A stretch of 64,000 nt of DNA, taken from positions 1 to 64,000 of the forward strand of contig JAHBYU010000005.1 of the NCBI GenBank assembly GCA_019635775.1. The letters are read 5' to 3'. Under the pieces are notes generated by a model. It made no database searches. It was not told where the DNA came from and saw only the letters and a program-made list of their open reading frames with translations. The position numbers and the translations under genes were made by a program. The DNA comes from Rhizobiaceae bacterium (GTDB taxonomy: Bacteria > Pseudomonadota > Alphaproteobacteria > Rhizobiales > Rhizobiaceae). Below, one piece after another: positions 1 to 64,000 of this stretch. Numbering within the stretch: position 1 is the stretch's first letter; each line of letters begins with the position of its first letter.

Positions 1-318
1 CTGTTGAGGACGTTTCCCGCGCTCGACGACATTTCCGTTACGCACGGCTGGGATGGACAGATCGGTTACACCTATGACGAGATTCCGCATCTCGGTCGGA
101 CGCGTGATGGGATATACTTTGCCTTGGGATATTGCGGTACGGGGGTGTCGCGAGCCACCTATTTTGGCCACAAGATAGCACTTCAACTGCTTGGTTCGCA
201 CCGAGGCAGGACCGCCTTCGACGACATCTCTTTTCCCCGCTATCCAGTCCAACCGTTGGCACGCGTCATGGTCCCGGTGGTCGAGAGTTGGTACCGTTTG
301 CGTGATCGGATCGATTGA
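1..318 (+). CDS. FAD-dependent oxidoreductase (DAO family), C-terminal part
   Basis: The reading frame is open from the first base, so this is the 3' end of a gene that begins outside the window; about 105 residues are present. The sequence has the look of the C-terminal half of D-amino-acid-oxidase-fold flavoenzymes of the OrdL/PuuB type (gamma-glutamylputrescine oxidase-like). A Gly-rich stretch reads ALGYCGTGVSRATYFG, in which the backbone normally contacts FAD, and is followed by a helix and a FPRYPVQP-like tail. A TTG at position 4 is not a credible start because the frame continues upstream. The enzyme would oxidise an amine or amino acid with FAD; the substrate cannot be told from this fragment. 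Confidence 0.75.
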   Translation: MLRTFPALDDISVTHGWDGQIGYTYDEIPHLGRTRDGIYFALGYCGTGVSRATYFGHKIALQLLGSHRGRTAFDDISFPRYPVQPLARVMVPVVESWYRLRDRID

Positions 319-616
319 TGGATAGCGGTGGCTTCTCCATGCGCGAAAGACCATCCGAAATAAGTCGCGAGCAGCCTATGTCGTCTGTGCCCGACGATCT
401 GCCAACAAAAACCTCAGTAACGCGGGCTTGTCCGGTGACTCCCTCTCCGCCATCTTCTTTTACACGGTCTCTCGATAAGCGATTGTAAACGCTGTGGAAT
501 ACCGTGTCATCATAGTCTGGCGGACAGATGTTTGTCTAAAGCCCGGAACTCTGCGGGTTACGGGTTTCCGCGGCACCGTCTGTCCGACGTTCTGTTGTCC
601 GACCCGGCTATGACAC
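319..616. other. intergenic stretch, no recognised gene
   Basis: About 300 bases between the oxidoreductase stop and the GFA remnant. An ATG at 318 overlaps the upstream stop (TGATG) and opens a 56-codon frame ending near 488. Its product, rich in Ser, Thr and Pro, resembles nothing I know and has no clear ribosome binding site beyond the coupling. The two strands otherwise show only short open frames without typical GC3-rich codon use. I see no tRNA, repeat or terminator here. Confidence 0.4.
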
Positions 617-838
617 TCACTCCGGCGTCGTGTCATCCCTACAGGGTTCGCGCCAAGTTGCAGACTCGTTAGTTCGATCGCCCGAGTACTGGTTCGCCCA
701 GGGAAGGCCATGAAGCCAGCTTTCGCGCTGAGGTGTCCAGATATCATAGGTCGGAACGAGGTCGGACGGCGCCTCGTCGAGAGAGCCTACCATGATTTCG
801 GCTTCGTCCGGTCTGAGTGAAAATACCCTGCTACCGCA
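617..838 (-). pseudogene. remnant of GFA-family (CENP-V/glutathione-dependent formaldehyde-activating-like) protein
   Basis: The minus strand encodes, in one frame, a segment that reads like the C-terminal half of a GFA-domain zinc protein. It runs CGSRVF, then a PDE..I.VGSLDEAP stretch, then YDIWTPQRESWLHGLP and a QYSGDR ending. The first Cys of the usual CxxC zinc pair and the whole N-terminal half, with the other zinc cysteines, are missing. The frame continues upstream only as unrelated sequence. I therefore call it a decayed fragment. It sits in a 900-base gap between two intact genes. The family assignment rests on recognising the motif order; a profile search would settle it. Confidence 0.55.
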
Positions 839-1215
839 GCGCGGGGGTGCCAACAAGACGTTTCTCATGCCAGGACGGCAATATCTCCGCGAACAAACTC
901 TGCCACCAGGCCATTCCACTCCTGGCAAGTGGGCGCAACTCTATTGCGGGCTCAAAGTTCCGTGGCTTTCGAAAAGCGGCCAACCATCCCTTCCGCAGAA
1001 CTAGTGCATTGGCCGGAAGTCGGAAGTCGGGGAACCATACAATACAGGGAGGGTTATCTGCCTTTCACCGTAGCGCGCGTGAACCCGGACATGGAAGCCG
1101 CGGTGTCGTCGCCGCAGAACGACAGGCGCAACCCCTCAATCCGCATCGGTGGCATGAAGTGCGCTGCGCTCAATACGTGTCAAACCGGATTGCGCCTGCC
1201 TGAGAGGATAGAGAC
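839..1215. other. non-coding or decayed stretch upstream of the Ntn hydrolase
   Basis: About 375 bases with several overlapping short frames on both strands and no recognisable protein. It must contain the promoter for the proteasome-like gene starting at 1216, but I cannot pick a convincing -35/-10 pair. With the GFA remnant to its left, this looks like a region that has lost genes. Confidence 0.35.
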
Positions 1216-1911
1216 ATGACCGTTGTACTTGCCACCGTGTGCCAGGATGGAGTGGTGATCGGCTCGGACTCGCAGATCACCGACAAGGGTCGAGGCATGA
1301 CTTATCCCGCCGAGAAGTTGCACCCATTGGGTGAGGCAGCGGTGTGGGGCGGCAGCGGCGCGCGATCGGTGCTGTTTGACGTGGAGCGGTGCTTCAATGA
1401 GAGGAGCGCGGCCATCCTGGAGGCACCCGATATTGGACGGGCCCTTCAGGAACAGATACTCCCGATCCTGCGCCATCACTACGATACGTTCATCGCTGAC
1501 GTGCCCGGCGAAGAAGGCGGCGGGACGCCATCGGCCTATGTGATGGCTGCAGGATGGCGAGACGGCGAGCCGTGGATCGTAGAGATAACGCCTTCTGGCA
1601 TGATCGGGCACTACGCCGATATCGGATTTCATGCGATCGGCAGCGGCGCCGCCATGGCTCAACAGGCCGGCTCGCTTCTGTCCCACTTCCATTTGACCAA
1701 GCGATCCCAGCGCTTCGGCTGCGCTGCCGTCCTGAGGGTCCTGCAGGCCCTCGATCTCACCTCGGCTAGCGTCGGAGAACCTTTCAGCCTGTGTCGCATC
1801 GACAACGACGGTGCCCACCATCTCAGCGACAAGGACATCGAGCAGGTGAGCAAGGACGTGCGCCGATGGGAGCAGGCCGAACAGGCCGCAATAGCCGACA
1901 TATTCGATTGA
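1216..1911 (+). CDS. proteasome-type Ntn hydrolase (beta-subunit-like), stand-alone
   Basis: The 231-residue product begins Met-Thr, so removing Met would expose a catalytic N-terminal Thr as in HslV and 20S beta subunits. The other hallmarks follow in order: a GSDSQIT segment supplies the Asp equivalent to Asp17 of proteasomes, and AEKLHPLG supplies the Lys equivalent to Lys33. The Gly-rich GGSGAR turn is also present. The ribosome site is AGAGG around 1202-1206. No HslU, ARC/Mpa, Pup or alpha-subunit gene is nearby, so it is not part of a classical ATP-driven proteasome here. Its length fits the Anbu/BPH-like orphan bacterial proteasome relatives, but the N-terminus does not match the Anbu start I know. 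A self-compartmentalising peptidase is likely; the substrate is unknown. Confidence 0.75.
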   Translation: MTVVLATVCQDGVVIGSDSQITDKGRGMTYPAEKLHPLGEAAVWGGSGARSVLFDVERCFNERSAAILEAPDIGRALQEQILPILRHHYDTFIADVPGEEGGGTPSAYVMAAGWRDGEPWIVEITPSGMIGHYADIGFHAIGSGAAMAQQAGSLLSHFHLTKRSQRFGCAAVLRVLQALDLTSASVGEPFSLCRIDNDGAHHLSDKDIEQVSKDVRRWEQAEQAAIADIFD

Positions 1912-2112
1912 GCAGTTTCACGATCATTTCTTGAATTCCGAGATGGAAGCGCTATCCACCTCCCCGCAGATGTCCTGCCCACAGTTGCCAGTTCGAAAGG
2001 CAATGTCACCTGCTACCAAGCGCGCTTAGCTCGCAGACTTCGTGGGCCGGCTGACTGTCTCACGGTTGGCTGGAAACCTGCCAGCGACCTGGCGATCCTC
2101 TAGGCGCATCTG

Positions 2113-3198
2113 TCAGATCTGGTCGCGCGCCTCTAGCCACCCCAGCAGCAGCATCTCTTCGTCCTCAAGCCCCTCGACTGGCTTGCGGCGTGACCTGCGG
2201 ACCAAGGCGAACTCCTCCGCCAAATGGCCTTCTTCCCACGACTTCATTATCTGAGGGTGGATGTAGCAGTTACGGCACACTGTGCGCGTGTTGCCAAGAT
2301 GCCCGGCGACTTTGTCGATCACAGCGTTCATCGCCCTGGCACGCTCCCGTTTCGTGTCCGGCAGGTCAGTTCCCGCAAACAGTGAGGCAGCCGTCACCGT
2401 GCCACCCCAAGTGCGAAAATGCTTCGAGCTGAAGCCGCTGCCGATCGCTTCCTGTATATAGGCGTTGACGTCCTGCGAGCGGACCATGCGCCGGGAGCCA
2501 TCCTCCTCCAGATATTGGAACAAGTGCTGGCCCGGCAGTTCGTGGATACTGCGGATGATCTTGGCCATCCGCCTGTCCGTGACCTTCAGATTCCATTCCT
2601 TGCCGGACTTGCCCTTGAAGGCAAATCGCAGCCGGGTGCCTTCGACGACGACATGTCGGTTGCGCAGTGTTGTCAGCCCAAAGCTCTTGTTGTCGCGCGC
2701 ATAAGTGGCGTTTCCGACGCGGATCATGGTGTTGTCGAGTAGCCATACGATCGACGCCACCACACGTTCGAGTGGCAGTTCGCGCTTTCGAAGGTCGCGG
2801 TCCAGGCGTTCCCGCAGCGCCGGCAAAGCGCGCGCGAAGTGGACAAGGCTTGAATATTTGACGTCGTCGCGGCTTGCCGACCAGCGCTGATGATAGCGGT
2901 ACTGCTTGCGGCCACGTTGGTCGCGCCCTGTCGCTTGCAGGTGGCCTTCGACTTCAGCACAGATCCAGACATCGGTCCATGCCGGCGGTATGGCGAGCTG
3001 ACGGATTCGGTCGAGCGTATCGGAATCACGCACCGGTCTGCCGTCGGCGTGCTGGTAGGCAAAGCCCTTGCCGCGCTTGCGCCGTCTTATGCCCGGTTCG
3101 GCGTCGCTGACGTAAATGAGTGAGACCTGATTTGCGGAATTGGCCGCATCCATTGCGCCGCCGCTTCCAGTGGCCGTATTGCCTGCCATCACCCGCAT
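2113..3198 (-). CDS. DNA topoisomerase IB (eukaryotic/poxvirus type)
   Basis: This 361-residue protein relaxes supercoiled DNA by nicking one strand through a 3'-phosphotyrosyl link. The N-terminal part carries the RGKGFAY and IPPAWTDVWIC segments typical of bacterial TopIB. The catalytic residues are visible: Arg160 in NTMIRVGN, Lys195/197 in FKGKSGKEW, Arg262 in KHFRTWGGT, Asn303 in the LGNT segment, and the nucleophile Tyr312 in RNCYIHP. The length is usual for bacterial TopIB plus a short N-terminal tail. An in-frame ATG at 3153 would remove 15 residues and is an alternative start. It stands alone, divergent from nothing obvious and convergent with the Ntn hydrolase. Confidence 0.93.
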   Translation of the reverse strand: MRVMAGNTATGSGGAMDAANSANQVSLIYVSDAEPGIRRRKRGKGFAYQHADGRPVRDSDTLDRIRQLAIPPAWTDVWICAEVEGHLQATGRDQRGRKQYRYHQRWSASRDDVKYSSLVHFARALPALRERLDRDLRKRELPLERVVASIVWLLDNTMIRVGNATYARDNKSFGLTTLRNRHVVVEGTRLRFAFKGKSGKEWNLKVTDRRMAKIIRSIHELPGQHLFQYLEEDGSRRMVRSQDVNAYIQEAIGSGFSSKHFRTWGGTVTAASLFAGTDLPDTKRERARAMNAVIDKVAGHLGNTRTVCRNCYIHPQIMKSWEEGHLAEEFALVRRSRRKPVEGLEDEEMLLLGWLEARDQI

Positions 3199-3355
3199 TT
3201 CGGCTGGAACTCCTTGACGGAGTTAATAACCGGCCCGTCGCCGCGAAGTTCCACGCTGGTTATAATCCAGAGCGCGATCAGCGTGCTACGGACATCTCGA
3301 TGCTCGTGAAAAGCAAAGGATATTGTTCAGCGAGGAGAGCGTTCCCGTCGCGTCG

Positions 3356-4369
3356 CTAGCAAAGACGCGTTGCACTCGCCTGCGCTTCAATGGCGAGGCG
3401 AGTAACCTTCAGTGCGTGGCCTTGCGGCATCGCGACTGCAGTGCGCTCACGCACGTCGGTGAGAAAGTTACGGAAATAGCTGATAGGCTCTCCGCTGGCG
3501 TCGATGTGGCGGGTGCCGGCCTTGTTGGACAGGAACAGGTGGTCACCGCCCGAACGACCTGCGATATCAATATATTTGCGCAATTCGATATACCCCTCTG
3601 TCCCGAGCAGGAACAGCCTGCCATCGCCCCATGCGCCGAGCCCGTCAGGTGTGAACCAGTCTACACGGATGAAGCCGGACGCCCCCCCGCCACGCAGCAG
3701 GATTTCGCCGAAGTCCTCAAAGTCCGGGATGTCGGGCAGTGCGTGGTTGGCAGTAGCGCTGGATACGATCTCGGCGTCGCGAGCGCCGGTGAAGAAAAGG
3801 AACTGGTCGATCTGGTGCGAGGCGATGTCGGTCAGGATGCCGCCATAGGCCTCGCGCTCGAAAAACCAGTGCGGGCGTGTCGTGCGGTTGAGCCGATGTG
3901 GGCCGAGCCCGACCGTCTGCACTACCTTGCCGATTTCGCCGGCACTGACCAACCGCGCCGCCGCCTCGCAGGCGCGCACCACGAACCGCTCAGAAAAGCA
4001 TACGGAGAAGATGCGACCTGTCTCACGCGCTACGTCCTCAATCGCGGCAACCTGATCGAGAGTGGTTGCGCCGGGCTTGTCTACCATCACATCCTTGCCG
4101 GCGCGCATGGCGCGGATGGCGATCGTGGTACGGTCACGGGGAATGGCGGCGCTGACAATTATGTCGATGGAAGGATCGTCGAAAAGCCGCTCTCGCTCGA
4201 CAGGCTTGAGTTGGGGAAAGCGGTCCCGGAAGCCATCAGAAACGCGCGGATCGCTCGTTTCAGCACAGTATCCGGCGCATTCTGCGCCCGCTTGAATCAG
4301 TTCGCCGACGAGATGATAGATGTGCCGGTGATCGAGTCCTATCGCGGCAAAGCGCAGTGGGCGGCTCAT
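3356..4369 (-). CDS. Gfo/Idh/MocA family oxidoreductase
   Basis: A 337-residue NAD(P)-dependent dehydrogenase of the Gfo/Idh/MocA fold, which acts on sugars, inositols or related polyols. The N-terminal Rossmann part begins FAAIGLDHRH, where the usual GxGxxG is altered to GLDHRH. The signature Lys of the EKP motif is present as DKPGA near residue 97. The C-terminal half contains GGILTDIASHQID, the conserved G-G-x5-D-x3-H segment with the catalytic His. It overlaps the upstream gene by four bases (ATGA), so the two dehydrogenases are translated together in an operon with the TRAP transporter. Confidence 0.88.
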   Translation of the reverse strand: MSRPLRFAAIGLDHRHIYHLVGELIQAGAECAGYCAETSDPRVSDGFRDRFPQLKPVERERLFDDPSIDIIVSAAIPRDRTTIAIRAMRAGKDVMVDKPGATTLDQVAAIEDVARETGRIFSVCFSERFVVRACEAAARLVSAGEIGKVVQTVGLGPHRLNRTTRPHWFFEREAYGGILTDIASHQIDQFLFFTGARDAEIVSSATANHALPDIPDFEDFGEILLRGGGASGFIRVDWFTPDGLGAWGDGRLFLLGTEGYIELRKYIDIAGRSGGDHLFLSNKAGTRHIDASGEPISYFRNFLTDVRERTAVAMPQGHALKVTRLAIEAQASATRLC

Positions 4370-5406
4370 GCTCCGACCGCTCCAACCAATGCAACAGGTT
4401 GCCCCGTCCGGCCGGTTTTGATCAGCGCATCGATCAGACGATGCACTTTCAGCGCCTCCTCGCCCGTGACCTTCGGCTCGCGGCCAGTTCGGATGGCCTC
4501 CACGAAATCGGCCATAACGCTCCGATGATAGTCGTGTGGAAAGGCCATAGGATCCGCCCCGGTGCCGCCGGCCGAGCGGTCCGGCTCGATCGCGATCTGT
4601 CTGCCGTCGTGGAACTGCACCAAGAGCTCGGTGCCTCGTAGCATTGCAGTGCCGTTCGAACAGGTAAGCACGATCTCCTCGAGAAAGCCGGGATATGCGG
4701 CCGTCGTTGCGTCTATCGTGCCTACGGCTCCGTTAACGAAACGGGCCGCCGCGCAAACCATGTCTTCGGTTTCCATGCTGTGGACCGGGGTGGTCGCAGC
4801 GAATCCTGTAACCTCGGCGATCGGACCCGCCAGGCTCAACATGAGGTCAAGCGTGTGGATACCTTGCGAGATCAATACGCCGCCGCCGTCCCGCGCAAAC
4901 GAACCTCGACCCGGTTCGTCGTAGTAGCTCTGAGGCCGCCAAAGACGGATCACTGTCGAGCAACCCACGATGATGCCCAGATCACCAGAGGCGAGAACCT
5001 CCGCCAGTTTCATCCCCGCCGGCCGGAAGCGGTGCTGGAGCACGACACCCAGCTTGACGCCGGCCTTGCGACAAGCGGAGACGAGTGCCTCTGCACGGGC
5101 GGTCGTGATATCGAGCGGCTTTTCCAGGAGTACGTGCTTGCCCGCCTCGGCGCAGCGGACCGCGATGTCGCGATGCGTGTTGGCAGGCGTGAAGACGGCA
5201 ACGGCCTCGACGCTCTCATCATTCAGAATTGTGTCCAGGCTGTTGCAGGCCGGGAACGGGAACTTCTCGCCAAAAGCGCGTCTGCGCGCTTCGCTTGGAG
5301 CGAAGGCGTGGGTCACCTCGATCTGATCTGAGAGGTCCATCAAGCCGCGCGCATGCGGTGTCACCGCCATGCCGAGGCCCACGATCGCGATGCGCGTTTT
5401 CTTCAC
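4366..5406 (-). CDS. Gfo/Idh/MocA family oxidoreductase
   Basis: A 346-residue second member of the same family, more canonical than its neighbour. The nucleotide-binding loop reads IVGLGMAVTPH, the EKP motif is LLEKPLDI near residue 95, and the substrate-domain motif GGGVLISQGIHTLDL contains the catalytic His. It lies about 38 bases after the TRAP permease gene in transcription order and overlaps the next dehydrogenase by four bases. The arrangement suggests that a sugar acid or polyol brought in by the TRAP system is oxidised by one or both enzymes. The substrate is not evident. Confidence 0.9.
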   Translation of the reverse strand: MKKTRIAIVGLGMAVTPHARGLMDLSDQIEVTHAFAPSEARRRAFGEKFPFPACNSLDTILNDESVEAVAVFTPANTHRDIAVRCAEAGKHVLLEKPLDITTARAEALVSACRKAGVKLGVVLQHRFRPAGMKLAEVLASGDLGIIVGCSTVIRLWRPQSYYDEPGRGSFARDGGGVLISQGIHTLDLMLSLAGPIAEVTGFAATTPVHSMETEDMVCAAARFVNGAVGTIDATTAAYPGFLEEIVLTCSNGTAMLRGTELLVQFHDGRQIAIEPDRSAGGTGADPMAFPHDYHRSVMADFVEAIRTGREPKVTGEEALKVHRLIDALIKTGRTGQPVALVGAVGA

Positions 5407-5444
5407 TCAGGATATTCCTCATTTCAATTCGCGGGGTCCGGCTG

Positions 5445-7322
5445 TCACGGCCCAAGCCAGGCCACCGGGAGCAGCGCCAGCGCAGGTATAAAACTGACCA
5501 GAAGGAGCACCACGACCAACGCAAGCACGAAGGGTAAGATTGCTCTAAATGTTTCAGTCTGGTTGGCGCCACCGACGCGGGCGGTGGTGAAGACCAGGAC
5601 GCCAAGCGGAGGGGTGAGGGCACCGATGACGAGGTTCATTACCATGATGATGCCGAAGTGGACCGGGTCGACCCCGGCCGCCAGGACGAGCGGAACCAAG
5701 ATTGGCACCAGTATCACCAGGGAGGCGATCATTTCCATGAACAGCCCGACGACAAGCAGGAAGAGATTGATCACCAGCATCAACAGCCACGGCTGCTCCA
5801 CCAGTGCGCCGAATTCCTGAGCGATTTTCTGCGGTACCTGCTCGAAGGCCAGAACCCACGCGAACGGAGCGGCCGTCGCGATGATGATGACGATGACGAC
5901 GGTGTCGAGGACCGACTCCCGGATTGAGGCGAGCAGGTTCGATGGCGTGAGCTTGCGGTAGAGCAGGGCCCCGCACAGCAGCGCATAAACGAAAGCGATC
6001 GCCCCGGCTTCGGTCGCCGTGAAGATCCCGAAGCGGACTCCGCCGACGATGATTATCGGAAGGATAAGAGCCGGCACAGCGAGTCCAAGGGAGGACATCC
6101 GGTCGCGCAGCCGCGCTTTTGGCATATCGCCACCATAGCCTCGGATACGCGATATCACGTAGACCATGATCATCAACGCCCCTGCGACCATCAGGCCGGG
6201 CACGACTGTCGCCACGAACAGCGCACCGACAGAGACCGAGGCAAGCGCGGCGTAAATGATGAGCCCGAGGCCAGGGGGTATCAGATTGGCGATCGTCGAT
6301 GAAGCAGCCGTCAGGGCCGCGCTGAACGGCCGGTCATAGCCGCGTTTCGCCATCTCGGGAACAAGAAGCTTTGCGATGGTTGAGGCGTCTGCCGTCGACG
6401 ATCCGGAGATGCCCGCCAACATGGTGTTGGTGATAACGTTGGCTTGACCGAGGCCGCCGCGCATATGGCCGACCAGTTGCATCGCAAGGTCAACAAGGCG
6501 TGGCGTAATACCGCCGGCATTCATGACCGCGGCTGCCAGGATGAAGAATGGAACAGCCAGCAGTGTAAAGGAATTGAGCGACGCGGCCATGTTCTGCGAG
6601 ATCGTGACCAACAAAATGTCTGCCAATGGTGCAAAGGCTGCGAAAGCGCCAATCGCCAGCGCGAAAGCGACCGGCACGCCGATGATTATGGCGACAATGC
6701 CGACGATCACCAGCACGATTGCGCTGCCGGCCTCGCCATAAAGGCTGGCGGCGCCGAAGCGGATCGCCAGATAAAGGAGAACGCCCCCTGCGAGGACTGT
6801 CAAACCCTGCACAATCGTCCTGCCAGTGCGTGGCCACGCCAGAAAGAAGAGATTGAGCGCGCCGCCCACCGGTACGGCCAGGAAGAAATACGTCATCGGC
6901 CACTGCATCGCAGGCGAGACGGAAATTGTGCGGCTGGCGTAGTCCCAGCCATGCACGACAAGCATGATACTTGCGGCCGCCATCACGACCCGGTCGAAGA
7001 CCCCCATCAAGTGCTGCCACCGCGGCGACAGTGCACGGATGAGCACATCGATGGATATGTGGGCGTCCCGCCCGGTCGCGACGGCCATGCCCAGGAATAC
7101 TGCCCAGGCGAACGCCCAAGTGGCGACTTCCTCCGGCCACGGCAGACCGGAGTTGAATCCGTATCGCAACACTACCTGCAGGCAGGAGACCGAAACAGCG
7201 CCTAGCATCAGCAAAACGCAGATCGTCTCCAATATGCGGTCTACAACGAGCGCGAAGCCCGTCTGGACAGTATCGCGCTGCGCGCCAGGATGCGCAGGGT
7301 TCATCGCGGCATGATCTTCCAT
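5445..7322 (-). CDS. TRAP transporter fused permease (DctQ-DctM)
   Basis: A 625-residue membrane protein in which the small DctQ subunit (about residues 20-180, four helices, with the typical LPWPEEVATWAFAWAVF segment) is joined to the large DctM subunit (about residues 190-620, many helices). DctM shows the PVAFALAIG segment, the GGxxxRLVDLA loop and the ISGSSTADAS and LIPPGLG motifs. Natural QM fusions are common in this family and this one has normal length. The gene follows the binding protein by 13 bases. An in-frame ATG at 7304 (Met7) is a possible alternative start. It would import an organic anion using the Na+/H+ gradient. Confidence 0.92.
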   Translation of the reverse strand: MEDHAAMNPAHPGAQRDTVQTGFALVVDRILETICVLLMLGAVSVSCLQVVLRYGFNSGLPWPEEVATWAFAWAVFLGMAVATGRDAHISIDVLIRALSPRWQHLMGVFDRVVMAAASIMLVVHGWDYASRTISVSPAMQWPMTYFFLAVPVGGALNLFFLAWPRTGRTIVQGLTVLAGGVLLYLAIRFGAASLYGEAGSAIVLVIVGIVAIIIGVPVAFALAIGAFAAFAPLADILLVTISQNMAASLNSFTLLAVPFFILAAAVMNAGGITPRLVDLAMQLVGHMRGGLGQANVITNTMLAGISGSSTADASTIAKLLVPEMAKRGYDRPFSAALTAASSTIANLIPPGLGLIIYAALASVSVGALFVATVVPGLMVAGALMIMVYVISRIRGYGGDMPKARLRDRMSSLGLAVPALILPIIIVGGVRFGIFTATEAGAIAFVYALLCGALLYRKLTPSNLLASIRESVLDTVVIVIIIATAAPFAWVLAFEQVPQKIAQEFGALVEQPWLLMLVINLFLLVVGLFMEMIASLVILVPILVPLVLAAGVDPVHFGIIMVMNLVIGALTPPLGVLVFTTARVGGANQTETFRAILPFVLALVVVLLLVSFIPALALLPVAWLGP

Positions 7323-7335
7323 GATCGCGCAGTTC

Positions 7336-8355
7336 TTAGCCCAGCGCGCGAATCTGCTCGATCATTTCTGCAGTTTCCGGGCTAAGTGCACCGAATTGCT
7401 CGTAGAGCGGAGCAGTCAACTCCTCCATTTTGGCCAGTTCCTCGTTGGACAACTCGTGTATCTCGACGCCGAGCGCCTTCAACTCCTCCAGGGTCTCGGC
7501 CGCTTTGGACCGGTTCACCTTGCGCTGCTCGGCAAACACCTCCTTGGCCGAGTCGCGTACCAGCGCTTGCAGATCCGGCGGCAGGCTGTCTAGCCAGGCG
7601 GCATTCACACGGACCGCCTTTGGCAAGAACCAGTGTCCGGTCAGCGTCAGATGCTTCGCCTGCTCGTAGAACTTGAAGCCTACGATGGAGAAGACGTCGG
7701 AATCGATGGCGTCTATGATGCCCGTCGAAAGCGCGGAATACTGCTCGGAATAGGGCAAAGGCGTTGGAGCGGCGCCGAGCAGCGTCCAGAAATCCACCCA
7801 AATTCGCAGCTGCGGGACACGGATTTTCAGCCCCTTTAGTCCATCGAGTGAGGTAACCGGATTCTTGGAGAGGATGTGGCGGAAACCAGTCTCACCATAG
7901 GCGACGAACTCTACGCCGGTCTTGGCACGAGCTATGTCGGACGCCTGCTGACCGAGCGGACCCTGCAGCACAGCATCTACATGCGCCTCGTTCTTGTAGA
8001 TGAATCCCGGCGCGCCTCCGAAGGCCGCAATTTCCGGGGCAATCGCCTCTTCGGAATCCGGACCGGCAGTGGTCGCCTGGATGGTGCCCATACGGCTGCC
8101 CTCCAAGGCCTCCGCCAGACCCCCGAGTTGAGCGGCGGGGAAATGCTGCGCATCGATACGTCCGCCGCTATTCTCGTTCAACACTTTCGCCCAACTGTCG
8201 AATGCATTGGTGATAGGCGTTCCGATGCCCTCCGTATGCGCAATCTTGAAGACGAACTTGTCTTGCGCCAATGCGCGGTCAGCTATTGCCGGCATAGCGA
8301 GCGCTGCCGCGCCCGCCTTGACGAATGAGCGGCGAGTCAATGCGAATGACGTCAT
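7336..8355 (-). CDS. TRAP transporter substrate-binding protein DctP
   Basis: I start this gene at the ATG at 8355, which has a strong GGGAGGA site eight bases upstream and gives a twin-arginine-like signal, TRRSFVKAGAAALAM, ending at an ALA site. The longer frame to 8430 would bury that signal. The 339-residue product has the DctP fold: KIAHTEG near the start of the mature protein, AFGGAPGF, and the GLKGLKIRVP segment with the Arg that binds the substrate carboxylate in the family. It is the first gene of the operon with DctQM and two dehydrogenases, and it is divergent from a GntR regulator. Confidence 0.92.
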   Translation of the reverse strand: MTSFALTRRSFVKAGAAALAMPAIADRALAQDKFVFKIAHTEGIGTPITNAFDSWAKVLNENSGGRIDAQHFPAAQLGGLAEALEGSRMGTIQATTAGPDSEEAIAPEIAAFGGAPGFIYKNEAHVDAVLQGPLGQQASDIARAKTGVEFVAYGETGFRHILSKNPVTSLDGLKGLKIRVPQLRIWVDFWTLLGAAPTPLPYSEQYSALSTGIIDAIDSDVFSIVGFKFYEQAKHLTLTGHWFLPKAVRVNAAWLDSLPPDLQALVRDSAKEVFAEQRKVNRSKAAETLEELKALGVEIHELSNEELAKMEELTAPLYEQFGALSPETAEMIEQIRALG

Positions 8356-8402
8356 GTATTTTCCTCCCGTTGAAACGCTATGTGCGTTTAGACCCACCTT
8401 GC

Positions 8403-8428
8403 GGTATGGCACCATACCGGTATGATAC
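8403..8428. promoter_or_regulatory. composite palindromic operator between dctP-like and gntR genes
   Basis: Two overlapping dyads lie in the 107-base divergent gap. GGTATGG-CA-CCATACC (8403-8418) is a perfect 7-base inverted repeat, and CATACCGGTATG (8413-8424) is a perfect 12-base palindrome; a further GTATGATAC half follows. FadR-subfamily GntR proteins bind this kind of T/A-rich dyad near their own gene. I infer that the GntR protein encoded at 8463 binds here and controls the TRAP operon. Confidence 0.55.
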
Positions 8429-8462
8429 AAGCTGTCGATGCGATGACAATAGGTGAATTTCG

Positions 8463-9212
8463 TTGGACATTTCTATTCGCCTGAGAGAGCCTATCGCGCC
8501 GCAACTCGTCGCGGCGCTGCGCAGAGGTATTGCCGAGCTACGGCTGCGGCCCGGCGAAGCGCTTTCGGAAAAGGACATCGCCACCCGCTTCGGCGTTTCG
8601 CGCCAGCCGGTGCGCGAGGCTTTCATCAAGCTGTCGGAGGCAGGACTGGTCGAGATCAGACCGAGCCGTGGCACCTACGTTCTGAAGATTTCTGTGCAGG
8701 AGGTTGCTAACGCCCGCTTCGTGCGTGAGGCAATCGAGTGCGACATTACCCGCGCCGCAGTCCGAATGGCGACGCCTATGGCCGTCGCTGGGCTGCGCGC
8801 CCTGATTGCAGCGCAACGCGAGGCGGCGACGCAAAACGAGTACTGGCAATTCAACGATCACGATGAGTCGTTCCACCGGGCACTCGCCGACATCGTGCAG
8901 TGCGGATATGCTTGGAGGGTGGTCGAGGGAGCCCGCATCCAGACCGATCGGGTGCGCTATCTGAGCCTCCCCGATGCATCACCGATGCCACTGCTCATCG
9001 GTCAGCACGAGGACATTGTCGATAGGCTGGAAGCTGGCGATGCAGACGGAGCGGAAGCGGCGATGCGCCGCCATCTGCGGGAGATCCTGTTAGCGCTGCC
9101 TCAGATCGCCGCGGCGAATCCGGAACTCTTCGCGGATACCGAACTGCCTTCGCACACAGTGGACCTCATTCCGTCGGCTTCGGGAAGCGAGCGGAATCCC
9201 GGCTCTGGTTGA
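8463..9212 (+). CDS. GntR-family transcriptional regulator (FadR subfamily, FCD domain)
   Basis: The frame opens with TTG at 8463 after an AGGTGA-like ribosome site; there is no in-frame ATG before the HTH. Residues about 10-75 form the winged helix with the GntR signature, including LRPGEALSEKDIA, FGVSRQPVREAF and RGTYV. Residues about 85-220 are an all-helical FCD ligand domain with the expected metal-binding Asp and His residues (for example FNDHDESFHRAL and the QHEDIVD helix). It is 249 residues long. It is divergent from the TRAP/dehydrogenase operon and probably represses it until a carboxylate or sugar-acid ligand is bound. Confidence 0.9.
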   Translation: MDISIRLREPIAPQLVAALRRGIAELRLRPGEALSEKDIATRFGVSRQPVREAFIKLSEAGLVEIRPSRGTYVLKISVQEVANARFVREAIECDITRAAVRMATPMAVAGLRALIAAQREAATQNEYWQFNDHDESFHRALADIVQCGYAWRVVEGARIQTDRVRYLSLPDASPMPLLIGQHEDIVDRLEAGDADGAEAAMRRHLREILLALPQIAAANPELFADTELPSHTVDLIPSASGSERNPGSG

Positions 9213-9387
9213 TTTCTTCAGACCGTTGCCATCATCCAAGGCTTCCAAGCGCTACCTCATTGCCGTCATGTGCGCGCTGGCGCAGGGGGGCAGCATGCCA
9301 ACAACGACACGGCGCGCTTCGATCGCCCCAAGCAAATGAAAGAGTGCGTCAGTTCTCCTAACGCATTGCCGCTTCTCAACGGAAACG

Positions 9388-10572
9388 TCATCCTGAACCC
9401 GTTGCCAAGTTTATCCGGCGTATCCCCGGATCGACTTCCACACGATCACGACCATTCAGCTTGGCTCGATAGAGGGCGGCATCGGCCCTTTCCAGGGCTT
9501 CTGAAATCGTCGTCTCCCCTGCCAGGATGACGGCGGCCCCAATGCTCAGCGTCGCGCGAACTTCGTGATCGTCAACCCGGTTGGCGGCCGAGGAGAAAGC
9601 CTCCCGGAGTCGGTTGGCAATCTGGGAAGCCTCGCGGATGTGAGTGCGGGGGAGTAACACGGCAAACTCCTCCCCACCGAGCCGCCCTAGAATATCGAAC
9701 GACCTCAGTTGCTGCGGCGCTACCTCGGCAAGAACCCGCAACACGCTATCGCCCACACCATGTCCGAACGTATCGTTGATCGTTTTGAACCGATCAAGGT
9801 CGATGGCGAGCAGGGTACAGGGAGCGCCTGAGCGGCTGCAGCGCTCCAGCATCCTTTCGCACGCGTAGAAGAAGGCGCGGCGATTCGACAACCCAGTCAA
9901 CGGATCGGTAAGCGACGCGATCTTGTGACGAGCCTCGCTTCTTTCCTTTAGCATAGCGACCAGGAACAGCGCCGTCCCGATGAAATATATCATGGATTCA
10001 ATGTGAATCAGACCGTACCAATGTGAGAAAGTCGGCACCCCGGACGGCAACGACTCTCGAAATAACTGTTCCACCAAGCCAACGCTGGTCATCAAGCCGT
10101 GCAGGAACATCACCGCCGCCAGCGGCAATCTCGCAGCAAGGGTTTCATGCCTCCCTTGCCAAAGCACAGTCGCTGAAATGAAGAATAATGATGCGACGAT
10201 CGCCAGTTGCAGCAGCCGTATGAGGTCGGCATGACTGCCCAGCGCTATCAGAAGGACCAGGCCTCCGAGACTAAGAATGCCTGCCACGCAAAGTGCCCAA
10301 GGCCTGTCGCGGTTTTCGAAGGAAAGAATGGATGACAAGGCCAGGAAGGCCGCTGACACGAACAGCAGCTGGGCCAGCAAGGGGAACATGGGGTGCTGGT
10401 GGGACCCAAAAGCCAGTAAAAAAATCGCGCCAGCGCCCAGCAGGTGGGAAAGGCTGAGTCGCATGGCGGCATGGCTATGGTCGAATTGCATCCAGGCAAA
10501 CACCAGGAGCAACCCGCTGACAAGTGCGACCAAACCTCCTGCCGCAGCCAATGTTGCGAAGTCAAACGTCAT
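9388..10572 (-). CDS. membrane-bound diguanylate cyclase (GGDEF)
   Basis: A 394-residue protein. About residues 1-215 hold seven hydrophobic helices forming a membrane sensor without a recognised ligand site. The GGDEF domain follows, with LTDPLTGLSNRR at its start. The active-site motif is GGEEF, and an RSFD inhibitory I-site sits exactly five residues upstream, as in PleD. It should therefore make c-di-GMP and be feedback-inhibited. It has no operon partner but lies next to a GGDEF-EAL gene on the same strand. Confidence 0.92.
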   Translation of the reverse strand: MTFDFATLAAAGGLVALVSGLLLVFAWMQFDHSHAAMRLSLSHLLGAGAIFLLAFGSHQHPMFPLLAQLLFVSAAFLALSSILSFENRDRPWALCVAGILSLGGLVLLIALGSHADLIRLLQLAIVASLFFISATVLWQGRHETLAARLPLAAVMFLHGLMTSVGLVEQLFRESLPSGVPTFSHWYGLIHIESMIYFIGTALFLVAMLKERSEARHKIASLTDPLTGLSNRRAFFYACERMLERCSRSGAPCTLLAIDLDRFKTINDTFGHGVGDSVLRVLAEVAPQQLRSFDILGRLGGEEFAVLLPRTHIREASQIANRLREAFSSAANRVDDHEVRATLSIGAAVILAGETTISEALERADAALYRAKLNGRDRVEVDPGIRRINLATGSG

Positions 10573-10875
10573 TTCGGCTGTATAGCCTGCGAGCTGGCGT
10601 TCCGAAAACTCACTTCAGTACGGCGATGCGACGATCAGCTGACTCGCCGATCAGGTTCAATCGGCAACGATAACGAGTGGCGAATATTGTCTCTAAACTT
10701 TGATCGGTTGAAGGTCGCAGCAGGGAAACACATTACGATCGCGGCGTGGTGATCGTGTCCCAAGGCCGTGCCGGCAGGACAATGGAGAGTTCGGGTGAAT
10801 GGTCAAAGCGCCGAGGAACGAACCGAGCGGCCTACGGACAACACTGACAGTTGATTCCCGAACCAAGGAACGACT
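10573..10875. other. intergenic region between the two c-di-GMP genes
   Basis: About 300 bases between the stop of the GGDEF-EAL gene and the start of the cyclase gene, both on the minus strand. It should carry the cyclase promoter. I see no hairpin with a T-run, no small gene with a good ribosome site and no repeat. Confidence 0.4.
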
Positions 10876-12354
10876 CTAGGCTTGAACTCGCGGGCGACTG
10901 TACTGCTTTGTATTGGGGGCGCTCTCGTGGTCAGTCCAACGCCTTACCTGGGTGTCACCGAATCCGTCAGGACGGCATATGGCGCTTGTGGCCACACCAG
11001 TCCCCCTTTCCCTCCGGTTCTCCATGTTCCAGACTTTCACGGCGGCGTTAAGAGGCATTGGTTTGCCAAAATGGAAGCCTTGAGCTGCATGGCAACCCCA
11101 TCCGTGCAGCAATAACGCCTGGGAAGCGGATTGCACACCTTCGGCCACCACCTTGAGGCCGAGATTGTTCCCCAGCGCTATCATCGTCCGGACTATGGCT
11201 GCGTTTCCCGTCCCTTCGGTCAGATCTTCCATGAAGCACTGGTCGATCTTCAATTCCGTCACCGGATATTTTTGGAGATGGGTAAGCGAGGCATACCCAG
11301 TGCCGAAATCGTCCAGGGCGATACCTGCCCCGAGTCGCCGCAATGCTTGCAGGCCTCGCCGCAGATCATGAAGCTCGTCGAGCAGCACCCGCTCCGTGAT
11401 TTCCAGCGTAAGCAGATTTGCAGGCACCTTGGTCCGCTTGAGCGCACCCAACAACCAGTCGGCGAATTGTTGATCGTAGAGGGTCGCTGACGACAGATTG
11501 ACCGCTACCTGCATGGGGATTTCCGCCTGGTCTGCGAAACTCCGCATGTCCGCGAGAACGCGCATCATCATGCGCTGTCCGATCGCATGACCAAGGTGGG
11601 GATGTTCCAGTGCTACCGAGACGGCGCTGGGCGGCAAAATGCCTTCCTTTGGATGATCTATGCGAAGTAGCGCCTCCCAGCCGACGATATTCCCGTCGGG
11701 AAGCGAGACCTTTGGCTGATAGTATGGGACCAGCCAATCCTTGGACACTGCAAGTCTGGCCAACTCAAGCTGCGCGCGTTTTTGATCTGCAGCTTCCCGC
11801 ATTTCCGGCACAAACTGCTTCACCGAGGTGTTCGGGGCGGCCTTGGAAGCATAGAGAGCTGTGTCGGCTTTCTTCAACAGTTCATCCGGTGTGTCACCTT
11901 CGGAGGCCAAGGCAAAGCCTATACTCACGTTACACAACCGCGCCTTCCCACTTCTCCTTAGGCTTGCTTGGAGGGCGGACGCCAAATTGGTAACCCTCGT
12001 TGCAAGCGCAGCGGCTGACAATGGAGGCGGTATGACCACGGCGAACTCGTCCCCTCCCAGACGTGCGACGAGCTCGGGAGCTTTGAACAGTTTCGAAAGA
12101 CTTCGCCCGACGAGCCTTAGCACCTCATCACCTGCGGGGTGACCAAATCGATCGTTCACATGCTTGAAGTCGTCGAGGTCGACCAAAATCAGACCAGGAA
12201 ACCCGGCTGACTGTTCGGCCAGGTGGAAACGGAGCGCCTGTTCGAGTCCTCTTCGATTGGCTAGTCCGGTGAGCGGGTCTTCGCACGCCGCCTTGCGCAG
12301 GTGCAATTCAGTCCTGTGAAGTTGCACCACTCCCTGTTGATCAAGCGCAGGCAA
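10876..12354 (-). CDS. GGDEF-EAL dual c-di-GMP protein with lost N-terminal PAS domain
   Basis: The open frame of 492 residues starts only at a TTG (12354), immediately before ACEDPLTGLANRR, the beginning of the GGDEF domain. GGDEF is intact (GGDEFAVV), but the I-site position reads KAPE rather than RxxD. The EAL domain follows from about residue 210 with EALLRI, VNLSS, EITE, DDFGTGYASL, KIDQCFM and AEGVQS, so the phosphodiesterase residues are present. In another frame just upstream (12264-12446) lies the beginning of a PAS domain. The original protein was therefore PAS-GGDEF-EAL and has suffered an internal deletion with a frame change. Translation from TTG would give a sensor-less enzyme. 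Confidence 0.8.
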   Translation of the reverse strand: MPALDQQGVVQLHRTELHLRKAACEDPLTGLANRRGLEQALRFHLAEQSAGFPGLILVDLDDFKHVNDRFGHPAGDEVLRLVGRSLSKLFKAPELVARLGGDEFAVVIPPPLSAAALATRVTNLASALQASLRRSGKARLCNVSIGFALASEGDTPDELLKKADTALYASKAAPNTSVKQFVPEMREAADQKRAQLELARLAVSKDWLVPYYQPKVSLPDGNIVGWEALLRIDHPKEGILPPSAVSVALEHPHLGHAIGQRMMMRVLADMRSFADQAEIPMQVAVNLSSATLYDQQFADWLLGALKRTKVPANLLTLEITERVLLDELHDLRRGLQALRRLGAGIALDDFGTGYASLTHLQKYPVTELKIDQCFMEDLTEGTGNAAIVRTMIALGNNLGLKVVAEGVQSASQALLLHGWGCHAAQGFHFGKPMPLNAAVKVWNMENRRERGTGVATSAICRPDGFGDTQVRRWTDHESAPNTKQYSRPRVQA

Positions 12355-12446
12355 CCCGTGGCATCTGCGATCCAGACGAACCCCGGCACGGTGTCCAGCA
12401 ACGCCTGCAGCAACTCTTGCTTGTCAAGCTTGATGTCGGAAGCCAT
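12300..12446 (-). pseudogene. truncated PAS-domain start, frameshifted from the GGDEF-EAL gene
   Basis: From an ATG at 12446 the minus strand reads about 45 residues that look like the first third of a PAS domain (LLDTVPGFVWIADATG, then INREWCNFTGL). The frame then runs into out-of-register sequence and stops at 12261. The remaining two thirds of a PAS fold are absent, and the GGDEF linker begins at once in a different frame. This is the 5' end of the gene annotated at 10876-12354 as it was before the deletion. Confidence 0.6.
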
Positions 12447-12841
12447 CGCCTTGCTCCTGCTTGGTCTTGGGGCTGGCGTTTGTTCATTTTCCGTAGCGGT
12501 GTAAGCGTTTTCACCTAACGAAAGACTAAGCAGGACCGGAGAAGTGTACGGAACGAAGGGTCCCTAAATCTGGCAATATCAGATTGGCGTTCGACGATGG
12601 CAAAAACCTGTAAAGGATAGAGGCCGTCCTGATGCAGTGAGGGGCGAAGCGTATTGATTCCATTTACTTAAAGGGCTGACGCCCGGTGAATGCAGATTTT
12701 TTTTACCGACCCTCTTGAAAGCAAAAAACGGCAAAACTAGCTCGATTTGTGCGCAGTGCCGAATGGGCTGCGCGAGCCCCGCGCCGGTCCATCCGGAGCG
12801 GAGGAACCTCTCACAATCTGTTTGTCCCTGAGGAGAACAAT
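12447..12841. promoter_or_regulatory. groESL upstream region; weak sigma-32-like -35, no CIRCE
   Basis: Nearly 400 bases precede groES. A CTTGAAA at 12714-12720 resembles the -35 of heat-shock (RpoH) promoters, but I cannot identify a matching -10. I looked for the CIRCE repeat (TTAGCACTC-N9-GAGTGCTAA) that HrcA binds in many rhizobial groE operons and do not see it. A T-rich run lies at 12697-12704. The left part also carries the promoter of the PAS/GGDEF gene on the other strand. Confidence 0.35.
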
Positions 12842-14843
<2,002 letters not shown>

Positions 14844-14854
14844 GCAAGCGGATG

Positions 14855-14880
14855 GGCCCGCCCTCGACAGGGGGCGGGCC
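14855..14880 (+). terminator. hairpin after groEL
   Basis: A perfect nine-base stem of GGCCCGCCC and GGGCGGGCC closes an eight-base loop 12 bases after the groEL stop. There is no long T-run (GTTCTA follows), so it may be an intrinsic terminator of the GC-rich type or a 3'-stabilising hairpin that lowers read-through into the next small genes. Confidence 0.55.
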
Positions 14881-14907
14881 GTTCTAGGTGAGATGGAGAA
14901 TGATCCA

Positions 14908-15153
14908 ATGAACGTGGTTGCAAATATTGGAGCCGTCCCGTCACCGAAACACCGGGCGGGCGAGATCGCCGACTATGAAAGTGAATGCAAGAATGTACTG
15001 CGGCCGCTGCTGGATGGAATGATCGAGATGGCGGAAAAGGCGGGCTGGAGGCGCCGCACTGTGGCCTCATCTCTGATGTTCTTGGCCGCCCAGCATGTTT
15101 CTCGCACTATTCCTTCAGGGACGACTGGTCATGGCCGACATGACGCGCTTTGA
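14908..15153 (+). CDS. small hypothetical protein after groEL
   Basis: An 81-residue product starting at ATG 14908 with GGAG nine bases upstream (an ATG at 14893 is also in frame). Its middle is helical and basic, reading LDGMIEMAEKAGWRRRT then a hydrophobic SSLMFLAA patch. This is the pattern of small rhizobial proteins of unknown function with an AEKAGW motif. I do not recognise a named family. It overlaps the next gene by 23 bases, and its last dozen residues look less conserved, so the 3' end may have shifted. It is probably co-transcribed with groESL. Confidence 0.5.
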   Translation: MNVVANIGAVPSPKHRAGEIADYESECKNVLRPLLDGMIEMAEKAGWRRRTVASSLMFLAAQHVSRTIPSGTTGHGRHDAL

Positions 15154-15478
15154 AAAGCCTGTCACCGTACTGGTGGGGCTGGGCTTTTCGCGCAAAATTG
15201 AGAGCGCGCTTGAAGCCTATGTACTCCTGAGGGATTGGCCCTCCCTCGGTGCCGACCGAACTGTGGCACTGAAAGCATGTCGTGCGGCGCTAATGGGCGA
15301 TGTCGATCCTGAAACCGCTCGCGCGGCTCTCGTCGCCTTCGCAGACCGACATAGAATATTGGTTGCTGAAACCAAGATTCTGCATCGGCAGGTGGCGGCG
15401 GTGGCAGACGTTTCGCGGGGACGGCATCACGCTGAATTAGAAAGTGGGCGATCACGTCCTTCGCGCCATCACTTATGA
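15131..15478 (+). CDS. DUF982 domain protein
   Basis: A 115-residue protein. Residues 3-80 match the DUF982 pattern, a small domain almost confined to Rhizobiales. It opens MTRFEKPVTVLVGLGFSRKI, passes through a helix with AYVLLRDWPS, then an ALKACRAALMGDVDPETARAALVAF helix, here quoted only in part as a guide. The last 30 residues are probably an unconserved tail. The function is unknown. It follows an accessory groESL pair, and DUF982 genes are frequent on rhizobial plasmids and islands. Confidence 0.7.
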   Translation: MADMTRFEKPVTVLVGLGFSRKIESALEAYVLLRDWPSLGADRTVALKACRAALMGDVDPETARAALVAFADRHRILVAETKILHRQVAAVADVSRGRHHAELESGRSRPSRHHL

Positions 15479-15674
15479 ACCGTGCGTCCAACGCTACCTG
15501 ACGAGATCGAAGCCACCGGACGCCATTCACCTAGCAAAGGAGAGATCGCCGCAGTGGATTCAGGCGGCGATCACCCAAGAGAAAGCCGAACTGATGTCGA
15601 GCCCGGCACGCCCGCACGTGGCTCCTATCCCGTTCAGGTTGCCAATCGCTGCGCGGGTTTGAGAAATCGCTCTC

Positions 15675-15857
15675 CCTCAGGCCGCGACGTAGTGGGTCAT
15701 TTTGACATTCAGATAGTCGTTGATCGCCTGTCTGCCGCCCTCCCGCCCCATGCCAGAATGCTTGATGCCGCCGAACGGCGCCTCTGCATGGGCGATGAGG
15801 AAGGTGTTTATGCCAACCATGCCGGACTGCAGTCCGCGACTCAGCGCTTCGGCCGTC
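15675..15857 (-). pseudogene. C-terminal fragment of an aldehyde dehydrogenase (succinate-semialdehyde type)
   Basis: The minus strand codes for about 60 residues ending in a proper stop: ALSRGLQSGMVGIN, then APFGGIKHSGMGREGG and NDYLNVKMTHYVAA. This is the extreme C-terminus of the ALDH superfamily, most like succinate-semialdehyde dehydrogenase. The first ~420 residues, including the catalytic Cys and Glu, are gone. Homology ends near 15850, where a piece of a different gene begins on the opposite strand. Confidence 0.85.
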
Positions 15858-16036
15858 GACCCTGATTCGTTTCGCTAAGGAGTTCGGGTACGGCGGATTC
15901 TCCGAGGTGCAGCGCATCTTTCGGCTGCGCCTCATCGAGGGGGCGGCCGACATGCGGGAACAAGTCTATCAGAAGGAGGGCGCCCGCCCGCCCGCGGACC
16001 TCGGTGCCGTCCTTCACAGTGGCATCAGGCCGGCTA
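15846..16036 (+). pseudogene. fragment of an RpiR-family transcriptional regulator
   Basis: Reading on the plus strand, about 45 residues match the second half of the RpiR N-terminal HTH: RPSTLIRFAKEFGYGGFSEV, then QRIFRLRLIEGAADMREQVY. Neither the start of the HTH nor the SIS sugar-binding domain is present. The fragment abuts the ALDH fragment at about 15850 and runs into the 3' end of the SahH-like gene. It is a leftover of an inversion or deletion event, not a functional gene. Confidence 0.7.
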
Positions 16037-17194
16037 GACGATCGTGCCCTGATAGCACAGGTCGAGATATGCGTTGGCAACCCGTTCATCGATATCGCGC
16101 GGCACGGGCACGACACAATCGGCAGCCGTCGCCTTGCCGAGCGCAACCGCTTCGAGCGAGCGGGCCTGCAGCGCAAAGCCGAGGTCCATGGACTCTATCG
16201 AATTGCCGAGCGGACGGGGGCCGGCAAGGTTGAACATGTGGCCTTCCGAGACGAGGTGAACCCGCCTGCCATCCGTCATGACCAGCGTCTCAATCCCGTC
16301 CTCGAACGAATCGATGCTGGAAACCTGCTCCGATTTCCTGAGTGACTCGACATCGATCTCGAAGGGAAAATGTCCGGCGTTGGCGAGGATTGCGCCATTC
16401 TTCAGTGCGTTGATGTCGGCTTCGCCGATGATGCGCGGGCTTCCGGTTACCGTCACGATGAAGTCGGCCGTCCCGAGGGCCACTTCACGCGGTGGCGTGT
16501 CGTAACCGTCAAGATGTGCCTGAAGCCTCTTCAGCGGATCGTTGTCCACAACGCTGACCTTGGCGTTCGCCCCACGCATGTTGGCTGCCACGCCTCTGCC
16601 GCATGCGCCATATCCGAACACCGTGACCCGTTGTCCGTTGGTCACGCGGTTGGTTATGCGCATGTAGGATTCCAGCACGCTCTGCCCCACCGCATGCTCG
16701 TTCTCGGCAAACTGCTTGATCGGGCTGTCGTTGATAACGAGGATCGGCAGGCCAAGCTGTTCGCGAAGCGGTTCGAGGCGCATGCGGCCTGAAGTCGTCT
16801 CCTCGGTTCCCCCCAGCAGGCCAGGATAGCGATCCTGCAGCCACAGGTCGAAAAGATCGCCGCCATTGTCCAGGATCAGGTCGGGTTTGTGGCCGATCAC
16901 TTCCTTGAGATTGCGCCGGTGTTGCTCGAGGTCGCTGGTTGGGCCACCGATAACGGTCACGCCACGCGCGGCTAGGTAGTCGACCGCGCTTTGTTGCGTC
17001 GTGTTCAGGTTGCCGGTCGAGACCATGCGCGCGCCGCCCTCCTGCAAGGTCAGGATCAGGGCTACGGTCTTGGGCTCGAGGTGGATGCCGGTGCCAATCG
17101 TCTTGCCCTCGAAGGGACGGGTCTGACGGAATTCCTCGGCGATAGAGGCGAGCAGGCGGCAGTTCTGCCCCACCCATTCAATGCGGTTTTTCAT
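16034..17194 (-). CDS. S-adenosylhomocysteine-hydrolase-like NAD-dependent protein
   Basis: I start at ATG 17194, giving 386 residues. This is shorter than true SahH (about 430-470). Family landmarks are visible: GIHLEPKTVALILTL (the HxT-like substrate segment, altered), DNGGDLFDL, EETTSGRMRL, the NDSPIKQF segment with the catalytic Lys, VGQS, the NAD loop FGYGACGRG and the VSEGHMFNLA segment. The usual C-terminal KPDHYRY tail that reaches into the neighbouring subunit's NAD site is missing, and FDN is FAEN. It is the last gene of an operon with cytidine deaminase and an ABC importer, 22 bases after the deaminase stop. Hydrolysis or oxidation of an adenosyl- or other nucleoside thioether is plausible, but classical SahH housekeeping is unlikely. 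Confidence 0.78.
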   Translation of the reverse strand: MKNRIEWVGQNCRLLASIAEEFRQTRPFEGKTIGTGIHLEPKTVALILTLQEGGARMVSTGNLNTTQQSAVDYLAARGVTVIGGPTSDLEQHRRNLKEVIGHKPDLILDNGGDLFDLWLQDRYPGLLGGTEETTSGRMRLEPLREQLGLPILVINDSPIKQFAENEHAVGQSVLESYMRITNRVTNGQRVTVFGYGACGRGVAANMRGANAKVSVVDNDPLKRLQAHLDGYDTPPREVALGTADFIVTVTGSPRIIGEADINALKNGAILANAGHFPFEIDVESLRKSEQVSSIDSFEDGIETLVMTDGRRVHLVSEGHMFNLAGPRPLGNSIESMDLGFALQARSLEAVALGKATAADCVVPVPRDIDERVANAYLDLCYQGTIV

Positions 17195-17216
17195 GAAATT
17201 TTCCAGGAGTTGGGCG

Positions 17217-17648
17217 CTAGACCTTGCGCGGATCGATGTTCTTGGTTTCGGGTCCGTAGGGGCGGGGGTAGATGTCGCCCATGCGAAGCAGTTCGACCTC
17301 ACCGTCGGTCGGTGCGCTGACGATCACCACGTCAGGATCGGCACAGGCGAATTCCCAGATCGCCTGCCGGCATTCGGCGCAAGGCACCCCCGAATAGGGA
17401 CCGACGACCGCGACTGCGCGTAGCTGGCGAGCGCCGCTTGCGACCATTTTGAGGATGGCGGTGCGCTCCGCATGAACGGTCTGCTGCAGCGTCACGAATT
17501 CGATGTTGCAGCCGGTATGGACGGTTCCGTCGGCGTCGAGCACCGCGGCACCCACGGTATGGACGCTGTAGGGCGCATAGGCATGTGTCCTTGCCTCTGT
17601 CGCCTCGGCAATAAGCGCCTGGATTTCCTGTTCTTTGAGTGCACTCAT
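17217..17648 (-). CDS. cdd: cytidine deaminase
   Basis: A 143-residue enzyme that deaminates cytidine/deoxycytidine to uridine. It has the zinc site of the family: HAE (with the catalytic Glu) in TVHAERTAI and PCAEC in SGVPCAECRQ, plus the substrate Asn-Glu of the GCNIEF segment. The length fits the homotetrameric class. Its ATG overlaps the stop of the upstream ATPase gene (ATGA), so it belongs to the transporter operon. This suggests that a nucleoside-like compound is among the imported substrates. Confidence 0.92.
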   Translation of the reverse strand: MSALKEQEIQALIAEATEARTHAYAPYSVHTVGAAVLDADGTVHTGCNIEFVTLQQTVHAERTAILKMVASGARQLRAVAVVGPYSGVPCAECRQAIWEFACADPDVVIVSAPTDGEVELLRMGDIYPRPYGPETKNIDPRKV

Positions 17649-18745
17649 GACTTGCCTCCGGACAAACGAGTGTTTTGGGATACGGGCAGGATCGTCACCT
17701 GATCGAGGGGAAGCATCAGCCCGATCGTTTCTCCCGCACTTATGCTCGCGCGGTCCGGGGCTGCCACGATCCCGATATCGCCGCCGGGAATTTCAACCCG
17801 AAGCCGCAGGGCGGTTCCCGCATAGGCGGCTGTCAGCACGTTCGCGCGAACGGCCAGTCGCCCGCCGTCCAGAGCGGCCGCGTCCGGGGCATCCGATACG
17901 ACCTCGACCTGATCCGGACGCCAGAGGAGCTTTACGTCGCCATGTGGCCCGCTTGAGCCGATTGGAACAGGCGTTGCCAGCCCCGGAATCTGCACCCCGT
18001 CTACGCCCGCCTTGCCCGTCAGCGCCAGCGAGTCGCCGAGAAAGTCGGCGACGAACAACGTGGAGGGATGACGATACACGTCGCTCGGCGTGCCGACCTG
18101 CTCGATGCCGCCGCGGTTGAACACGACGACACGGTCGCTCATCGACAATGCTTCGTCCTGATCGTGAGTCACATAGACGATTGTGATGCCGAGCCGTTCA
18201 TGCAGTGCCTTGATCTCAAGCTGCATGTCGCCGCGCAACCGCCTGTCGAGTGCCCCGAGCGGTTCATCCATGAGAAGGATGTCCGGTTCGAACACGATGG
18301 CGCGTGCGATAGCCACGCGCTGCTGCTGGCCGCCGGAAAGCTGGTTCGGCATCCGCTTTCCGTAGCCGTCCAGCGCTACGAGGGACAGGACGCGCTCCAC
18401 CTGTTTCTGCTGCTCGTTGCGGGAAACCTTCCGCATGCGCAGGGGGAATCCGATGTTGGTGGCGACGTCCATATGGGGAAACAGCGAGTAGTTCTGGAAC
18501 ACCACGCCGATATTGCGATGCTCCGGCGGAACGCCGGCCATCGAACGGTCCCCGATGGACACGTCGCCGGAATCCGGATCTTCGAAGCCTGCTATGATCT
18601 TGAGCAGAGTTGTCTTGCCCGAGCCGGATGGCCCCAGCATCGAGACGAATTCTCCCGCCGCCACATCCAGGTCGACGCCATGCAGGACCTTCTGGGAACC
18701 ATAGGTCTTGACGATTTTGGCGAGGCTGATGGCCTTGGTATTCAT
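17645..18745 (-). CDS. ABC transporter ATP-binding protein (PotA-like)
   Basis: The ATG at 18745 overlaps the permease stop (ATGA) and gives 366 residues; a longer open frame upstream is artefactual. Walker A is GPSGSGKTT, the Q-loop is [11 protein letters not shown], the signature is LSGGQQQR, Walker B is [12 protein letters not shown] and the switch His is in [11 protein letters not shown]-terminal TOBE domain follows from about residue 280. The spermidine/putrescine/iron-type ATPases share this layout. It energises the importer formed by the two upstream permeases. Confidence 0.95.
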
Positions 18746-19542
18746 TGACTTTGCCTCCAGCGAAGAGCCGTCAGCGCCACCATCATCGCCATGCTGACAG
18801 CGAAGAGCACGGAGGCCATGGCCGCCACGGTCGGATCGACGCGTTCGGTGATCTGTGCCCACATCTGGACCGGAACGGTCCGGTAGGTGGGCGAGGAGAG
18901 GAAGTTGGCGATGACCACTTCGTCCCAGGAGCTGACGAAAGCGAAGATCGCCCCCGAGATTATGCCGCCGCGCGCCAGCGGAAGCGTCACAAGGAAGAAT
19001 GTCTTTGCCCGACTTGCGCCGAGGCTGCGCGCGGCGAGCAGCAACACGGGATTGATCTGCCTTGCCGACGACATGGTGGTGATGACCACCAGCGGTACGC
19101 CGATCATCGCATGGGCCGCAGCGAGGCCGAGCATGTCGTGCAGGCCCAGCCATCCGTAGATCTTGTACATGCCGATCGCCAGCACGATCGTGGGAATGAC
19201 CAGCGGAATGACGATCAAAGCGAGCGTCATGTCGCGAAAGCGCCAGTTCTTGAGGCCCAGCGTCACGCCTGCGGGAACACCCAGCAACAGCGCGATCGCC
19301 GTGGAGACAAGCGCGACCTCGACACTGTGCTGCGCGCTTGCACCCCATTGGCCGCTTGCAAAGAGCGTGGCGTACCAATCGAAGGTGAAGCCGCGCGGAG
19401 GCCAGGAAAGAACCCGGCTTTCCGAAAAGCTCATCGGCAGGATGACGAAGGAAGGCGCCAGCAGAAGGATGACCACCGGGACAAGGAACACTGCTCGCGT
19501 GGCCGCCGACAGGCGGCGCTCTCGGATATTGGAGGATGACAT
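18742..19542 (-). CDS. ABC transporter permease (PotC-like)
   Basis: A 266-residue inner-membrane subunit with six predicted helices. The cytoplasmic EAA loop that docks on the ATPase reads AARSLGASRAKTFFLVTLPLARGGI. The start at 19542 lies four bases after the stop of the other permease, and its end overlaps the ATPase start. Both suggest translational coupling. Confidence 0.93.
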   Translation of the reverse strand: MSSSNIRERRLSAATRAVFLVPVVILLLAPSFVILPMSFSESRVLSWPPRGFTFDWYATLFASGQWGASAQHSVEVALVSTAIALLLGVPAGVTLGLKNWRFRDMTLALIVIPLVIPTIVLAIGMYKIYGWLGLHDMLGLAAAHAMIGVPLVVITTMSSARQINPVLLLAARSLGASRAKTFFLVTLPLARGGIISGAIFAFVSSWDEVVIANFLSSPTYRTVPVQMWAQITERVDPTVAAMASVLFAVSMAMMVALTALRWRQSQ

Positions 19543-19546
19543 CGCG

Positions 19547-20401
19547 CTACACCAGGAAGATTTTCTTGATGGAGCGCCAGCCGACTGCGAGCATCAGCAG
19601 GACGGCAGCGGTGACCACGGCGGACATGGCGCCCGCAGCGCCCCAGTCGAGCTGGGTCGTCACCTGTGCGTCTATAAGCACGGCAACCGGCTGATCGCGC
19701 GGGCCGCCAAGCAGCACCGGGGTGATGTAGTAGCCGAGGCTCAGCACGAAGACGAGCATCAGCCCGGCGACAAGGCCAACCTGCGTGGCAGGGAAGAACA
19801 CGTGCCAGAATGACCGTGCCGGGCTCGCCCCAAGGCTTCGGGCCGCCGACAGCAATGTCGGGTCGAATTTTGTCATACTCGCATAGACGGGAAGAATGGT
19901 GAAGGGCAGCAGGATCTGGATCATTCCAAGCGTCACCGCGAAGGACGTCCTGAGCATCCCTATCGGCTGGTCGACAATGCCAGCCCATATCAGCAGCCAG
20001 TTCAGGATTCCGGTGTCCCTTAGGATCACCGTCCAGGCGAAGCTGCGCACAAGCAGGCTTGTCCAGAGCGGGAGCAGGGCGCACGTCAGGAGGAACGCGC
20101 GCATGGTCGGGCCGGACTTGTAGACCGCATAGGCGTAGAAGTAGCCGATCAGCCCGGTGAAGAACGAGACGATGAGGGCGATCCGCACCGTATTGTAGGC
20201 GAACCGCCCAAATGTCGGGTCGGAAAGGATGCGGGCGAAATTGGAGAAGCCCGCATCTTCGGGTTCCGTGAAGCTGTTGCTGATGATGGAGGCGGCAGGC
20301 AGGAACAGGAGCAGGGCCAGTGCCAGCAGCAACGGCCATACCCCGATCGTTTCAGGCAACCTGAAACGTCCGCCCACGCCTCCAGTCATCGCGTTGGTCA
20401 C
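19547..20401 (-). CDS. ABC transporter permease (PotB-like)
   Basis: I prefer the GTG at 20401, which overlaps the binding-protein stop (GTGA) and has GGAAGAG upstream; an ATG at 20389 is the alternative. The 284-residue product has six helices and the EAA loop SAARSLGASPARSFWHVFFP. It pairs with the following permease in the membrane channel of the importer. Confidence 0.92.
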   Translation of the reverse strand: MTNAMTGGVGGRFRLPETIGVWPLLLALALLLFLPAASIISNSFTEPEDAGFSNFARILSDPTFGRFAYNTVRIALIVSFFTGLIGYFYAYAVYKSGPTMRAFLLTCALLPLWTSLLVRSFAWTVILRDTGILNWLLIWAGIVDQPIGMLRTSFAVTLGMIQILLPFTILPVYASMTKFDPTLLSAARSLGASPARSFWHVFFPATQVGLVAGLMLVFVLSLGYYITPVLLGGPRDQPVAVLIDAQVTTQLDWGAAGAMSAVVTAAVLLMLAVGWRSIKKIFLV

Positions 20402-21420
20402 TGAGCGCTCTTCCAGGCCTGATAGCGCTTCTCGAGTTCGGCGGAGTTCGCCGCGATCCACTGATCGTCAAAAACCGCATAGGGCTTGTCGAGATGGCTC
20501 GACGGCAGGTCTGCCGCCATCTCCGGATTTACCTCGGACTTGGTGTTTGAAGGTGCCAGAGGCAGGTTTGCCGTAAGCTTTCCGTTCACATCTGCACTGA
20601 CCGCGTAGGCGATGAGATCCATCGCTGCATCCACATGCTTGCTGCCTTTCGGAATGGTCAGGTAGGCCGCGGCCAGAATCTGCTCTTCGAAGATGTAGTC
20701 GACAGGCATCTGCAGCGCGACCTTTGCGTCGTAGGCGCGGGAGTTATAGGTCATGACCATGGCCACTTCGCCTGAGCCGACCAGTTCCTCCGACTGTGCT
20801 CCGCTCTGCCAGTAGACCAGTGACGGCTTGATCGTGTCGAGCTTCTTGATCGCACGGTCGATGTTGAGCGGATAGAGCTCGTCCGGCTTAACCCCGTCCG
20901 CCAGCAGGGCGATCTCGAAGATGCCGCCTGCCGAATAGTCCATCACGGCTCGCTTGCCGGGAAACTTCTCGAGATCGAAGAAATCAGCCCATCCTGCCGG
21001 CTTCGTCTTCACCTGGTCGGTATTGTAGGCGAGCTGTATGGAATAGATCATGTTCGCCACGCGATAGGTCGAGGCGAAGCCGGGAATGATGTCGTCCTTG
21101 TTGATGACGGTGTAGTCCAGCGGCTCAAGCCACTTGCCGTCGGAATCCGTGCCCCAGGTGTTGTCGCCGTTGTAAACGTCCCAGACGACGCGGTTGGATT
21201 CGACCATCGCGCGCAACTTGGCATTGTCGGTTCCTGCGACAGAAACGATCGTCATCCCGTCTGGAGCCTTCCAGGTGTCCAGTATCTCCTTCTGCACCGC
21301 GTCGTGGTAGGCGCCGCCTCCGTCGACCCATACAAGCGCATTTTCCTGTGCGTTTGCGAGCATCGTTCCGAGAGCCAGGGCGCCGAGGCCGCCAGCCAGT
21401 GCCTGCATATGAAATCGCAT
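20398..21420 (-). CDS. ABC transporter extracellular solute-binding protein (PotD/PotF-like)
   Basis: A 340-residue periplasmic receptor with a Sec signal peptide (LAGGLGALALGTMLANA, cleavage after AQA-like ANA). The mature protein has the type-II binding-protein landmarks of polyamine/iron-type receptors: VWDVYNGD, YRVANMIYSIQLAYNTD, a GWADFFDLEKFPGKRA segment and MVMTYNSRAYDAK. It is the first gene of the six-gene operon and is divergent from a LacI regulator. The ligand is unknown; the deaminase and SahH-like genes in the operon argue against a plain polyamine. Confidence 0.93.
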   Translation of the reverse strand: MRFHMQALAGGLGALALGTMLANAQENALVWVDGGGAYHDAVQKEILDTWKAPDGMTIVSVAGTDNAKLRAMVESNRVVWDVYNGDNTWGTDSDGKWLEPLDYTVINKDDIIPGFASTYRVANMIYSIQLAYNTDQVKTKPAGWADFFDLEKFPGKRAVMDYSAGGIFEIALLADGVKPDELYPLNIDRAIKKLDTIKPSLVYWQSGAQSEELVGSGEVAMVMTYNSRAYDAKVALQMPVDYIFEEQILAAAYLTIPKGSKHVDAAMDLIAYAVSADVNGKLTANLPLAPSNTKSEVNPEMAADLPSSHLDKPYAVFDDQWIAANSAELEKRYQAWKSAQ

Positions 21421-21468
21421 GATCTTTCCCCTTTATCCGCATCCGATTGTGGTCGGGATGCTCTGTAC

Positions 21469-21482
21469 GTCATTCGTATGAC
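21469..21482. promoter_or_regulatory. candidate LacI-family operator 1
   Basis: The dyad GTCATTCGTATGAC has five-base arms GTCAT and ATGAC around a CG-centred core. It lies in the 132-base gap between the binding-protein gene and the divergent LacI gene, as expected for an autoregulated local repressor. The half CGTATGAC recurs 40 bases away. Confidence 0.5.
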
Positions 21483-21511
21483 TATTGAGAATTCCGCCTC
21501 TTGCGGCGGAA

Positions 21512-21529
21512 GTCAATACTACGTATGAC
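21512..21529. promoter_or_regulatory. candidate LacI-family operator 2
   Basis: GTCAATACTACGTATGAC is a second, less perfect dyad (outer GTCA and TGAC, partly matched interior) sharing the CGTATGAC half with the site at 21469. The centre-to-centre spacing is about 45 bases, near four helical turns. Two such sites would allow a LacI-type dimer or looped tetramer to cover both promoters. It ends 23 bases before the lacI-like ATG. Confidence 0.4.
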
Positions 21530-21552
21530 GAAAATGCATCGGGGTACGCTGA

Positions 21553-22584
21553 ATGGCCAGACAGGTCAGCCGGGCGAGCAAGCGCTCAATCACGAGCTTC
21601 GCGGTTGCCGAGGCCGCGGGGGTATCCCAATCTACCGTATCTCTGGTCATGTCCGGCAAGGCCGAGGGCCGCGTGTCCGAGGCCAAGCGTCAGCATGTGC
21701 TGGAGACAGCCAGCAAGCTGGGGTACTCGCCCAACGCTTCGGCGCAGATATTGCGCACGGGCGTCCTGAAGGTGATCGCGCTTGCCGTGCCGAACGTCCA
21801 GCAGCCGTTTTTCGGGCAGGTGCTTGTTGCCGCGGAAGTGGCAGCCCGCTCCCGCGGATATTCCGTCCTGTTGATCGACACAAGCAATGATGCTGAATGG
21901 GTTGAGCGGTTGATTGGCATGATACGCGGCCGATTGGTCGCGGGGTGCATCGTCTATGCAAGTGACGACGCCGACGAGCGGCGGCTGGGCGCTATCAGGG
22001 ATCGCATCCTGTTTGTTGAGGCCGAGAATTCGAGGCGAAGTGGCATCGACCTCGACATTGCGGGCGCGATGGGCGCCGTCGTATCCCACCTTGTCGGGCT
22101 CAACCACACCAGGATCGGCTATCTTGCCGCCCGCTATCCGAAAGCCACCTTCAGGCGCCGGTACGAGGCTTTTCGTGATCAGCTGTCGCAGCACGGGCTG
22201 GACGCCGACCCTGCGTGGCGCACGGACGCGACGTTCGACCTGGAGACAGCGACCGCCGCCGCGACCGAGCTTCTTGGCCAACGCCAGGTTACCGCCTTGT
22301 TTTGCGATGACGACCTGCTCGCTGCCGCTGCCTATCGCGCCGCCCGGTCGCTGGGTCTTTCTGTTCCGCAAGATGTGTCTGTCGTCGGTTTCAATGACAT
22401 CGAAATGGCGCGGATTATCCACCCGGAACTGACAACGGTCGCCATCCCAGCCGAAACGGTGGCGACCCTGGCAGTCGAGAAACTTCTTGGCCAGTTGAGC
22501 GGGGGGCGTTCCTTGTCCGCGGGAACAAGGGTGGTTCCTCTCACGCTCCAGGTTCGGGCTTCCACTGTGCCAGCCCGCTCGTAG
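21553..22584 (+). CDS. LacI-family transcriptional regulator
   Basis: A 343-residue repressor with an N-terminal HTH (SFAVAEAAGVSQSTVSLVMSG) and hinge helix (LGYSPNASAQILRTG). These are followed by a periplasmic-binding-protein-like effector domain with the usual VAIPAETVATLAVEKLL end. It is divergent from the PotABCD-like/cytidine deaminase operon and probably controls it. Immediately downstream it is convergent with the CitE-type lyase gene. Confidence 0.93.
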   Translation: MARQVSRASKRSITSFAVAEAAGVSQSTVSLVMSGKAEGRVSEAKRQHVLETASKLGYSPNASAQILRTGVLKVIALAVPNVQQPFFGQVLVAAEVAARSRGYSVLLIDTSNDAEWVERLIGMIRGRLVAGCIVYASDDADERRLGAIRDRILFVEAENSRRSGIDLDIAGAMGAVVSHLVGLNHTRIGYLAARYPKATFRRRYEAFRDQLSQHGLDADPAWRTDATFDLETATAAATELLGQRQVTALFCDDDLLAAAAYRAARSLGLSVPQDVSVVGFNDIEMARIIHPELTTVAIPAETVATLAVEKLLGQLSGGRSLSAGTRVVPLTLQVRASTVPARS

Positions 22585-22611
22585 CCCTCTATGGGACCTC
22601 TACGCGGTCGC

Positions 22612-23412
22612 CTATCTGGAACGCGCCAGTATCTCATGCGCGCGCTTCACCACGGGCGCATCGACCATGTTTCCGTCAACCGTCAGGACGCCTGCATTCG
22701 AGCCTGCCGTTGCCAGAACCCGTTGCGCCCAGGCGATCTCATCGGCACTCGGCAGGAATGCACGTCGGGCCGGGTCGATCTGCCTGGGATGGATCAGCAG
22801 TTTGCCGCCAAAGCCCATGGCGCGGCTGTGCCTCGCCTCGTCTTCAACGACCTCGGGATCGTCGAACTGCTGCGTGACCCCATCGACCGGCTGCGCGATG
22901 CCTGCATTTCGGGACGCCAGCACCAGGATCGAGCGCGCGTGGGCCAGTGCAAGACGGTCCTGTCCGATGCCGACATCTGCTGCAAAATCAAGGTTGCCGA
23001 AGGCCAGCCTGCTCGACGCATGTGCGATCTCGTTTGTGTTGACGATGCCCTTCGCCGTTTCGACAAGTGCGACAAGCGGCTTTCCGCATCCATTTATGAC
23101 CTGTTGGCAGATAGCGGCGGATTCGGCTTTCGGGAGCATGACGGCTGCAAGGGGAAGCTTGCTGGCCATTGCAACGTCCTCCGCATGCCAATCCGTATCC
23201 GCGCCATTTATGCGAAGCACAATCGGCTTGAGCGCGGCGGCCCGGTCCAGTGCATTCAACAGCCCGGAGCGCGCCTGCGCTTTCTGATCGGCCGCCACGG
23301 CATCCTCGAGATCGAGGATCACGGCGTCTGCGCTTGTCGCGGCCGCCTTGTCCAGCCGGTCGAGCCTGTTGGCCGGCAGGAAGAGGAACAGTGAAAGGTT
23401 GTCCAGTGGCAT
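22612..23412 (-). CDS. HpcH/HpaI-CitE family CoA lyase (citramalyl/malyl-CoA lyase-like)
   Basis: A 266-residue beta subunit-like lyase starting at ATG 23412 (a GTG at 23424 is also possible). It shows the CitE signatures: LFLPANR, ILDLEDAVA, IVLRINGADT, LPKAESAA, ALVETAKGI and FGNLDFAADVG, with the metal-binding Glu and Asp residues in place. Such enzymes split (S)-citramalyl-CoA, malyl-CoA or related thioesters. It follows the CoA transferase gene by about 40 bases in a CoA-thioester operon. With the hydratase near 41 kb it completes an itaconate/mesaconate-type route. Confidence 0.88.
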   Translation of the reverse strand: MPLDNLSLFLFLPANRLDRLDKAAATSADAVILDLEDAVAADQKAQARSGLLNALDRAAALKPIVLRINGADTDWHAEDVAMASKLPLAAVMLPKAESAAICQQVINGCGKPLVALVETAKGIVNTNEIAHASSRLAFGNLDFAADVGIGQDRLALAHARSILVLASRNAGIAQPVDGVTQQFDDPEVVEDEARHSRAMGFGGKLLIHPRQIDPARRAFLPSADEIAWAQRVLATAGSNAGVLTVDGNMVDAPVVKRAHEILARSR

Positions 23413-23453
23413 GACGGTCCGCACTCTCGCGTATGGTTACGTGCGCGCCGGCG

Positions 23454-24557
23454 CTACGAGCGCTCGTGCAACGCGGGCACGGGCCCGTAGGATCGCTCCT
23501 CGTTCATGAAGATCGGGCCCGGCGCTGGCAACGAAACTGCCCCATTGGGCGTATCGACGGTGATACGCCTGAGATGCGGGTGCTTAGAAAGGGCTTCCAT
23601 GTCGCTCACCCTTGCCAGCGCGATGTCGGCGGCAAGCAATGCCTCGATGGCGGAAGCGCTGTCGAGCCGCGCGAAACCCTCCGCGACCACCTTGTCCGTC
23701 TTTGCCCTGTTCGCGACGCGCGCCACGTTGGTGGCAAAGCAGGGATCGCTCGCCAGTTCGGGCCTTTGCAGGAACTCGCGGCAGAGCTTGCCCCACTCGC
23801 GATCGCTCTGGACCGAGATCAGGATGGCCTCGCCGTCGCTGGCGGTGAATACGCCGTAGGGAGCTATGGACGGATGCGCCATGCCAACGCGCGTTGGCGG
23901 CGTGCCTCCCTCATGGTTCAGCAGCGGCGCAGTCAGCCAGTCGGCCATGACGTCGAACATCGCGACCGATATGACTGCATTCTTTCCTGTTGTGGAGCGG
24001 CGGATCAGCGCTTCGAGAATGGCGGAGTATGCCGTGGCCCCTGTTGCGATATCGACAATCGAGATGCCGACGCGCGAGGGCTCCGTCGGCCCGCCGGTGA
24101 TGGAGCAAAGCCCGGATTCCGCCTGCACAAGCAGGTCGTATGCCTTTCGATCGGCGAGCGGTCCGCTTTCGCCATAGCCCGTGATCGAGCAGATGATCAG
24201 CCTGGGATAGTCGCGCGCCAGCCGTTCCGCGTCGAAGCCGAGTTTGGCCAGTGCGCCACGCTTGAGGTTCTGGAGCAGGACGTCGGCATCGGCGAGCAGG
24301 GCTTGCAGCTTCGCCTTGTCCTCCGCCGTCGAGAGATCGAGCGTGACCGACGTCTTGCCCCGGTTGAGCCACACGAAATAGCTCGACTGGCCCGCCGCAG
24401 CCTTGTCGTATCCGCGCGCGAAGTCGCCCTCGGGACGTTCGATCTTGATGACTTGCGCGCCCGCATCGGCCAATCGTGACGAGCAGAACGGCGCCGCCAC
24501 CGCCTGTTCGATGGCGACGACCTTCAGTCCGGACAGTGGAAGATCTGCCTGCGCCAT
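23454..24557 (-). CDS. CaiB/BaiF family III CoA transferase
   Basis: A 367-residue enzyme that moves CoA between carboxylic acids. The N-terminus (PLSGLKVVAIEQAVAAPFCS), VIKIERPEGDFARG, LNRGKTSVTLDL and the catalytic Asp region AYDLLVQAESGL are characteristic of the class. It starts at the last base of the acyl-CoA dehydrogenase frame, so the two are tightly coupled. In Pseudomonas the itaconate CoA transferase belongs to this family, but so do many others, and the acid used here is inferred only from context. Confidence 0.9.
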   Translation of the reverse strand: MAQADLPLSGLKVVAIEQAVAAPFCSSRLADAGAQVIKIERPEGDFARGYDKAAAGQSSYFVWLNRGKTSVTLDLSTAEDKAKLQALLADADVLLQNLKRGALAKLGFDAERLARDYPRLIICSITGYGESGPLADRKAYDLLVQAESGLCSITGGPTEPSRVGISIVDIATGATAYSAILEALIRRSTTGKNAVISVAMFDVMADWLTAPLLNHEGGTPPTRVGMAHPSIAPYGVFTASDGEAILISVQSDREWGKLCREFLQRPELASDPCFATNVARVANRAKTDKVVAEGFARLDSASAIEALLAADIALARVSDMEALSKHPHLRRITVDTPNGAVSLPAPGPIFMNEERSYGPVPALHERS

Positions 24558-25720
24558 CAGAATGACCTCGGCAGTTCGAGCACATGCTCAGCGATGAAGC
24601 TGAGGATGAGGTTCGTGGAGATCGGAGCGACCTGGTAGAGGCGGGTTTCCCTGAACTTGCGTTCGACATCGTACTCCGCGGCGAATCCGAATCCTCCGTG
24701 GAATTGCAGGCAGGCGTTGCCGGCTTCCCATGAAGCCTTGGCTGCGAGGTATTTGGCCATGTTGGCCTCCGCTCCGCATGGCTGCTTCTCGTCGAAAAGA
24801 CGGCAGGCCTTGAAGCGCATCAGGTTGGCCGCCTCGATCTCGATATAGGCTTCCGCGATCGGGAACTGCACGCCCTGATTCTGCCCGATCGGGCGGCCGA
24901 AGACGTTGCGCTCGCGCGCATATTTGGTCACCCGGTCGATGAACCAGTAGCCGTCGCCGATGCATTCGGCCGCAATCAGCGTTCGCTCGGCGTTGAGCCC
25001 GGTCAGGATATACTTGAACCCCTGGCCTTCCTCGCCGATGAGGTTCTCTTCCGGAATTTCGAGATTGTCGAAGAAGAGCTCGTTCGTCTCGTGGTTGACC
25101 ATGTTCGGGATGGGCTGGACCGTCATGCCGTTTTTCACGGCGTCCTTGATGTCCACGAGGAAGATCGACAGTCCTTCGGACTTTTTCTTCACTTCGGAAA
25201 GCGGCGTCGTCCTTGCCAGCAGGATCATCAGGTCCGAATGCTGCACGCGGCTGATCCAGACCTTCTGCCCGTTGACGACGTAGCGGTCGCCCTTCTTCAC
25301 CGCCGTGGTCTTGATCTTTGTGGTGTCGGTTCCGGTCGTCGGTTCGGTCACGCCCATGGATTGCAGGCGCAGTTCTCCGGTGGCGATCTTCGGAAGGTAT
25401 TTCTGGCGCTGCTCCTCAGATCCGTGCCGGACGAGCGTGTTCATGTTGTACATCTGGCCGTGACACGCGCCGGAATTTCCTCCCGAGCGATTGATTTCTT
25501 CCATGATGATGGAGGCTTCGGTCAAGCCCAGGCCGGAACCGCCGTATTCCTCGGGAATGAGGGCAGCCATCCAGCCAGCCTTGGTGAGCGCGTCCACGAA
25601 TTCTTCGGGATAGCCGCGCGCAGCGTCTATTTTCCGGTGATACTCGTCGGGGAATTCCGAGCAGAGCGCACGCACACCGTCGCGGATCGTCTGATACTGG
25701 TCGGTGCTCTCCTGCGACAT
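24557..25720 (-). CDS. acyl-CoA dehydrogenase
   Basis: A 387-residue FAD enzyme of the acyl-CoA dehydrogenase fold. The FAD/substrate stretch MGVTEPTTGTDTTKIKT and the WISRVQHSD segment are present. The C-terminal helices carry RNVFGRPIGQNQGVQFPIAE and QFHGGFGFAAEYDVER, a strongly conserved family block. The catalytic base expected near the C-terminus cannot be placed with confidence by eye. It heads the operon with the CoA transferase and CitE lyase and reads away from the sugar ABC operon that starts at 26012. Confidence 0.93.
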   Translation of the reverse strand: MSQESTDQYQTIRDGVRALCSEFPDEYHRKIDAARGYPEEFVDALTKAGWMAALIPEEYGGSGLGLTEASIIMEEINRSGGNSGACHGQMYNMNTLVRHGSEEQRQKYLPKIATGELRLQSMGVTEPTTGTDTTKIKTTAVKKGDRYVVNGQKVWISRVQHSDLMILLARTTPLSEVKKKSEGLSIFLVDIKDAVKNGMTVQPIPNMVNHETNELFFDNLEIPEENLIGEEGQGFKYILTGLNAERTLIAAECIGDGYWFIDRVTKYARERNVFGRPIGQNQGVQFPIAEAYIEIEAANLMRFKACRLFDEKQPCGAEANMAKYLAAKASWEAGNACLQFHGGFGFAAEYDVERKFRETRLYQVAPISTNLILSFIAEHVLELPRSF

Positions 25721-26011
25721 TTCCCGCTCCTGATGGCATTATTTTATAGTCCCGCAGGGCGGGAGATTTTCGTGCGGAATATGGCTCGGGCGGTGAACGG
25801 GTTACAAATAGCCGATTTGCCTACCTCCCATAGAACACAGATATACCCCGGCGAGGCCAGTCGTCGGGCTCTCCTGCGATGTCGGTCGGCGGCGCATATG
25901 CGTGCCATATGGGGGGTATAACCGTTTTCTCTTTCTCCGTGCCCGTGGAGGTGGAATATACATTTTGGGGAACGGGCGGCCTCCGTCCGTCACCATTGGG
26001 AGGAATTGATC
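25721..26011. promoter_or_regulatory. divergent control region between the CoA operon and the first sugar-type ABC operon
   Basis: About 290 bases serving both directions. A perfect ten-base palindrome CGCATATGCG lies at 25893-25902, followed by CCATATGG at 25905-25912, a second perfect palindrome. Such clustered NCATATGN sites could bind a local regulator shared by both operons. I cannot place -10/-35 boxes convincingly. The ribosome site for the binding protein is GGGAGGA just before 26004. Confidence 0.4.
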
Positions 26012-27199
26012 ATGAAGTCATTCATGTTACGGCTGTCGACATTGTGTTGCGCGGCCATCGTGGCAACCGCGGTCCACGCCGGCGTCGATGAACTGCCGCA
26101 GGACATCCAGGACAAGCTCTACAACAAGGATCTGATCGATCCCAACCAGCCGATTGGTGACAGTGCCTATCGCGACTGGGTCGCGAAGAATCCGCCGCCG
26201 TGGAAGATCGGCTATGCCTCGTCCTATGCCGGCAACACATGGCGCGCCGGCGTCATGGACCGCCTGCAGAACGTGCTTATTCCGAAATGGAAGGAGCTCG
26301 GCCTGCTTGAGGAAGTCATCATCACGCAGTCGAACCTCAACGACTCCACTCAGATCCAGCAGATCCGCCAGCTTGTGGATCAGGGCGTGGATGCCGTGAT
26401 CGTGTGCTGCTCCAACCCGACGGCGCTCAATGCGTCCGTCGAATACGCCTATAACAAGGGCGTCCCGGTATTTTCGGGCATTGGATACCTCACCAGCCCG
26501 TATTCGGTGAACTCGTCGGCAAACTTCGTGGTCGGCGGTCGCATGATGGGCGACTGGATGGCCAAGGAGATTGGTGGAAAGGGCCGCGTGCTGAACGTCG
26601 AGGGCATTCCTGGCGCTTCCGCGTCGGACAGCCAGAATCTCGGCATCGAGGCGGCGATGAAGGAGTATCCGGACATCAAGGTCGAGGGACCGATCGCCGG
26701 CATGTGGACCGATCAGGTGGCCCAGGCCGAGGTGCAGCGTTGGCTGGCGACCAATCCGGGACAGCTTGATGGCATCCTGATCCAGTCTGCTTCCGAGCTG
26801 GGTGGCCTGCGCGCATTGCTGCAGTCGGGCCGGCCAATGGTCCCGATCACGATCGGCTCGGAAGAGGGTGCTCTCTGCTACTGGCGCCATAACCCCGACT
26901 ATGTGTCCGGCGCCATTCATGCCTGGCCTCCGGGCGACGACTTCGAGATGATCTGGAACATCATGATTCGTACGCTTCAGGGCCAGGGACCGAAGATCCA
27001 GTCGATCCTGACCACTCCGGTGACCATGAACCGCGAGGAAATGATGGCGGCCATTCCGGAGGATTGCTCGGAGCAGTCCAGCGGCTGGTATCATCCGGGC
27101 ATCGAAAAGTGGGCCGGCAAGGAGTTCCTCGACAACTTCTTCCTGCGGCCTGCCGATCCGGAGAAGTACGATCCCAAGTCGCATCCGGCTGCGAAGTAA
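26012..27199 (+). CDS. sugar-type ABC transporter substrate-binding protein (RbsB-like)
   Basis: Starting at ATG 26012 behind GGGAGGA, the 395-residue protein has a signal peptide (LSTLCCAAIVATAVHA) and a type-I periplasmic binding fold. WKIGYASSYAGNTWRAGVMD, IRQLVDQGVDAVIVCCSNP, the GVPVFSGIGY strand and GRVLNVEGIPGASASD-like loop follow the ribose-binding-protein plan. It is larger than RbsB (about 300) because of an N-terminal 50-residue extension and a C-terminal tail. It is the first gene of the long operon with the ATPase fusion, two permeases and the rhodopsin-like gene. The ligand is unknown. Confidence 0.9.
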   Translation: MKSFMLRLSTLCCAAIVATAVHAGVDELPQDIQDKLYNKDLIDPNQPIGDSAYRDWVAKNPPPWKIGYASSYAGNTWRAGVMDRLQNVLIPKWKELGLLEEVIITQSNLNDSTQIQQIRQLVDQGVDAVIVCCSNPTALNASVEYAYNKGVPVFSGIGYLTSPYSVNSSANFVVGGRMMGDWMAKEIGGKGRVLNVEGIPGASASDSQNLGIEAAMKEYPDIKVEGPIAGMWTDQVAQAEVQRWLATNPGQLDGILIQSASELGGLRALLQSGRPMVPITIGSEEGALCYWRHNPDYVSGAIHAWPPGDDFEMIWNIMIRTLQGQGPKIQSILTTPVTMNREEMMAAIPEDCSEQSSGWYHPGIEKWAGKEFLDNFFLRPADPEKYDPKSHPAAK

Positions 27200-27210
27200 C
27201 ATCGCTTCCG

Positions 27211-27236
27211 GCGCATCCGCCTTCGGGCGGATGCGC
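27211..27236 (+). terminator. strong hairpin after the binding-protein gene
   Basis: A perfect 11-base stem (GCGCATCCGCC and GGCGGATGCGC) closes a TTCG tetraloop, followed by ATTTCTC. It stands 12 bases after the binding-protein stop and 70 bases before the ATPase. Hairpins here typically reduce read-through or protect the upstream message, so that receptor protein outnumbers the membrane complex. Confidence 0.65.
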
Positions 27237-27305
27237 ATTTCTCATGCATCCGGTTGCTGGTAATCTCCGCGCCGGAGGGCTTTTTCACAAGCAGGATCCG
27301 CTCTC

Positions 27306-29468
27306 GTGTCTGCAGTCGCCGCAGAATTGGTCGATGTCAGGAAAACCTTCGGTCCGACGGTGGCGTTGGATCGGGTCAGCCTGCGCGCCTACGAGGGTGA
27401 GGTGCATGCGATCATCGGCGGCAACGGGTCGGGAAAATCCACCCTGGCCAAGGTGATTTCAGGTGTGTTGGTGCCCGATCGGGGGCAGGTTTCCATTTTT
27501 GGCAAGAGCGCGACAACGCCGTCCGAGTCGAGGGCATTGGGCATTGCCAACGTCTACCAGGAAGTTCTTGTGGCCGACGAATGTTCGGTCATGGACAATC
27601 TTTTCCTCGGGGCCGATGGACTGTTCGGCGCGGCAGAGTCCCATGAGGTCCGCTACGAGCGGGCGCGCAAGGTCATGGCCGAGTTGCTCGGTTTCGATCT
27701 TGATCCCGATACGATCGTTGGCGAGTTGCCGCTTTCCATAAAGCAGTGGATCACCATAGCGCGCGGGATGCTGACGAACCCGCGTGTCCTGATACTCGAC
27801 GAGAGTTCGGCCGCGCTCGATTTCGAATCGACCGAACGGCTGTTTGCGAAGATGCGCGAGATGAAGAAGGACGGGTGTGCCGTTTTCATCGTGACGCACA
27901 GGATCGCCGAACTTGTAAGGATTGCAGACCGCGCCACAGTGCTGCGCGATGGCGTGTCGGTCGGAACCCTTGATAAGGAAGACATCACGGAAGAAAACAT
28001 CCTGCGCCTGATAGCAGGGCCGGAGCGCGAACTGGCGCATTCCTCCAGCAAGCCGGTCGAGAAGCAGGCCGGACGCCCGGTTCTTCGAGTGAACGATGCG
28101 CGGGTATGGCCGGACACGGCGCGCTTCGATTTCAACCTCTATCCTGGCGAGGTGGTCGGCGTTACGGGCCTCGATGGACAGGGGCAGGCCGATTTCGTGC
28201 GGGCGCTCGCAGGCGTGCAGGCCCTGCTGGACGGCCAGATTCACATCGTGCGGGACAAGAAGGCCGAACCCATCACCAGCCTCGCCACGGCGCGCGAGAA
28301 CGGCATCGCCTATGTCTCCGGCGATCGCAAAAAGGAGGGGATATTCCCCAACCTTTCGATCTTCGAAAACATGGCCATGCCCATCTATCCCGACTATTCG
28401 GTCGGCGGCTTCCTGAATTTCATCGATCGCCGCAAGCTTGATCCGATTTTCGTTCACGAAACCGGAAAGCTCGCCACGAAGATGGGCCATTCCGGTAACC
28501 TGATAACCTCGCTTTCCGGTGGGAATCAGCAGAAGGTGCTGATCGCTCGTGCCTTTGCGGAGCGTCCTGGCGTTCTTGTTCTCAACGATCCTGCGCGCGG
28601 AATCGACATCGGCGCGAAGCTGGATCTCTACCGCAATCTTCGTGAATTTGCCGCCCGCGGCAACGCCGTCGTCTTCCTCTCCTCGGAGATCGAGGAGTTC
28701 ATGGACCTGTGCAACCGCGTCCTTGTCTTCAGGGGTGGCGTGATCTCGTCCACCTTCGAGCCGCCATTCGATGCGCATGCAATTCTGAATGCCACCTTCG
28801 GGCGCAAGCCCGACGCGCGTCTGCCCGGCGAAGCCCGCGAAGAACAGCACGGAACCGGCGTTAGGCGGGTGGTGATGGATGAGGGGCGCCCGCAGCCTCG
28901 CGCAGTGCGGTTGCGACCCAGCATCAACCGGAGGATATTGATGAACCAATCGGGTTTTCTGCTGATGGCGCCCGACATAGCGCAGGGCGGGACGATTCCC
29001 GACCGCTTCACGGAGAAAAACAGGCGCTCGCCGGCGCTCGAATGGGAAAGTGTGCCGGAGGGAACGCAGAGCTTTGCGCTCTCGATCACCGATCCGGATC
29101 TTCCAGCCGAGTTCAATTTCCCGCGCAGCTTCGCGCACTGGCTCGTCTACAACATTCCGGCCGATGCTCGTACTCTGGCCGAAGGCGCCTCGATGACGGC
29201 GGCCATGCCTTCCGGCTCACAGGAGCTGAATTCGGATTTTGTCACATTCCGGATTCCCGGCTTTGGTCGCGGCTACGGCGGCCCTTGGCCGCCGGACCGT
29301 TCCCACCGTTACGTCTTCACGCTCTATGCGTTGAAGGCGCGCTCGATCGAGCTCGCCCCGGATGCGGATCTGCCTGCCTTTGCCAGTGCGATCCTGCCGG
29401 TTACGATTGATCAGACAAGTTTCACAGCAATTTACGGTCCGGCCAAGGCGGCGTTGCCGGCTGCCTGA
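27306..29468 (+). CDS. sugar-type ABC ATPase fused in frame to a PEBP/YbhB-YbcL domain
   Basis: The single 720-residue frame starts with GTG 27306. Residues 5-500 are an RbsA/MglA-like double ATPase. NBD1 has GGNGSGKST, an unusual signature LPLSIKQ, and LILDESSAALD. NBD2 lacks a real Walker A (GLDGQGQAD), which is normal for the family, keeps SLSGGNQQK, but has VLNDPARGID where LDEP is expected. After a 45-residue basic linker, residues 546-720 form a complete phosphatidylethanolamine-binding-protein domain (RSPALEWESVPEGTQSFAL, DPDLP, HWLVYNIP). No stop separates the two. GGAGGA lies five bases before an ATG at 28941, so the PEBP part can also be made separately. The ATPase powers the importer; the role of PEBP is unknown. 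Confidence 0.85.
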   Translation: MSAVAAELVDVRKTFGPTVALDRVSLRAYEGEVHAIIGGNGSGKSTLAKVISGVLVPDRGQVSIFGKSATTPSESRALGIANVYQEVLVADECSVMDNLFLGADGLFGAAESHEVRYERARKVMAELLGFDLDPDTIVGELPLSIKQWITIARGMLTNPRVLILDESSAALDFESTERLFAKMREMKKDGCAVFIVTHRIAELVRIADRATVLRDGVSVGTLDKEDITEENILRLIAGPERELAHSSSKPVEKQAGRPVLRVNDARVWPDTARFDFNLYPGEVVGVTGLDGQGQADFVRALAGVQALLDGQIHIVRDKKAEPITSLATARENGIAYVSGDRKKEGIFPNLSIFENMAMPIYPDYSVGGFLNFIDRRKLDPIFVHETGKLATKMGHSGNLITSLSGGNQQKVLIARAFAERPGVLVLNDPARGIDIGAKLDLYRNLREFAARGNAVVFLSSEIEEFMDLCNRVLVFRGGVISSTFEPPFDAHAILNATFGRKPDARLPGEAREEQHGTGVRRVVMDEGRPQPRAVRLRPSINRRILMNQSGFLLMAPDIAQGGTIPDRFTEKNRRSPALEWESVPEGTQSFALSITDPDLPAEFNFPRSFAHWLVYNIPADARTLAEGASMTAAMPSGSQELNSDFVTFRIPGFGRGYGGPWPPDRSHRYVFTLYALKARSIELAPDADLPAFASAILPVTIDQTSFTAIYGPAKAALPAA
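28930..28943 (+). promoter_or_regulatory. internal ribosome binding site and start for the PEBP domain
   Basis: GGAGGA at 28930-28935 followed by five bases and ATG at 28941. This is a near-ideal Shine-Dalgarno start inside the open ATPase-PEBP frame. It would yield a 175-residue free YbhB-like protein, the normal length of the family. This decides that the domain was once, and may still be, a separate gene. Confidence 0.6.
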
Positions 29469-29481
29469 AAGACAGGAGAAT

Positions 29482-29889
29482 ATGATGAGCAAATATGGCA
29501 GCAGAAAATCCATTGATCTGGAATGGATCGAGCGTTGGGCACGCCGGGTCAATGAAGACCGTGTCATGCCCAAGCTAGGTCGCTTCTTCAATGCCCGTTT
29601 CGTGCTCGGCGTCGATGACGTCGACTACCTCCTGCATATGCGTGAGGGAAAAGTGGCAAAGATTTCGGAGGGGCTTGAGCCTTCCGACTTCGGCTACGAA
29701 TTTGCGTTGCGGGCCCCTTCCTCCGCCTGGTCGAAATTCAGCCAGAAAACGCCGCCTCCCATGTTCAACGACATCTGGGCGATGGCCCATCCGCTGCACA
29801 AGCAGCTGCGGATCGAGGGTAATCAGCTGACATTCTGGCAGAACATGCGGGCCATGCACTGGATGCTGTCCCTGATGCGCGAAGTTTAA
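29482..29889 (+). CDS. SCP2-like lipid-binding domain protein
   Basis: A 135-residue protein starting at ATG 29482 (or 29485) behind AGGAG. Its plan resembles stand-alone SCP-2 sterol/lipid-carrier domains: a beta strand ARFVLGVDDVDYLLHMREGKV, here in part, followed by a GLEPSDFGYEFAL strand. An AWSKFSQKTPPPMFNDIWAM helix region and a final RIEGNQL-x-FWQNM segment complete it. Such domains hold hydrophobic ligands in a tunnel and also occur at the end of alkyl sulfatases. There is no signal peptide, so it is cytoplasmic. The position between PEBP and an alpha/beta hydrolase suggests handling of a hydrophobic substrate. The family call is by pattern only. Confidence 0.55.
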   Translation: MMSKYGSRKSIDLEWIERWARRVNEDRVMPKLGRFFNARFVLGVDDVDYLLHMREGKVAKISEGLEPSDFGYEFALRAPSSAWSKFSQKTPPPMFNDIWAMAHPLHKQLRIEGNQLTFWQNMRAMHWMLSLMREV

Positions 29890-29901
29890 GGAGATCGAGC
29901 G

Positions 29902-30855
29902 ATGAACAAACACGATCAGATCGTGGGCCGCTACGTCTATGTCACATGCCAGGGCAAGACGTACCGGACCTACTACGAAGAAGCAGGTGAGGGCATTCCT
30001 CTCGTCTGCCTGCATACCGCAGGCGCGGACGGGCGCGAATATCGCCACCAGCTCAACGACACCGACATCACCGCCAACTTTCGCGTCATAGCGTTCGATC
30101 TGCCGCGTCACGGAAAGTCCCTGCCGCCGGCAGGCTGGCACCTGGAGGAAGAGGAATACAAGCTCACGACGAGCTTCTATTCGGAGTTTATCCTCGAATT
30201 CTGCCGCGCGCTGGAACTCGACAAGCCCGTCGTCATGGGCCAGTCGATGGGCGGCAACATCTGCCTCGACCTCGCTTTGCGCTACGAGAACGAATATTCG
30301 GCGCTCATCGCGCTGGAGGGTTGCGACCATTCTCCGGGCTGGCACATCGATCCGCTGCACCATCCCCACATCCACGGCGGCGAAGCTGTCGCCACCTCCG
30401 TATTCGGCCTGATGGCTCCGGACAGTCCGGACGAGTATCGCTGGGAGACCTGGTGGTACTACGCGCAGGGTGGCCCCGGCATCTTCAAGGGCGACCTCTA
30501 CTTCTATTCGGTCGATTCCGACTTCCGCGACAAGGTCCACAAGATCTCGGGCAAGGTGCCGGTCTATTTCCTCACCGGGGAATACGACTTCGCATGCACG
30601 CCCGAGATGACCCAGCGGACGGCCGAGAAGGTGAAGAACTCCGAATGCGTGATCTTCGGCGGCGGACATTTCCCGACGTCCGAAGACCCGGAGAAATTCA
30701 AGGAGGTCATCATGCCGATCCTCAGGAAGATCGTGCAGAACGACCCGAAGCGCCGGGGCGGCAGCGCTGGCAACTGGTCCCCGCGCCGTCAGGACGGGCC
30801 TGCGTCGGGAAGCCGGGGCGAGCGTTCGTCGGATCGCCGCGTGATCGACCTGTAG
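29902..30855 (+). CDS. alpha/beta hydrolase
   Basis: A 317-residue alpha/beta-hydrolase-fold enzyme. The oxyanion segment is CLHTAGADGREY, the nucleophile elbow is GQSMGG (Ser about 115), the acid is Asp in TGEYDFACT and the base His is in GGGHFPTSE. The cap region has several Trp/His-rich stretches (SPGWHIDPLHHPHIHGG), suggesting an aromatic or hydrophobic substrate. The last 45 residues are low-complexity Arg/Ser/Gly and probably disordered. It lies 12 bases after the SCP2-like gene in the ABC operon and would hydrolyse an ester, lactone or thioester of the imported compound. Confidence 0.88.
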   Translation: MNKHDQIVGRYVYVTCQGKTYRTYYEEAGEGIPLVCLHTAGADGREYRHQLNDTDITANFRVIAFDLPRHGKSLPPAGWHLEEEEYKLTTSFYSEFILEFCRALELDKPVVMGQSMGGNICLDLALRYENEYSALIALEGCDHSPGWHIDPLHHPHIHGGEAVATSVFGLMAPDSPDEYRWETWWYYAQGGPGIFKGDLYFYSVDSDFRDKVHKISGKVPVYFLTGEYDFACTPEMTQRTAEKVKNSECVIFGGGHFPTSEDPEKFKEVIMPILRKIVQNDPKRRGGSAGNWSPRRQDGPASGSRGERSSDRRVIDL

Positions 30856-30871
30856 GAACCGTTCAAGTCAT

Positions 30872-30895
30872 CCCCGGCCGCCTTCGTGGCCGGGG
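30872..30895 (+). terminator. intercistronic hairpin before the permease gene
   Basis: CCCCGGCC and GGCCGGGG form an eight-base perfect stem with an eight-base loop, 17 bases after the hydrolase stop. No T-run follows (TGAAGC), so it is more likely an RNA-stability or processing element than a full terminator, since the permeases downstream need transcription from this side. Confidence 0.4.
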
Positions 30896-30916
30896 TGAAG
30901 CGAAACGAAACAGAGA

Positions 30917-32257
30917 ATGGCAAAGTCCTCGTCGTCATCAAACGCGTACCTGCTGGTGCCGATCGCACTGATCGCGGTGCTGCTTTCGACAGCCGTGATC
31001 CGCGGGCCGAGCCTGGTTACGCCAGCGGGTATCGGCAGCGCGATCATCGTCGCCGCGCCGCTGATCCTGGCGACGTATGCCCTGATGGTGCTCGCCGTTG
31101 CCGGGCGGGGTACGGTGGACCTTGCCGTCGGGCCGCTTCTTGCCTTCATAAACGTGGTGGTCGTGAAGCTCAGCACGGCCGGCTACCTCGCCAGCCCCAT
31201 CGCCACCTTCATTGTCGCGATCGGGCTTGGCATGGCCTATCAGCTGCTGTTTGCGCTGATCATCATTTTCGTGCGCGTGCAGCCGATTATCGTCGCGCTG
31301 TCGGGCTTCCTGGCGCTGACAGGCATCAATCTGGTGATCCTGCCGCGGCCCGGAGGCTCCGCGCCCGAATTCATGATGAGCTGGGGCAGCGGAACCAGCA
31401 TCTTCTCGCCGGTCCTGCTGATCATCGTGCTTGCGACGCTGGGCTGGTATCTCTTCACGGCAACGACGTTCTATTCCAACCTCAAGATGATGGGTTACGA
31501 CGAACGCGCGGCGTGGACGTCAGGAGTGAAGACGGACATCGTGCGCATTGGCGCGCACCTGATTGCCGGCATTTATGTTGCGCTCGGCGCGCTCTGCTAC
31601 ACGGCGCTGATCTCGTCCGGTGATCCCACGCAGGGTCAGAACATGACGCTGACGGCGGTAACGGCTCTTGTTCTCGGCGGCGTGGCATTGTCGGGGGGAC
31701 GCGGCGGGGCGACGGGCGCTCTTATGGGCGCCGTCAGCCTTTGGTTGATCGGATACGTCCTGGCGACCTTCAATTTTGGTGCCATCCAAGCGTTCATGAC
31801 GCAGATGGTTTACGGCGTCATTCTGGTGTTGTCGCTGCTGCTGACGCTCCTTGTTCCTGTGATTTCGCGATACGTGAGTTTCATATCGCCATGGAGCGCG
31901 TTTCTGGTGCTTGGCCTTGTCGTCATCGGGGTCATGCTGCATGTGGCCACAAGTGGTACGTATGGTGGAGCAGAGCATCATATCGTTCAGGGCGCTTTAG
32001 CCGATCGCTATTTCCTGGTTCCTCCAGCCCGTTTCGGTGGGAACGCTGGAAAATTTGTCAGCGGGACGCAATGGATGGCTCTGCTTGCCGGTCTTGCGGC
32101 AATTGCCTTCGTCGCAACCGCCAGGCTGATCAACGCCGAGGGGGGGGCGCGCAGCATGGGCCTGTTCCTCTACATCGTCGTTGCCGTGCTGATCCTCGCG
32201 CTCTTCGCAGCCGCCGTCATCCAGCCTGAGTTCAGGCTCTTGGGGAGGGGCGGATGA
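30917..32257 (+). CDS. sugar-type ABC permease (RbsC-like) with C-terminal membrane extension
   Basis: A 446-residue permease. Residues about 40-320 follow the RbsC/BPD_transp_2 plan, with VDLAVGPLLAF and the ALVLGGVALSGGRGG motif near residue 260. Typical family members are about 320-350 residues. Here about 110 extra residues at the C-terminus add roughly three more helices separated by a soluble loop (near residues 350-385). The ribosome site is weak. The stop overlaps the next permease ATG (ATGA). It would form one half of the importer channel. Confidence 0.9.
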   Translation: MAKSSSSSNAYLLVPIALIAVLLSTAVIRGPSLVTPAGIGSAIIVAAPLILATYALMVLAVAGRGTVDLAVGPLLAFINVVVVKLSTAGYLASPIATFIVAIGLGMAYQLLFALIIIFVRVQPIIVALSGFLALTGINLVILPRPGGSAPEFMMSWGSGTSIFSPVLLIIVLATLGWYLFTATTFYSNLKMMGYDERAAWTSGVKTDIVRIGAHLIAGIYVALGALCYTALISSGDPTQGQNMTLTAVTALVLGGVALSGGRGGATGALMGAVSLWLIGYVLATFNFGAIQAFMTQMVYGVILVLSLLLTLLVPVISRYVSFISPWSAFLVLGLVVIGVMLHVATSGTYGGAEHHIVQGALADRYFLVPPARFGGNAGKFVSGTQWMALLAGLAAIAFVATARLINAEGGARSMGLFLYIVVAVLILALFAAAVIQPEFRLLGRGG

Positions 32258-33666
32258 GCGAGCTCCAGACTGATCGCGCGCGCTTCGCGCTCCTGCCGAT
32301 CCCCAGATCGATCGCGCTGGTATGGCTCAACGTCGTCCTGTCGCTGATCGTCGCGGCGATCGGCCTGGGCGTCGGGTTCTCGCAGGGCAAGCTCGCCGCG
32401 CAGGAGGTGATCCTGTTCACCGTCCTGCTGGCGGCCGTTCTCTTCATTCTCCTGAACTATGTCGCGGTCGTCTTCGAGGCGCGCGCCGCGGCCGGCGACC
32501 AGGAGCAAACCGACGCGGAGAGCGGGCGCATCAGGGGCCTGTGGCAGCAAAACCGCGTCATGATCATCGCCATGGCGGGCCTGCTGATCCTCTATTTGCT
32601 GATAACGGCGGGCGTGCCGGAATTCCGGTCGATCAAGAACCTCATCGCGTTCCTGGTTCTGGAACTCATCCTGGTCTTCGCGTTCAAGGTTTCGGGGTAC
32701 TTCGCCGACGGCCGCAGCGCGTTCATCGGGCTGATCGTGCTTTTTGCCCTGATCGTGATTTCGTCTTTCTCGATAGAAGGTTTCCTTTCGGCATCCAACG
32801 TCAGGGCGATCCTGCTCTTCGCAGCTTTCCTCGGCATCGCCTCGATAGGCCAGACGATGGTGGCGCTGCTGGGCGGCCTTGACCTTTCGATCCCCTTCGT
32901 CATCGGCTCTTCCAACATCGCGCTGCTGTTCCTGATTACGGTCGGCGTGCCGTCATATGTCGCCTTCGGGTTCATCCTGGTGCTGGGCGGCATAATCGGG
33001 TTGCTGAACGGGATCATGAGCTTCCGCCTTCAGGGGCAGGCGTTGATCGTGACGCTGGGCACCGGCTTTGCGGTGGCCGGCTTCACTCAGATCATGACGT
33101 CAATCGGGTCGCAATATGCCGGCAACGTGTTCGGCACCGTGCCGCCCTGGCTGGCCAACCTCGCCGCGATGAATGGACGCTTCTTCGGTCTTCCGTTCCC
33201 GCCGACCATCATCATCTGGGTCGTTCTGGCGATCCTGCTGATCGTGGGCCTCAGGATTACGTCATGGGGGCGCAACCTCTATGCGCTTGGTGGAAACCGG
33301 CGTTCGGCCAGCCTGATAGGCATCAGCGAGCTTAAGTATTGGGTCGCGTGCTATGTCATCTCCGGCGTGTTCGCGGCGCTGACCGGCTGCCTCCTGCTTG
33401 GCTGGTCGGGCGGCGCGTTCATCGGCGTGGGCGATCCCTACCTCTTCACCACGCTGGCTGCCGTCGTCATCGGTGGTACTTCGCTGCTCGGCGGCAATGG
33501 CGGTTATGGCTTTACTGTTATTGGCGTTCTCGTGCTGCAGGTGCTGACGTCCTTTCTGCTGGGCATCGGCCTCAAATACGAGTGGCAGCAGTTCATCTTC
33601 GGCTTGCTGATCCTTCCCATGGTCGCCCTGTACGGCCGTTCGCCGCACATCCGGTCTACTGTCTAA
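32254..33666 (+). CDS. sugar-type ABC permease (RbsC-like) with N-terminal membrane extension
   Basis: A 470-residue permease. The core starts near residue 170 (ASNVRAILLFAAFLGIASIG, then GGLDLSIPFV) and ends with the IGGTSLLGGNGGYGF motif and final helices. The first ~165 residues add about five extra hydrophobic helices split by a charged loop around residues 75-95. Together with its partner's C-terminal extension, the channel pair carries perhaps eight helices more than usual. It is translationally coupled to the upstream permease. The next gene begins nine bases downstream. Confidence 0.9.
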   Translation: MSELQTDRARFALLPIPRSIALVWLNVVLSLIVAAIGLGVGFSQGKLAAQEVILFTVLLAAVLFILLNYVAVVFEARAAAGDQEQTDAESGRIRGLWQQNRVMIIAMAGLLILYLLITAGVPEFRSIKNLIAFLVLELILVFAFKVSGYFADGRSAFIGLIVLFALIVISSFSIEGFLSASNVRAILLFAAFLGIASIGQTMVALLGGLDLSIPFVIGSSNIALLFLITVGVPSYVAFGFILVLGGIIGLLNGIMSFRLQGQALIVTLGTGFAVAGFTQIMTSIGSQYAGNVFGTVPPWLANLAAMNGRFFGLPFPPTIIIWVVLAILLIVGLRITSWGRNLYALGGNRRSASLIGISELKYWVACYVISGVFAALTGCLLLGWSGGAFIGVGDPYLFTTLAAVVIGGTSLLGGNGGYGFTVIGVLVLQVLTSFLLGIGLKYEWQQFIFGLLILPMVALYGRSPHIRSTV

Positions 33667-33675
33667 GGAAATGTG

Positions 33676-34365
33676 ATGTTCACCACCCTCTATACGTCCA
33701 AGGATGTCGTATCGACCTCGCTGACCGGGCTCGCGCTGATGAGCCTCGCGGCAGCGGTGCTCTGCTTCGTCGGCCTGAGCTGGTCCAACGAACGCTGGCG
33801 GGTGCCGACCGCACTGGTCGGGGCCGCGTGCCTGGTGACCGCAATCTACTATGCCGGAGCGACGGGATACTGGCTGGCTTCCGGAGCGGCGAGCGCGGGC
33901 GTGCGCTTCTCCGCCTGGTACACGGTGCATCCGCTGCAGATCGCAGCCGTCTATTTCTTTGCGCGAACGCAAGGTCCGGTCCCGGTCGGAGTCTTCTGGC
34001 GTCTGGTGGGTGCCTCGATCCTCATGGTTTTCGGGCGATGGCTTGGCGATGCCGGTTTCTTCAATCCGACGCTGGGCGTACTGATCTCCATCGGCTTCTG
34101 GCTCTACATTCTGGGCGAGATGTATTTCGGCGCGATGCCCGAAGCGGTGCGGAAGTCTTCAAGGCCAGTGCGGTTCGGGTATTTCTGGATAAGGCTGCTC
34201 TTCACGCTGGGCTGGGCGGTCTACCCCATCCTGCATTTCGTGGATGTCGTCATCGGTGTCGGCCAGGCGCCGTCCATCATTGTGCTCTACAGCGTGTTCG
34301 ACGTCGTCAACCTCATCATCCCATCGCTGATCGTCCTGGCCGTCGCCGGCCAGGACCGGTACTGA
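33676..34365 (+). CDS. microbial-rhodopsin-fold protein lacking the retinal lysine (opsin-like)
   Basis: The 229-residue, seven-helix protein starts at ATG 33676 (TAAGGAA upstream). It aligns by eye with proteorhodopsin along its length: helix B WRV...YY, helix C RFSAWYTVHPL against RYxDWLLTVPL, helix D LMVFGRWLGDAG, helix E end ILGEMYFG against YELWAG, helix F GWAVYP against GWAIYP, helix G FDVVNLIIPSLI against ADFVNKILFGLI. Critical positions differ. The Schiff-base Lys is Leu213, the proton acceptor Asp97 of proteorhodopsin is Ala80, and the donor Glu108 is Ala91. Arg77 and the second counterion Asp209 remain. It cannot form the normal retinal Schiff base, so it is not a classical light-driven pump. 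It sits between permease and flotillin genes. A membrane sensor, scaffold or non-covalent ligand binder is possible. Confidence 0.82.
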   Translation: MFTTLYTSKDVVSTSLTGLALMSLAAAVLCFVGLSWSNERWRVPTALVGAACLVTAIYYAGATGYWLASGAASAGVRFSAWYTVHPLQIAAVYFFARTQGPVPVGVFWRLVGASILMVFGRWLGDAGFFNPTLGVLISIGFWLYILGEMYFGAMPEAVRKSSRPVRFGYFWIRLLFTLGWAVYPILHFVDVVIGVGQAPSIIVLYSVFDVVNLIIPSLIVLAVAGQDRY

Positions 34366-34397
34366 CCGTTTCCGGCGCTTAAGGAAGGAACAAGACC

Positions 34398-36593
34398 ATG
34401 ACAGGTGCCGATATCATCGCCATCATCATCCTGCTGACGATCCTCATCGCAGTTGGCGTCTATCTGCTTCACTGGCTGTATCGCCATTCGTCGAAGGACC
34501 AGAGCTTCGTTCGTACCGGCTCCGGCGGAGAGCGGGTCGTCATGGGTGGCGGCGCACTGGTGATCCCGATCATCCACGACATCACCGTCGTGAACATGAA
34601 CGCGATCCCGATTGAGGTCCGCCGTCAGGGCGAACAGTCGCTGATCACCAAGAACAAGATGCGCGTGGACATAACAACCGAGTTCTTCGTGCGCGTCATC
34701 GCGACGGAACAGGGCGTATCCACGGCGGCCCGGACGCTCGGCGCGCGCACACTCGATCCCGTTTCCCTCAGGGAGGTCATTCAGGGGCGCCTCGTGGATG
34801 CGATGGCTTCGGTCACCGCCACCATGACGATGAACGAGATTCACGAGAACCGCGCGGCATTCGTCAGGCAGGTAGCCGAACTCGTGAAGGACGTTCTCGC
34901 GATGAACGGGCTGGAGCTGGAAACCGTCGCGCTGACTTCGCTTAACCAGGCCGACATTTCCGTTTTCGATCCGTCCAATCACTTCGATGCCGAAGGCCTG
35001 ACGCTGATCGTCAAGGAAACCGAGGAACGCCGCAAGCTGCGCAACCAGATCGAGAACGAGACGAAGGTGCAGATCAAGCTTCGCGATTTCGAAGCCGAGC
35101 AGCGTGTCATCGAAATCGACCGCGATCTTGAGTATGTCCGGATCGAGCAGACTCGCGACATCGAGGCCAAGAAGGCCCAGCAGGCGGCGGCAATCGAAGC
35201 CGAGCGCTCGACCTCGCAGATCGCCATCACGCAATCCCGCACGAAGGCCGAGGAAGAGGCCGAGCGCATCCTGATCGCGAAGGGACGCGCGATCGACGAG
35301 GAAAGAATTCGCACCGAAAACGACGTCAAGGCACTTGAGATCGAGCGCCAGCGAGACACCGAGCTGACCGAGATCACCTCCAAGACGCGCATCGAGAACG
35401 AGCGCATCCAGGCGCGCCAGCAGGTCGAGGCCGAGCGCATCCAGCGCGAGCACGAAATACGCGAAGCGCAGATCGCGTCACGCCAGCAGATCGCGCTGCA
35501 TGAAACCAAGGCCGACGGCGAGGTCGAAAGCGCCCGTCTTGCGACCCAGCAGGACGTCGAGACGGCGAGGATACAGACGACCAAACTGGTCGAGCTCGCC
35601 AGCGTCGAGCGCGAGAAGGAGATCACCGTCTCCAGCGAGAAGGCGAAGGCCGAAACAGAACGTGCCGCGCTCACCAAGAAGCTCGCGGTCGAGAACGAGC
35701 GCCTGAAGACCGAAGAAGAAATCCGCTCGCGTGAAATCAGCAGGCAACACAAGATCAAGCTGGCCGAAACCGCAAGCTTCCGCGAGGTGGAGGACGCACG
35801 CGTCGTCGCCGAGCGCGAGATCGAGGAACTGCGTATAGCGGCGCGCAAATACATCGAGCGCTTCGAGATCGAGCAGTCGATGGAGATCGAGATCGCGGAC
35901 AAGGAACGTCTCATCGCCGTGGTCAACAAGGCCATCGACGAGGCGGTTGCCCGCACCAACGAGGCAGAGGCACAGCGCAAGCTCGCCCTGTCGCAGGAGA
36001 AGATCGAGACGTCTCGCGCCGAAGAGAAGGCCAACCGTTCCAAGACCGTCGAGATCATCGACGCGACCGCTCGCGCCGAGCGCGAGGCGATCCGCCTGGT
36101 GAAGCAGTCGGAAGCCGAGAAGACAGCCAGCGAGCTTCGGGCGGAAGCGGAAATGGCGGAGGCCAAGGCTGCCGAGTTCCGCTACGAGGTCGATTCGGGC
36201 GGCAATCGCAAGCTCAACGAAGCGGAGAATGTGCGCAGCGAAGAAAGCCGGCGCAGCGCCATACTGGAAGGTGTCGTCACGCGCCTGCCGGAGATCATCC
36301 GCGAGCAGGTCAAGCCGATGGAGAACATCGATTCCATCAAGATCCTGCAGGTCGACGGCCTGCCGGGACTCAACAGCCCGTCCGACGGTGGTTCCGCCGG
36401 CGGCGGCGGTGGCGGTGGCGGAAATATCTCCGACCAGGTGGTGAACTCCGCGATGAAGTATCGCACGCAGGTGGCCTTCGTGGACGGCCTGATGGAAGAA
36501 ATCGGCTTGCCGTTGAAGAATCTTGGCGCGGCCGGCGGGATGCAGTTCAAAAACTTCCCGCCGAAGCCCGAGGGTGGCGACAGCGACGATTGA
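34398..36593 (+). CDS. flotillin/YqiK-like SPFH-domain protein
   Basis: A 731-residue protein with one N-terminal membrane helix (about residues 5-27), then an SPFH/band-7 domain (about residues 35-210, with GGERVVMGGGALVIP and FFVRVIA). A very long charged coiled coil of Glu/Ala/Lys/Arg heptads spans about residues 210-620. The tail has a run of eight glycines near residue 675 and a final amphipathic helical region. This is the plan of flotillin-like YqiK proteins, which oligomerise into membrane microdomain scaffolds. It is longer than most flotillins (about 500). It lies 32 bases after the rhodopsin-like gene, suggesting the two proteins act in the same membrane patch. Confidence 0.9.
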   Translation: MTGADIIAIIILLTILIAVGVYLLHWLYRHSSKDQSFVRTGSGGERVVMGGGALVIPIIHDITVVNMNAIPIEVRRQGEQSLITKNKMRVDITTEFFVRVIATEQGVSTAARTLGARTLDPVSLREVIQGRLVDAMASVTATMTMNEIHENRAAFVRQVAELVKDVLAMNGLELETVALTSLNQADISVFDPSNHFDAEGLTLIVKETEERRKLRNQIENETKVQIKLRDFEAEQRVIEIDRDLEYVRIEQTRDIEAKKAQQAAAIEAERSTSQIAITQSRTKAEEEAERILIAKGRAIDEERIRTENDVKALEIERQRDTELTEITSKTRIENERIQARQQVEAERIQREHEIREAQIASRQQIALHETKADGEVESARLATQQDVETARIQTTKLVELASVEREKEITVSSEKAKAETERAALTKKLAVENERLKTEEEIRSREISRQHKIKLAETASFREVEDARVVAEREIEELRIAARKYIERFEIEQSMEIEIADKERLIAVVNKAIDEAVARTNEAEAQRKLALSQEKIETSRAEEKANRSKTVEIIDATARAEREAIRLVKQSEAEKTASELRAEAEMAEAKAAEFRYEVDSGGNRKLNEAENVRSEESRRSAILEGVVTRLPEIIREQVKPMENIDSIKILQVDGLPGLNSPSDGGSAGGGGGGGGNISDQVVNSAMKYRTQVAFVDGLMEEIGLPLKNLGAAGGMQFKNFPPKPEGGDSDD

Positions 36594-36623
36594 GCAGCAA
36601 ATAGATCGCGCGGCGAAACCTAG

Positions 36624-37082
36624 ATGAAACCCTATGACCGACTCGATCGGCATGCGCTGGTCATGGCGATCTGGACGCCTTCAGCCTTCGTTGCGGCGAT
36701 ATTGCTGCACAGGGGGCTGGCGTCAGGTGGCGGCTGGTGGATCTTCGCGGGCTTCGTCGCCATCATTGCCGCCTTCGTTGCCCATGTCATCGCCAATGCG
36801 GTGCTTGGCGCGGGCTTTACGACGGGAGAGCGAGCACTCGGGATTGCTGCCTTCGCGATAGCGGTCCTGTCGCTGCTGCTTGCGGTTCTCGTTGGTCCGG
36901 CAGGCCTCGGCGCGCGCATTTTCCTTCCGGTCGGGCTCGGGCTGATCTCCCTTGTGGCCGTGGTCATTGCATATCTGGTGATAACGTTTGGCGCGCGCGC
37001 CGCATTCGAGCGGTTCGACGTGATCCGCGACAACAATGCACGCCCGGCGTCGCGGCTGCCGCATCGCGGGGGGCGTCGATGA
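36624..37082 (+). CDS. four-helix membrane protein of unknown function
   Basis: A 152-residue protein with four predicted membrane helices (about residues 13-29, 38-62, 70-92, 98-122) and a short basic cytoplasmic tail. I recognise no family. It follows the flotillin-like gene by 30 bases and overlaps the symporter gene by four bases (ATGA). Its size and position resemble the small helper subunits that precede some SSS-type transporters (DUF485/DUF4212 class), though it is longer than those. Confidence 0.6.
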   Translation: MKPYDRLDRHALVMAIWTPSAFVAAILLHRGLASGGGWWIFAGFVAIIAAFVAHVIANAVLGAGFTTGERALGIAAFAIAVLSLLLAVLVGPAGLGARIFLPVGLGLISLVAVVIAYLVITFGARAAFERFDVIRDNNARPASRLPHRGGRR

Positions 37083-38932
37083 CCCCGCTGCTATTGTCGG
37101 TCCTGATCGTTCTGGCGCTTTACGGCGTCTACATCGCCGCGATTTCCGCGCGGCACGAGGCACGGCCGGCGGATTTTCTCGACGGCGGCCAGGCATTGCC
37201 CGGATGGGCGCCGATGTTTCTTCTGCCGGCGCTCGGTGCAGCCGGTCTCGGGCTCGGGCCGCATCTGGCGCTCGTCACGCGCTTCGGGTTGCAGGCCTCG
37301 CATCTCGCCGTGGGCTTCGTGCTTGTCGCCATGGCTGCGCTGCTCTTGTGGAACCGGATGTGGTATGTCGCGCGTATCGCGGGGCTTTCGACCCCGGGCG
37401 AGGCGCTCGGCCAGTTCTACGACTCGGTCACGCTTCGGGTGACGATGCTGGCGCTTGCGGTGCTGTTTGCGCTTCCCTTCTCGGCCAACCTTCTGTCATC
37501 GGCCGCCCAGTTGCTCGAAAGGGCGACGGACGGCCTGCTGCCGCGCGCTGCGGGCGTTTGGGTGCTGGCGATGTCACTGGCCATTCCGGCAATCATCGGA
37601 GGCTGGCGTGCGACGATCATGACACTCGCCATGCAGGCGGTGTTGCTGGCGCTGTTTCTTCCGGGCTCGACCATTCTGGCCGAAATCCTGGCAGCCGCGC
37701 CCGGCTTCCCTGCCGTACCGATACCGGTAGAGGAAGGCGTGCTCTGGGACCGACTTCCCGGCGTCATCCAGTACAGCGCAGGGATCGGCAAGGAGATGCC
37801 GGTTGCAGGCATCTTCACCACGGTCGCGCTGTCGTCTTCCACCATTGCGCTTCTGGGAATCGTGTTCAGCCCGGCAACGCTTTATCTCGGCCAGACCGCA
37901 AGTCCCGGGCGTGCGGTCGGCATTTCGACCGTCTGGCTTGCCGCCGGGCTTTTGACCGGCATTCTCGTGCTTGGAGCGCCGTTGCTGGCAACCCGGATGG
38001 CAGACGGACCGGTGGCGCTCGCGGCCCAGTTCTACGCTTTCGAGCCGCTGGCGGGTGTCGGTCTCATCATCATGCTGCTTGTCGGCGCAATGCTTGCGGT
38101 GACCTTCTTCGTGACCGGCGGGGCGATCCTCGTCACGCGCGAACTGGTGATCCGCTACCTGTTTCCCGACATGTCGGAGCGCGAGAAGCGCTTTTCCGCG
38201 CGGGTCGCAATCGGCTTCATGTTCTTCTTTCTCGCCTTCATGGCGAGCTTCCTGCCGCTGATGTCCGCCATCCTCGGCAGCGTTGCGCTGCCGCTTGCAG
38301 TACAACTCCTGCCCGCCTTCCTGGGGCTGACGTTCCTGCGCTGGATAAGCCGTGGCGCGGTGCTGGCCGGAATGACGCTTGGCATGCTGATCGTGTTCTT
38401 CACCGAACCGCCGGGGCTGATCCTGTTCGAGGGCCTGTTCGTGAACCTGCCCTGGGGGCGCTGGCCGCTGACCATCCATTCCGCCGCCTGGGGACTGGTA
38501 ATCAACATGGCGGTCGTGCTGCTGGCCTCGGCGGCGACGCTGCGCGCGCCGGACAACCTGCAGCGCAACCGTCTGCACGACGCGCTGTTCCAGGCGACCG
38601 GCATGACGGTCGGCGGCCGTGGCCTTTTCTGGGCGCTGATGCTGCTGTGGGGCTTCCTCGCCTACGGACCCGGCGCGGTGCTTGGCAACACCTTCTTCAG
38701 CCATCCGATCTTCACGTCGGGAGAAGCTGCGCTCGGCATTCCCTCGCTGTGGGTCTGGCAGATCCTTTTCTGGCTGCTGGGTGTCGTGCTGGTCTGGTGG
38801 ATAGGCTTCCGCGTCGGGTTCGGGCGAACGAGCGAGGAAGGAATCAGGACCATCGAGCTCGAAGAGGGCACGCGTCGTCCTCCGGACTGGCTCGCGGCGG
38901 GACTGTCGAGGGTCAACGGTCGCGAGCGCTGA
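37079..38932 (+). CDS. sodium:solute symporter family (SSS) transporter-like protein
   Basis: Starting at ATG 37079 (overlapping the previous stop), the 617-residue protein has about 13 hydrophobic helices. It begins with the SSS pattern (ISARHEARPADFLDGGQALPGW) and has the AGLSTPGEALGQFYDS segment that corresponds to the TxxEFLGxRY region of acetate/pantothenate symporters. The ion-site residues cannot be confirmed by eye. The frame is open far upstream, but the ATGA overlap and hydrophobic start decide the N-terminus. It may import a related compound with Na+ or act as a transporter-like sensor. Confidence 0.75.
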   Translation: MTPLLLSVLIVLALYGVYIAAISARHEARPADFLDGGQALPGWAPMFLLPALGAAGLGLGPHLALVTRFGLQASHLAVGFVLVAMAALLLWNRMWYVARIAGLSTPGEALGQFYDSVTLRVTMLALAVLFALPFSANLLSSAAQLLERATDGLLPRAAGVWVLAMSLAIPAIIGGWRATIMTLAMQAVLLALFLPGSTILAEILAAAPGFPAVPIPVEEGVLWDRLPGVIQYSAGIGKEMPVAGIFTTVALSSSTIALLGIVFSPATLYLGQTASPGRAVGISTVWLAAGLLTGILVLGAPLLATRMADGPVALAAQFYAFEPLAGVGLIIMLLVGAMLAVTFFVTGGAILVTRELVIRYLFPDMSEREKRFSARVAIGFMFFFLAFMASFLPLMSAILGSVALPLAVQLLPAFLGLTFLRWISRGAVLAGMTLGMLIVFFTEPPGLILFEGLFVNLPWGRWPLTIHSAAWGLVINMAVVLLASAATLRAPDNLQRNRLHDALFQATGMTVGGRGLFWALMLLWGFLAYGPGAVLGNTFFSHPIFTSGEAALGIPSLWVWQILFWLLGVVLVWWIGFRVGFGRTSEEGIRTIELEEGTRRPPDWLAAGLSRVNGRER

Positions 38933-38976
38933 CGGAGTGCGCGGGCCAGCATGAAGAGCATATGCGGGAGTTTTCC

Positions 38977-40290
38977 ATGTCGTTGATCGACCATGTCGTC
39001 GCCCTTGCCTCCCTGCCGGCGAACCGACTGCCCGGGCGGGCAATGAGCATGGCGCGCTTTTCGCTGCTCGACTGGATGGCCTGCGGGATGGCCGGTGCAG
39101 GCGAACCGGTCGCGGAGAAACTGCGACAGCTCGTGGCGCTTGAGGGCGGACAGGGCGCGTCGTCGGTGATCGGCAACGGTGCCGCGCCGGCCAGGATGGC
39201 AGCCCTCGCCAACGGAGCAGCCAGCCACGCTCTCGATTATGACGACACCCATTTCGCCCATATCGGACACCTGTCCGTTGGTATCTATCCTGCCGCGCTC
39301 GCCGTCGCGGAGGAGATCGACGCACCTGCCGGGGCGGTGGTCGAGGCTTTTCTTGTTGGGGCCGAAGCGGCGATCAGGATCGGCATGGTCCTCGGTCGCG
39401 CGCACTACAATCACGGCTTTCACCAGACAGCAACGGCCGGCGCATTCGGCGCCACAGTCGCCGCCGCCCGGCTATACGGGTTGGACGAGGCGCAGATCCA
39501 CCACGCGATCGGCCTGTGCTCGACGAGGGCGTCGGGTCTCAAGTCGCAGTTCGGCACGATGGGCAAGCCCTACAATGCGGGCGTGGCCGCTTCGAACGGC
39601 GTCGAATGCGCGAAACTGGCCGCTCTTGGCATGACGTCGGCCGACGACGGCCTGTCTGGATTGCAGGGTTTCATCCAGACGCATTCGCCGGCCCCGGAGC
39701 CAGAAGACGTCAGCGGCCCCTGGGATCGCTTTCTGTTCGAGGACAACAAGTACAAGCTTCATGCCTGCTGCCACGGCACGCACGCGATGATCGAGGCGCT
39801 GCTGGATGCGGGCGAGCTGGAAGGCCGTGCCCTGGACGACATCGCTGCGCTTTCTCTCCAGACCAATCCGCGTTGGCTCCGCGTCTGCGACATCAAGAAG
39901 CCGCGCACCGGTCTCGAGGTGAAGTTCAGCTACAACTGGCTGGCGGGCATGACCATCAGGGGCGACCGGACAGGAGATGAACGGGTCTACAAGGACACGC
40001 TGGCCGACGATCAGGCGCTGTCGGCCTTTGCGGACAAGGTCACCGTGCTCGGAGACGACGAACTGACCGACATGCAGGTGAGGGGGACGGTGAGCCTGCA
40101 GGACGGTACCGTCATCCAGCTTTACCACGATCTCGATGCCCCACTGGCGGAAGAGTTGCTTGCCGGAAAGCTGCGGGCAAAAGCCGAGGCGCTGATCGGC
40201 GAGCGGGGAAGCGCACTGTGGGAGATGTTCTTCGACCTGAACGGCAGGACCGCCCGCGATGTCGGAAGGGCGCTGCGCAAGCCCGCTTGA
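38977..40290 (+). CDS. MmgE/PrpD family protein
   Basis: I start at ATG 38977 with GGGAG six bases upstream; ATG 38962 is in frame but lacks a site. The 437-residue product has the MmgE/PrpD landmarks: ALANGAASHALDYDDTH, GHLSVGIYPAALA, FHQTATAGAFGA, a QFGTMGKPYNAG segment and a KLHACCHGTH segment. The family includes 2-methylcitrate dehydratase, cis-aconitate decarboxylase and others of unknown role. It is the last gene of the long plus-strand cluster and meets the hydratase gene head-to-head 12 bases on. A dehydratase, decarboxylase or isomerase on a C5-C7 acid is likely. Confidence 0.88.
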   Translation: MSLIDHVVALASLPANRLPGRAMSMARFSLLDWMACGMAGAGEPVAEKLRQLVALEGGQGASSVIGNGAAPARMAALANGAASHALDYDDTHFAHIGHLSVGIYPAALAVAEEIDAPAGAVVEAFLVGAEAAIRIGMVLGRAHYNHGFHQTATAGAFGATVAAARLYGLDEAQIHHAIGLCSTRASGLKSQFGTMGKPYNAGVAASNGVECAKLAALGMTSADDGLSGLQGFIQTHSPAPEPEDVSGPWDRFLFEDNKYKLHACCHGTHAMIEALLDAGELEGRALDDIAALSLQTNPRWLRVCDIKKPRTGLEVKFSYNWLAGMTIRGDRTGDERVYKDTLADDQALSAFADKVTVLGDDELTDMQVRGTVSLQDGTVIQLYHDLDAPLAEELLAGKLRAKAEALIGERGSALWEMFFDLNGRTARDVGRALRKPA

Positions 40291-40302
40291 AAGACGCCGA
40301 AG

Positions 40303-41148
40303 CTAAAGAGCCGTGAGCTTGGCGGTCATGGACACGACACCGTCCGAGCGCTGGATTTCACCGTGTCTCGGATTGCCTGGAACCCCTGTGACGATACGGA
40401 TCGGGGTTGTGGTGAAGACAGGTGCCTGAGCCCGAAAGGCAAAGCGCTGGGGGACAAGCCTGTCTCCGCGCATGGCCTCGCACAGCTTGGTGGCCATCAG
40501 CGGTCCGTGGACGACCAGATCGGGGTAGCCTTCGATGTTGCGGCAGAAGTCGCGGTCCCAGTGTATGCGATGGCCGTTGTGGGTTACCGCAGAGTAGAAC
40601 CACAATTCGCTGTCCGGATGCACGAAATAACCTTCGGGAACCGCATCTTCCGGCTGCCGCAAGGGTTTTTCGGGATCCCCCCGATCGCGATAGACGATCG
40701 TCTGCCGCTCGGAAATGCTGGGCGCTCCGTCCTGCTCGATCTCGTGTGCAACCGTCACGAAGCACATCTGGCCGGAATTGCCTTCCTTGAATTCGACGGC
40801 CGTGACGGTGGAGCGGCGACGCGCCGGCACTCCGATCCGCAACGGTTGGAGGATCGACACGTCTCCCGCGGCCCACATGCGGCGATGGAAGGGAGCTGGC
40901 GGAAGAAAGATGCCGGTGCGTTCATGCATGTCCGCACCGACATCGTGTGCGGGGATGCCCTTGTTGAAATAGGCCCAGTGGTAGGTCGGCGGAAGATGCT
41001 CGCTGGGCAGTTCGTGACCCAGCAGGATGGCCAGCTTGTCGGCAGCCTCTGGGGCGAGAGTGTCCTCGATCTCGCGACAGTTGCCAACAAATGCCTCGCA
41101 CGCGGCGCGTATGTCCGCGGTCAAGTGGGCCTTGGCCTGAATTGACAT
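40303..41148 (-). CDS. HTD2/MaoC-type acyl-CoA hydratase (itaconyl- or mesaconyl-CoA hydratase-like)
   Basis: A 281-residue double-hot-dog hydratase. The N-terminal half has LPPTYHWAYFNKGIP and GIFLPPAPFHRRMWAAG, and the second half carries the hydratase active site in HWDRDFCRNIEGYPDLVVHGPLMA, here shown in part, with Asp and His of the R-hydratase type. This architecture is that of mesaconyl-C4-CoA hydratase and itaconyl-CoA hydratase. It follows the aldehyde dehydrogenase gene by 14 bases. Combined with CoA transferase and CitE lyase at 22.6-24.6 kb it gives a plausible three-step C5 acid route. Confidence 0.82.
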   Translation of the reverse strand: MSIQAKAHLTADIRAACEAFVGNCREIEDTLAPEAADKLAILLGHELPSEHLPPTYHWAYFNKGIPAHDVGADMHERTGIFLPPAPFHRRMWAAGDVSILQPLRIGVPARRRSTVTAVEFKEGNSGQMCFVTVAHEIEQDGAPSISERQTIVYRDRGDPEKPLRQPEDAVPEGYFVHPDSELWFYSAVTHNGHRIHWDRDFCRNIEGYPDLVVHGPLMATKLCEAMRGDRLVPQRFAFRAQAPVFTTTPIRIVTGVPGNPRHGEIQRSDGVVSMTAKLTAL

Positions 41149-41162
41149 GGTGGTCGATCGCC

Positions 41163-42614
41163 TCAGCCGTGGTTGTGAACGATGGTCTTGATCGTCGAGA
41201 ACTCGTGCAGGGCTGCGAACCCCTTCTCCCTGCCGTGTCCGGATTTTCGCCTGCCGCCGAACGGCAACTCGATTCCGCCCCCAGCGCCATATCCATTGAT
41301 GAAGACCTGTCCGCAGCGCAGAGCCTTGGCTACGCGCTGCTGACGGTTTCCGTCGAGCGTCCAGACGCCCGCGACAAGACCGAATTCGGTATCGTTGGCG
41401 ATACGCACCGCCTCTTTCTCGTCCTCGAACGGGATTGCCGCCAGAACAGGCCCGAAGACTTCGAGCTGCGCCAGGCTGGACTGTGGGTCACACGGTCCGA
41501 ACAGGGCAGGCGCTACGTAGAATCCCTCGTCGGGAGCGTCGGAGGCAACCTTGCCACGGGCGATCAGGGGTGCGTTCGATTCCGAAATGAACGACTGGAC
41601 CCGGTCGCGCTGCTTGCGTGAAATTAACGCGCCGAGTTCGCGGTCCTGCTCAGAGGGAGCGGCCGTAAGGTTCTCGAAGCGCTCCGCGAGACGCGCGATG
41701 ACCTTGTCCCAGATGGATCTCTGGATAAGGGCGCGGCTTCCGGCCGAGCAGGTCTGTCCGCCATTCTGGACGATGGCGCCAGTGAGCACCGGCAGGACGC
41801 GGTCCAGATCGGCGTCTTCGAAAACGATCTGCGGAGATTTTCCGCCAAGTTCCAAGGTGCAGCCTATGAAGTTCCTTGCGGCGTTTGTCTGGATGATCAC
41901 GCCAACTTCCGGCGAGCCCGTAAACGAGATGAAGTCTATTCCAGGATGCTCGGAAAGTGCCGCGCCGGCAACGTGGCCTTCCCCAGTCACAATATTGAAA
42001 GCGCCGGCCGGCATGCCCGCTTCCTGCGCGAGTTTGCCGATCATGAGCACGGTCAGGCAGGCTTCCTCGGCAGGCTTCATGACGGTTGCGTTGCCCATCG
42101 CCAAGGCAGGCGCCAGGGTACGTCCAACCATCTGCGCCGGATAGTTCCACGGGATGATATGGCCGGTTACCCCGTGCGGTTCTCGCACGACCTTGACGTC
42201 ATAGCCGGCCATGAAGGGAATGTGTTCGCCATGCACCTTGTCGGCCGCTGCGCCGTAATACTCGAAGTAACGAGCGGCGGCGACCATGTCCGCGCGCGCC
42301 TGTGAGATTGGCTTTCCGGTGTCGAGACTTTCGACTTGCGCGAGTTCCTCAGCATCCCTGGTGATAAGCTCGGACATCTTCAACATGATCCGACCGCGTT
42401 GGACCGCAGTCATCTGACCCCATTCTCCCTCCTCGAATGCATGGCGTGCGGCAGCGACCGCATCTGCGATATCGTCAGCGCCACCTGCGGCAATCGCTGC
42501 GAATGCCTTGCCGGTCGATGGTGAAACGACGTCCAGCGTCTTTCCGTTTCGTGCAGGAACCCATGCTCCGCCTATGAGGTTCAGCGGTTCGGGTATCCGG
42601 GGCTGGGAATGCAT
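41163..42614 (-). CDS. NAD(P)-dependent aldehyde dehydrogenase
   Basis: Starting at ATG 42614 with GAGGAAA upstream, the 483-residue enzyme is a full-length ALDH. ELGGKSPQIV holds the general-base Glu, GGQTCSAGSRALIQ the nucleophile Cys, and the C-terminal PFGGRRKSGHGREKG block is complete. It would oxidise an aldehyde to the acid that a CoA transferase can activate. It forms an operon with the hydratase and lies downstream of a LysR gene on the same strand. Confidence 0.93.
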   Translation of the reverse strand: MHSQPRIPEPLNLIGGAWVPARNGKTLDVVSPSTGKAFAAIAAGGADDIADAVAAARHAFEEGEWGQMTAVQRGRIMLKMSELITRDAEELAQVESLDTGKPISQARADMVAAARYFEYYGAAADKVHGEHIPFMAGYDVKVVREPHGVTGHIIPWNYPAQMVGRTLAPALAMGNATVMKPAEEACLTVLMIGKLAQEAGMPAGAFNIVTGEGHVAGAALSEHPGIDFISFTGSPEVGVIIQTNAARNFIGCTLELGGKSPQIVFEDADLDRVLPVLTGAIVQNGGQTCSAGSRALIQRSIWDKVIARLAERFENLTAAPSEQDRELGALISRKQRDRVQSFISESNAPLIARGKVASDAPDEGFYVAPALFGPCDPQSSLAQLEVFGPVLAAIPFEDEKEAVRIANDTEFGLVAGVWTLDGNRQQRVAKALRCGQVFINGYGAGGGIELPFGGRRKSGHGREKGFAALHEFSTIKTIVHNHG

Positions 42615-42832
42615 GATGTCGTTTCCTCGTTGTCGCGCAAGCGTCCCGCAAGCAACAAGGCACATCAGACGCGGCGCGGCTGTTCCCGGATGCCTACAGA
42701 TTTCAGGCGAAGTTGCCCGCTACACCCTTGCAGCCAGAATGCGCAGACGGGCTCCACCGTATAGTGCCGAACAATAAATCGGCTCCACCAATACAGCCAA
42801 TAGGCGCTGGGGGGAGGGGGTATAAGAAAGCT

Positions 42833-43777
42833 CTATACTCGGTCCGGCAGTTCGGCCTGCCAGATGCCGCGCTCCACCAGATTTGCCACGACAGCGCGGC
42901 AGGTTTCCTCGGTGCGTCTGCAGGCGAGAGTTACGCCAGCATTTGACGAGCGGACGAGGAACACATTGCGTCTCAGGTGCGGGTTGATGATGGGGCTTCC
43001 CACCAGCGTGCCGTCCGACACGAGATCATGCATGGAAGCCGGCGACAGGATGGTGTAGCCGCTTCCGCGCGCGACGAGCGCCTTGATCTGGGTGAGGGAA
43101 TCCATCTCGATGGAAACCTTCGGTTCGAGCTGATGCGCCTGCGCGATCCGCTCGATAAAGGTGCGCAGTCCGTGCCTTTCGGACGGAAGAACCAATTCGG
43201 TGGAAAGGGCTGCCTTGAGATCGACGGGCGCCTGCGGCGGCGTGGAAAATGGCCAGTCCTCGGGGGCGGAGTAGAACCAGAGATCCTCCGTCAGCAGCAG
43301 CGAGTTGGAACAGTCGCCGATGTTGGTGTTGTCATAGAGCAGTGCGAGGTCGAGCTCGCCCCTTATGAGCCATTCGCGCAGGTGTCCTGTCATCGCCTCG
43401 ATGGCGCCGAACTTGACCTTTGGCATCTCGATCCTGATCGTCTCTGCCATCGGTATGGAGAGCGCCATCGAGATGGTCGGCGGCATGCCGAAAAGCACCC
43501 TTCCGGACGGTTCGGAGCCGATATTGACCACATCCTCCCGCGCCGCTTCGATATAGTTTTCTATGTGCCGGGCATGATGGTAGAGACGTTGTCCGGCCTC
43601 GGTCGGAACGATACCCCGCGCTGTGCGGATGAGCAGTTCCACGCCCAATGTCTCTTCAAGATTTCGCACCAGTTGCGAAAGGGAGGGCTGGGCGATGCCG
43701 AGATTGCGTGCGGCCCCGCTCATCGAGCCATTGTCGACGATTTCGCGGAAATATTTCAGTTGACGGGAGTCCAACAC
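42833..43777 (-). CDS. LysR-family transcriptional regulator
   Basis: A 314-residue LysR protein with an N-terminal winged HTH (LDSRQLKYFREIVDNGSMSG, LGIAQPSLSQLVRNLEE) and effector domain (FGMPPTISMALSIP, ELVLPSERHGLRT). It belongs to the Nac/Cbl-like group that also includes the LysR at 57.5 kb; the two share the VLFGMPP/VIGMPP, GHLLEWL-type and LPARPHGLR-type stretches. It is divergent from the second sugar ABC operon (start 44140) and upstream of the ALDH-hydratase pair, either or both of which it may control. Confidence 0.93.
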   Translation of the reverse strand: MLDSRQLKYFREIVDNGSMSGAARNLGIAQPSLSQLVRNLEETLGVELLIRTARGIVPTEAGQRLYHHARHIENYIEAAREDVVNIGSEPSGRVLFGMPPTISMALSIPMAETIRIEMPKVKFGAIEAMTGHLREWLIRGELDLALLYDNTNIGDCSNSLLLTEDLWFYSAPEDWPFSTPPQAPVDLKAALSTELVLPSERHGLRTFIERIAQAHQLEPKVSIEMDSLTQIKALVARGSGYTILSPASMHDLVSDGTLVGSPIINPHLRRNVFLVRSSNAGVTLACRRTEETCRAVVANLVERGIWQAELPDRV

Positions 43778-44139
43778 CTAATTTCCTGAATGGGTCGAAA
43801 AAACGAATACCTGTTCCTACCCTGGAATGGGGATGCATAAGGCCTGTCGGCTTTTCTGTCACGCAACCGGGAGCAAAAAGTCGTCGGGAAAGCATTTCCA
43901 ATGGTGGCGGACGAAGAATCCCGCAGATTTCGACCGCAATTCGCGCCGATGCTTCGAGGGTCGCGAGGCGATGCAATTGGCTCCATCTGCTCGCTCAGGT
44001 CTCAACATAACTGATATTCCGGCGACGGCTCTGTCCCAGTTCCCCTAAAACGGAGATGTTGCAGGCTGGAGGACGCCGGACACGGGTCGTTTTGCTGGCC
44101 ATGTCTGCGATGCACGCAAATGTGCAAGGGAGGATCGAA
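43778..44139. promoter_or_regulatory. divergent region between lysR and the second sugar-type ABC operon
   Basis: About 360 bases. A TTCC-N6-GGAA dyad at 43814-43827 lies near the lysR start and could be a LysR contact site (T-N11-A-like), but the match is weak. The permease has a strong AGGGAGGA site before 44140. I see no small gene or terminator. Confidence 0.35.
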
Positions 44140-45117
44140 ATGGGAAAAATGCGGTTGTCGCAGGAGGGCGTTGTCTTTGCGCTCGCGCTTTCGCTTTTCG
44201 TTGTGTTCTCCCTGACCCTCAACAACTTCCTGACCGGCGGCAACCTGATAGCGCTTGTGCGAAGCGTTTCGATCCTGGGCATCCTCGGACTCGGCATGGG
44301 GCTTGTCGTGATCGGACGCGGTATCGACCTTGCGATGATCGCGACGATGGTCGTGTCCCTGTCGTGGGTTCTCTCGATGGCGCAAGGCGGTACGCCGCTC
44401 GGGACCGCGCTTCTTCTGGGCGCCGTGCTTGCACTCTCCATCGGGCTGGTCAGCGGTATTCTGATCGCCTACGCGGACATTCCTGCCATCTTCACGACCC
44501 TGGCGATGGGTCTTGTCGCCTATGGCGCAGGCCGCGCCTTCCTGTTCCAGATCGACGTCCAGAACACGCCGGCGGGTGTGGCCTGGTTCGATTTTCTGGG
44601 TAGCGGCATGCTGATCGGAATTCCGATGCCGATCGTCGCGTTCGGCGTGCTTGCCGCGGTTCTGGCTCTGGTTTTGCGCTACACGCGTTTTGGCCGTTTC
44701 GTCTACGCAGCGGGGGACAACGCGATAGCGGCGCGCATCACGGGCATACCGCTGCGTCCGCTGATCGTCGCGCAGTATGTCGTCACCTCGCTGATCGCAT
44801 TCTTCGCGGGCATTGTGATGGCGGCAGCCGTCTCGGGCATGAGCACGCGAGTCTACAACTCGACGATGATCTACGATGTGCTGCTGGTCGTGGTGCTCGG
44901 GGGCATAAGCCTCAGCGGCGGGCGTGGTGGCGTGCGCAACGTCCTTGTCGGAACGCTGCTCGTCGGCGTCCTGCTCAACGGCATGACGATCCTCGACATC
45001 ACCTACACGACCCAGAACCTGATCAAGAGCCTGATCCTTCTTCTCGCGATCACGGTCGACAGTTTCATCAATCCCCGGGACGAACAGACGTCCCAGCAGA
45101 GCCAAGGGGACATCTGA
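44140..45117 (+). CDS. sugar-type ABC permease (RbsC-like)
   Basis: Starting at ATG 44140, the 325-residue protein has the normal family length and about nine helices, with the VVIGRGIDLAMIA, FGRFVYAAGDNAIAARITG and VVLGGISLSGGRGG motifs of ribose-type permeases. Unlike the permeases of the first system it has no extensions. It is unusual for the permease to be the first gene, ahead of the binding protein, in such an operon. Confidence 0.93.
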   Translation: MGKMRLSQEGVVFALALSLFVVFSLTLNNFLTGGNLIALVRSVSILGILGLGMGLVVIGRGIDLAMIATMVVSLSWVLSMAQGGTPLGTALLLGAVLALSIGLVSGILIAYADIPAIFTTLAMGLVAYGAGRAFLFQIDVQNTPAGVAWFDFLGSGMLIGIPMPIVAFGVLAAVLALVLRYTRFGRFVYAAGDNAIAARITGIPLRPLIVAQYVVTSLIAFFAGIVMAAAVSGMSTRVYNSTMIYDVLLVVVLGGISLSGGRGGVRNVLVGTLLVGVLLNGMTILDITYTTQNLIKSLILLLAITVDSFINPRDEQTSQQSQGDI

Positions 45118-45150
45118 GCCGCATTCTCAAGGATCAAACGGGAGGAACCA

Positions 45151-46161
45151 ATGACGATCCGAAAATTCCTGACTGCCGGACTTGTCGCGCTGGGTATGGC
45201 GCTGCCGACGATCGCGAGCGCCGATGACGGCCTCGACAACCCATCTCGCAATCCCTTCTACGATGGGCTCAAGGGCAAGCGTGTCGTCTTCATCCCGCTT
45301 GCCATGGGCTTCGACCTCACCGAAGGCTGGGCCGCCATCATGCGCAAGCAGGCGGAAGACCTTGGCTATACGCTGGAAATCCGCGATCCGAACTGGAGCA
45401 CCGATGCGGGCACCCGAGCCCTGACAGCGCTGATCGCCGAAAAGCCTGACCTCATCATTGCGCACAATCCCGACGTCCAGTCGTACGCACGACTTCTCAA
45501 GCGCGCCATGGATGCCGGCATCAAGGTCATCCAGCTCAATCTTGAGTCGGTCGTTCCGACGGATGCCTATGTCGGTGCGGACTGGGCGCGCGTCGGCTAC
45601 ATCCAGGCCGACGTTCTGGTCGAGAAATGCGGTACCGGCTCAGGCAAGTCGGGCAAGATCGCGATCGTTCGCGGCCAGCCGACGGCAGCCTCCGACCTCT
45701 ACGAGCTCTACGCCTACAAGCAGACCTTCGCGAAGGATCCGGCCATCCAGATCGTTTCCGAACAGGCGGCGCAGTATGACCCGGCCAAGGCACGCGCCAT
45801 CATGGAGACCGTCCTGCAGCAGCATCCTGACCTGTGCGGCGTTGTCGGCAACTGGGACAACCAGGACATCGGCGCGGGCGCGGCGATTCAGGCTGCCGGA
45901 AAGGCTGACGACATCTATCTTGTGACGTCGGGCGGCGGCAACCAGATCGGTTGCGACAATATCGAAAAGGGCCTGCTGGACATGATCATCAGCTACGATG
46001 TGCCGTTGCAGGGCAACGCCATAAATCAGCAGATCGCGCAGACGCTGCTGTCGCCGTCCGCCGCAGGAGAAACGCAGACGGCGTATTACACGCCGCTGAC
46101 TCCCCTGACCAAGGACAACATAGGCCCCCGCACCTGCTGGTCCCTCGACCAGCTGAAGTAG
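45151..46161 (+). CDS. sugar-type ABC transporter substrate-binding protein
   Basis: A 336-residue periplasmic receptor with a signal peptide (LTAGLVALGMALPTIASA). The mature part has the type-I fold: VVFIPLAMGFDLTEGW, LIAEKPDLIIAHNPD, IKVIQLNLES and DLCGVVGNWDNQDIG. It has two Cys near residue 157 and 276-314 that may form disulphides. It lies 33 bases after the first permease. It belongs with the permease-propeller fusion and ATPase downstream. The ligand is not apparent and is probably not ribose itself. Confidence 0.92.
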   Translation: MTIRKFLTAGLVALGMALPTIASADDGLDNPSRNPFYDGLKGKRVVFIPLAMGFDLTEGWAAIMRKQAEDLGYTLEIRDPNWSTDAGTRALTALIAEKPDLIIAHNPDVQSYARLLKRAMDAGIKVIQLNLESVVPTDAYVGADWARVGYIQADVLVEKCGTGSGKSGKIAIVRGQPTAASDLYELYAYKQTFAKDPAIQIVSEQAAQYDPAKARAIMETVLQQHPDLCGVVGNWDNQDIGAGAAIQAAGKADDIYLVTSGGGNQIGCDNIEKGLLDMIISYDVPLQGNAINQQIAQTLLSPSAAGETQTAYYTPLTPLTKDNIGPRTCWSLDQLK

Positions 46162-46187
46162 GCGCATAAGGTTCCAGTATACAAAAC

Positions 46188-48308
46188 ATGGCCAGCACCG
46201 ACACATTCGCATCGCTGCGATCCCGCTATCTCCCCGATCATCTGATCGGGGAGATTCTTTCCAAGCGCTGGATCGACAACGCGATCCCGTTTTCGGCACT
46301 TGTCCTCACGGTCGTCGTGCTGGGCTCGATCATCCCGGACTTCTTCTCCGTGTCGAGCCTTTCGGACCTCGCCAGGCAGTTTGCCGAGTTCGGGCTTGTC
46401 GTGCTGGCCCTGACAATCGTCATGATTTCCGGAGGCATAGACCTGTCGGTCGCCTCCGTCTTTTCCCTCGCCGTCCTGTTCTCACTGATCGGCGTGAACG
46501 TCTACGAGCTACCGATACCCGTGGTCCTGGGCGGCATACTCGTCATGGGCATGGGGTGCGGGGCTATCAACGGTGTGCTCGTCGGCTATCTGCGCCTGCG
46601 GGCGTTCCTGACGACGCTCGTAAGCCTGATCATTTTCCGCTCGATCTACGAGATCGTCTTCCTTCGCATGTCGACGTCCATCATGTCCGGCTTCTCGATG
46701 TCGGAGATGTGGCTGTTCATCGGCGAGGGCACGATCTTCGGAGTACCGACATCGCTGGTCATCACGGGCGTGATCGCGCTTGCCTGGCACCTCGTCCTGT
46801 CGCGCATGCGTCCGGGCTGGAGGCTGACCGCAGTTGGCGGCGCAAGGCGCTCGGCGTTCAATGCCGGCATCAACGTCCGATTCATGGTCTTCCTGACCTA
46901 CGTCGCGTCGAGCACGATGTGCGCACTGGCCGGCTTCCTTTTCGCAGCACGCCTTGGCAGCACCGGCTCCGATACCGGCGTCGGGCTCGAAGTGCAGGCG
47001 CTGACCGCCGCAGTCCTTGGCGGAACCGCTATCGGTGGCGGACGCGGCTCCGTCGCGAAAGCGATCATTGGCGCATTGCTGGTCCTCCTGCTCACCAACG
47101 GGCTCATAAATCTCGGCATCAGCGGCCCTATCACCTCGACGATACTGGGTGCGGTCTTGCTGTTGGCCGTCTTTGTCGACATGCGCTGGCAGAAGCACCG
47201 CCATCGCATCCTCGCGAAAGTCTATGTCTCGCCGGCCTATCTCGACTTGCCGCCTGCTCCGGTGGTGGATGCGCCCGGTTCGCCTTATGCCCTGAACGAC
47301 AAGCTCCGCTCCGTCGAGATCATCGGGCTTGGAGAGATCGAAGGACCGGAGGACGTCATTCTCGACCGTGACGACAACCTGTATTGCGGCACGCGCCACG
47401 GCGACATCGTTCGTTTCTTCGGACCGGACCACAAGCGTTCGGAGATATTTGCCCACATAGGCGGCCATCCGCTCGGAATGCAGTTCGATCGCGCCGGAAA
47501 CCTCCTTGTATGCATCGGCGGCATGGGCCTGTTCCAGGTTGCGCCCGACAAGACCGTGACCAAGCTGACCGACGAGACGAACCGAAGCTGGGGCTCCGTG
47601 GTGGACGATTCGCGCCTGCGCCTTGCGGATGACGTGGATGTCGCGCCTGACGGACGCATCTATTTCAGCGAGGCCACGATCCGCTACGAGCAGGAGGACT
47701 GGGCGACGGATGCGCTGGAAAGCCGGCCGAGCGGGCGCATGATCTGCTACGATCCGAGCACCGGAAAGACGCATACCGAAATCCCGAAGCTCGTTTTCGC
47801 CAACGGCGTCGCCATGTGCCGTGACGGACAGTCGTTCATGTTCGCGGAAAGCTGGACCTGCTCGATCAGCCGCTACTATTTCGACGGTCCGAAGAAGGGC
47901 AAGATCGAGCGCGTGATCTCCGATCTGCCCGGCTATCCCGACAACATCAACCGGGCCTCCGACGGCACGTTCTGGCTGGCGCTTCTGGGCATGCGCGGAC
48001 CGGCACTCGATCTTGCGCTCAAGATGCCGGGCTTCCGCAAGCGCATGGCGCGGCGCGTCGCTCCCGACCAGTGGCTTTATCCCAATATCAACACGGGTTG
48101 CGTGGTAAAGTTCAACGAGAAGGGCGAGATACTCGACAGCCTATGGGATCTCGGTGGCCTAAACCACCCGATGATCACCTCCATGCGCGAGCACAAGGGC
48201 TGGCTCTATCTGGGAGGAGTCTCCAACAACCGCATTGGACGCTATCGCCTTCCCGACGCCGACCCGAACTGGTGCGCACAGGATGAATATTGGGGGCCGC
48301 GCACATGA
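46188..48308 (+). CDS. ABC permease fused to a C-terminal beta-propeller (SMP-30/strictosidine-synthase-like)
   Basis: The 706-residue product combines two proteins. Residues 1-345 are an RbsC-type permease (IVMISGGIDLSVASV, GGARRSAFNAG and VLGGTAIGGGRGS). After a short Pro-rich linker, residues about 370-700 form a six-bladed propeller of the SMP-30/gluconolactonase/strictosidine-synthase class (GLGEIEGPEDVILDRDDNLYC, DDVDVAPDGRIYFSEA, GYPDNINRASDGTFWLAL). Metal-site Glu, Asn and Asp are in the expected loops. The topology would place the propeller in the cytoplasm if the permease has its usual even helix count. It may hydrolyse a lactone as the substrate enters. The ribosome site is poor and a strong hairpin lies at codons 14-23. 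Confidence 0.88.
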   Translation: MASTDTFASLRSRYLPDHLIGEILSKRWIDNAIPFSALVLTVVVLGSIIPDFFSVSSLSDLARQFAEFGLVVLALTIVMISGGIDLSVASVFSLAVLFSLIGVNVYELPIPVVLGGILVMGMGCGAINGVLVGYLRLRAFLTTLVSLIIFRSIYEIVFLRMSTSIMSGFSMSEMWLFIGEGTIFGVPTSLVITGVIALAWHLVLSRMRPGWRLTAVGGARRSAFNAGINVRFMVFLTYVASSTMCALAGFLFAARLGSTGSDTGVGLEVQALTAAVLGGTAIGGGRGSVAKAIIGALLVLLLTNGLINLGISGPITSTILGAVLLLAVFVDMRWQKHRHRILAKVYVSPAYLDLPPAPVVDAPGSPYALNDKLRSVEIIGLGEIEGPEDVILDRDDNLYCGTRHGDIVRFFGPDHKRSEIFAHIGGHPLGMQFDRAGNLLVCIGGMGLFQVAPDKTVTKLTDETNRSWGSVVDDSRLRLADDVDVAPDGRIYFSEATIRYEQEDWATDALESRPSGRMICYDPSTGKTHTEIPKLVFANGVAMCRDGQSFMFAESWTCSISRYYFDGPKKGKIERVISDLPGYPDNINRASDGTFWLALLGMRGPALDLALKMPGFRKRMARRVAPDQWLYPNINTGCVVKFNEKGEILDSLWDLGGLNHPMITSMREHKGWLYLGGVSNNRIGRYRLPDADPNWCAQDEYWGPRT
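46228..46260 (+). terminator. terminator-like hairpin inside the 5' end of the permease-propeller gene
   Basis: Two perfect 13-base arms, ATCTCCCCGATCA (46228-46240) and TGATCGGGGAGAT (46243-46255), enclose a two-base loop and are followed by TCTTT. The structure begins 40 bases into the coding sequence and 67 bases after the binding-protein stop. It could act as an intrinsic attenuator lowering expression of downstream genes relative to the receptor, or as an RNA element hindering initiation. Confidence 0.55.
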
Positions 48309-49417
48309 TCACCGCACTCAAGCGCGCCTGGGCGAATTTTCGCGGCTTCGATCTTGATGGCAGCACTGTTCCGCCCATGGACGGACCATTGCGGCCGAAT
48401 GCCAAGCTCGACGCAATGCCCGTGCTCCTGGAACTCGGTGAACCCGACAACCTCGTGGGGGCGGACGGGAAGATCTGGTGCTCGCAGGGCGATGAACTCC
48501 TGACGCTGTCCCTCTCCAGTAGTGCCGACGGGGCGCAACGCCTTGACGTCACGGAGCGCCGCAGCCTCGTTGCGCCGATTACCGCGATGGCGACGACAGC
48601 CGGCGTGCTGGCGATCGCGGTCGAGGGGGAGGGGATCGTCGTCGACAAGTCCGGAACCGAGCAGTTCATCACGCCGCAGGGCATGCCGAAGAGCTGCATA
48701 ACGGCCATGGCATTCGGCGATGCCGAGACGCTTTATGTCGCGGTAGGGTCCGCCCACAACGCGGCCGGCGAGTGGAAGCGGGACCTCATGACGAAGTCCG
48801 CTTCGGGGTCCGTCTGGCGCATGGGCTTGAAGGACGGCAATGCGCGCCAGATCGCAGGCGATCTTGCATTCCCTGCGGGCATAGCCGTCTCGGGCGAAAC
48901 CATATTCGTGTCCGAGGCATGGTGGCATCGCGTCCGCGCGATCAACGCTAAAGGGAGGGACGAGGGCTTCGCACTCGCCGCCCTGCCGGCTTATCCGGGC
49001 CGCATCGCGCCGTCCGCGTCGGGCGGTTTCTGGCTGGCGATGTTTGCGCCGCGCAACCCGCTGGTCGAGTTCGTCCTTAAGGAAAACGCCTACCGCACCC
49101 GGATGGTCGACACGATCGATCCCGCCTACTGGATCGCGCCGTCCCTTCTTGCCGGCAGCAGCTTCCTCGAACCGATCCAGGGTGGCACGCGCAAGAAACT
49201 GAACATGCTGAAGCCCTGGTCGCCAAGCTTCTCGACCGGACTGGTTGTTCGCTGCGATGGGCGCATGGGCATGCTTCGCAGTTACCACAGCCGGGCCGAC
49301 GGGACCGTGCATGGCGTCACTTCGCTTTACGAGCACGGAGGCATGCTCCTCGCAGGCGCGAAGGGGTCAGGCAAGATCGTAGCTATCGAAGAATCGACGG
49401 AGCAGGCCGCCGCATGA
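48305..49417 (+). CDS. second beta-propeller protein (strictosidine-synthase/SMP-30-like)
   Basis: A 370-residue protein starting at ATG 48305, overlapping the fusion gene stop (ATGA). Blade-like repeats are visible: LVGADGKIWCSQGDELLTL, then TAMAFGDAETLYVAVGS, FPAGIAVSGETIFVSEAW and APSASGGFWLAMF, the last matching the GTFWLAL blade of the fusion partner. There is no signal peptide. It appears to be a diverged partner of the propeller fused to the permease, and the two may pair. Its stop overlaps the ATPase start. Confidence 0.78.
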   Translation: MITALKRAWANFRGFDLDGSTVPPMDGPLRPNAKLDAMPVLLELGEPDNLVGADGKIWCSQGDELLTLSLSSSADGAQRLDVTERRSLVAPITAMATTAGVLAIAVEGEGIVVDKSGTEQFITPQGMPKSCITAMAFGDAETLYVAVGSAHNAAGEWKRDLMTKSASGSVWRMGLKDGNARQIAGDLAFPAGIAVSGETIFVSEAWWHRVRAINAKGRDEGFALAALPAYPGRIAPSASGGFWLAMFAPRNPLVEFVLKENAYRTRMVDTIDPAYWIAPSLLAGSSFLEPIQGGTRKKLNMLKPWSPSFSTGLVVRCDGRMGMLRSYHSRADGTVHGVTSLYEHGGMLLAGAKGSGKIVAIEESTEQAAA

Positions 49418-50907
49418 CCACACTTGTCCAGTTGCGTGGCGTCTCGAAGGATTTTCGCGGCGTCATGGCAATCCAGGATATCGACCTCGATATCCGTGCC
49501 GGCGAGATTCACGCCATTCTCGGCGAGAACGGCGCAGGAAAATCCACGCTGATGAAGGTGCTTGCCGGCGTCTATCAACCAAGCTCCGGCGAGATGTTGC
49601 TTGACGGCAAGCCGACCGTGCTCAACTCGCCGTCCGATGCGCTTTCGCATGGCATCGCCATGGTGTTCCAGGAGACGAACCTCGTACCGGCCATGTCAGT
49701 GGCGCAGAACATCTATCTGGGCGACGAGAAGCTTTTCAACCGCCTGCGTGGACTGAACATCCAGGCGCAGCGCTATCTGCTGTCGCTCAATTTCTACGTC
49801 GATCCGACCGTTCAGGTGTCCACGCTTGGCGCGGGAAAGAAGCAGATGGTGGAGATCGCGCGCGCCGTTCACCACCACGCCCGGCTGATCATCTTCGACG
49901 AGCCGACGGCGACGCTTACGCCCGAGGAAAAATTCCACTTCTTCAACCTCGCCCGCCGGCTGAAGGAAGAAGGCATGGCGATCATCTTCATCAGCCACGC
50001 GCTGGAAGAGGCGTTGCAGCTTTCCGACCGCATCACGGTCATGCGCGACAGCAAGCTCGTCGTCACGGACGAAACCAAGAATTTCGATCGCGAACGCATC
50101 GTGCAGGCGATGGTTGGACGCAGCCTCTCGGGAGAACTGTATGCGGGCGAGACCCGCAAGGCGCGACCGATGGGCGAGAAGATCCTGAGCGTCGAAAACC
50201 TGTCTATGGGTAACGCCGTCCGCAACACGTCGTTCTCGGTATTTTCGGGCCAGGTCACCGGCATGTTCGGCCTTGTTGGAGCGGGCCGCACCGAGACGAT
50301 GAAGATCGTCGCCGGCGTGCTCAAGCGCGACTATTTCCATGGTGGAACAGTGCGCTTCGAAGGCAAGCCCGTGCGCTATCGTACGCCCCGTCCGGCGGTG
50401 CGCGACGGCATCGTCTATGTGACGGAAGACCGCAAGATCGAGGGCTTCTTCGAGACGATGACGATCGCGGCGAATATCCAGCTCGGAAAGCTTGCCACAG
50501 GCACGAACCCGTTCTCGATGGTCACCATGAACCAGGCGCGCGAACTCGCGAGACAATGGACGAGCAGGCTGGGCGTCAAGTCGATCGACGCCGATGCGCG
50601 CGTGATCGAACTGTCCGGCGGCAACCAGCAGAAGGTGGTTCTCTCCAAGGCGCTGATCCAGAAACCCAAGCTGGTCATACTCGACGAGCCGACGCGTGGC
50701 GTCGATGTCGGGACCATCGTCGAGATACATAATTTCATAAACGAGCTGGCCGACAGCGGCATGGCGGTCGTCGTGATCTCCTCCTACCTCCCGGAAATCC
50801 TCAGCCTTTCGGACCGGGTGCTCGTGGCGCGGCAGGGAAGGATCGTCGAGGAGATGGACATCTCCGAAGCAACCGAAAGCCGGATCATGTATGCGGCGGT
50901 GCACTGA
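49414..50907 (+). CDS. sugar-type ABC transporter ATP-binding protein (RbsA-like)
   Basis: A 497-residue double ATPase with canonical motifs. NBD1 has GENGAGKST, LGAGKKQMVEIARA and IIFDEPTATL. NBD2 has GLVGAGRTE (family-typical degenerate Walker A), ELSGGNQQKVVLSKAL and VILDEPTRGVDVG. Unlike the first system's ATPase, NBD2 keeps the DEP Walker B. It closes the five-gene operon of permease, receptor, permease-propeller, propeller and ATPase, overlapping the previous gene by four bases. Confidence 0.95.
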   Translation: MTTLVQLRGVSKDFRGVMAIQDIDLDIRAGEIHAILGENGAGKSTLMKVLAGVYQPSSGEMLLDGKPTVLNSPSDALSHGIAMVFQETNLVPAMSVAQNIYLGDEKLFNRLRGLNIQAQRYLLSLNFYVDPTVQVSTLGAGKKQMVEIARAVHHHARLIIFDEPTATLTPEEKFHFFNLARRLKEEGMAIIFISHALEEALQLSDRITVMRDSKLVVTDETKNFDRERIVQAMVGRSLSGELYAGETRKARPMGEKILSVENLSMGNAVRNTSFSVFSGQVTGMFGLVGAGRTETMKIVAGVLKRDYFHGGTVRFEGKPVRYRTPRPAVRDGIVYVTEDRKIEGFFETMTIAANIQLGKLATGTNPFSMVTMNQARELARQWTSRLGVKSIDADARVIELSGGNQQKVVLSKALIQKPKLVILDEPTRGVDVGTIVEIHNFINELADSGMAVVVISSYLPEILSLSDRVLVARQGRIVEEMDISEATESRIMYAAVH

Positions 50908-51564
50908 GGCTTGCTTGCGGCATACGTGTCCGTTGCCACGCCTATTGTCTTTGCCTCACGGGCCGTAACGCAGCTTGACGGCTGCTGGGTTTTCTTTCGC
51001 TCACGGCCGGACGCTCGCCTTGCTCGCTGGCCTCCGCGAGGGCGGCCTGACCGGCCGAGCGCGGTCGGGCTTGCGGCCCTTGGCCGAAGGGCAGGGCTTC
51101 CCGTTGCCACGCCCTGCTTTCGCAGTCTGGCTACTTCAAAGAGCGCTCCTTGCGCGGCAAGGAGTAGTCGGGAAGCGGGGCGCGAGGCCTTGCCTCTATT
51201 GATTGTATGTACGTGGCCGGTTTCCCGCGCCCCGCCGGCGTTCTTGCCCCGGCGGAGGACACGGCCGTTGCCGCTGGTCTCCATCAAGGCCCGGACCTGG
51301 GGGTTCATCACCCAGCCGCGCTACCGTTGGAGCCGAATCGCAAAACCGGTTGCCCGTTTTCGCAATCAGCCCCGGCGCGACCGATCCGGCGCCGTCGCCC
51401 TTCCTGATCCCCGGTCCGGACCCGGTTCCCGCAAGAGCGATGCGAAGAAGTATGCGCGAGAAGGAAATGGCGTGGACAAAACGCGCGATCTTTCGTTCGC
51501 GGCGAAGTGAAATCAAAGGCTTGCCAGGAACGTCTGTCCACGGTTCCGATCCGGAACCAGACGC
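50908..51564. other. 650-base convergent gap, GC-rich, no recognised gene
   Basis: The gap lies between two converging operons. Several overlapping frames run through it on both strands with no family match. A perfect eight-base hairpin (CTCCTTGC and GCAAGGAG, three-base loop) lies at 51146-51164 without a T-run and could end transcription from either side. The stretch 51000-51110 is rich in short GGCC-type dyads and looks like an extragenic repeat or a decayed gene. I cannot say more without searching for copies elsewhere. Confidence 0.4.
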
Positions 51565-52299
51565 TCACCAACGGTTGGTCGGCAGGACGAACATCTGCGC
51601 GATCTGCACCTGCGGCGGCTGTTCCAGCGCGAACATGGCGCAGCGCGCGATGTCTTCGGGGTCGAGCGCCATGCCGAAGCGCTCGAAATAGGCTCGCGCT
51701 GCCTCTTCGTCTCCGCGCAGGCGCGTCGTCACGATGTTTGTCGACGTCAGGCCAGGCATGATTTCGATGACGCGCAGCGGCGTCTCCGCCAGTTCACCCC
51801 GTATGATGTCGCTCAGCATGTGAACGCCGGCCTTGCTGGCCGAGTAGGGCGCCTGGTCCGGCACCATGCGGATCGCGCTGATCGAGCTCATGTTGAGGAT
51901 GTCGCCACGGCCACGCTCGATCATGCCGGGCAGGATGGCGCGGGTCACCCGCATCAGGCCGATGAGGTTGGTTTCGATGATGGCCGCCCAGTCGTCTGCC
52001 GAGCCCAGATCGAAGCGGGTGCGTCCGCCTATGTCGTGACCGGCATTGTTGACGAGAATGTCCACCGCCCGGAGGCTCTCCGGCAGCGCATCGAGGCAGC
52101 CTGCTACAGCCGCACCGTCATTGATGTCGAGAACGAATGGAAATGCGCCTTCACCGAGTTCGGCGGCAAGTTCTTCAAGTGGGGCTTTCTGCCGATCCGC
52201 CAGCACGAGACGGCAGCCCGCCTTGTGCAGGCTACGGCTGATCGCACGGCCGATGCCGCTTGCCGCACCCGTCACGAAGGCGATGCGTCCGGGCTCCAT
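51565..52299 (-). CDS. short-chain dehydrogenase/reductase (SDR)
   Basis: The ATG at 52299 overlaps the lactonase stop (TGATG) and gives 244 residues. The NAD(P) loop is TGAASGIGRA, NNAG follows near residue 87, and the catalytic triad is Ser in NMSSISA, Tyr and Lys in YSASK. It is a classical SDR of normal length. As the last gene of the minus-strand operon it probably oxidises or reduces an alcohol/ketone intermediate. The substrate is unknown. Confidence 0.92.
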   Translation of the reverse strand: MEPGRIAFVTGAASGIGRAISRSLHKAGCRLVLADRQKAPLEELAAELGEGAFPFVLDINDGAAVAGCLDALPESLRAVDILVNNAGHDIGGRTRFDLGSADDWAAIIETNLIGLMRVTRAILPGMIERGRGDILNMSSISAIRMVPDQAPYSASKAGVHMLSDIIRGELAETPLRVIEIMPGLTSTNIVTTRLRGDEEAARAYFERFGMALDPEDIARCAMFALEQPPQVQIAQMFVLPTNRW

Positions 52300-53099
52300 C
52301 ACGCCGGCCTCGGCGCGATGTCGAGCCGGACGACCGACCCGCGCAACCTGTCGTCGGGAGACGGGTAGAGTTCGAGCACGAGCGGATCGTGGCCGGGTAT
52401 CACATGGTCCCGCGACGTGGCGAGCCCGAGCACCTTGTCGTAACCTTCCAGAACATCGGCGACGCTGTCGACCGTGGGGAATATCCTGCGCTGGTCCAGA
52501 TGGGCGTAGAAATGCGTGGTGTCGGAGGCCAGCACGACATGCCCCCGCGCGGTCTTGACCCGCACGACCTGCAGGCCGCGCGCATGACCGCCTATGTGAT
52601 GGAGCGTGATGCCGGGCGCGAACTCGCTGGCTCCCTCATGAAACCGAACCTTGCCCTCATAGACGCGACGGACCATCGTCGTGACATTGTCGACGTCGTA
52701 GGGGTGGTTGAGGATCGGATGGCACATGCAGCGGCCGGTCGCGTAGGCCATCTCCGTGTCCTGCACATGGAAGCATGCGGACGGAAACAGACCGTCATTG
52801 CCGGCATGGTCGTAGTGCATGTGCGTGATGATCACATCGCTGACGGCGCTGCATTCGATGCCGAGTGAGCGCAGGCCCGTCTCGACCGGCTGCACGAGAT
52901 CGCGGTTGCGCTTCTTCGCGGAGGCCGCGTCGAAGCCGGTGTCCACGACGATCGTGCGTTCGGCGTTGCGGATGACCCAGTTGAAATAGGCGAGCGGCAT
53001 GGAAACGTCATGGCTGTCGCCGCCGATGAAATTCTCCGGCGAACGCCGCGCCGAATGGGCATAGCGTATGGCGAAGATCTCGTAAGTGTCGTCGCTCAT
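52299..53099 (-). CDS. metallo-beta-lactamase-fold lactonase (AttM/AiiB-like)
   Basis: A 266-residue zinc hydrolase. The signature HMHYDHAG supplies four zinc ligands; a further His (in HIGGHARG), the bridging Asp (ASDTTHFY) and the last His (IPGHDPLV) complete the di-zinc site. The lay-out matches N-acyl-homoserine lactonases and related lactone hydrolases of rhizobia/agrobacteria. Here it is in a catabolic operon with aldehyde and beta-hydroxyacid dehydrogenases, so a metabolic lactone is at least as likely as quorum quenching. Confidence 0.88.
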   Translation of the reverse strand: MSDDTYEIFAIRYAHSARRSPENFIGGDSHDVSMPLAYFNWVIRNAERTIVVDTGFDAASAKKRNRDLVQPVETGLRSLGIECSAVSDVIITHMHYDHAGNDGLFPSACFHVQDTEMAYATGRCMCHPILNHPYDVDNVTTMVRRVYEGKVRFHEGASEFAPGITLHHIGGHARGLQVVRVKTARGHVVLASDTTHFYAHLDQRRIFPTVDSVADVLEGYDKVLGLATSRDHVIPGHDPLVLELYPSPDDRLRGSVVRLDIAPRPA

Positions 53100-53108
53100 C
53101 TAAGCCCC

Positions 53109-54587
53109 TCAGCGCTGGACGAATGGATTGGGGACGTTGCCGCTGATGTCGATCCAGACGCTCTTTTCCTGAAGATACTCACGGATCGCCGACAGCCCGC
53201 TTTCGCGACCGATGCCGGAGCGCTTGAAGCCGCCGAAGGGCGACATGTAGCTGACCGCCCGGTATGTGTTGACCCAGACGGTGCCCGCCCGCAGCCGCTG
53301 CGACATGGTCAGCGCGCGCGCGATGCTCTGCGTCCATACGCCGGCCGCCAGACCGTAGATTGTGCCATTGGCGATGGCGATCGCCTCCTCGTCGTTGTCG
53401 AAAGGGATCACGGCGAGTACCGGGCCGAACACCTCCTCCTGTGCGATGCGCATGTCGGGAGACACGTCGGTGAAGATGGTAGGCTCCACGAACCAGCCAT
53501 CGCCACAAGCCGCTTCCGTGGCGCGCTTGCCGCCAAGCGCAAGGGTCGCACCCTCAGCCTTAGCAATGTCGATGTAGCCAAGAACCTTGGCGAGCTGCGG
53601 ACGCGTCGTGATCGGCCCGACCTGCGTGTCGTCGCGCGAAGGGTCGCCGATGCGCGCCGTCTTCGCGAAGGCGACGAGCGCCTCCACGAAGGCGGGATAG
53701 ATGGAGCGGTGGACCAGCGCACGCGAACCGGCGATGCAGGTCTGGCCGCTGGCCGCGAAGATGCCTGAGACGACGCCCTTGACGGCATCGTCCAGCACCG
53801 CGTCCTCGAAGACGATGTTGGCCGACTTGCCGCCGAGCTCCAGCGTGACGGGCTTGATCGACTTCGCCGCCAGTTCGTAGACGCTCTGGCCGGTGGCGTC
53901 GCCGCCTGTGAAGGCGACCTTGTCGACCTGCGGATGCGACACGATATGGCTGCCGATCTCGTTTCCGAAGCCGGTGACGATGTTGACGACGCCCGGCGGG
54001 AAACCGGATTCCTCGAAAAGCCTGCCGAACTCGAGCGCCGAGGCGGAGGAAAACTCGGAGGGCTTCCAAAGGACGGTATTGCCGGCTGCAAGCGCCGGCG
54101 CGAGTTTCCATGTCGCCAGCATGAGCGGCGAATTCCAGGGCGTGATCGCTGCCACCACGCCAAGCGGCTCCTCACGCGTGAAGTTGAAGACGCCGGGCTT
54201 GTCGATCGGGATCACGCGGCCCTCGACCTTGTCCGCCAGTCCGGCAAAGTAATGATACCATTGCGGCATGTAGCGGAGCTGGCCTCGCATTTCGGCGATG
54301 AGCTTGCCGTTGTCGCGGGTCTCGATGTCGGCAAGCCGGTCCGCGTTCTCGGCCAGCAGGTCGGCGAAACGGCGCAGCAGCGCGCCGCGCGCCGTTGCGC
54401 TGATCTGGCCCCACGCAGGGTCTTCGAACGCCTTGCGCGCCGCCTGGGCAGCGCGGTCGACATCCTCGGTGCCCGCGCGGGGTATTGTCGCCCATGCGGT
54501 GCCCGTGAACGGGTTTTCGGTCTCGAAGGACTGCCCGCTTGCGGCATCAACCCATTCGCCACCGATCAGCATACGGTACGACTTCAT
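53109..54587 (-). CDS. NAD(P)-dependent aldehyde dehydrogenase
   Basis: A 492-residue ALDH with LELGGKSANIVF (general-base Glu), SGQTCIAGSRALVHR (nucleophile Cys) and a C-terminal SPFGGFKRSGIGRESG block. Full length, betaine-aldehyde/semialdehyde class by general look. It sits nine bases before the lactonase and 42 bases after the carboxymuconolactone-decarboxylase-like gene, in the same operon. Confidence 0.95.
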   Translation of the reverse strand: MKSYRMLIGGEWVDAASGQSFETENPFTGTAWATIPRAGTEDVDRAAQAARKAFEDPAWGQISATARGALLRRFADLLAENADRLADIETRDNGKLIAEMRGQLRYMPQWYHYFAGLADKVEGRVIPIDKPGVFNFTREEPLGVVAAITPWNSPLMLATWKLAPALAAGNTVLWKPSEFSSASALEFGRLFEESGFPPGVVNIVTGFGNEIGSHIVSHPQVDKVAFTGGDATGQSVYELAAKSIKPVTLELGGKSANIVFEDAVLDDAVKGVVSGIFAASGQTCIAGSRALVHRSIYPAFVEALVAFAKTARIGDPSRDDTQVGPITTRPQLAKVLGYIDIAKAEGATLALGGKRATEAACGDGWFVEPTIFTDVSPDMRIAQEEVFGPVLAVIPFDNDEEAIAIANGTIYGLAAGVWTQSIARALTMSQRLRAGTVWVNTYRAVSYMSPFGGFKRSGIGRESGLSAIREYLQEKSVWIDISGNVPNPFVQR

Positions 54588-54629
54588 TTGTATTCCCCGC
54601 TCGTTTCCTGCCGATGAAGCCGCCGGCCG

Positions 54630-55016
54630 TCAGCCGTTCTGCGCGTCGACTTCAGCAAATGCCTCGCGGGCTATGCGGAAAGAGTCAACACCTGCAGGCA
54701 CGCCGGCGTAGATCGCGACCTGCATGAAGATCTCGCGGATCTCGTCGCGGCTTACGCCGTTCTTCAAGGCGCCCTTCACATGCATCTTCAGCTCATGCGG
54801 GCGGTTAAGGCAACTGATCATGGCAAGATTGAGCATCGAGCGCGTCTTGCGGGGCAGGTCCTCGCGGCCCCAGACCGCACCCCAGCAATATTCGGTGACG
54901 AGTTCCTGCATGGGCCGGTTGAAATCGTCGGCAGCGGCGAAGGACTTCTCGACGAATTCCTTGCCGAGCACTTCCTTGCGGATTGCCAGGCCGCGTTCGA
55001 ATACGTCGTTTGTCAT
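54630..55016 (-). CDS. carboxymuconolactone decarboxylase (CMD) family protein
   Basis: The ATG at 55016 overlaps the MmgE/PrpD stop and gives 128 residues, the usual size of PcaC-type proteins. The sequence shows the all-helical CMD pattern: LAIRKEVLG, EYCWGAVWGREDLPRKTRSM, then LNRPHELKMHVKGALKNGVS and VAIYAGVPAG. It lacks the CxxC of the peroxidase (AhpD) branch, and has the His of the decarboxylase-type HELKMHV segment. It likely decarboxylates or isomerises a lactone-ring acid within this operon. Confidence 0.88.
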   Translation of the reverse strand: MTNDVFERGLAIRKEVLGKEFVEKSFAAADDFNRPMQELVTEYCWGAVWGREDLPRKTRSMLNLAMISCLNRPHELKMHVKGALKNGVSRDEIREIFMQVAIYAGVPAGVDSFRIAREAFAEVDAQNG

Positions 55017-56455
55017 CAGTTCTGCTCCTGTTTTGGGTGAATTGCGTTTGATCTGTGCAGCGCTACGCCTGACGCGGCAGGTTTGCGACGGGAGGATTGC
55101 GTCCTGTCCCCGGCGGCCGTCAGGGCGCACAGCCTTGCAAGCTGGCCGGCGTCGGCGCTTGTTTCGATCGTGTCGACGAAGCCCTCGATGGCGTCCGCCG
55201 CAGCGGCGCCCACGACAACGGACGCCGCTTCGCGAAAGCGCTGGCGAACCTCGCCTTCCGTCGCAGGGGTCACGTTGGTCTGCCCGATGCTGAGCCTGCG
55301 CTCGTCCTCGAGCGTCAGTTCGATCATCGCGCCCTGCTGTCCCGGAAAGGCGGCCGTCAGCTCCGGATTCACCGAAAGTTCGGTGGCGGCGGCCAATCGG
55401 TTCACCTCAGCGTTGTCCAGGTCGCGATAGTTGGCTTCCGCCAGCCGCCTGTGAACGAGAACGGCTGCGACGCCGAAGGGTATGCTCATCTTCGCCTGTA
55501 GCGAACGTTCGAACGGTCCGCGACCGTCGCAGCCGGGATATCGAGCCGCCGCCTCGGGCAGGTCGATGCGGATGCTACGCACAGGCGCGGCGTCAGGGCC
55601 GAGCATCTCGGTCAGCTTCAGCGCGGTCTGGCAGGCAGTCTGGGCGAAGTTACAGGCGGGTGCCGCCTTGTGGTAGACTGTCAGAATGTCGGCCTCGCCG
55701 CCGGGAAAAAGCCGTATCGGTCCCGGCATCGGACGACGCGCGAACGCCGCGAAGAACCCCGCAGGGCCTTCCAGAATGTCGGGGCTGGCAAACGCGCCGG
55801 CTCCGGCGAGCCTGACTGCGCTCCATGCATTTCGCGCGGCGAAGCCCGGATGGAAGTACATGTCGGAAGCACCTGTGCCCGGCCATTGGTTAAGGCCCGA
55901 CGAGGTGTTCGCCGCAATCGCGATGCCGGACGCGATCTGGTCCGCATCGAAGCCGAGCATCCAGCTTCCACCGGTTGCAGCGCCGATGGGCGCGATCAGG
56001 CCCGTTGGCCGGTAGAGCGCCGACATGGCGGGGTCGATCGCCATCCGTCCGAGGCGACCGCCGACCTCATAGGCGACGATGGCGCCTTGTAGCAGACGCA
56101 GCCCGTTGACGGGCGCGCTCTCGGCAAGCGCCAGCAGGAGCGGCCAAACCACCACGCCATGATGACAGACCGACGGTGCGTGCATGTCCTCACGCACGAG
56201 CCCGTGGCCCATCACCGCGTTGACGAAGGCGGCGTCGGCCGGCGTGACCTGATGCCTGCCGCCGATGAAATGGCCGCCTTGCGCAGGAACCGTTGCGGCG
56301 ACCGCCTGACGGCTGGCGGGAAGGTCCGAAGCCTCGAAGGCGCAGCCGAGGAAGTCGAGCAGGCACAGCTTGGCCTTCAGGACCGGGGCTTCACCGAAAT
56401 CCCGAGGATCGAGGCCGACTACCGCTTCAGCCAGTTGCTGTGAACGAGTGGACAC
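55016..56455 (-). CDS. MmgE/PrpD family protein
   Basis: A 479-residue member of the MmgE/PrpD family, diverged from the one at 39 kb. It shows LLDFLGCAFEAS, FVNAVMGHGLVREDMH (where the common motif is HxxDxDDTH-like), GAATGGSWMLGFDADQIASG and a C-terminal NVTPATEGEVRQRFREA. The active-site His/Asp pattern is altered, so I cannot predict dehydratase versus decarboxylase activity. The last 35 residues are basic and likely unstructured. It lies 25 bases after the beta-hydroxyacid dehydrogenase gene. Confidence 0.85.
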   Translation of the reverse strand: MSTRSQQLAEAVVGLDPRDFGEAPVLKAKLCLLDFLGCAFEASDLPASRQAVAATVPAQGGHFIGGRHQVTPADAAFVNAVMGHGLVREDMHAPSVCHHGVVVWPLLLALAESAPVNGLRLLQGAIVAYEVGGRLGRMAIDPAMSALYRPTGLIAPIGAATGGSWMLGFDADQIASGIAIAANTSSGLNQWPGTGASDMYFHPGFAARNAWSAVRLAGAGAFASPDILEGPAGFFAAFARRPMPGPIRLFPGGEADILTVYHKAAPACNFAQTACQTALKLTEMLGPDAAPVRSIRIDLPEAAARYPGCDGRGPFERSLQAKMSIPFGVAAVLVHRRLAEANYRDLDNAEVNRLAAATELSVNPELTAAFPGQQGAMIELTLEDERRLSIGQTNVTPATEGEVRQRFREAASVVVGAAAADAIEGFVDTIETSADAGQLARLCALTAAGDRTQSSRRKPAASGVALHRSNAIHPKQEQN

Positions 56456-56480
56456 CTGCGCCCCCGTCTGCCTGCGTCTC

Positions 56481-57374
56481 TCAGCCGCGAATTTCGACGC
56501 CGGCCCATTCCTCGACGATCTTCACCATCGAGGTGAAGTCCGAATCTGGACCGAAACGCGCATTCGTTGCTGCAAGCATCTGCCGGACCAGCGAGCCGGC
56601 CACCATCGGAACGCCGAGGTTCTCCGCCTCGTCGACGCACATCCTGACATCCTTGTAGGACAGGCTCGTGGCGAAGCCGAAATCGAAGGTGCCGGGCAGC
56701 ACGGCGCGGGGGAATTTGTCCTGCGTTGCGCTGTTGCGCCCGCTCGACGCGTTGATGATGTCGCACATGACCTTCGGGTCAAGCCCTGCCTTGACGCCCA
56801 TTGCAAGGGCTTCCGCAGAAAGAAGGATGACGGCGGCGGCTATCATGTTGTTGCCGAGCTTGGCGACCTGTGCGGAACCGGGTGTTTCGCCGCAGAAGAA
56901 GCGCTTGCCGAAATTCGCCAGCACGGGATCGACCTCATCGTAGACAGCCTGTCGGCACGAGACCATCACCGCCAGTGTGCCGTTCGTTGCACCGGCTATT
57001 CCTCCGGAGACCGGCGCGTCTACCCATGCGATGTCGCGCGCGACAAGTTCCTTGTCGATCACCCCCGCCATCGAGGGGCCGGTGGTGGAAAGGTCGACGA
57101 CAATCCGCGCCTGCGAGCCTTCCGCAACACCGTTCTTGCCGAGCACGACCTCGCGCACGATTGCCGGGGTCGGCAGGCTGCAAAAGACGATTTCCGCGTT
57201 CGAGGCCACTTCCGCAGGCGACGCAGCCGTCGTGACCGATGCGAGACCCATTGCGGCAGCCGCATCCGGCCGCGCGTCATAGGCTATGACCTCGTGCCCC
57301 GCGGCAGCGAGTCTCCTCGTCATCGGCCCTCCCATGCGTCCAAGGCCGATGAATCCAAGCTTTTTGTGCCGCAA
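56481..57374 (-). CDS. beta-hydroxyacid dehydrogenase (3-hydroxyisobutyrate dehydrogenase-like)
   Basis: I start at TTG 57374, which has GAGGGAGGAT seven bases upstream and immediately precedes the Rossmann strand; this gives 297 residues, the family norm. Motifs: GFIGLGRMGGPM, CSLPTP, DLSTTGPS, the DAPVSGGIAGATNGTL segment, and catalytic Lys in AQVAKLGNNM. The upstream extension to 57479 is not needed. It is the first gene of the six-gene operon and would oxidise a 2- or 3-hydroxy acid with NAD(P). Confidence 0.92.
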   Translation of the reverse strand: MRHKKLGFIGLGRMGGPMTRRLAAAGHEVIAYDARPDAAAAMGLASVTTAASPAEVASNAEIVFCSLPTPAIVREVVLGKNGVAEGSQARIVVDLSTTGPSMAGVIDKELVARDIAWVDAPVSGGIAGATNGTLAVMVSCRQAVYDEVDPVLANFGKRFFCGETPGSAQVAKLGNNMIAAAVILLSAEALAMGVKAGLDPKVMCDIINASSGRNSATQDKFPRAVLPGTFDFGFATSLSYKDVRMCVDEAENLGVPMVAGSLVRQMLAATNARFGPDSDFTSMVKIVEEWAGVEIRG

Positions 57375-57441
57375 CCGTGTATCCTCCCTCGGTGCTGCCT
57401 GCGGCCCCGCGCAGCGAAGGCCATTGTGGTGCAAGCTTATG

Positions 57442-57463
57442 TTATCCGGGCGGGCTTGGATAA
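57442..57463. promoter_or_regulatory. candidate LysR-type operator
   Basis: TTATCC-N10-GGATAA is a perfect six-base inverted repeat in the 172-base gap between the divergent dehydrogenase operon and the LysR gene. Its spacing and placement fit the recognition-binding site of LysR regulators, and its left arm contains the T and its right arm the A of the loose T-N11-A rule. Confidence 0.5.
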
Positions 57464-57546
57464 TCGTCAAAGAGCGCATAACAGCTTTGCTGACGTTTCC
57501 ACTTCGGCTTCGATGTTATGAATGACGGTGTTTTCGTCCATCGCGC

Positions 57547-58500
57547 ATGTCAGTGACCCAATCCATGTTTGACCTGAAGCAGCTCCAGCTATTCACCGCC
57601 GTCGCAGAGTTCGGCAGCTTTTCGCGCGCCGCCGTCGCGCTCTCGATCAGCCAGCCCGTCATCAGTCGCCAGATCAAGGCGCTGGAGGAGGAACTGGGCG
57701 TCTCCCTGCTCTATCGCAACGGGCGCGGCATCGTGCTGACGGAGGCGGGCAAGCTTCTCGAGAGCTACGCGTCGGCGATCCTGGAGCAGGCTTCCCGTGC
57801 GACCACGGAGCTTGCCGCGCTTCGTTCCAATCCGCGCGGAACGATCGTGATCGGCATGCCGCCTTCGGTGGGCGTCGTCCTGACGGCCCCGCTCGTGCGC
57901 AACTTTCGCGAGGCATTCCCGCAGATCAGCATGCGGGTCATCGAGGGGTTCAGCGGACACCTTCTGGAATGGCTGGTCATGGGCAAGATCGACGTCGCAG
58001 TGCTCTACAACGCGCCGCGCATGAACAACCTTCTGGCCGAGCCGCTGCTGCGCGACGAACTGTTCCTGCTAGGCGCCAAGGACGATCCGTGTTCGCTAGG
58101 GACCGGCCCCGTCGAGGCTTCCATGCTGGCCAGCCTGCCGATGATCCTGCCGGCGCGTCCACACGGCCTGCGGCTTCTGCTCGACCAGGTGCTCGGCGCA
58201 GCCGGCATCTCTCCGCAGATCGACCTCGAGGTCGAGGCTATGCCCTCGACGCTCGGGCTCGTGGAAAGCGGGATCGGCTACACCATCCTTTCCTATTCCA
58301 GCGTGCATCACCTGGTTGCGGAGGGACGCATACGCTATTGGCGAATACGCAATCCCTCGATCGAGAGGGAACTGCTGCTGGCGACGTCAAGCCAGCGCCC
58401 GACGACCACCGCGATCCGGGCCGTGACCGGCCATATCAGGGATGAGGTGCGGACGCTGCGCAAGCTGGGCGTCTGGGAACCTTCAGGCCAGAGCAAGTAG
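57547..58500 (+). CDS. LysR-family transcriptional regulator
   Basis: A 317-residue LysR protein: HTH in residues 8-65 (LKQLQLFTAVAEFGSFSRAA, LSISQPVISRQIKALEEELG) and effector domain beginning VIGMPPSVG. It resembles the LysR at 42.8 kb in several stretches (GHLLEWLVMG, LPARPHGLRLLLD, SGIGYTILS), so the two are probably related paralogues sensing similar acids. It is divergent from the lactone/hydroxyacid operon and likely activates it. Confidence 0.94.
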   Translation: MSVTQSMFDLKQLQLFTAVAEFGSFSRAAVALSISQPVISRQIKALEEELGVSLLYRNGRGIVLTEAGKLLESYASAILEQASRATTELAALRSNPRGTIVIGMPPSVGVVLTAPLVRNFREAFPQISMRVIEGFSGHLLEWLVMGKIDVAVLYNAPRMNNLLAEPLLRDELFLLGAKDDPCSLGTGPVEASMLASLPMILPARPHGLRLLLDQVLGAAGISPQIDLEVEAMPSTLGLVESGIGYTILSYSSVHHLVAEGRIRYWRIRNPSIERELLLATSSQRPTTTAIRAVTGHIRDEVRTLRKLGVWEPSGQSK

Positions 58501-58952
58501 GTTCCGCAGCGTCAGCGCCAATCGCGCTAAGCATGAACGCCTCTGATTTCGGCTCCGTGATCCGGCTGTTCAGCTTGGCGAAGATCCGGGCCGCCAGCTT
58601 GCCGGTGCGCCGGCCTCCACCTGCCCACGCAACTTCTCCCTGCGCGAAGTCTGTAATCTGGCGGGGTATTGAAATGCATCGGGCTCTGCCCGCACCTCGC
58701 TTCAGCCGGTGATCCGCCGCGACACCTTGAGCCGAGCTGGCATAATGTCCATAATGCGGTACGAATGCAGTCGCGAACCAACGCGATCCCGGGCGCCAAC
58801 CTTTTCGATGCTATCCCTCGCGGACTTGTCGATCTGCTCGGAGGAGCAATGCGATTACGCCTGTCAATGTCGCAAACAGTGGTGTTCGATGATGCCAGTT
58901 GCGGTCACTATTGGGCAAAACAATACCAATCCAACAGAGTGAGGAACCTGAA
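58501..58952. other. intergenic region upstream of the peptide-type ABC operon
   Basis: About 450 bases. A minus-strand stretch near 58510-58620 reads like protein (RIFAKLNSRITEPKSEA in part) but has no start, no family match and ends without context, so it may be a gene remnant. The region should hold the promoter for the binding-protein gene at 58953. No hairpin terminator follows the LysR stop. Confidence 0.4.
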
Positions 58953-60542
58953 ATGTCGGAAGAACTCGATTTCCTGAGCAAGGCCGTCGCGAAAGGGCGT
59001 CTCAACCGGCGCGACTTTCTCGGGAGGGCGGCGGCGCTCGGCGTGACCGCGACGGTGGCCAATTCGATGCTCGCCAATGCCGCGCGCGCGGAAGGTCCCG
59101 TAAAGGGCGGCGTGCTGAAGGCGGGTCTGCAGGGCGGTGAATCGTCGAACGTGCTCGACCCTGCCCTCAACCTCAGCCAGGTGACCTTTAACTTCGGAAA
59201 GGCCTGGGGTGAACTGCTGGTCGACCAGGCTGTCGACGGCAGCCTTGAATATCGCATCGCCGAGTCCATCGGCTCGACGCCGGATGCGAAGACCTGGACC
59301 ATCAAGGTTCGCAAGGATATCGAATTTCATAATGGCAAGACGGTGACGGCCGAAGACGTCGTGGCCACGCTGGAGCGCCACGCCGACGAAGGCTCGAAAT
59401 CAGCAGCCCTTGGCATTCTTGCCGGCATCGAGTCGATGAAGGCGAGCGGCGATGAGGCCATCGTCACGCTCAAGGACCCCAATGCCGACTTCCCCTACCT
59501 GATGGCCGACTACCATCTCGTCATTCAGCCCAACGGCGGCAAGGACGACCCCAACGCCGGGATCGGCGCCGGCCCCTACAAGGTTTCGATCAACGAGCCG
59601 GGCGTGCGCCACGGCGGCGAGCGGTTCGCCAACTACTGGCAGGGCGACAAGGTCGGCCATGCCGACCAGATCGAGATCATCGTTATCAATGATGCCACGG
59701 CGCGCACAGCTGCGCTGCAGGGCGGACAGGTGAACATGATCAACCGTGTGGAGCCGAAGATCGTCGACCTGATCAAGCGCGTTCCGGGCGTGACCGTCCA
59801 GCCGGTTTCGGGTCGCGGCTTCTATCCGTTCAACATGTTCGCGGACACCGCGCCCTTCGACAACAACGACCTCCGGATGGCCCTCAAGCTGGCCATGGAC
59901 CGCGAGGAGATGCTGGAGAAGATCCTGCGCGGCTACGGCTCGGTCGGCAACGACTTCCCGATCAACGAAGCCTATCCGCTGTTCTCCAACGACATCGAGC
60001 AGCGCACGTTCGACCCTGAAAAGGCGGCCGAGTTCTACAAGAAGTCCGGCCACACCGGTTCGATCCTGCTTCGCACCTCGGACGTTGCCTTCCCCGGTGC
60101 GGTCGATGCCGCGCAGCTCTACCAGCAGAGCTGCGCCAAGGCTGGCATCACCATCGAGGTCAAGCGCGAGCCTGGCGACGGATACTGGTCGGAGGTGTGG
60201 AACAAGCAACCCTTCTCGCTCTCCTACTGGGGCGGCCGTCCGACGCAGGACCAGATGTATTCGACTGCGTACATCTCCACGGCGGACTGGAACGACACGC
60301 GCTGGAAGCGCCCGGAGTTCGACCAGATGGTTATTGCCGCGCGCGGCGAACTCGACGAAGCCAAGCGCAAGGGCATCTATCGCGACATGGCCGTGATGAT
60401 GCGTGACGAAGGCGGACTGATCGTGCCGTTCTTCAACCAGTATATCGATGCCAGCGGCAAGGGCGTCGGCGGATGGGTCTCCAACCCGGCCCAGGAAATG
60501 TGCAACGGCTACGCGCTGTCGATCTGCTGGCTCGAAGCCTGA
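58953..60542 (+). CDS. dipeptide/oligopeptide-type ABC substrate-binding protein (SBP_bac_5)
   Basis: From ATG 58953 (GAGGAA upstream) the 529-residue receptor has a twin-arginine signal, RLNRRDFLGRAAALG, before an ANAARA cleavage site. The DppA-type landmarks are present: WGELLVDQAVDGSLEYRIAES, TWTIKVRKDIEFHNGK, TVTAEDVVATLERH and the GAGPYKVSI segment. Tat rather than Sec export is common for this group in Rhizobiales. The ligand may be a peptide, but many relatives bind sugars, opines or nickel. Confidence 0.93.
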   Translation: MSEELDFLSKAVAKGRLNRRDFLGRAAALGVTATVANSMLANAARAEGPVKGGVLKAGLQGGESSNVLDPALNLSQVTFNFGKAWGELLVDQAVDGSLEYRIAESIGSTPDAKTWTIKVRKDIEFHNGKTVTAEDVVATLERHADEGSKSAALGILAGIESMKASGDEAIVTLKDPNADFPYLMADYHLVIQPNGGKDDPNAGIGAGPYKVSINEPGVRHGGERFANYWQGDKVGHADQIEIIVINDATARTAALQGGQVNMINRVEPKIVDLIKRVPGVTVQPVSGRGFYPFNMFADTAPFDNNDLRMALKLAMDREEMLEKILRGYGSVGNDFPINEAYPLFSNDIEQRTFDPEKAAEFYKKSGHTGSILLRTSDVAFPGAVDAAQLYQQSCAKAGITIEVKREPGDGYWSEVWNKQPFSLSYWGGRPTQDQMYSTAYISTADWNDTRWKRPEFDQMVIAARGELDEAKRKGIYRDMAVMMRDEGGLIVPFFNQYIDASGKGVGGWVSNPAQEMCNGYALSICWLEA

Positions 60543-60547
60543 TGATG

Positions 60548-60575
60548 AAAGGGCCGGTCGCTGACCGGCCCTTTT
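60548..60575 (+). terminator. intrinsic terminator/attenuator after the binding-protein gene
   Basis: AAAGGGCCGGTC pairs perfectly with GACCGGCCCTTT across a three-base loop and ends in TTTTCT. It begins six bases after the stop and lies 43 bases before the permease start. As the permeases follow on the same strand, partial termination here would set a high receptor-to-permease ratio. Confidence 0.85.
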
Positions 60576-60617
60576 CTCCTCGCCATTCGTGCAGCACAGA
60601 TACGTGGCAGGTTGTTC

Positions 60618-61577
60618 ATGTCTTCTCCGATCGTGAAACTGATCCTTCAGCGCCTCGCGCTGGGGGTGCTCCTCCTTCTGGCGGTTTCAATTCTCATATT
60701 CGTAGGCACGGAAATCCTGCCCGGCGATGTCGCGCAGTCGATCCTCGGCCAGTCCGCGACGCCGCAATCGCTTGCAAACCTGCGCGAGCAGCTGGGACTG
60801 GATGATCCCGCCTATGTGCGCTACTTCCGCTGGCTTGGCGGCCTGCTGACCGGCGACCTGGGCAATGCTCTGACCAGCGGCCTGCCGATCGCGAGCGCCA
60901 TAAGCGGACGTCTGGCCAACACCCTTTTCCTGGCCGCCACCGCAGCCGTGATCGCGGTGCCGCTTGCCATCCTGCTCGGCCTGCTCGCGGTGCGCTACCG
61001 CAACGGTCCGATCGACAAGGCGATCTCCGCTTTCGCGCTTGCCTCGACGTCCTTTCCCGAATTCTTCATCGGCTACCTGCTTGTCTATTTCTTCGCGGTG
61101 AAGTGGCAGATTTTCCCTGCCATCTCGACGGTCTTCGACGGCATGAGCTTCTGGGAACGCCTGCAGGCGGTGGCGCTGCCGGCGACCGCGCTCACGCTGG
61201 TCGTGCTGGCGCACATGATGCGCATGACGCGAGCGGCAATCCTCAACGTCATGCAGTCCGCCTACATAGAGACGGCCGAGCTTAAGGGACTTCGACCGCT
61301 GGAGGTCATACGCAAGCACGCTTTCCCCAACGCCATCGCGCCCGTTGTCAACGTCGTGATGCTGAACCTTGCCTATCTGATCGTGGGCGTGGTCGTCGTG
61401 GAGGTGATCTTCGTCTACCCCGGCATGGGACAGTATCTGGTCGATCACGTCACCAAGCGTGATGTTCCGGTGGTGCAGGCGGTCGGCCTGATCTTCGCGG
61501 CCGTCTACATAATCCTGAACATCGTCGCCGACATCGCGGCCATCGTGGCCAATCCCCGCCTCAGGCATCCGAAGTAG
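60618..61577 (+). CDS. peptide-type ABC permease (DppB-like)
   Basis: From ATG 60618 the 319-residue protein has six helices and the N-terminal plan of DppB/OppB (LILQRLALGVLLLLAVSILIF, LREQLGLDDP). The EAA loop reads AELKGLRPLEVIRKHAFPNAI. A TTG two codons upstream is an unlikely start. It pairs with the following DppC-like permease, nine bases downstream. Confidence 0.95.
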   Translation: MSSPIVKLILQRLALGVLLLLAVSILIFVGTEILPGDVAQSILGQSATPQSLANLREQLGLDDPAYVRYFRWLGGLLTGDLGNALTSGLPIASAISGRLANTLFLAATAAVIAVPLAILLGLLAVRYRNGPIDKAISAFALASTSFPEFFIGYLLVYFFAVKWQIFPAISTVFDGMSFWERLQAVALPATALTLVVLAHMMRMTRAAILNVMQSAYIETAELKGLRPLEVIRKHAFPNAIAPVVNVVMLNLAYLIVGVVVVEVIFVYPGMGQYLVDHVTKRDVPVVQAVGLIFAAVYIILNIVADIAAIVANPRLRHPK

Positions 61578-61586
61578 GGCCGCGCC

Positions 61587-62417
61587 ATGCTGGACATCAA
61601 ACGCATTCCCCCTGGCGCATGGATCGGCCTCGTGCTGACCGGGTTTTTCGTCTTCTGCGCCGTTTTCGCGCCAGTGATCGCGCCCTATGGAAACGCCGAG
61701 ATCGTGGGCGACGTATGGGCTCCCATGTCGGCCGACCACTGGCTCGGCACCGACAATCTCGGCCGCGACCTCCTCTCGCGCATGATCTACGGCGCGCGGG
61801 TGACCATCCTGATCGCGGTGCTTGCCACCGCGCTCGCCTTCTCGCTGGGCTCGATAATGGGCTTCACCGCGGCCGTGGTCGGCGGCTGGTTCGACACGCT
61901 GGTCTCGCGCTTCGTCGATCTCCTCATGTCGATCCCGACGCTGATCTTCGCGCTCGTGGTGCTGTCGGTCCTGCCGTCGAACATCGTCACGCTTATCCTG
62001 GTCATGGGCATACTAGACTCAACACGCGTCTACAGGCTCTCGCGCGCAGTCGCGGTGGACATCAATGTGATGGACTTCGTCGAGGCAGCAAAGCTGCGCG
62101 GCGAGGGACGCGGCTGGATCATCTTCCGCGAAATTCTGCCCAACGCCCTGTCTCCGCTGGTTTCCGAGCTTGGCCTGCGCTTCATCTATGCCGTGCTGTT
62201 CCTCTCCGCCCTTTCCTTCCTCGGGCTTGGCGTGCAGCCGCCGGCGGCCGATTGGGGCGGAATGGTCAAGGAAAACAAGGACGGCATCGTGTTCGGCATA
62301 CCGGCGGCGCTGATACCGGCCGGCGCAATCGCGGCTCTGGCGATCTCGGTGAACCTCGTCGCCGACTGGATACTCAACCGGACAACCGACCTCAAGGGAG
62401 GGCGCGGCAATGGCTGA
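61587..62417 (+). CDS. peptide-type ABC permease (DppC-like)
   Basis: A 276-residue permease of the DppC/OppC type: LGTDNLGRDLLSRMIYGARVT near residue 50, EAAKLRGEGRGWIIFREILPN as the ATPase-docking loop, and LSFLGLGVQPPAADWG near the C-terminus. Its stop overlaps the ATPase start by eight bases, so translation is coupled. Confidence 0.95.
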   Translation: MLDIKRIPPGAWIGLVLTGFFVFCAVFAPVIAPYGNAEIVGDVWAPMSADHWLGTDNLGRDLLSRMIYGARVTILIAVLATALAFSLGSIMGFTAAVVGGWFDTLVSRFVDLLMSIPTLIFALVVLSVLPSNIVTLILVMGILDSTRVYRLSRAVAVDINVMDFVEAAKLRGEGRGWIIFREILPNALSPLVSELGLRFIYAVLFLSALSFLGLGVQPPAADWGGMVKENKDGIVFGIPAALIPAGAIAALAISVNLVADWILNRTTDLKGGRGNG

Positions 62418-64000
62418 CAAGCCGGCAAAGGAGAGCAAGTCGGGGCGGCTTCTCGACATCCGCAACCTGAGGATCGAGGCCACCGTCTATCCGCCGGGCG
62501 AAGCGCCAAGGAACGTGACGCTGGTCGACGACGTGTCGCTGACGCTGGAACGCGGCAAGGTGCTCGGGCTGATCGGCGAATCGGGAGCCGGCAAATCGAC
62601 CATCGGACTGTCGTCCATGGGATACGGCCGCGGCGGCGTGCGGATCACGGGCGGCGAGGTCATCCTCAACGGGCGCGATATCCTGAAGGGCGGGCGTTCG
62701 GGAATCCGCAAGATACGCGGCCGCGAGGTCTGTTACGTTGCGCAGTCGGCCGCTGCCGCGTTCAACCCGGCCCATCAGTTGATGGACCAGGTGGTCGAAG
62801 CAGCGCTGCTTCATGGCACGGCAAGACGTGCCGAAGCCGAGAAGCGGGCGGTGACGCTGTTTCGCAAGCTGGGGCTGCCAGACCCGGACAATATCGGCAG
62901 GCGCTATCCCCACCAGGTTTCGGGCGGCCAGCTCCAACGCGTTATGACCGCGATGGCGCTTTGTTCGGAGCCGGACCTGATCGTCTTCGACGAACCGACC
63001 ACGGCGCTTGACGTTACGACCCAGATCGACGTGCTGGCGGCTATCCGTGATGCGATCCGGGACACCGGCGTCGCCGCGCTCTACATCACGCACGATCTGG
63101 CCGTGGTTGCGCAGGTGGCCGACGAGATCATGGTGCTGAGGCACGGCAAGCTTGTCGAGTGGGGCGGAACGCGCCAGATCATCAAGGAGCCGCGCCAGCA
63201 ATACACCAACGCGCTGGTCTCCGTGCACGAGATCGAACATCAGGAAAAGAAACCGACCGACCATCCGTTCCTGTCGGTCAAGAACGTGACGGCTTCCTAT
63301 GGCAACGGACAGGTCAAGGTACTGAAGAACGTCTCGGTCGACATCCATCCGGGGCAGACGCTCGCTGTAGTGGGGGAATCCGGTTCCGGAAAATCAACGC
63401 TTGCCCGCGCGATCACGGGCCTGCTTCCGCCGATGGAGGGATCGATCACCTTCGGCGGAAAGGAGCTGTCGAACGCGCTTTCCGGCCGAAGCAAGGAAGA
63501 CCTGCGACAATTGCAGATGGTTTACCAGATGGCGGACGTGGCGATGAATCCGAGGCAGCCGGTCGCCACGATCATAGGCCGCCCGCTTGAATTCTATTTC
63601 GGGATGCGCGGCAAGGAGCGAGACCGGCGCGTTGCCGAGCTTCTTGACAAGATCGAGATGGGCAAGGGCTTTGCCGACCGCTATCCGGCAGAACTGTCCG
63701 GCGGTCAGAAGCAGCGCGTCTGTATCGCCCGGGCGCTCGCCGCCAGGCCGAAACTCATCATCTGCGACGAGGTGACCTCCGCGCTCGACCCGCTTGTCGC
63801 CAACGGGATATTGAAACTCCTGCTGGGACTCCAGGCTGAGGAAGACGTGGCGTATCTGTTCATCACGCATGATCTTGCGACCGTGAAGTCGATCGCCGAT
63901 TCGATCGCCGTCATGTATCGCGGTGAAATCGTGCGCTACGGCCCCAAGAGCGAGGTGCTCGCGCCACCCTTCGACCCCTACACCGACCTTCTGCTTTCTT
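62410..64000 (+). CDS. peptide-type ABC transporter, fused double ATP-binding protein (DppDF-like), partial
   Basis: The frame from ATG 62410 stays open to the window edge (over 530 residues), so the 3' end is missing. It holds two ATPase domains in tandem. The first has GESGAGKST, VSGGQLQRV and VFDEPTTALD; the second, from about residue 290, has GESGSGKST, LSGGQKQRV and ICDEVTSALD (the usual DEP-T is DEV-T). DppD and DppF are separate in E. coli, and fusions like GsiA are common in rhizobia. It powers the importer encoded upstream. Confidence 0.93.
   Translation, partial: MADKPAKESKSGRLLDIRNLRIEATVYPPGEAPRNVTLVDDVSLTLERGKVLGLIGESGAGKSTIGLSSMGYGRGGVRITGGEVILNGRDILKGGRSGIRKIRGREVCYVAQSAAAAFNPAHQLMDQVVEAALLHGTARRAEAEKRAVTLFRKLGLPDPDNIGRRYPHQVSGGQLQRVMTAMALCSEPDLIVFDEPTTALDVTTQIDVLAAIRDAIRDTGVAALYITHDLAVVAQVADEIMVLRHGKLVEWGGTRQIIKEPRQQYTNALVSVHEIEHQEKKPTDHPFLSVKNVTASYGNGQVKVLKNVSVDIHPGQTLAVVGESGSGKSTLARAITGLLPPMEGSITFGGKELSNALSGRSKEDLRQLQMVYQMADVAMNPRQPVATIIGRPLEFYFGMRGKERDRRVAELLDKIEMGKGFADRYPAELSGGQKQRVCIARALAARPKLIICDEVTSALDPLVANGILKLLLGLQAEEDVAYLFITHDLATVKSIADSIAVMYRGEIVRYGPKSEVLAPPFDPYTDLLLS

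Follow-up and report, generated by a model that had tools for sequence, protein, structure and literature searches.

The closest described systems to the locus reported here are the FArhodopsins (FARs), a rhodopsin family described by Haro-Moreno et al. in 2023 (PMC10308929). According to the main text of that paper, FArhodopsins are widespread in SAR11-type and other abundant aquatic bacteria and their function is unknown. Its marine members keep the retinal lysine and lie in a cluster with genes for an inner-membrane translocator, a sodium symporter, alpha/beta hydrolases and iron-dependent alcohol dehydrogenases, and the marine single-cell genomes containing a FArhodopsin are reported there always to hold a proteorhodopsin. 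Freshwater FArhodopsins mostly lack the lysine, carrying Q, T, L or R instead, and adjoin a flotillin gene. The idea published with these data links FArhodopsins to a proteorhodopsin and to dim light. Two further groups of rhodopsin relatives without the lysine are the Rh-noK proteins of betaproteobacteria, cited in PMC10308929 as xanthorhodopsin relatives whose genes stand in tandem with that of a functional pump, and the opsin-related proteins of haloarchaea and other organisms; for the lysine-less haloarchaeal opsins, chemosensing is proposed in the abstract of PMC4915679.

Here we analysed a stretch of 64,000 nucleotides from a Rhizobiaceae bacterium (hereafter the window), which encodes a rhodopsin-fold protein (Table 1). 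Its ORF starts with ATG, and an in-frame GTG lies one codon upstream. The initial annotation, made from the sequence alone, had assigned the protein to the rhodopsin family, and a profile search upholds this: residues 18-222 match Pfam Bac_rhodopsin (PF01036) at 37.1 bits against a gathering cut-off of 24.6. As this was the only Pfam match, membership of another seven-helix family is ruled out; a sub-cut-off match to NCBIfam NF045607 (19.2 of 35 bits) was judged to be a chance match. The best relatives in the PDB are 9r21 (E 4.6e-33) and 9r23 (7.4e-31), both named flotillin-associated rhodopsin, followed by 9r22 ('microbial rhodopsin', E 1.7e-18) and by proteorhodopsins from 7.8e-17. Moreover, the protein stands apart from the proton-pumping proteorhodopsins in our tree and has a flotillin gene on the same strand. 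Judged by sequence, it belongs to the lysine-less (Leu) branch of the FArhodopsins, with a predicted type-1 rhodopsin fold and a relationship to proteorhodopsin. The initial annotation had implied a more isolated lysine-less opsin. Its lysine-less nature stands, its isolation does not, as the FArhodopsin family in the account of PMC10308929 has Leu-type freshwater members beside flotillin.

In a profile alignment with 31 distinct proteorhodopsins, sites 77, 80, 91, 209 and 213 read R, A, A, D and L in the window protein vs R, D, E, D and K in 31/31 proteorhodopsins; the latter rows were labelled by E91 and K213, so both are fixed by construction, and R77, D80 and D209 are the independent counts. 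The protein matches the Bac_rhodopsin profile, and the Schiff-base lysine, the acceptor Asp and the donor Glu are all absent. All five assignments made beforehand were right: Leu213, Ala80 and Ala91 are replacements, and Arg77 and Asp209 are kept. K9 and K160 are the sole lysines, which leaves none in helix G to take over, and a shifted alignment or another lysine at the Schiff-base site is ruled out. With neither a Schiff-base lysine nor an acceptor or donor carboxylate found, the protein is not an ordinary retinal pump, as had been claimed, and is predicted to be no longer able to bind retinal covalently. W81, W180 and P184 are kept, the same columns being W, W and P in proteorhodopsins. Site 121 is Gly in the 31 proteorhodopsins and Arg in the window protein; we take this position to be that of the glycine beside the retinal ring, in the pocket, of rhodopsin structures.

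Over the aligned range, 9r21 and 9r23 differ only at the sites of H85 and R121 of the window protein: 9r21 has His and Glu there, 9r23 Val and Gly as in proteorhodopsins. We infer that the depositors tested those two sites as pocket-blocking residues; a literature search on flotillin-associated rhodopsin and FArhodopsin found no paper on these changes.

Relatives were collected from several sources. Alignment A1 holds the window protein and 18 relatives from a scan of the genome collection, 54-98% identical to it. Further scans took in the window's order (397 genomes), its class (385) and the order to which Paracoccus haematequi belongs (292), and five of six matches in plasmid records were taken up. 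L032/L115 (undetermined residues) and L034/L117 (one in-frame stop, contig end) were dropped before residue counts and tree, 25 rows (most of L108-L125 among them) were dropped as identical duplicates, and L047, a 23-bit partial match, was placed in no group. The final residue set comprises 21 Leu-form (FAR-L), 12 Arg-form (FAR-R) and 6 Lys-form (FAR-K) FARs together with the 31 proteorhodopsins; L127 and L130, both of the Arg form, are near copies of each other. The distribution of FARs is patchy, with a match in 2/292 genomes of the P. haematequi order, one being P. haematequi itself. The Leu form occurs in records of Ruegeria sediminis CAU 1488 and Roseovarius azorensis DSM 100674, and the Arg form in those of Martelella sp. 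AD-3 and Hoeflea sp. IMCC20628. Shinella sp. PSBB067 has a Leu-form FAR operon on a 4.6-Mb record (NZ_CP069303.1) that is filed as a plasmid and has just two annotated features in all.

A tree rooted on 16 of the 31 proteorhodopsins (PR), with published FAR sequences outside its sampling, has the topology PR | (FAR-K, (FAR-R, FAR-L)). Supports are 99/96 for FAR vs PR, 100/100 for the lysine-less clade, 100/100 for FAR-L, 99/97 for FAR-R and 88/74 for FAR-K. On this tree the lysine-less FArhodopsins form one clade. A single change from Lys to non-Lys suffices, with a printed warning that two long branches meet, and separate losses in the Leu and Arg forms are not needed.

The lysine and Asp80 are missing together in 33/33 lysine-less FARs, in which site 80 is A, G or T. 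All 33 also have Arg121 and an Asp or Glu at 125. Asp80 is kept in 6/6 Lys-form FARs and 31/31 proteorhodopsins, and Arg121 occurs in none of these. In the Arg form the lysine site is Arg in 12/12 and site 77 is His (11) or Pro (1), vs Arg in FAR-L, FAR-K and proteorhodopsins. Site 209 carries Asp except in two FAR-R and one FAR-K, where it carries Glu. Taking sites 77, 80, 209 and 213 only, opposite charges balance in proteorhodopsins, FAR-K and FAR-L, and in FAR-R if histidine is neutral. With these charges balanced and Lys and Asp80 vanishing jointly, loss of the lysine seems to have been coupled to loss of its counterion.

The window gene encodes a maintained protein. Its dN/dS against 17 of the 18 relatives (L018 was omitted) ranges from 0.014 (L002) to 0.363 (L015), many of these values being unreliable with dS at about 1 or above; for the two closest relatives it is 0.014 (L002) and 0.090 (L003). 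L213, R77 and D209 are present in 19/19 rows of A1, R121 and the stretch FWLYILGEMYFG being likewise invariant; Leu at the Schiff-base site, whose conservation among homologues had been put forward as a check, thus recurs in all of these rows. The codon of L213 varies synonymously (CTC, CTA, CTG and CTT in the 18 of 19 rows read). Low dN/dS and an invariant L213 with varying codons point to a lysine-less protein that is kept under purifying selection.

The gene sits within an operon for an ABC importer. In the window it runs from the substrate-binding protein through ATPase (with PEBP domain), orf136, alpha/beta hydrolase, permease 1, permease 2, FAR, flotillin and orf152 to the symporter-like protein. 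Pfam and NCBIfam scans of the neighbours agree with the earlier placement in a sugar-type ABC operon, the sugar ABC ATPase models matching the ATPase part of that ORF below their own cut-offs. Wherever Leu-form loci are long enough to show the operon start, this is the substrate-binding protein gene. A PEBP match (PF01161) follows the ATPase in most Leu-form loci, though not in L017 nor in Arg- or Lys-form loci. Hydropathy shows further hydrophobic segments in a C-terminal stretch after the core of permease 1 and an N-terminal hydrophobic segment in the flotillin, which starts 32 bases past the FAR stop codon. The best NCBIfam model for the alpha/beta hydrolase is 3-oxoadipate enol-lactonase, far under its cut-off. 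The symporter-like protein has no Pfam match of its own, a PDB search gave nothing useful for it, and it is 29-32% identical to its homologues; that of L126 matches PF00474 at 26.6 bits (cut-off 22.8) and that of L127 falls below the cut-off at 15.9.

Table 1. Features of the FArhodopsin operon in the window, in order of position.
Feature	Position or residues	Strand	Evidence
Substrate-binding protein, 397 aa	26006..27199	+	PF13407 121.1 bits
Sugar-type ABC ATPase (two ATPase domains) with C-terminal PEBP domain, one 720-aa ORF	27306..29468	+	PF00005, PF01161
orf136, conserved small protein without hydrophobic segments	29479..29889	+	no family match over cut-off
Alpha/beta hydrolase	29902..30855	+	PF00561 71.1 bits; in all three FAR operon types
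ABC permease 1, 446 aa, BPD_transp_2 core 44-307	30917..32257	+	PF02653 49.3 bits
ABC permease 2, 470 aa, BPD_transp_2 core 185-454	32254..33666	+	PF02653 98.2 bits
FArhodopsin, Leu form (FAR-L), 229 aa	33676..34365	+	PF01036 37.1 bits; 9r21 E 4.6e-33
FAR-L residues in the window protein	R77, A80, A91, R121, D125, D209, L213		residue table
Flotillin, 731 aa, Band_7 and Flot domains	34398..36593	+	PF15975 113.6 bits, PF01145 53.6 bits
orf152, small, four hydrophobic segments, upstream of symporter	36624..37082	+	hydropathy, synteny
Sodium:solute symporter-like protein, 610 aa	37100..38932	+	named via L126 homologue
MmgE/PrpD family protein	38950..40290	+	PF03972 184.2 bits

Searches of Pfam, NCBIfam and the PDB gave no match of note for orf136, and the idea, taken from the marine cluster, that it might be a sterol-carrier-like protein found no support in Pfam or PDB profiles. 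It is present in 34/397 genomes of the order, 20 of them without FAR, and is ruled out as a marker of the FAR operon. Catabolic genes beside the window FAR encode a CoA transferase, an acyl-CoA dehydrogenase, MmgE/PrpD and an aldehyde dehydrogenase. No transducer, kinase or output domain was found among the operon genes scanned. Downstream lie a metallo-beta-lactamase-fold gene beside an aldehyde dehydrogenase (52299-54587, -) and a second MmgE/PrpD gene (55016-56455, -). A second sugar-type ABC operon nearby (46188-48308, +) has a PF02653 permease and a strictosidine-synthase/SMP-30 gluconolactonase-like domain in one ORF; it is possible that import is again paired with a lactonase there.

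Permease 2, FAR and flotillin follow one another on one strand in 39/39 loci with both flanks visible (20 Leu form including the window, 13 Arg and 6 Lys), a count that leaves out the cut loci L016 and L117 and includes L130 as a near copy of L127. The flotillin/ABC neighbourhood, whose conservation among homologues had been raised as a check, is constant to this extent. Permease 2 carries an extension of about 180 residues, with about five hydrophobic segments by hydropathy, ahead of its BPD_transp_2 core. We searched the 397 genomes of the window's order with a 169-position profile of this extension and found it full-length in 14, all of them FAR genomes, about 1.4 kb upstream of FAR. In the 15th FAR genome of the order (G009) the contig is cut at the permease site. 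Weak partial matches without FAR occur in G384 (44 positions, E 1.6e-12) and G181 (35 positions, E 7e-7). Among the loci of the residue comparison, flotillin lies beside every FAR and beside no proteorhodopsin. The flotillin domain PF15975 was found in 14/14 FAR genomes and in 5/22 relatives without FAR, and the window flotillin is the sole PF15975 match in its genome. Three other genes, those for the alpha/beta hydrolase, orf136 and the symporter, accompany these loci with almost the constancy of FAR, and the linkage of FAR to the importer could therefore be metabolic or regulatory; gene neighbourhood does not prove a complex.

We then consider companion rhodopsins and sources of retinal. The window protein is the sole PF01036 match at E <= 10 in its own genome (4.95 Mb, 99.92% complete), so that the proteorhodopsin elsewhere in the genome reported as a companion of marine FArhodopsins was not found here. 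We do not take such a companion as defining FArhodopsins, because the authors of PMC10308929, by its main text, could not check it in freshwater members. No second rhodopsin was found among the candidates scored in 29 lysine-less genomes (20 Leu, 9 Arg), the candidates being in many genomes a part of those from a first look; the 20 Leu-form genomes are 18 from the collection scan plus G000 and G092. The family model is not fully sensitive, as PF01036 missed FAR itself in G786 (P. haematequi) and G792, and a normal proteorhodopsin should score well above those two FARs. A proteorhodopsin accompanies FAR in 2/7 Lys-form genomes (G730 and G653, both 1.4 Mb) and was not found in the other five, two of which are 61% and 84% complete. 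Blh (PF15461) was found in 0/23 FAR-only genomes (18 lysine-less, 5 Lys form) and in 8/9 genomes with proteorhodopsin. The initial annotation had noted no blh gene in the window, and this now extends to the whole genome, in which neither a Blh match nor an RPE65-family enzyme (PF03055) was found. One phytoene/squalene-synthase-family gene is present. The RPE65 family occurs in 1/19 lysine-less genomes (G092), in 3/5 genomes with FAR-K only and in 1/9 with proteorhodopsin. Three Lys-form FARs with flotillin (L048-L050, in G750, G580 and G673) come from 4.0-4.5-Mb genomes in which the RPE65 family is present and proteorhodopsin and Blh were not found.

The Arg-form operons have a different setting. 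A tblastn search with genes of Martelella sp. AD-3, from locus L127, which is itself one of the 13 Arg-form loci searched, found a divergent IclR-type regulator and an AttM-type lactonase in 12/13 (L115 is cut), an iron alcohol dehydrogenase in 13/13 and an SSADH-like protein in 9/13. In L127 the lactonase exceeds the cut-off of the AttM model NF045700 (415.1 bits, cut-off 390) and the SSADH that of TIGR01780 (696, cut-off 646.35), and the iron alcohol dehydrogenase lies under the 4-hydroxybutyrate dehydrogenase cut-off (251.5 of 500 bits). All 6 Lys-form loci with long flanks have AttM-like matches, whose best segments are 34-72% identical; in L121 and L122 the match is truncated where the stretch ends. 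This arrangement resembles the lactone catabolism of blcABC, as judged from the gene families encoded. The annotated Arg-form records are plasmids of Martelella, Hoeflea and Pararhizobium and one filed under Dysgonomonadaceae. Four of these loci (L126, L127, L129 and L130) are annotated 'bacteriorhodopsin' despite the absent lysine, and three of them also bear an ion-transport GO term. The operon of L130, on a 246,192-base plasmid filed under Dysgonomonadaceae bacterium zrk40, is 97-100% identical to that of Martelella sp. AD-3, and in the scan of plasmid records its scores equal those of the 246,197-base plasmid NZ_CP066788.1 of Martelella lutilitoris; the L130 record is possibly mislabelled or mixed.

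What, then, might the window FAR do? We see an even chance that it is a light-independent accessory membrane subunit tying the ABC importer to its flotillin. The FAR would pack against the additional helices at the N-terminus of permease 2 and, in a scaffolding or assembly role, would dock or organise the importer within the assembly formed by the flotillin that the next gene encodes. We favour such a subunit because FAR keeps a fixed position and co-occurs with the permease extension, because its light chemistry was lost under purifying selection and because no other rhodopsin was found. The earlier proposal of a membrane sensor, scaffold or subunit agrees with gene order and with this co-occurrence, although its status is still that of a suggested role. 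The main rival, which we regard as possible but rather unlikely, is a dark chemosensor in the old retinal pocket: the emptied pocket would bind a small molecule (an importer substrate, a lactone or a hydroxy-acid) and FAR would gate the importer or the flotillin. Its residues look refixed rather than decayed, with R121 and an acidic residue 125 throughout the lysine-less forms, the Arg-form operons carry genes for an AttM-type lactonase and an iron alcohol dehydrogenase, joined in 9/13 loci by one for an SSADH-like protein, and the same role has been put forward for the haloarchaeal opsins (abstract of PMC4915679). However, the operon genes scanned supplied no partner of a sensory kind, the ligand is only hypothetical, and R121, at the site of the proteorhodopsin Gly, may simply fill the pocket. 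Less probable still is that FAR serves flotillin or a membrane state, such as solvent or lactone stress, and not the importer itself. Flotillin does adjoin every FAR locus compared, and the window's genome has a single PF15975 protein, but flotillins occur without FAR in 5/22 relatives, and the tie of FAR to the extended permease is just as close.

Readings that retain a link to light fare worse. It is very improbable that FAR remains a light sensor by way of non-covalently bound retinal or some other carotenoid; the conserved W81, W180 and P184, the phytoene/squalene-synthase-family gene and the RPE65-family gene of one lysine-less genome in 19 would allow it, but Blh and RPE65-family genes were not found in the window's genome, Arg replaces Gly at 121 and no output domain is apparent. 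The reading favoured in the main text of Haro-Moreno et al. (2023), in which FAR assists a proteorhodopsin pump of the same cell as a heterocomplex in a flotillin raft, fits the marine single-cell genomes, always with proteorhodopsin in that account, and two of our seven Lys-form genomes. It does not fit here, because a second rhodopsin was found in none of the 29 lysine-less genomes, the window's included, and Blh in none of the 23 FAR-only genomes; five of seven Lys-form genomes likewise gave no pump. For the window's genome this reading is already contradicted, barring a pump gene that the assembly or the search overlooked, and we give it next to no credence. Nor do we believe that FAR is a proteorhodopsin remnant that decays as a passenger of the operon: just Arg77 and Asp209 are left of the five pump sites, as a relic might show, yet the selection test, with its dN/dS range and its invariant residues, already contradicts decay.

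Returning to the light-independent subunit, we would extend it, tentatively and at rather less than an even chance, to FArhodopsins overall. All would be dedicated subunits of extended-permease ABC importers gathered by flotillin, the fold having been co-opted before its light chemistry was lost; the marine 'twilight-zone' forms would act likewise, and the imported substrates would probably be lactones or short hydroxy-acids. A light-independent transport role becomes directly testable here, because a lysine-less FAR is under selection, no pump was found and the placement between permease and flotillin holds in 39/39 loci. If right, a microbial rhodopsin fold would clearly have been reused here as a structural component of a transporter, and a bacterial flotillin would gain a defined client.

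The FArhodopsin family, its link to flotillin and its lysine-less forms are already known. Four further points were not met in the literature searched, which comprised open-access papers and the main text of PMC10308929: that FARs of large genomes occur independently of proteorhodopsin and Blh, that lysine and acceptor were lost jointly, that an extended ABC permease goes with FAR, and that the Arg form has a blc-type setting. The Arg-form operons are like blcABC (attKLM) of Agrobacterium, described in PMC3907764 as a route from gamma-butyrolactone to succinate, in having an AttM-family lactonase and an iron alcohol dehydrogenase, and in L127 also an SSADH; for this comparison, IclR-family regulators are annotated upstream in the Arg-form operons. 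Unlike blcABC, their iron alcohol dehydrogenase misses the 4-hydroxybutyrate dehydrogenase cut-off, and the window's Leu-form operon has no lactonase set directly beside FAR. Compared by description, the window protein is like Rh-noK and the haloarchaeal opsin-related proteins in being a rhodopsin relative without the retinal lysine. Unlike Rh-noK, it has no tandem pump rhodopsin, and no second rhodopsin was found in its genome; in the text of PMC4915679 on the opsin-related proteins, the word flotillin does not occur. With proteorhodopsin (4kly, 4jq6 and 2l6x) it shares homology over nearly its whole length (E ~1e-16) and the kept Arg77 and Asp209, but it differs in the missing lysine, acceptor and donor, the flotillin neighbour and R121 for Gly. 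Unlike the marine FArhodopsins, it belongs to a 4.95-Mb genome in which proteorhodopsin and Blh were not found. Its place in a complete ABC importer operon with a permease extension, shown here, was not met in the main-text account of PMC10308929. It is nevertheless the FArhodopsin of Haro-Moreno et al. that it resembles most closely, in its closest solved sequences, in the flotillin gene directly downstream and in a Leu that is among the reported replacements of the lysine.
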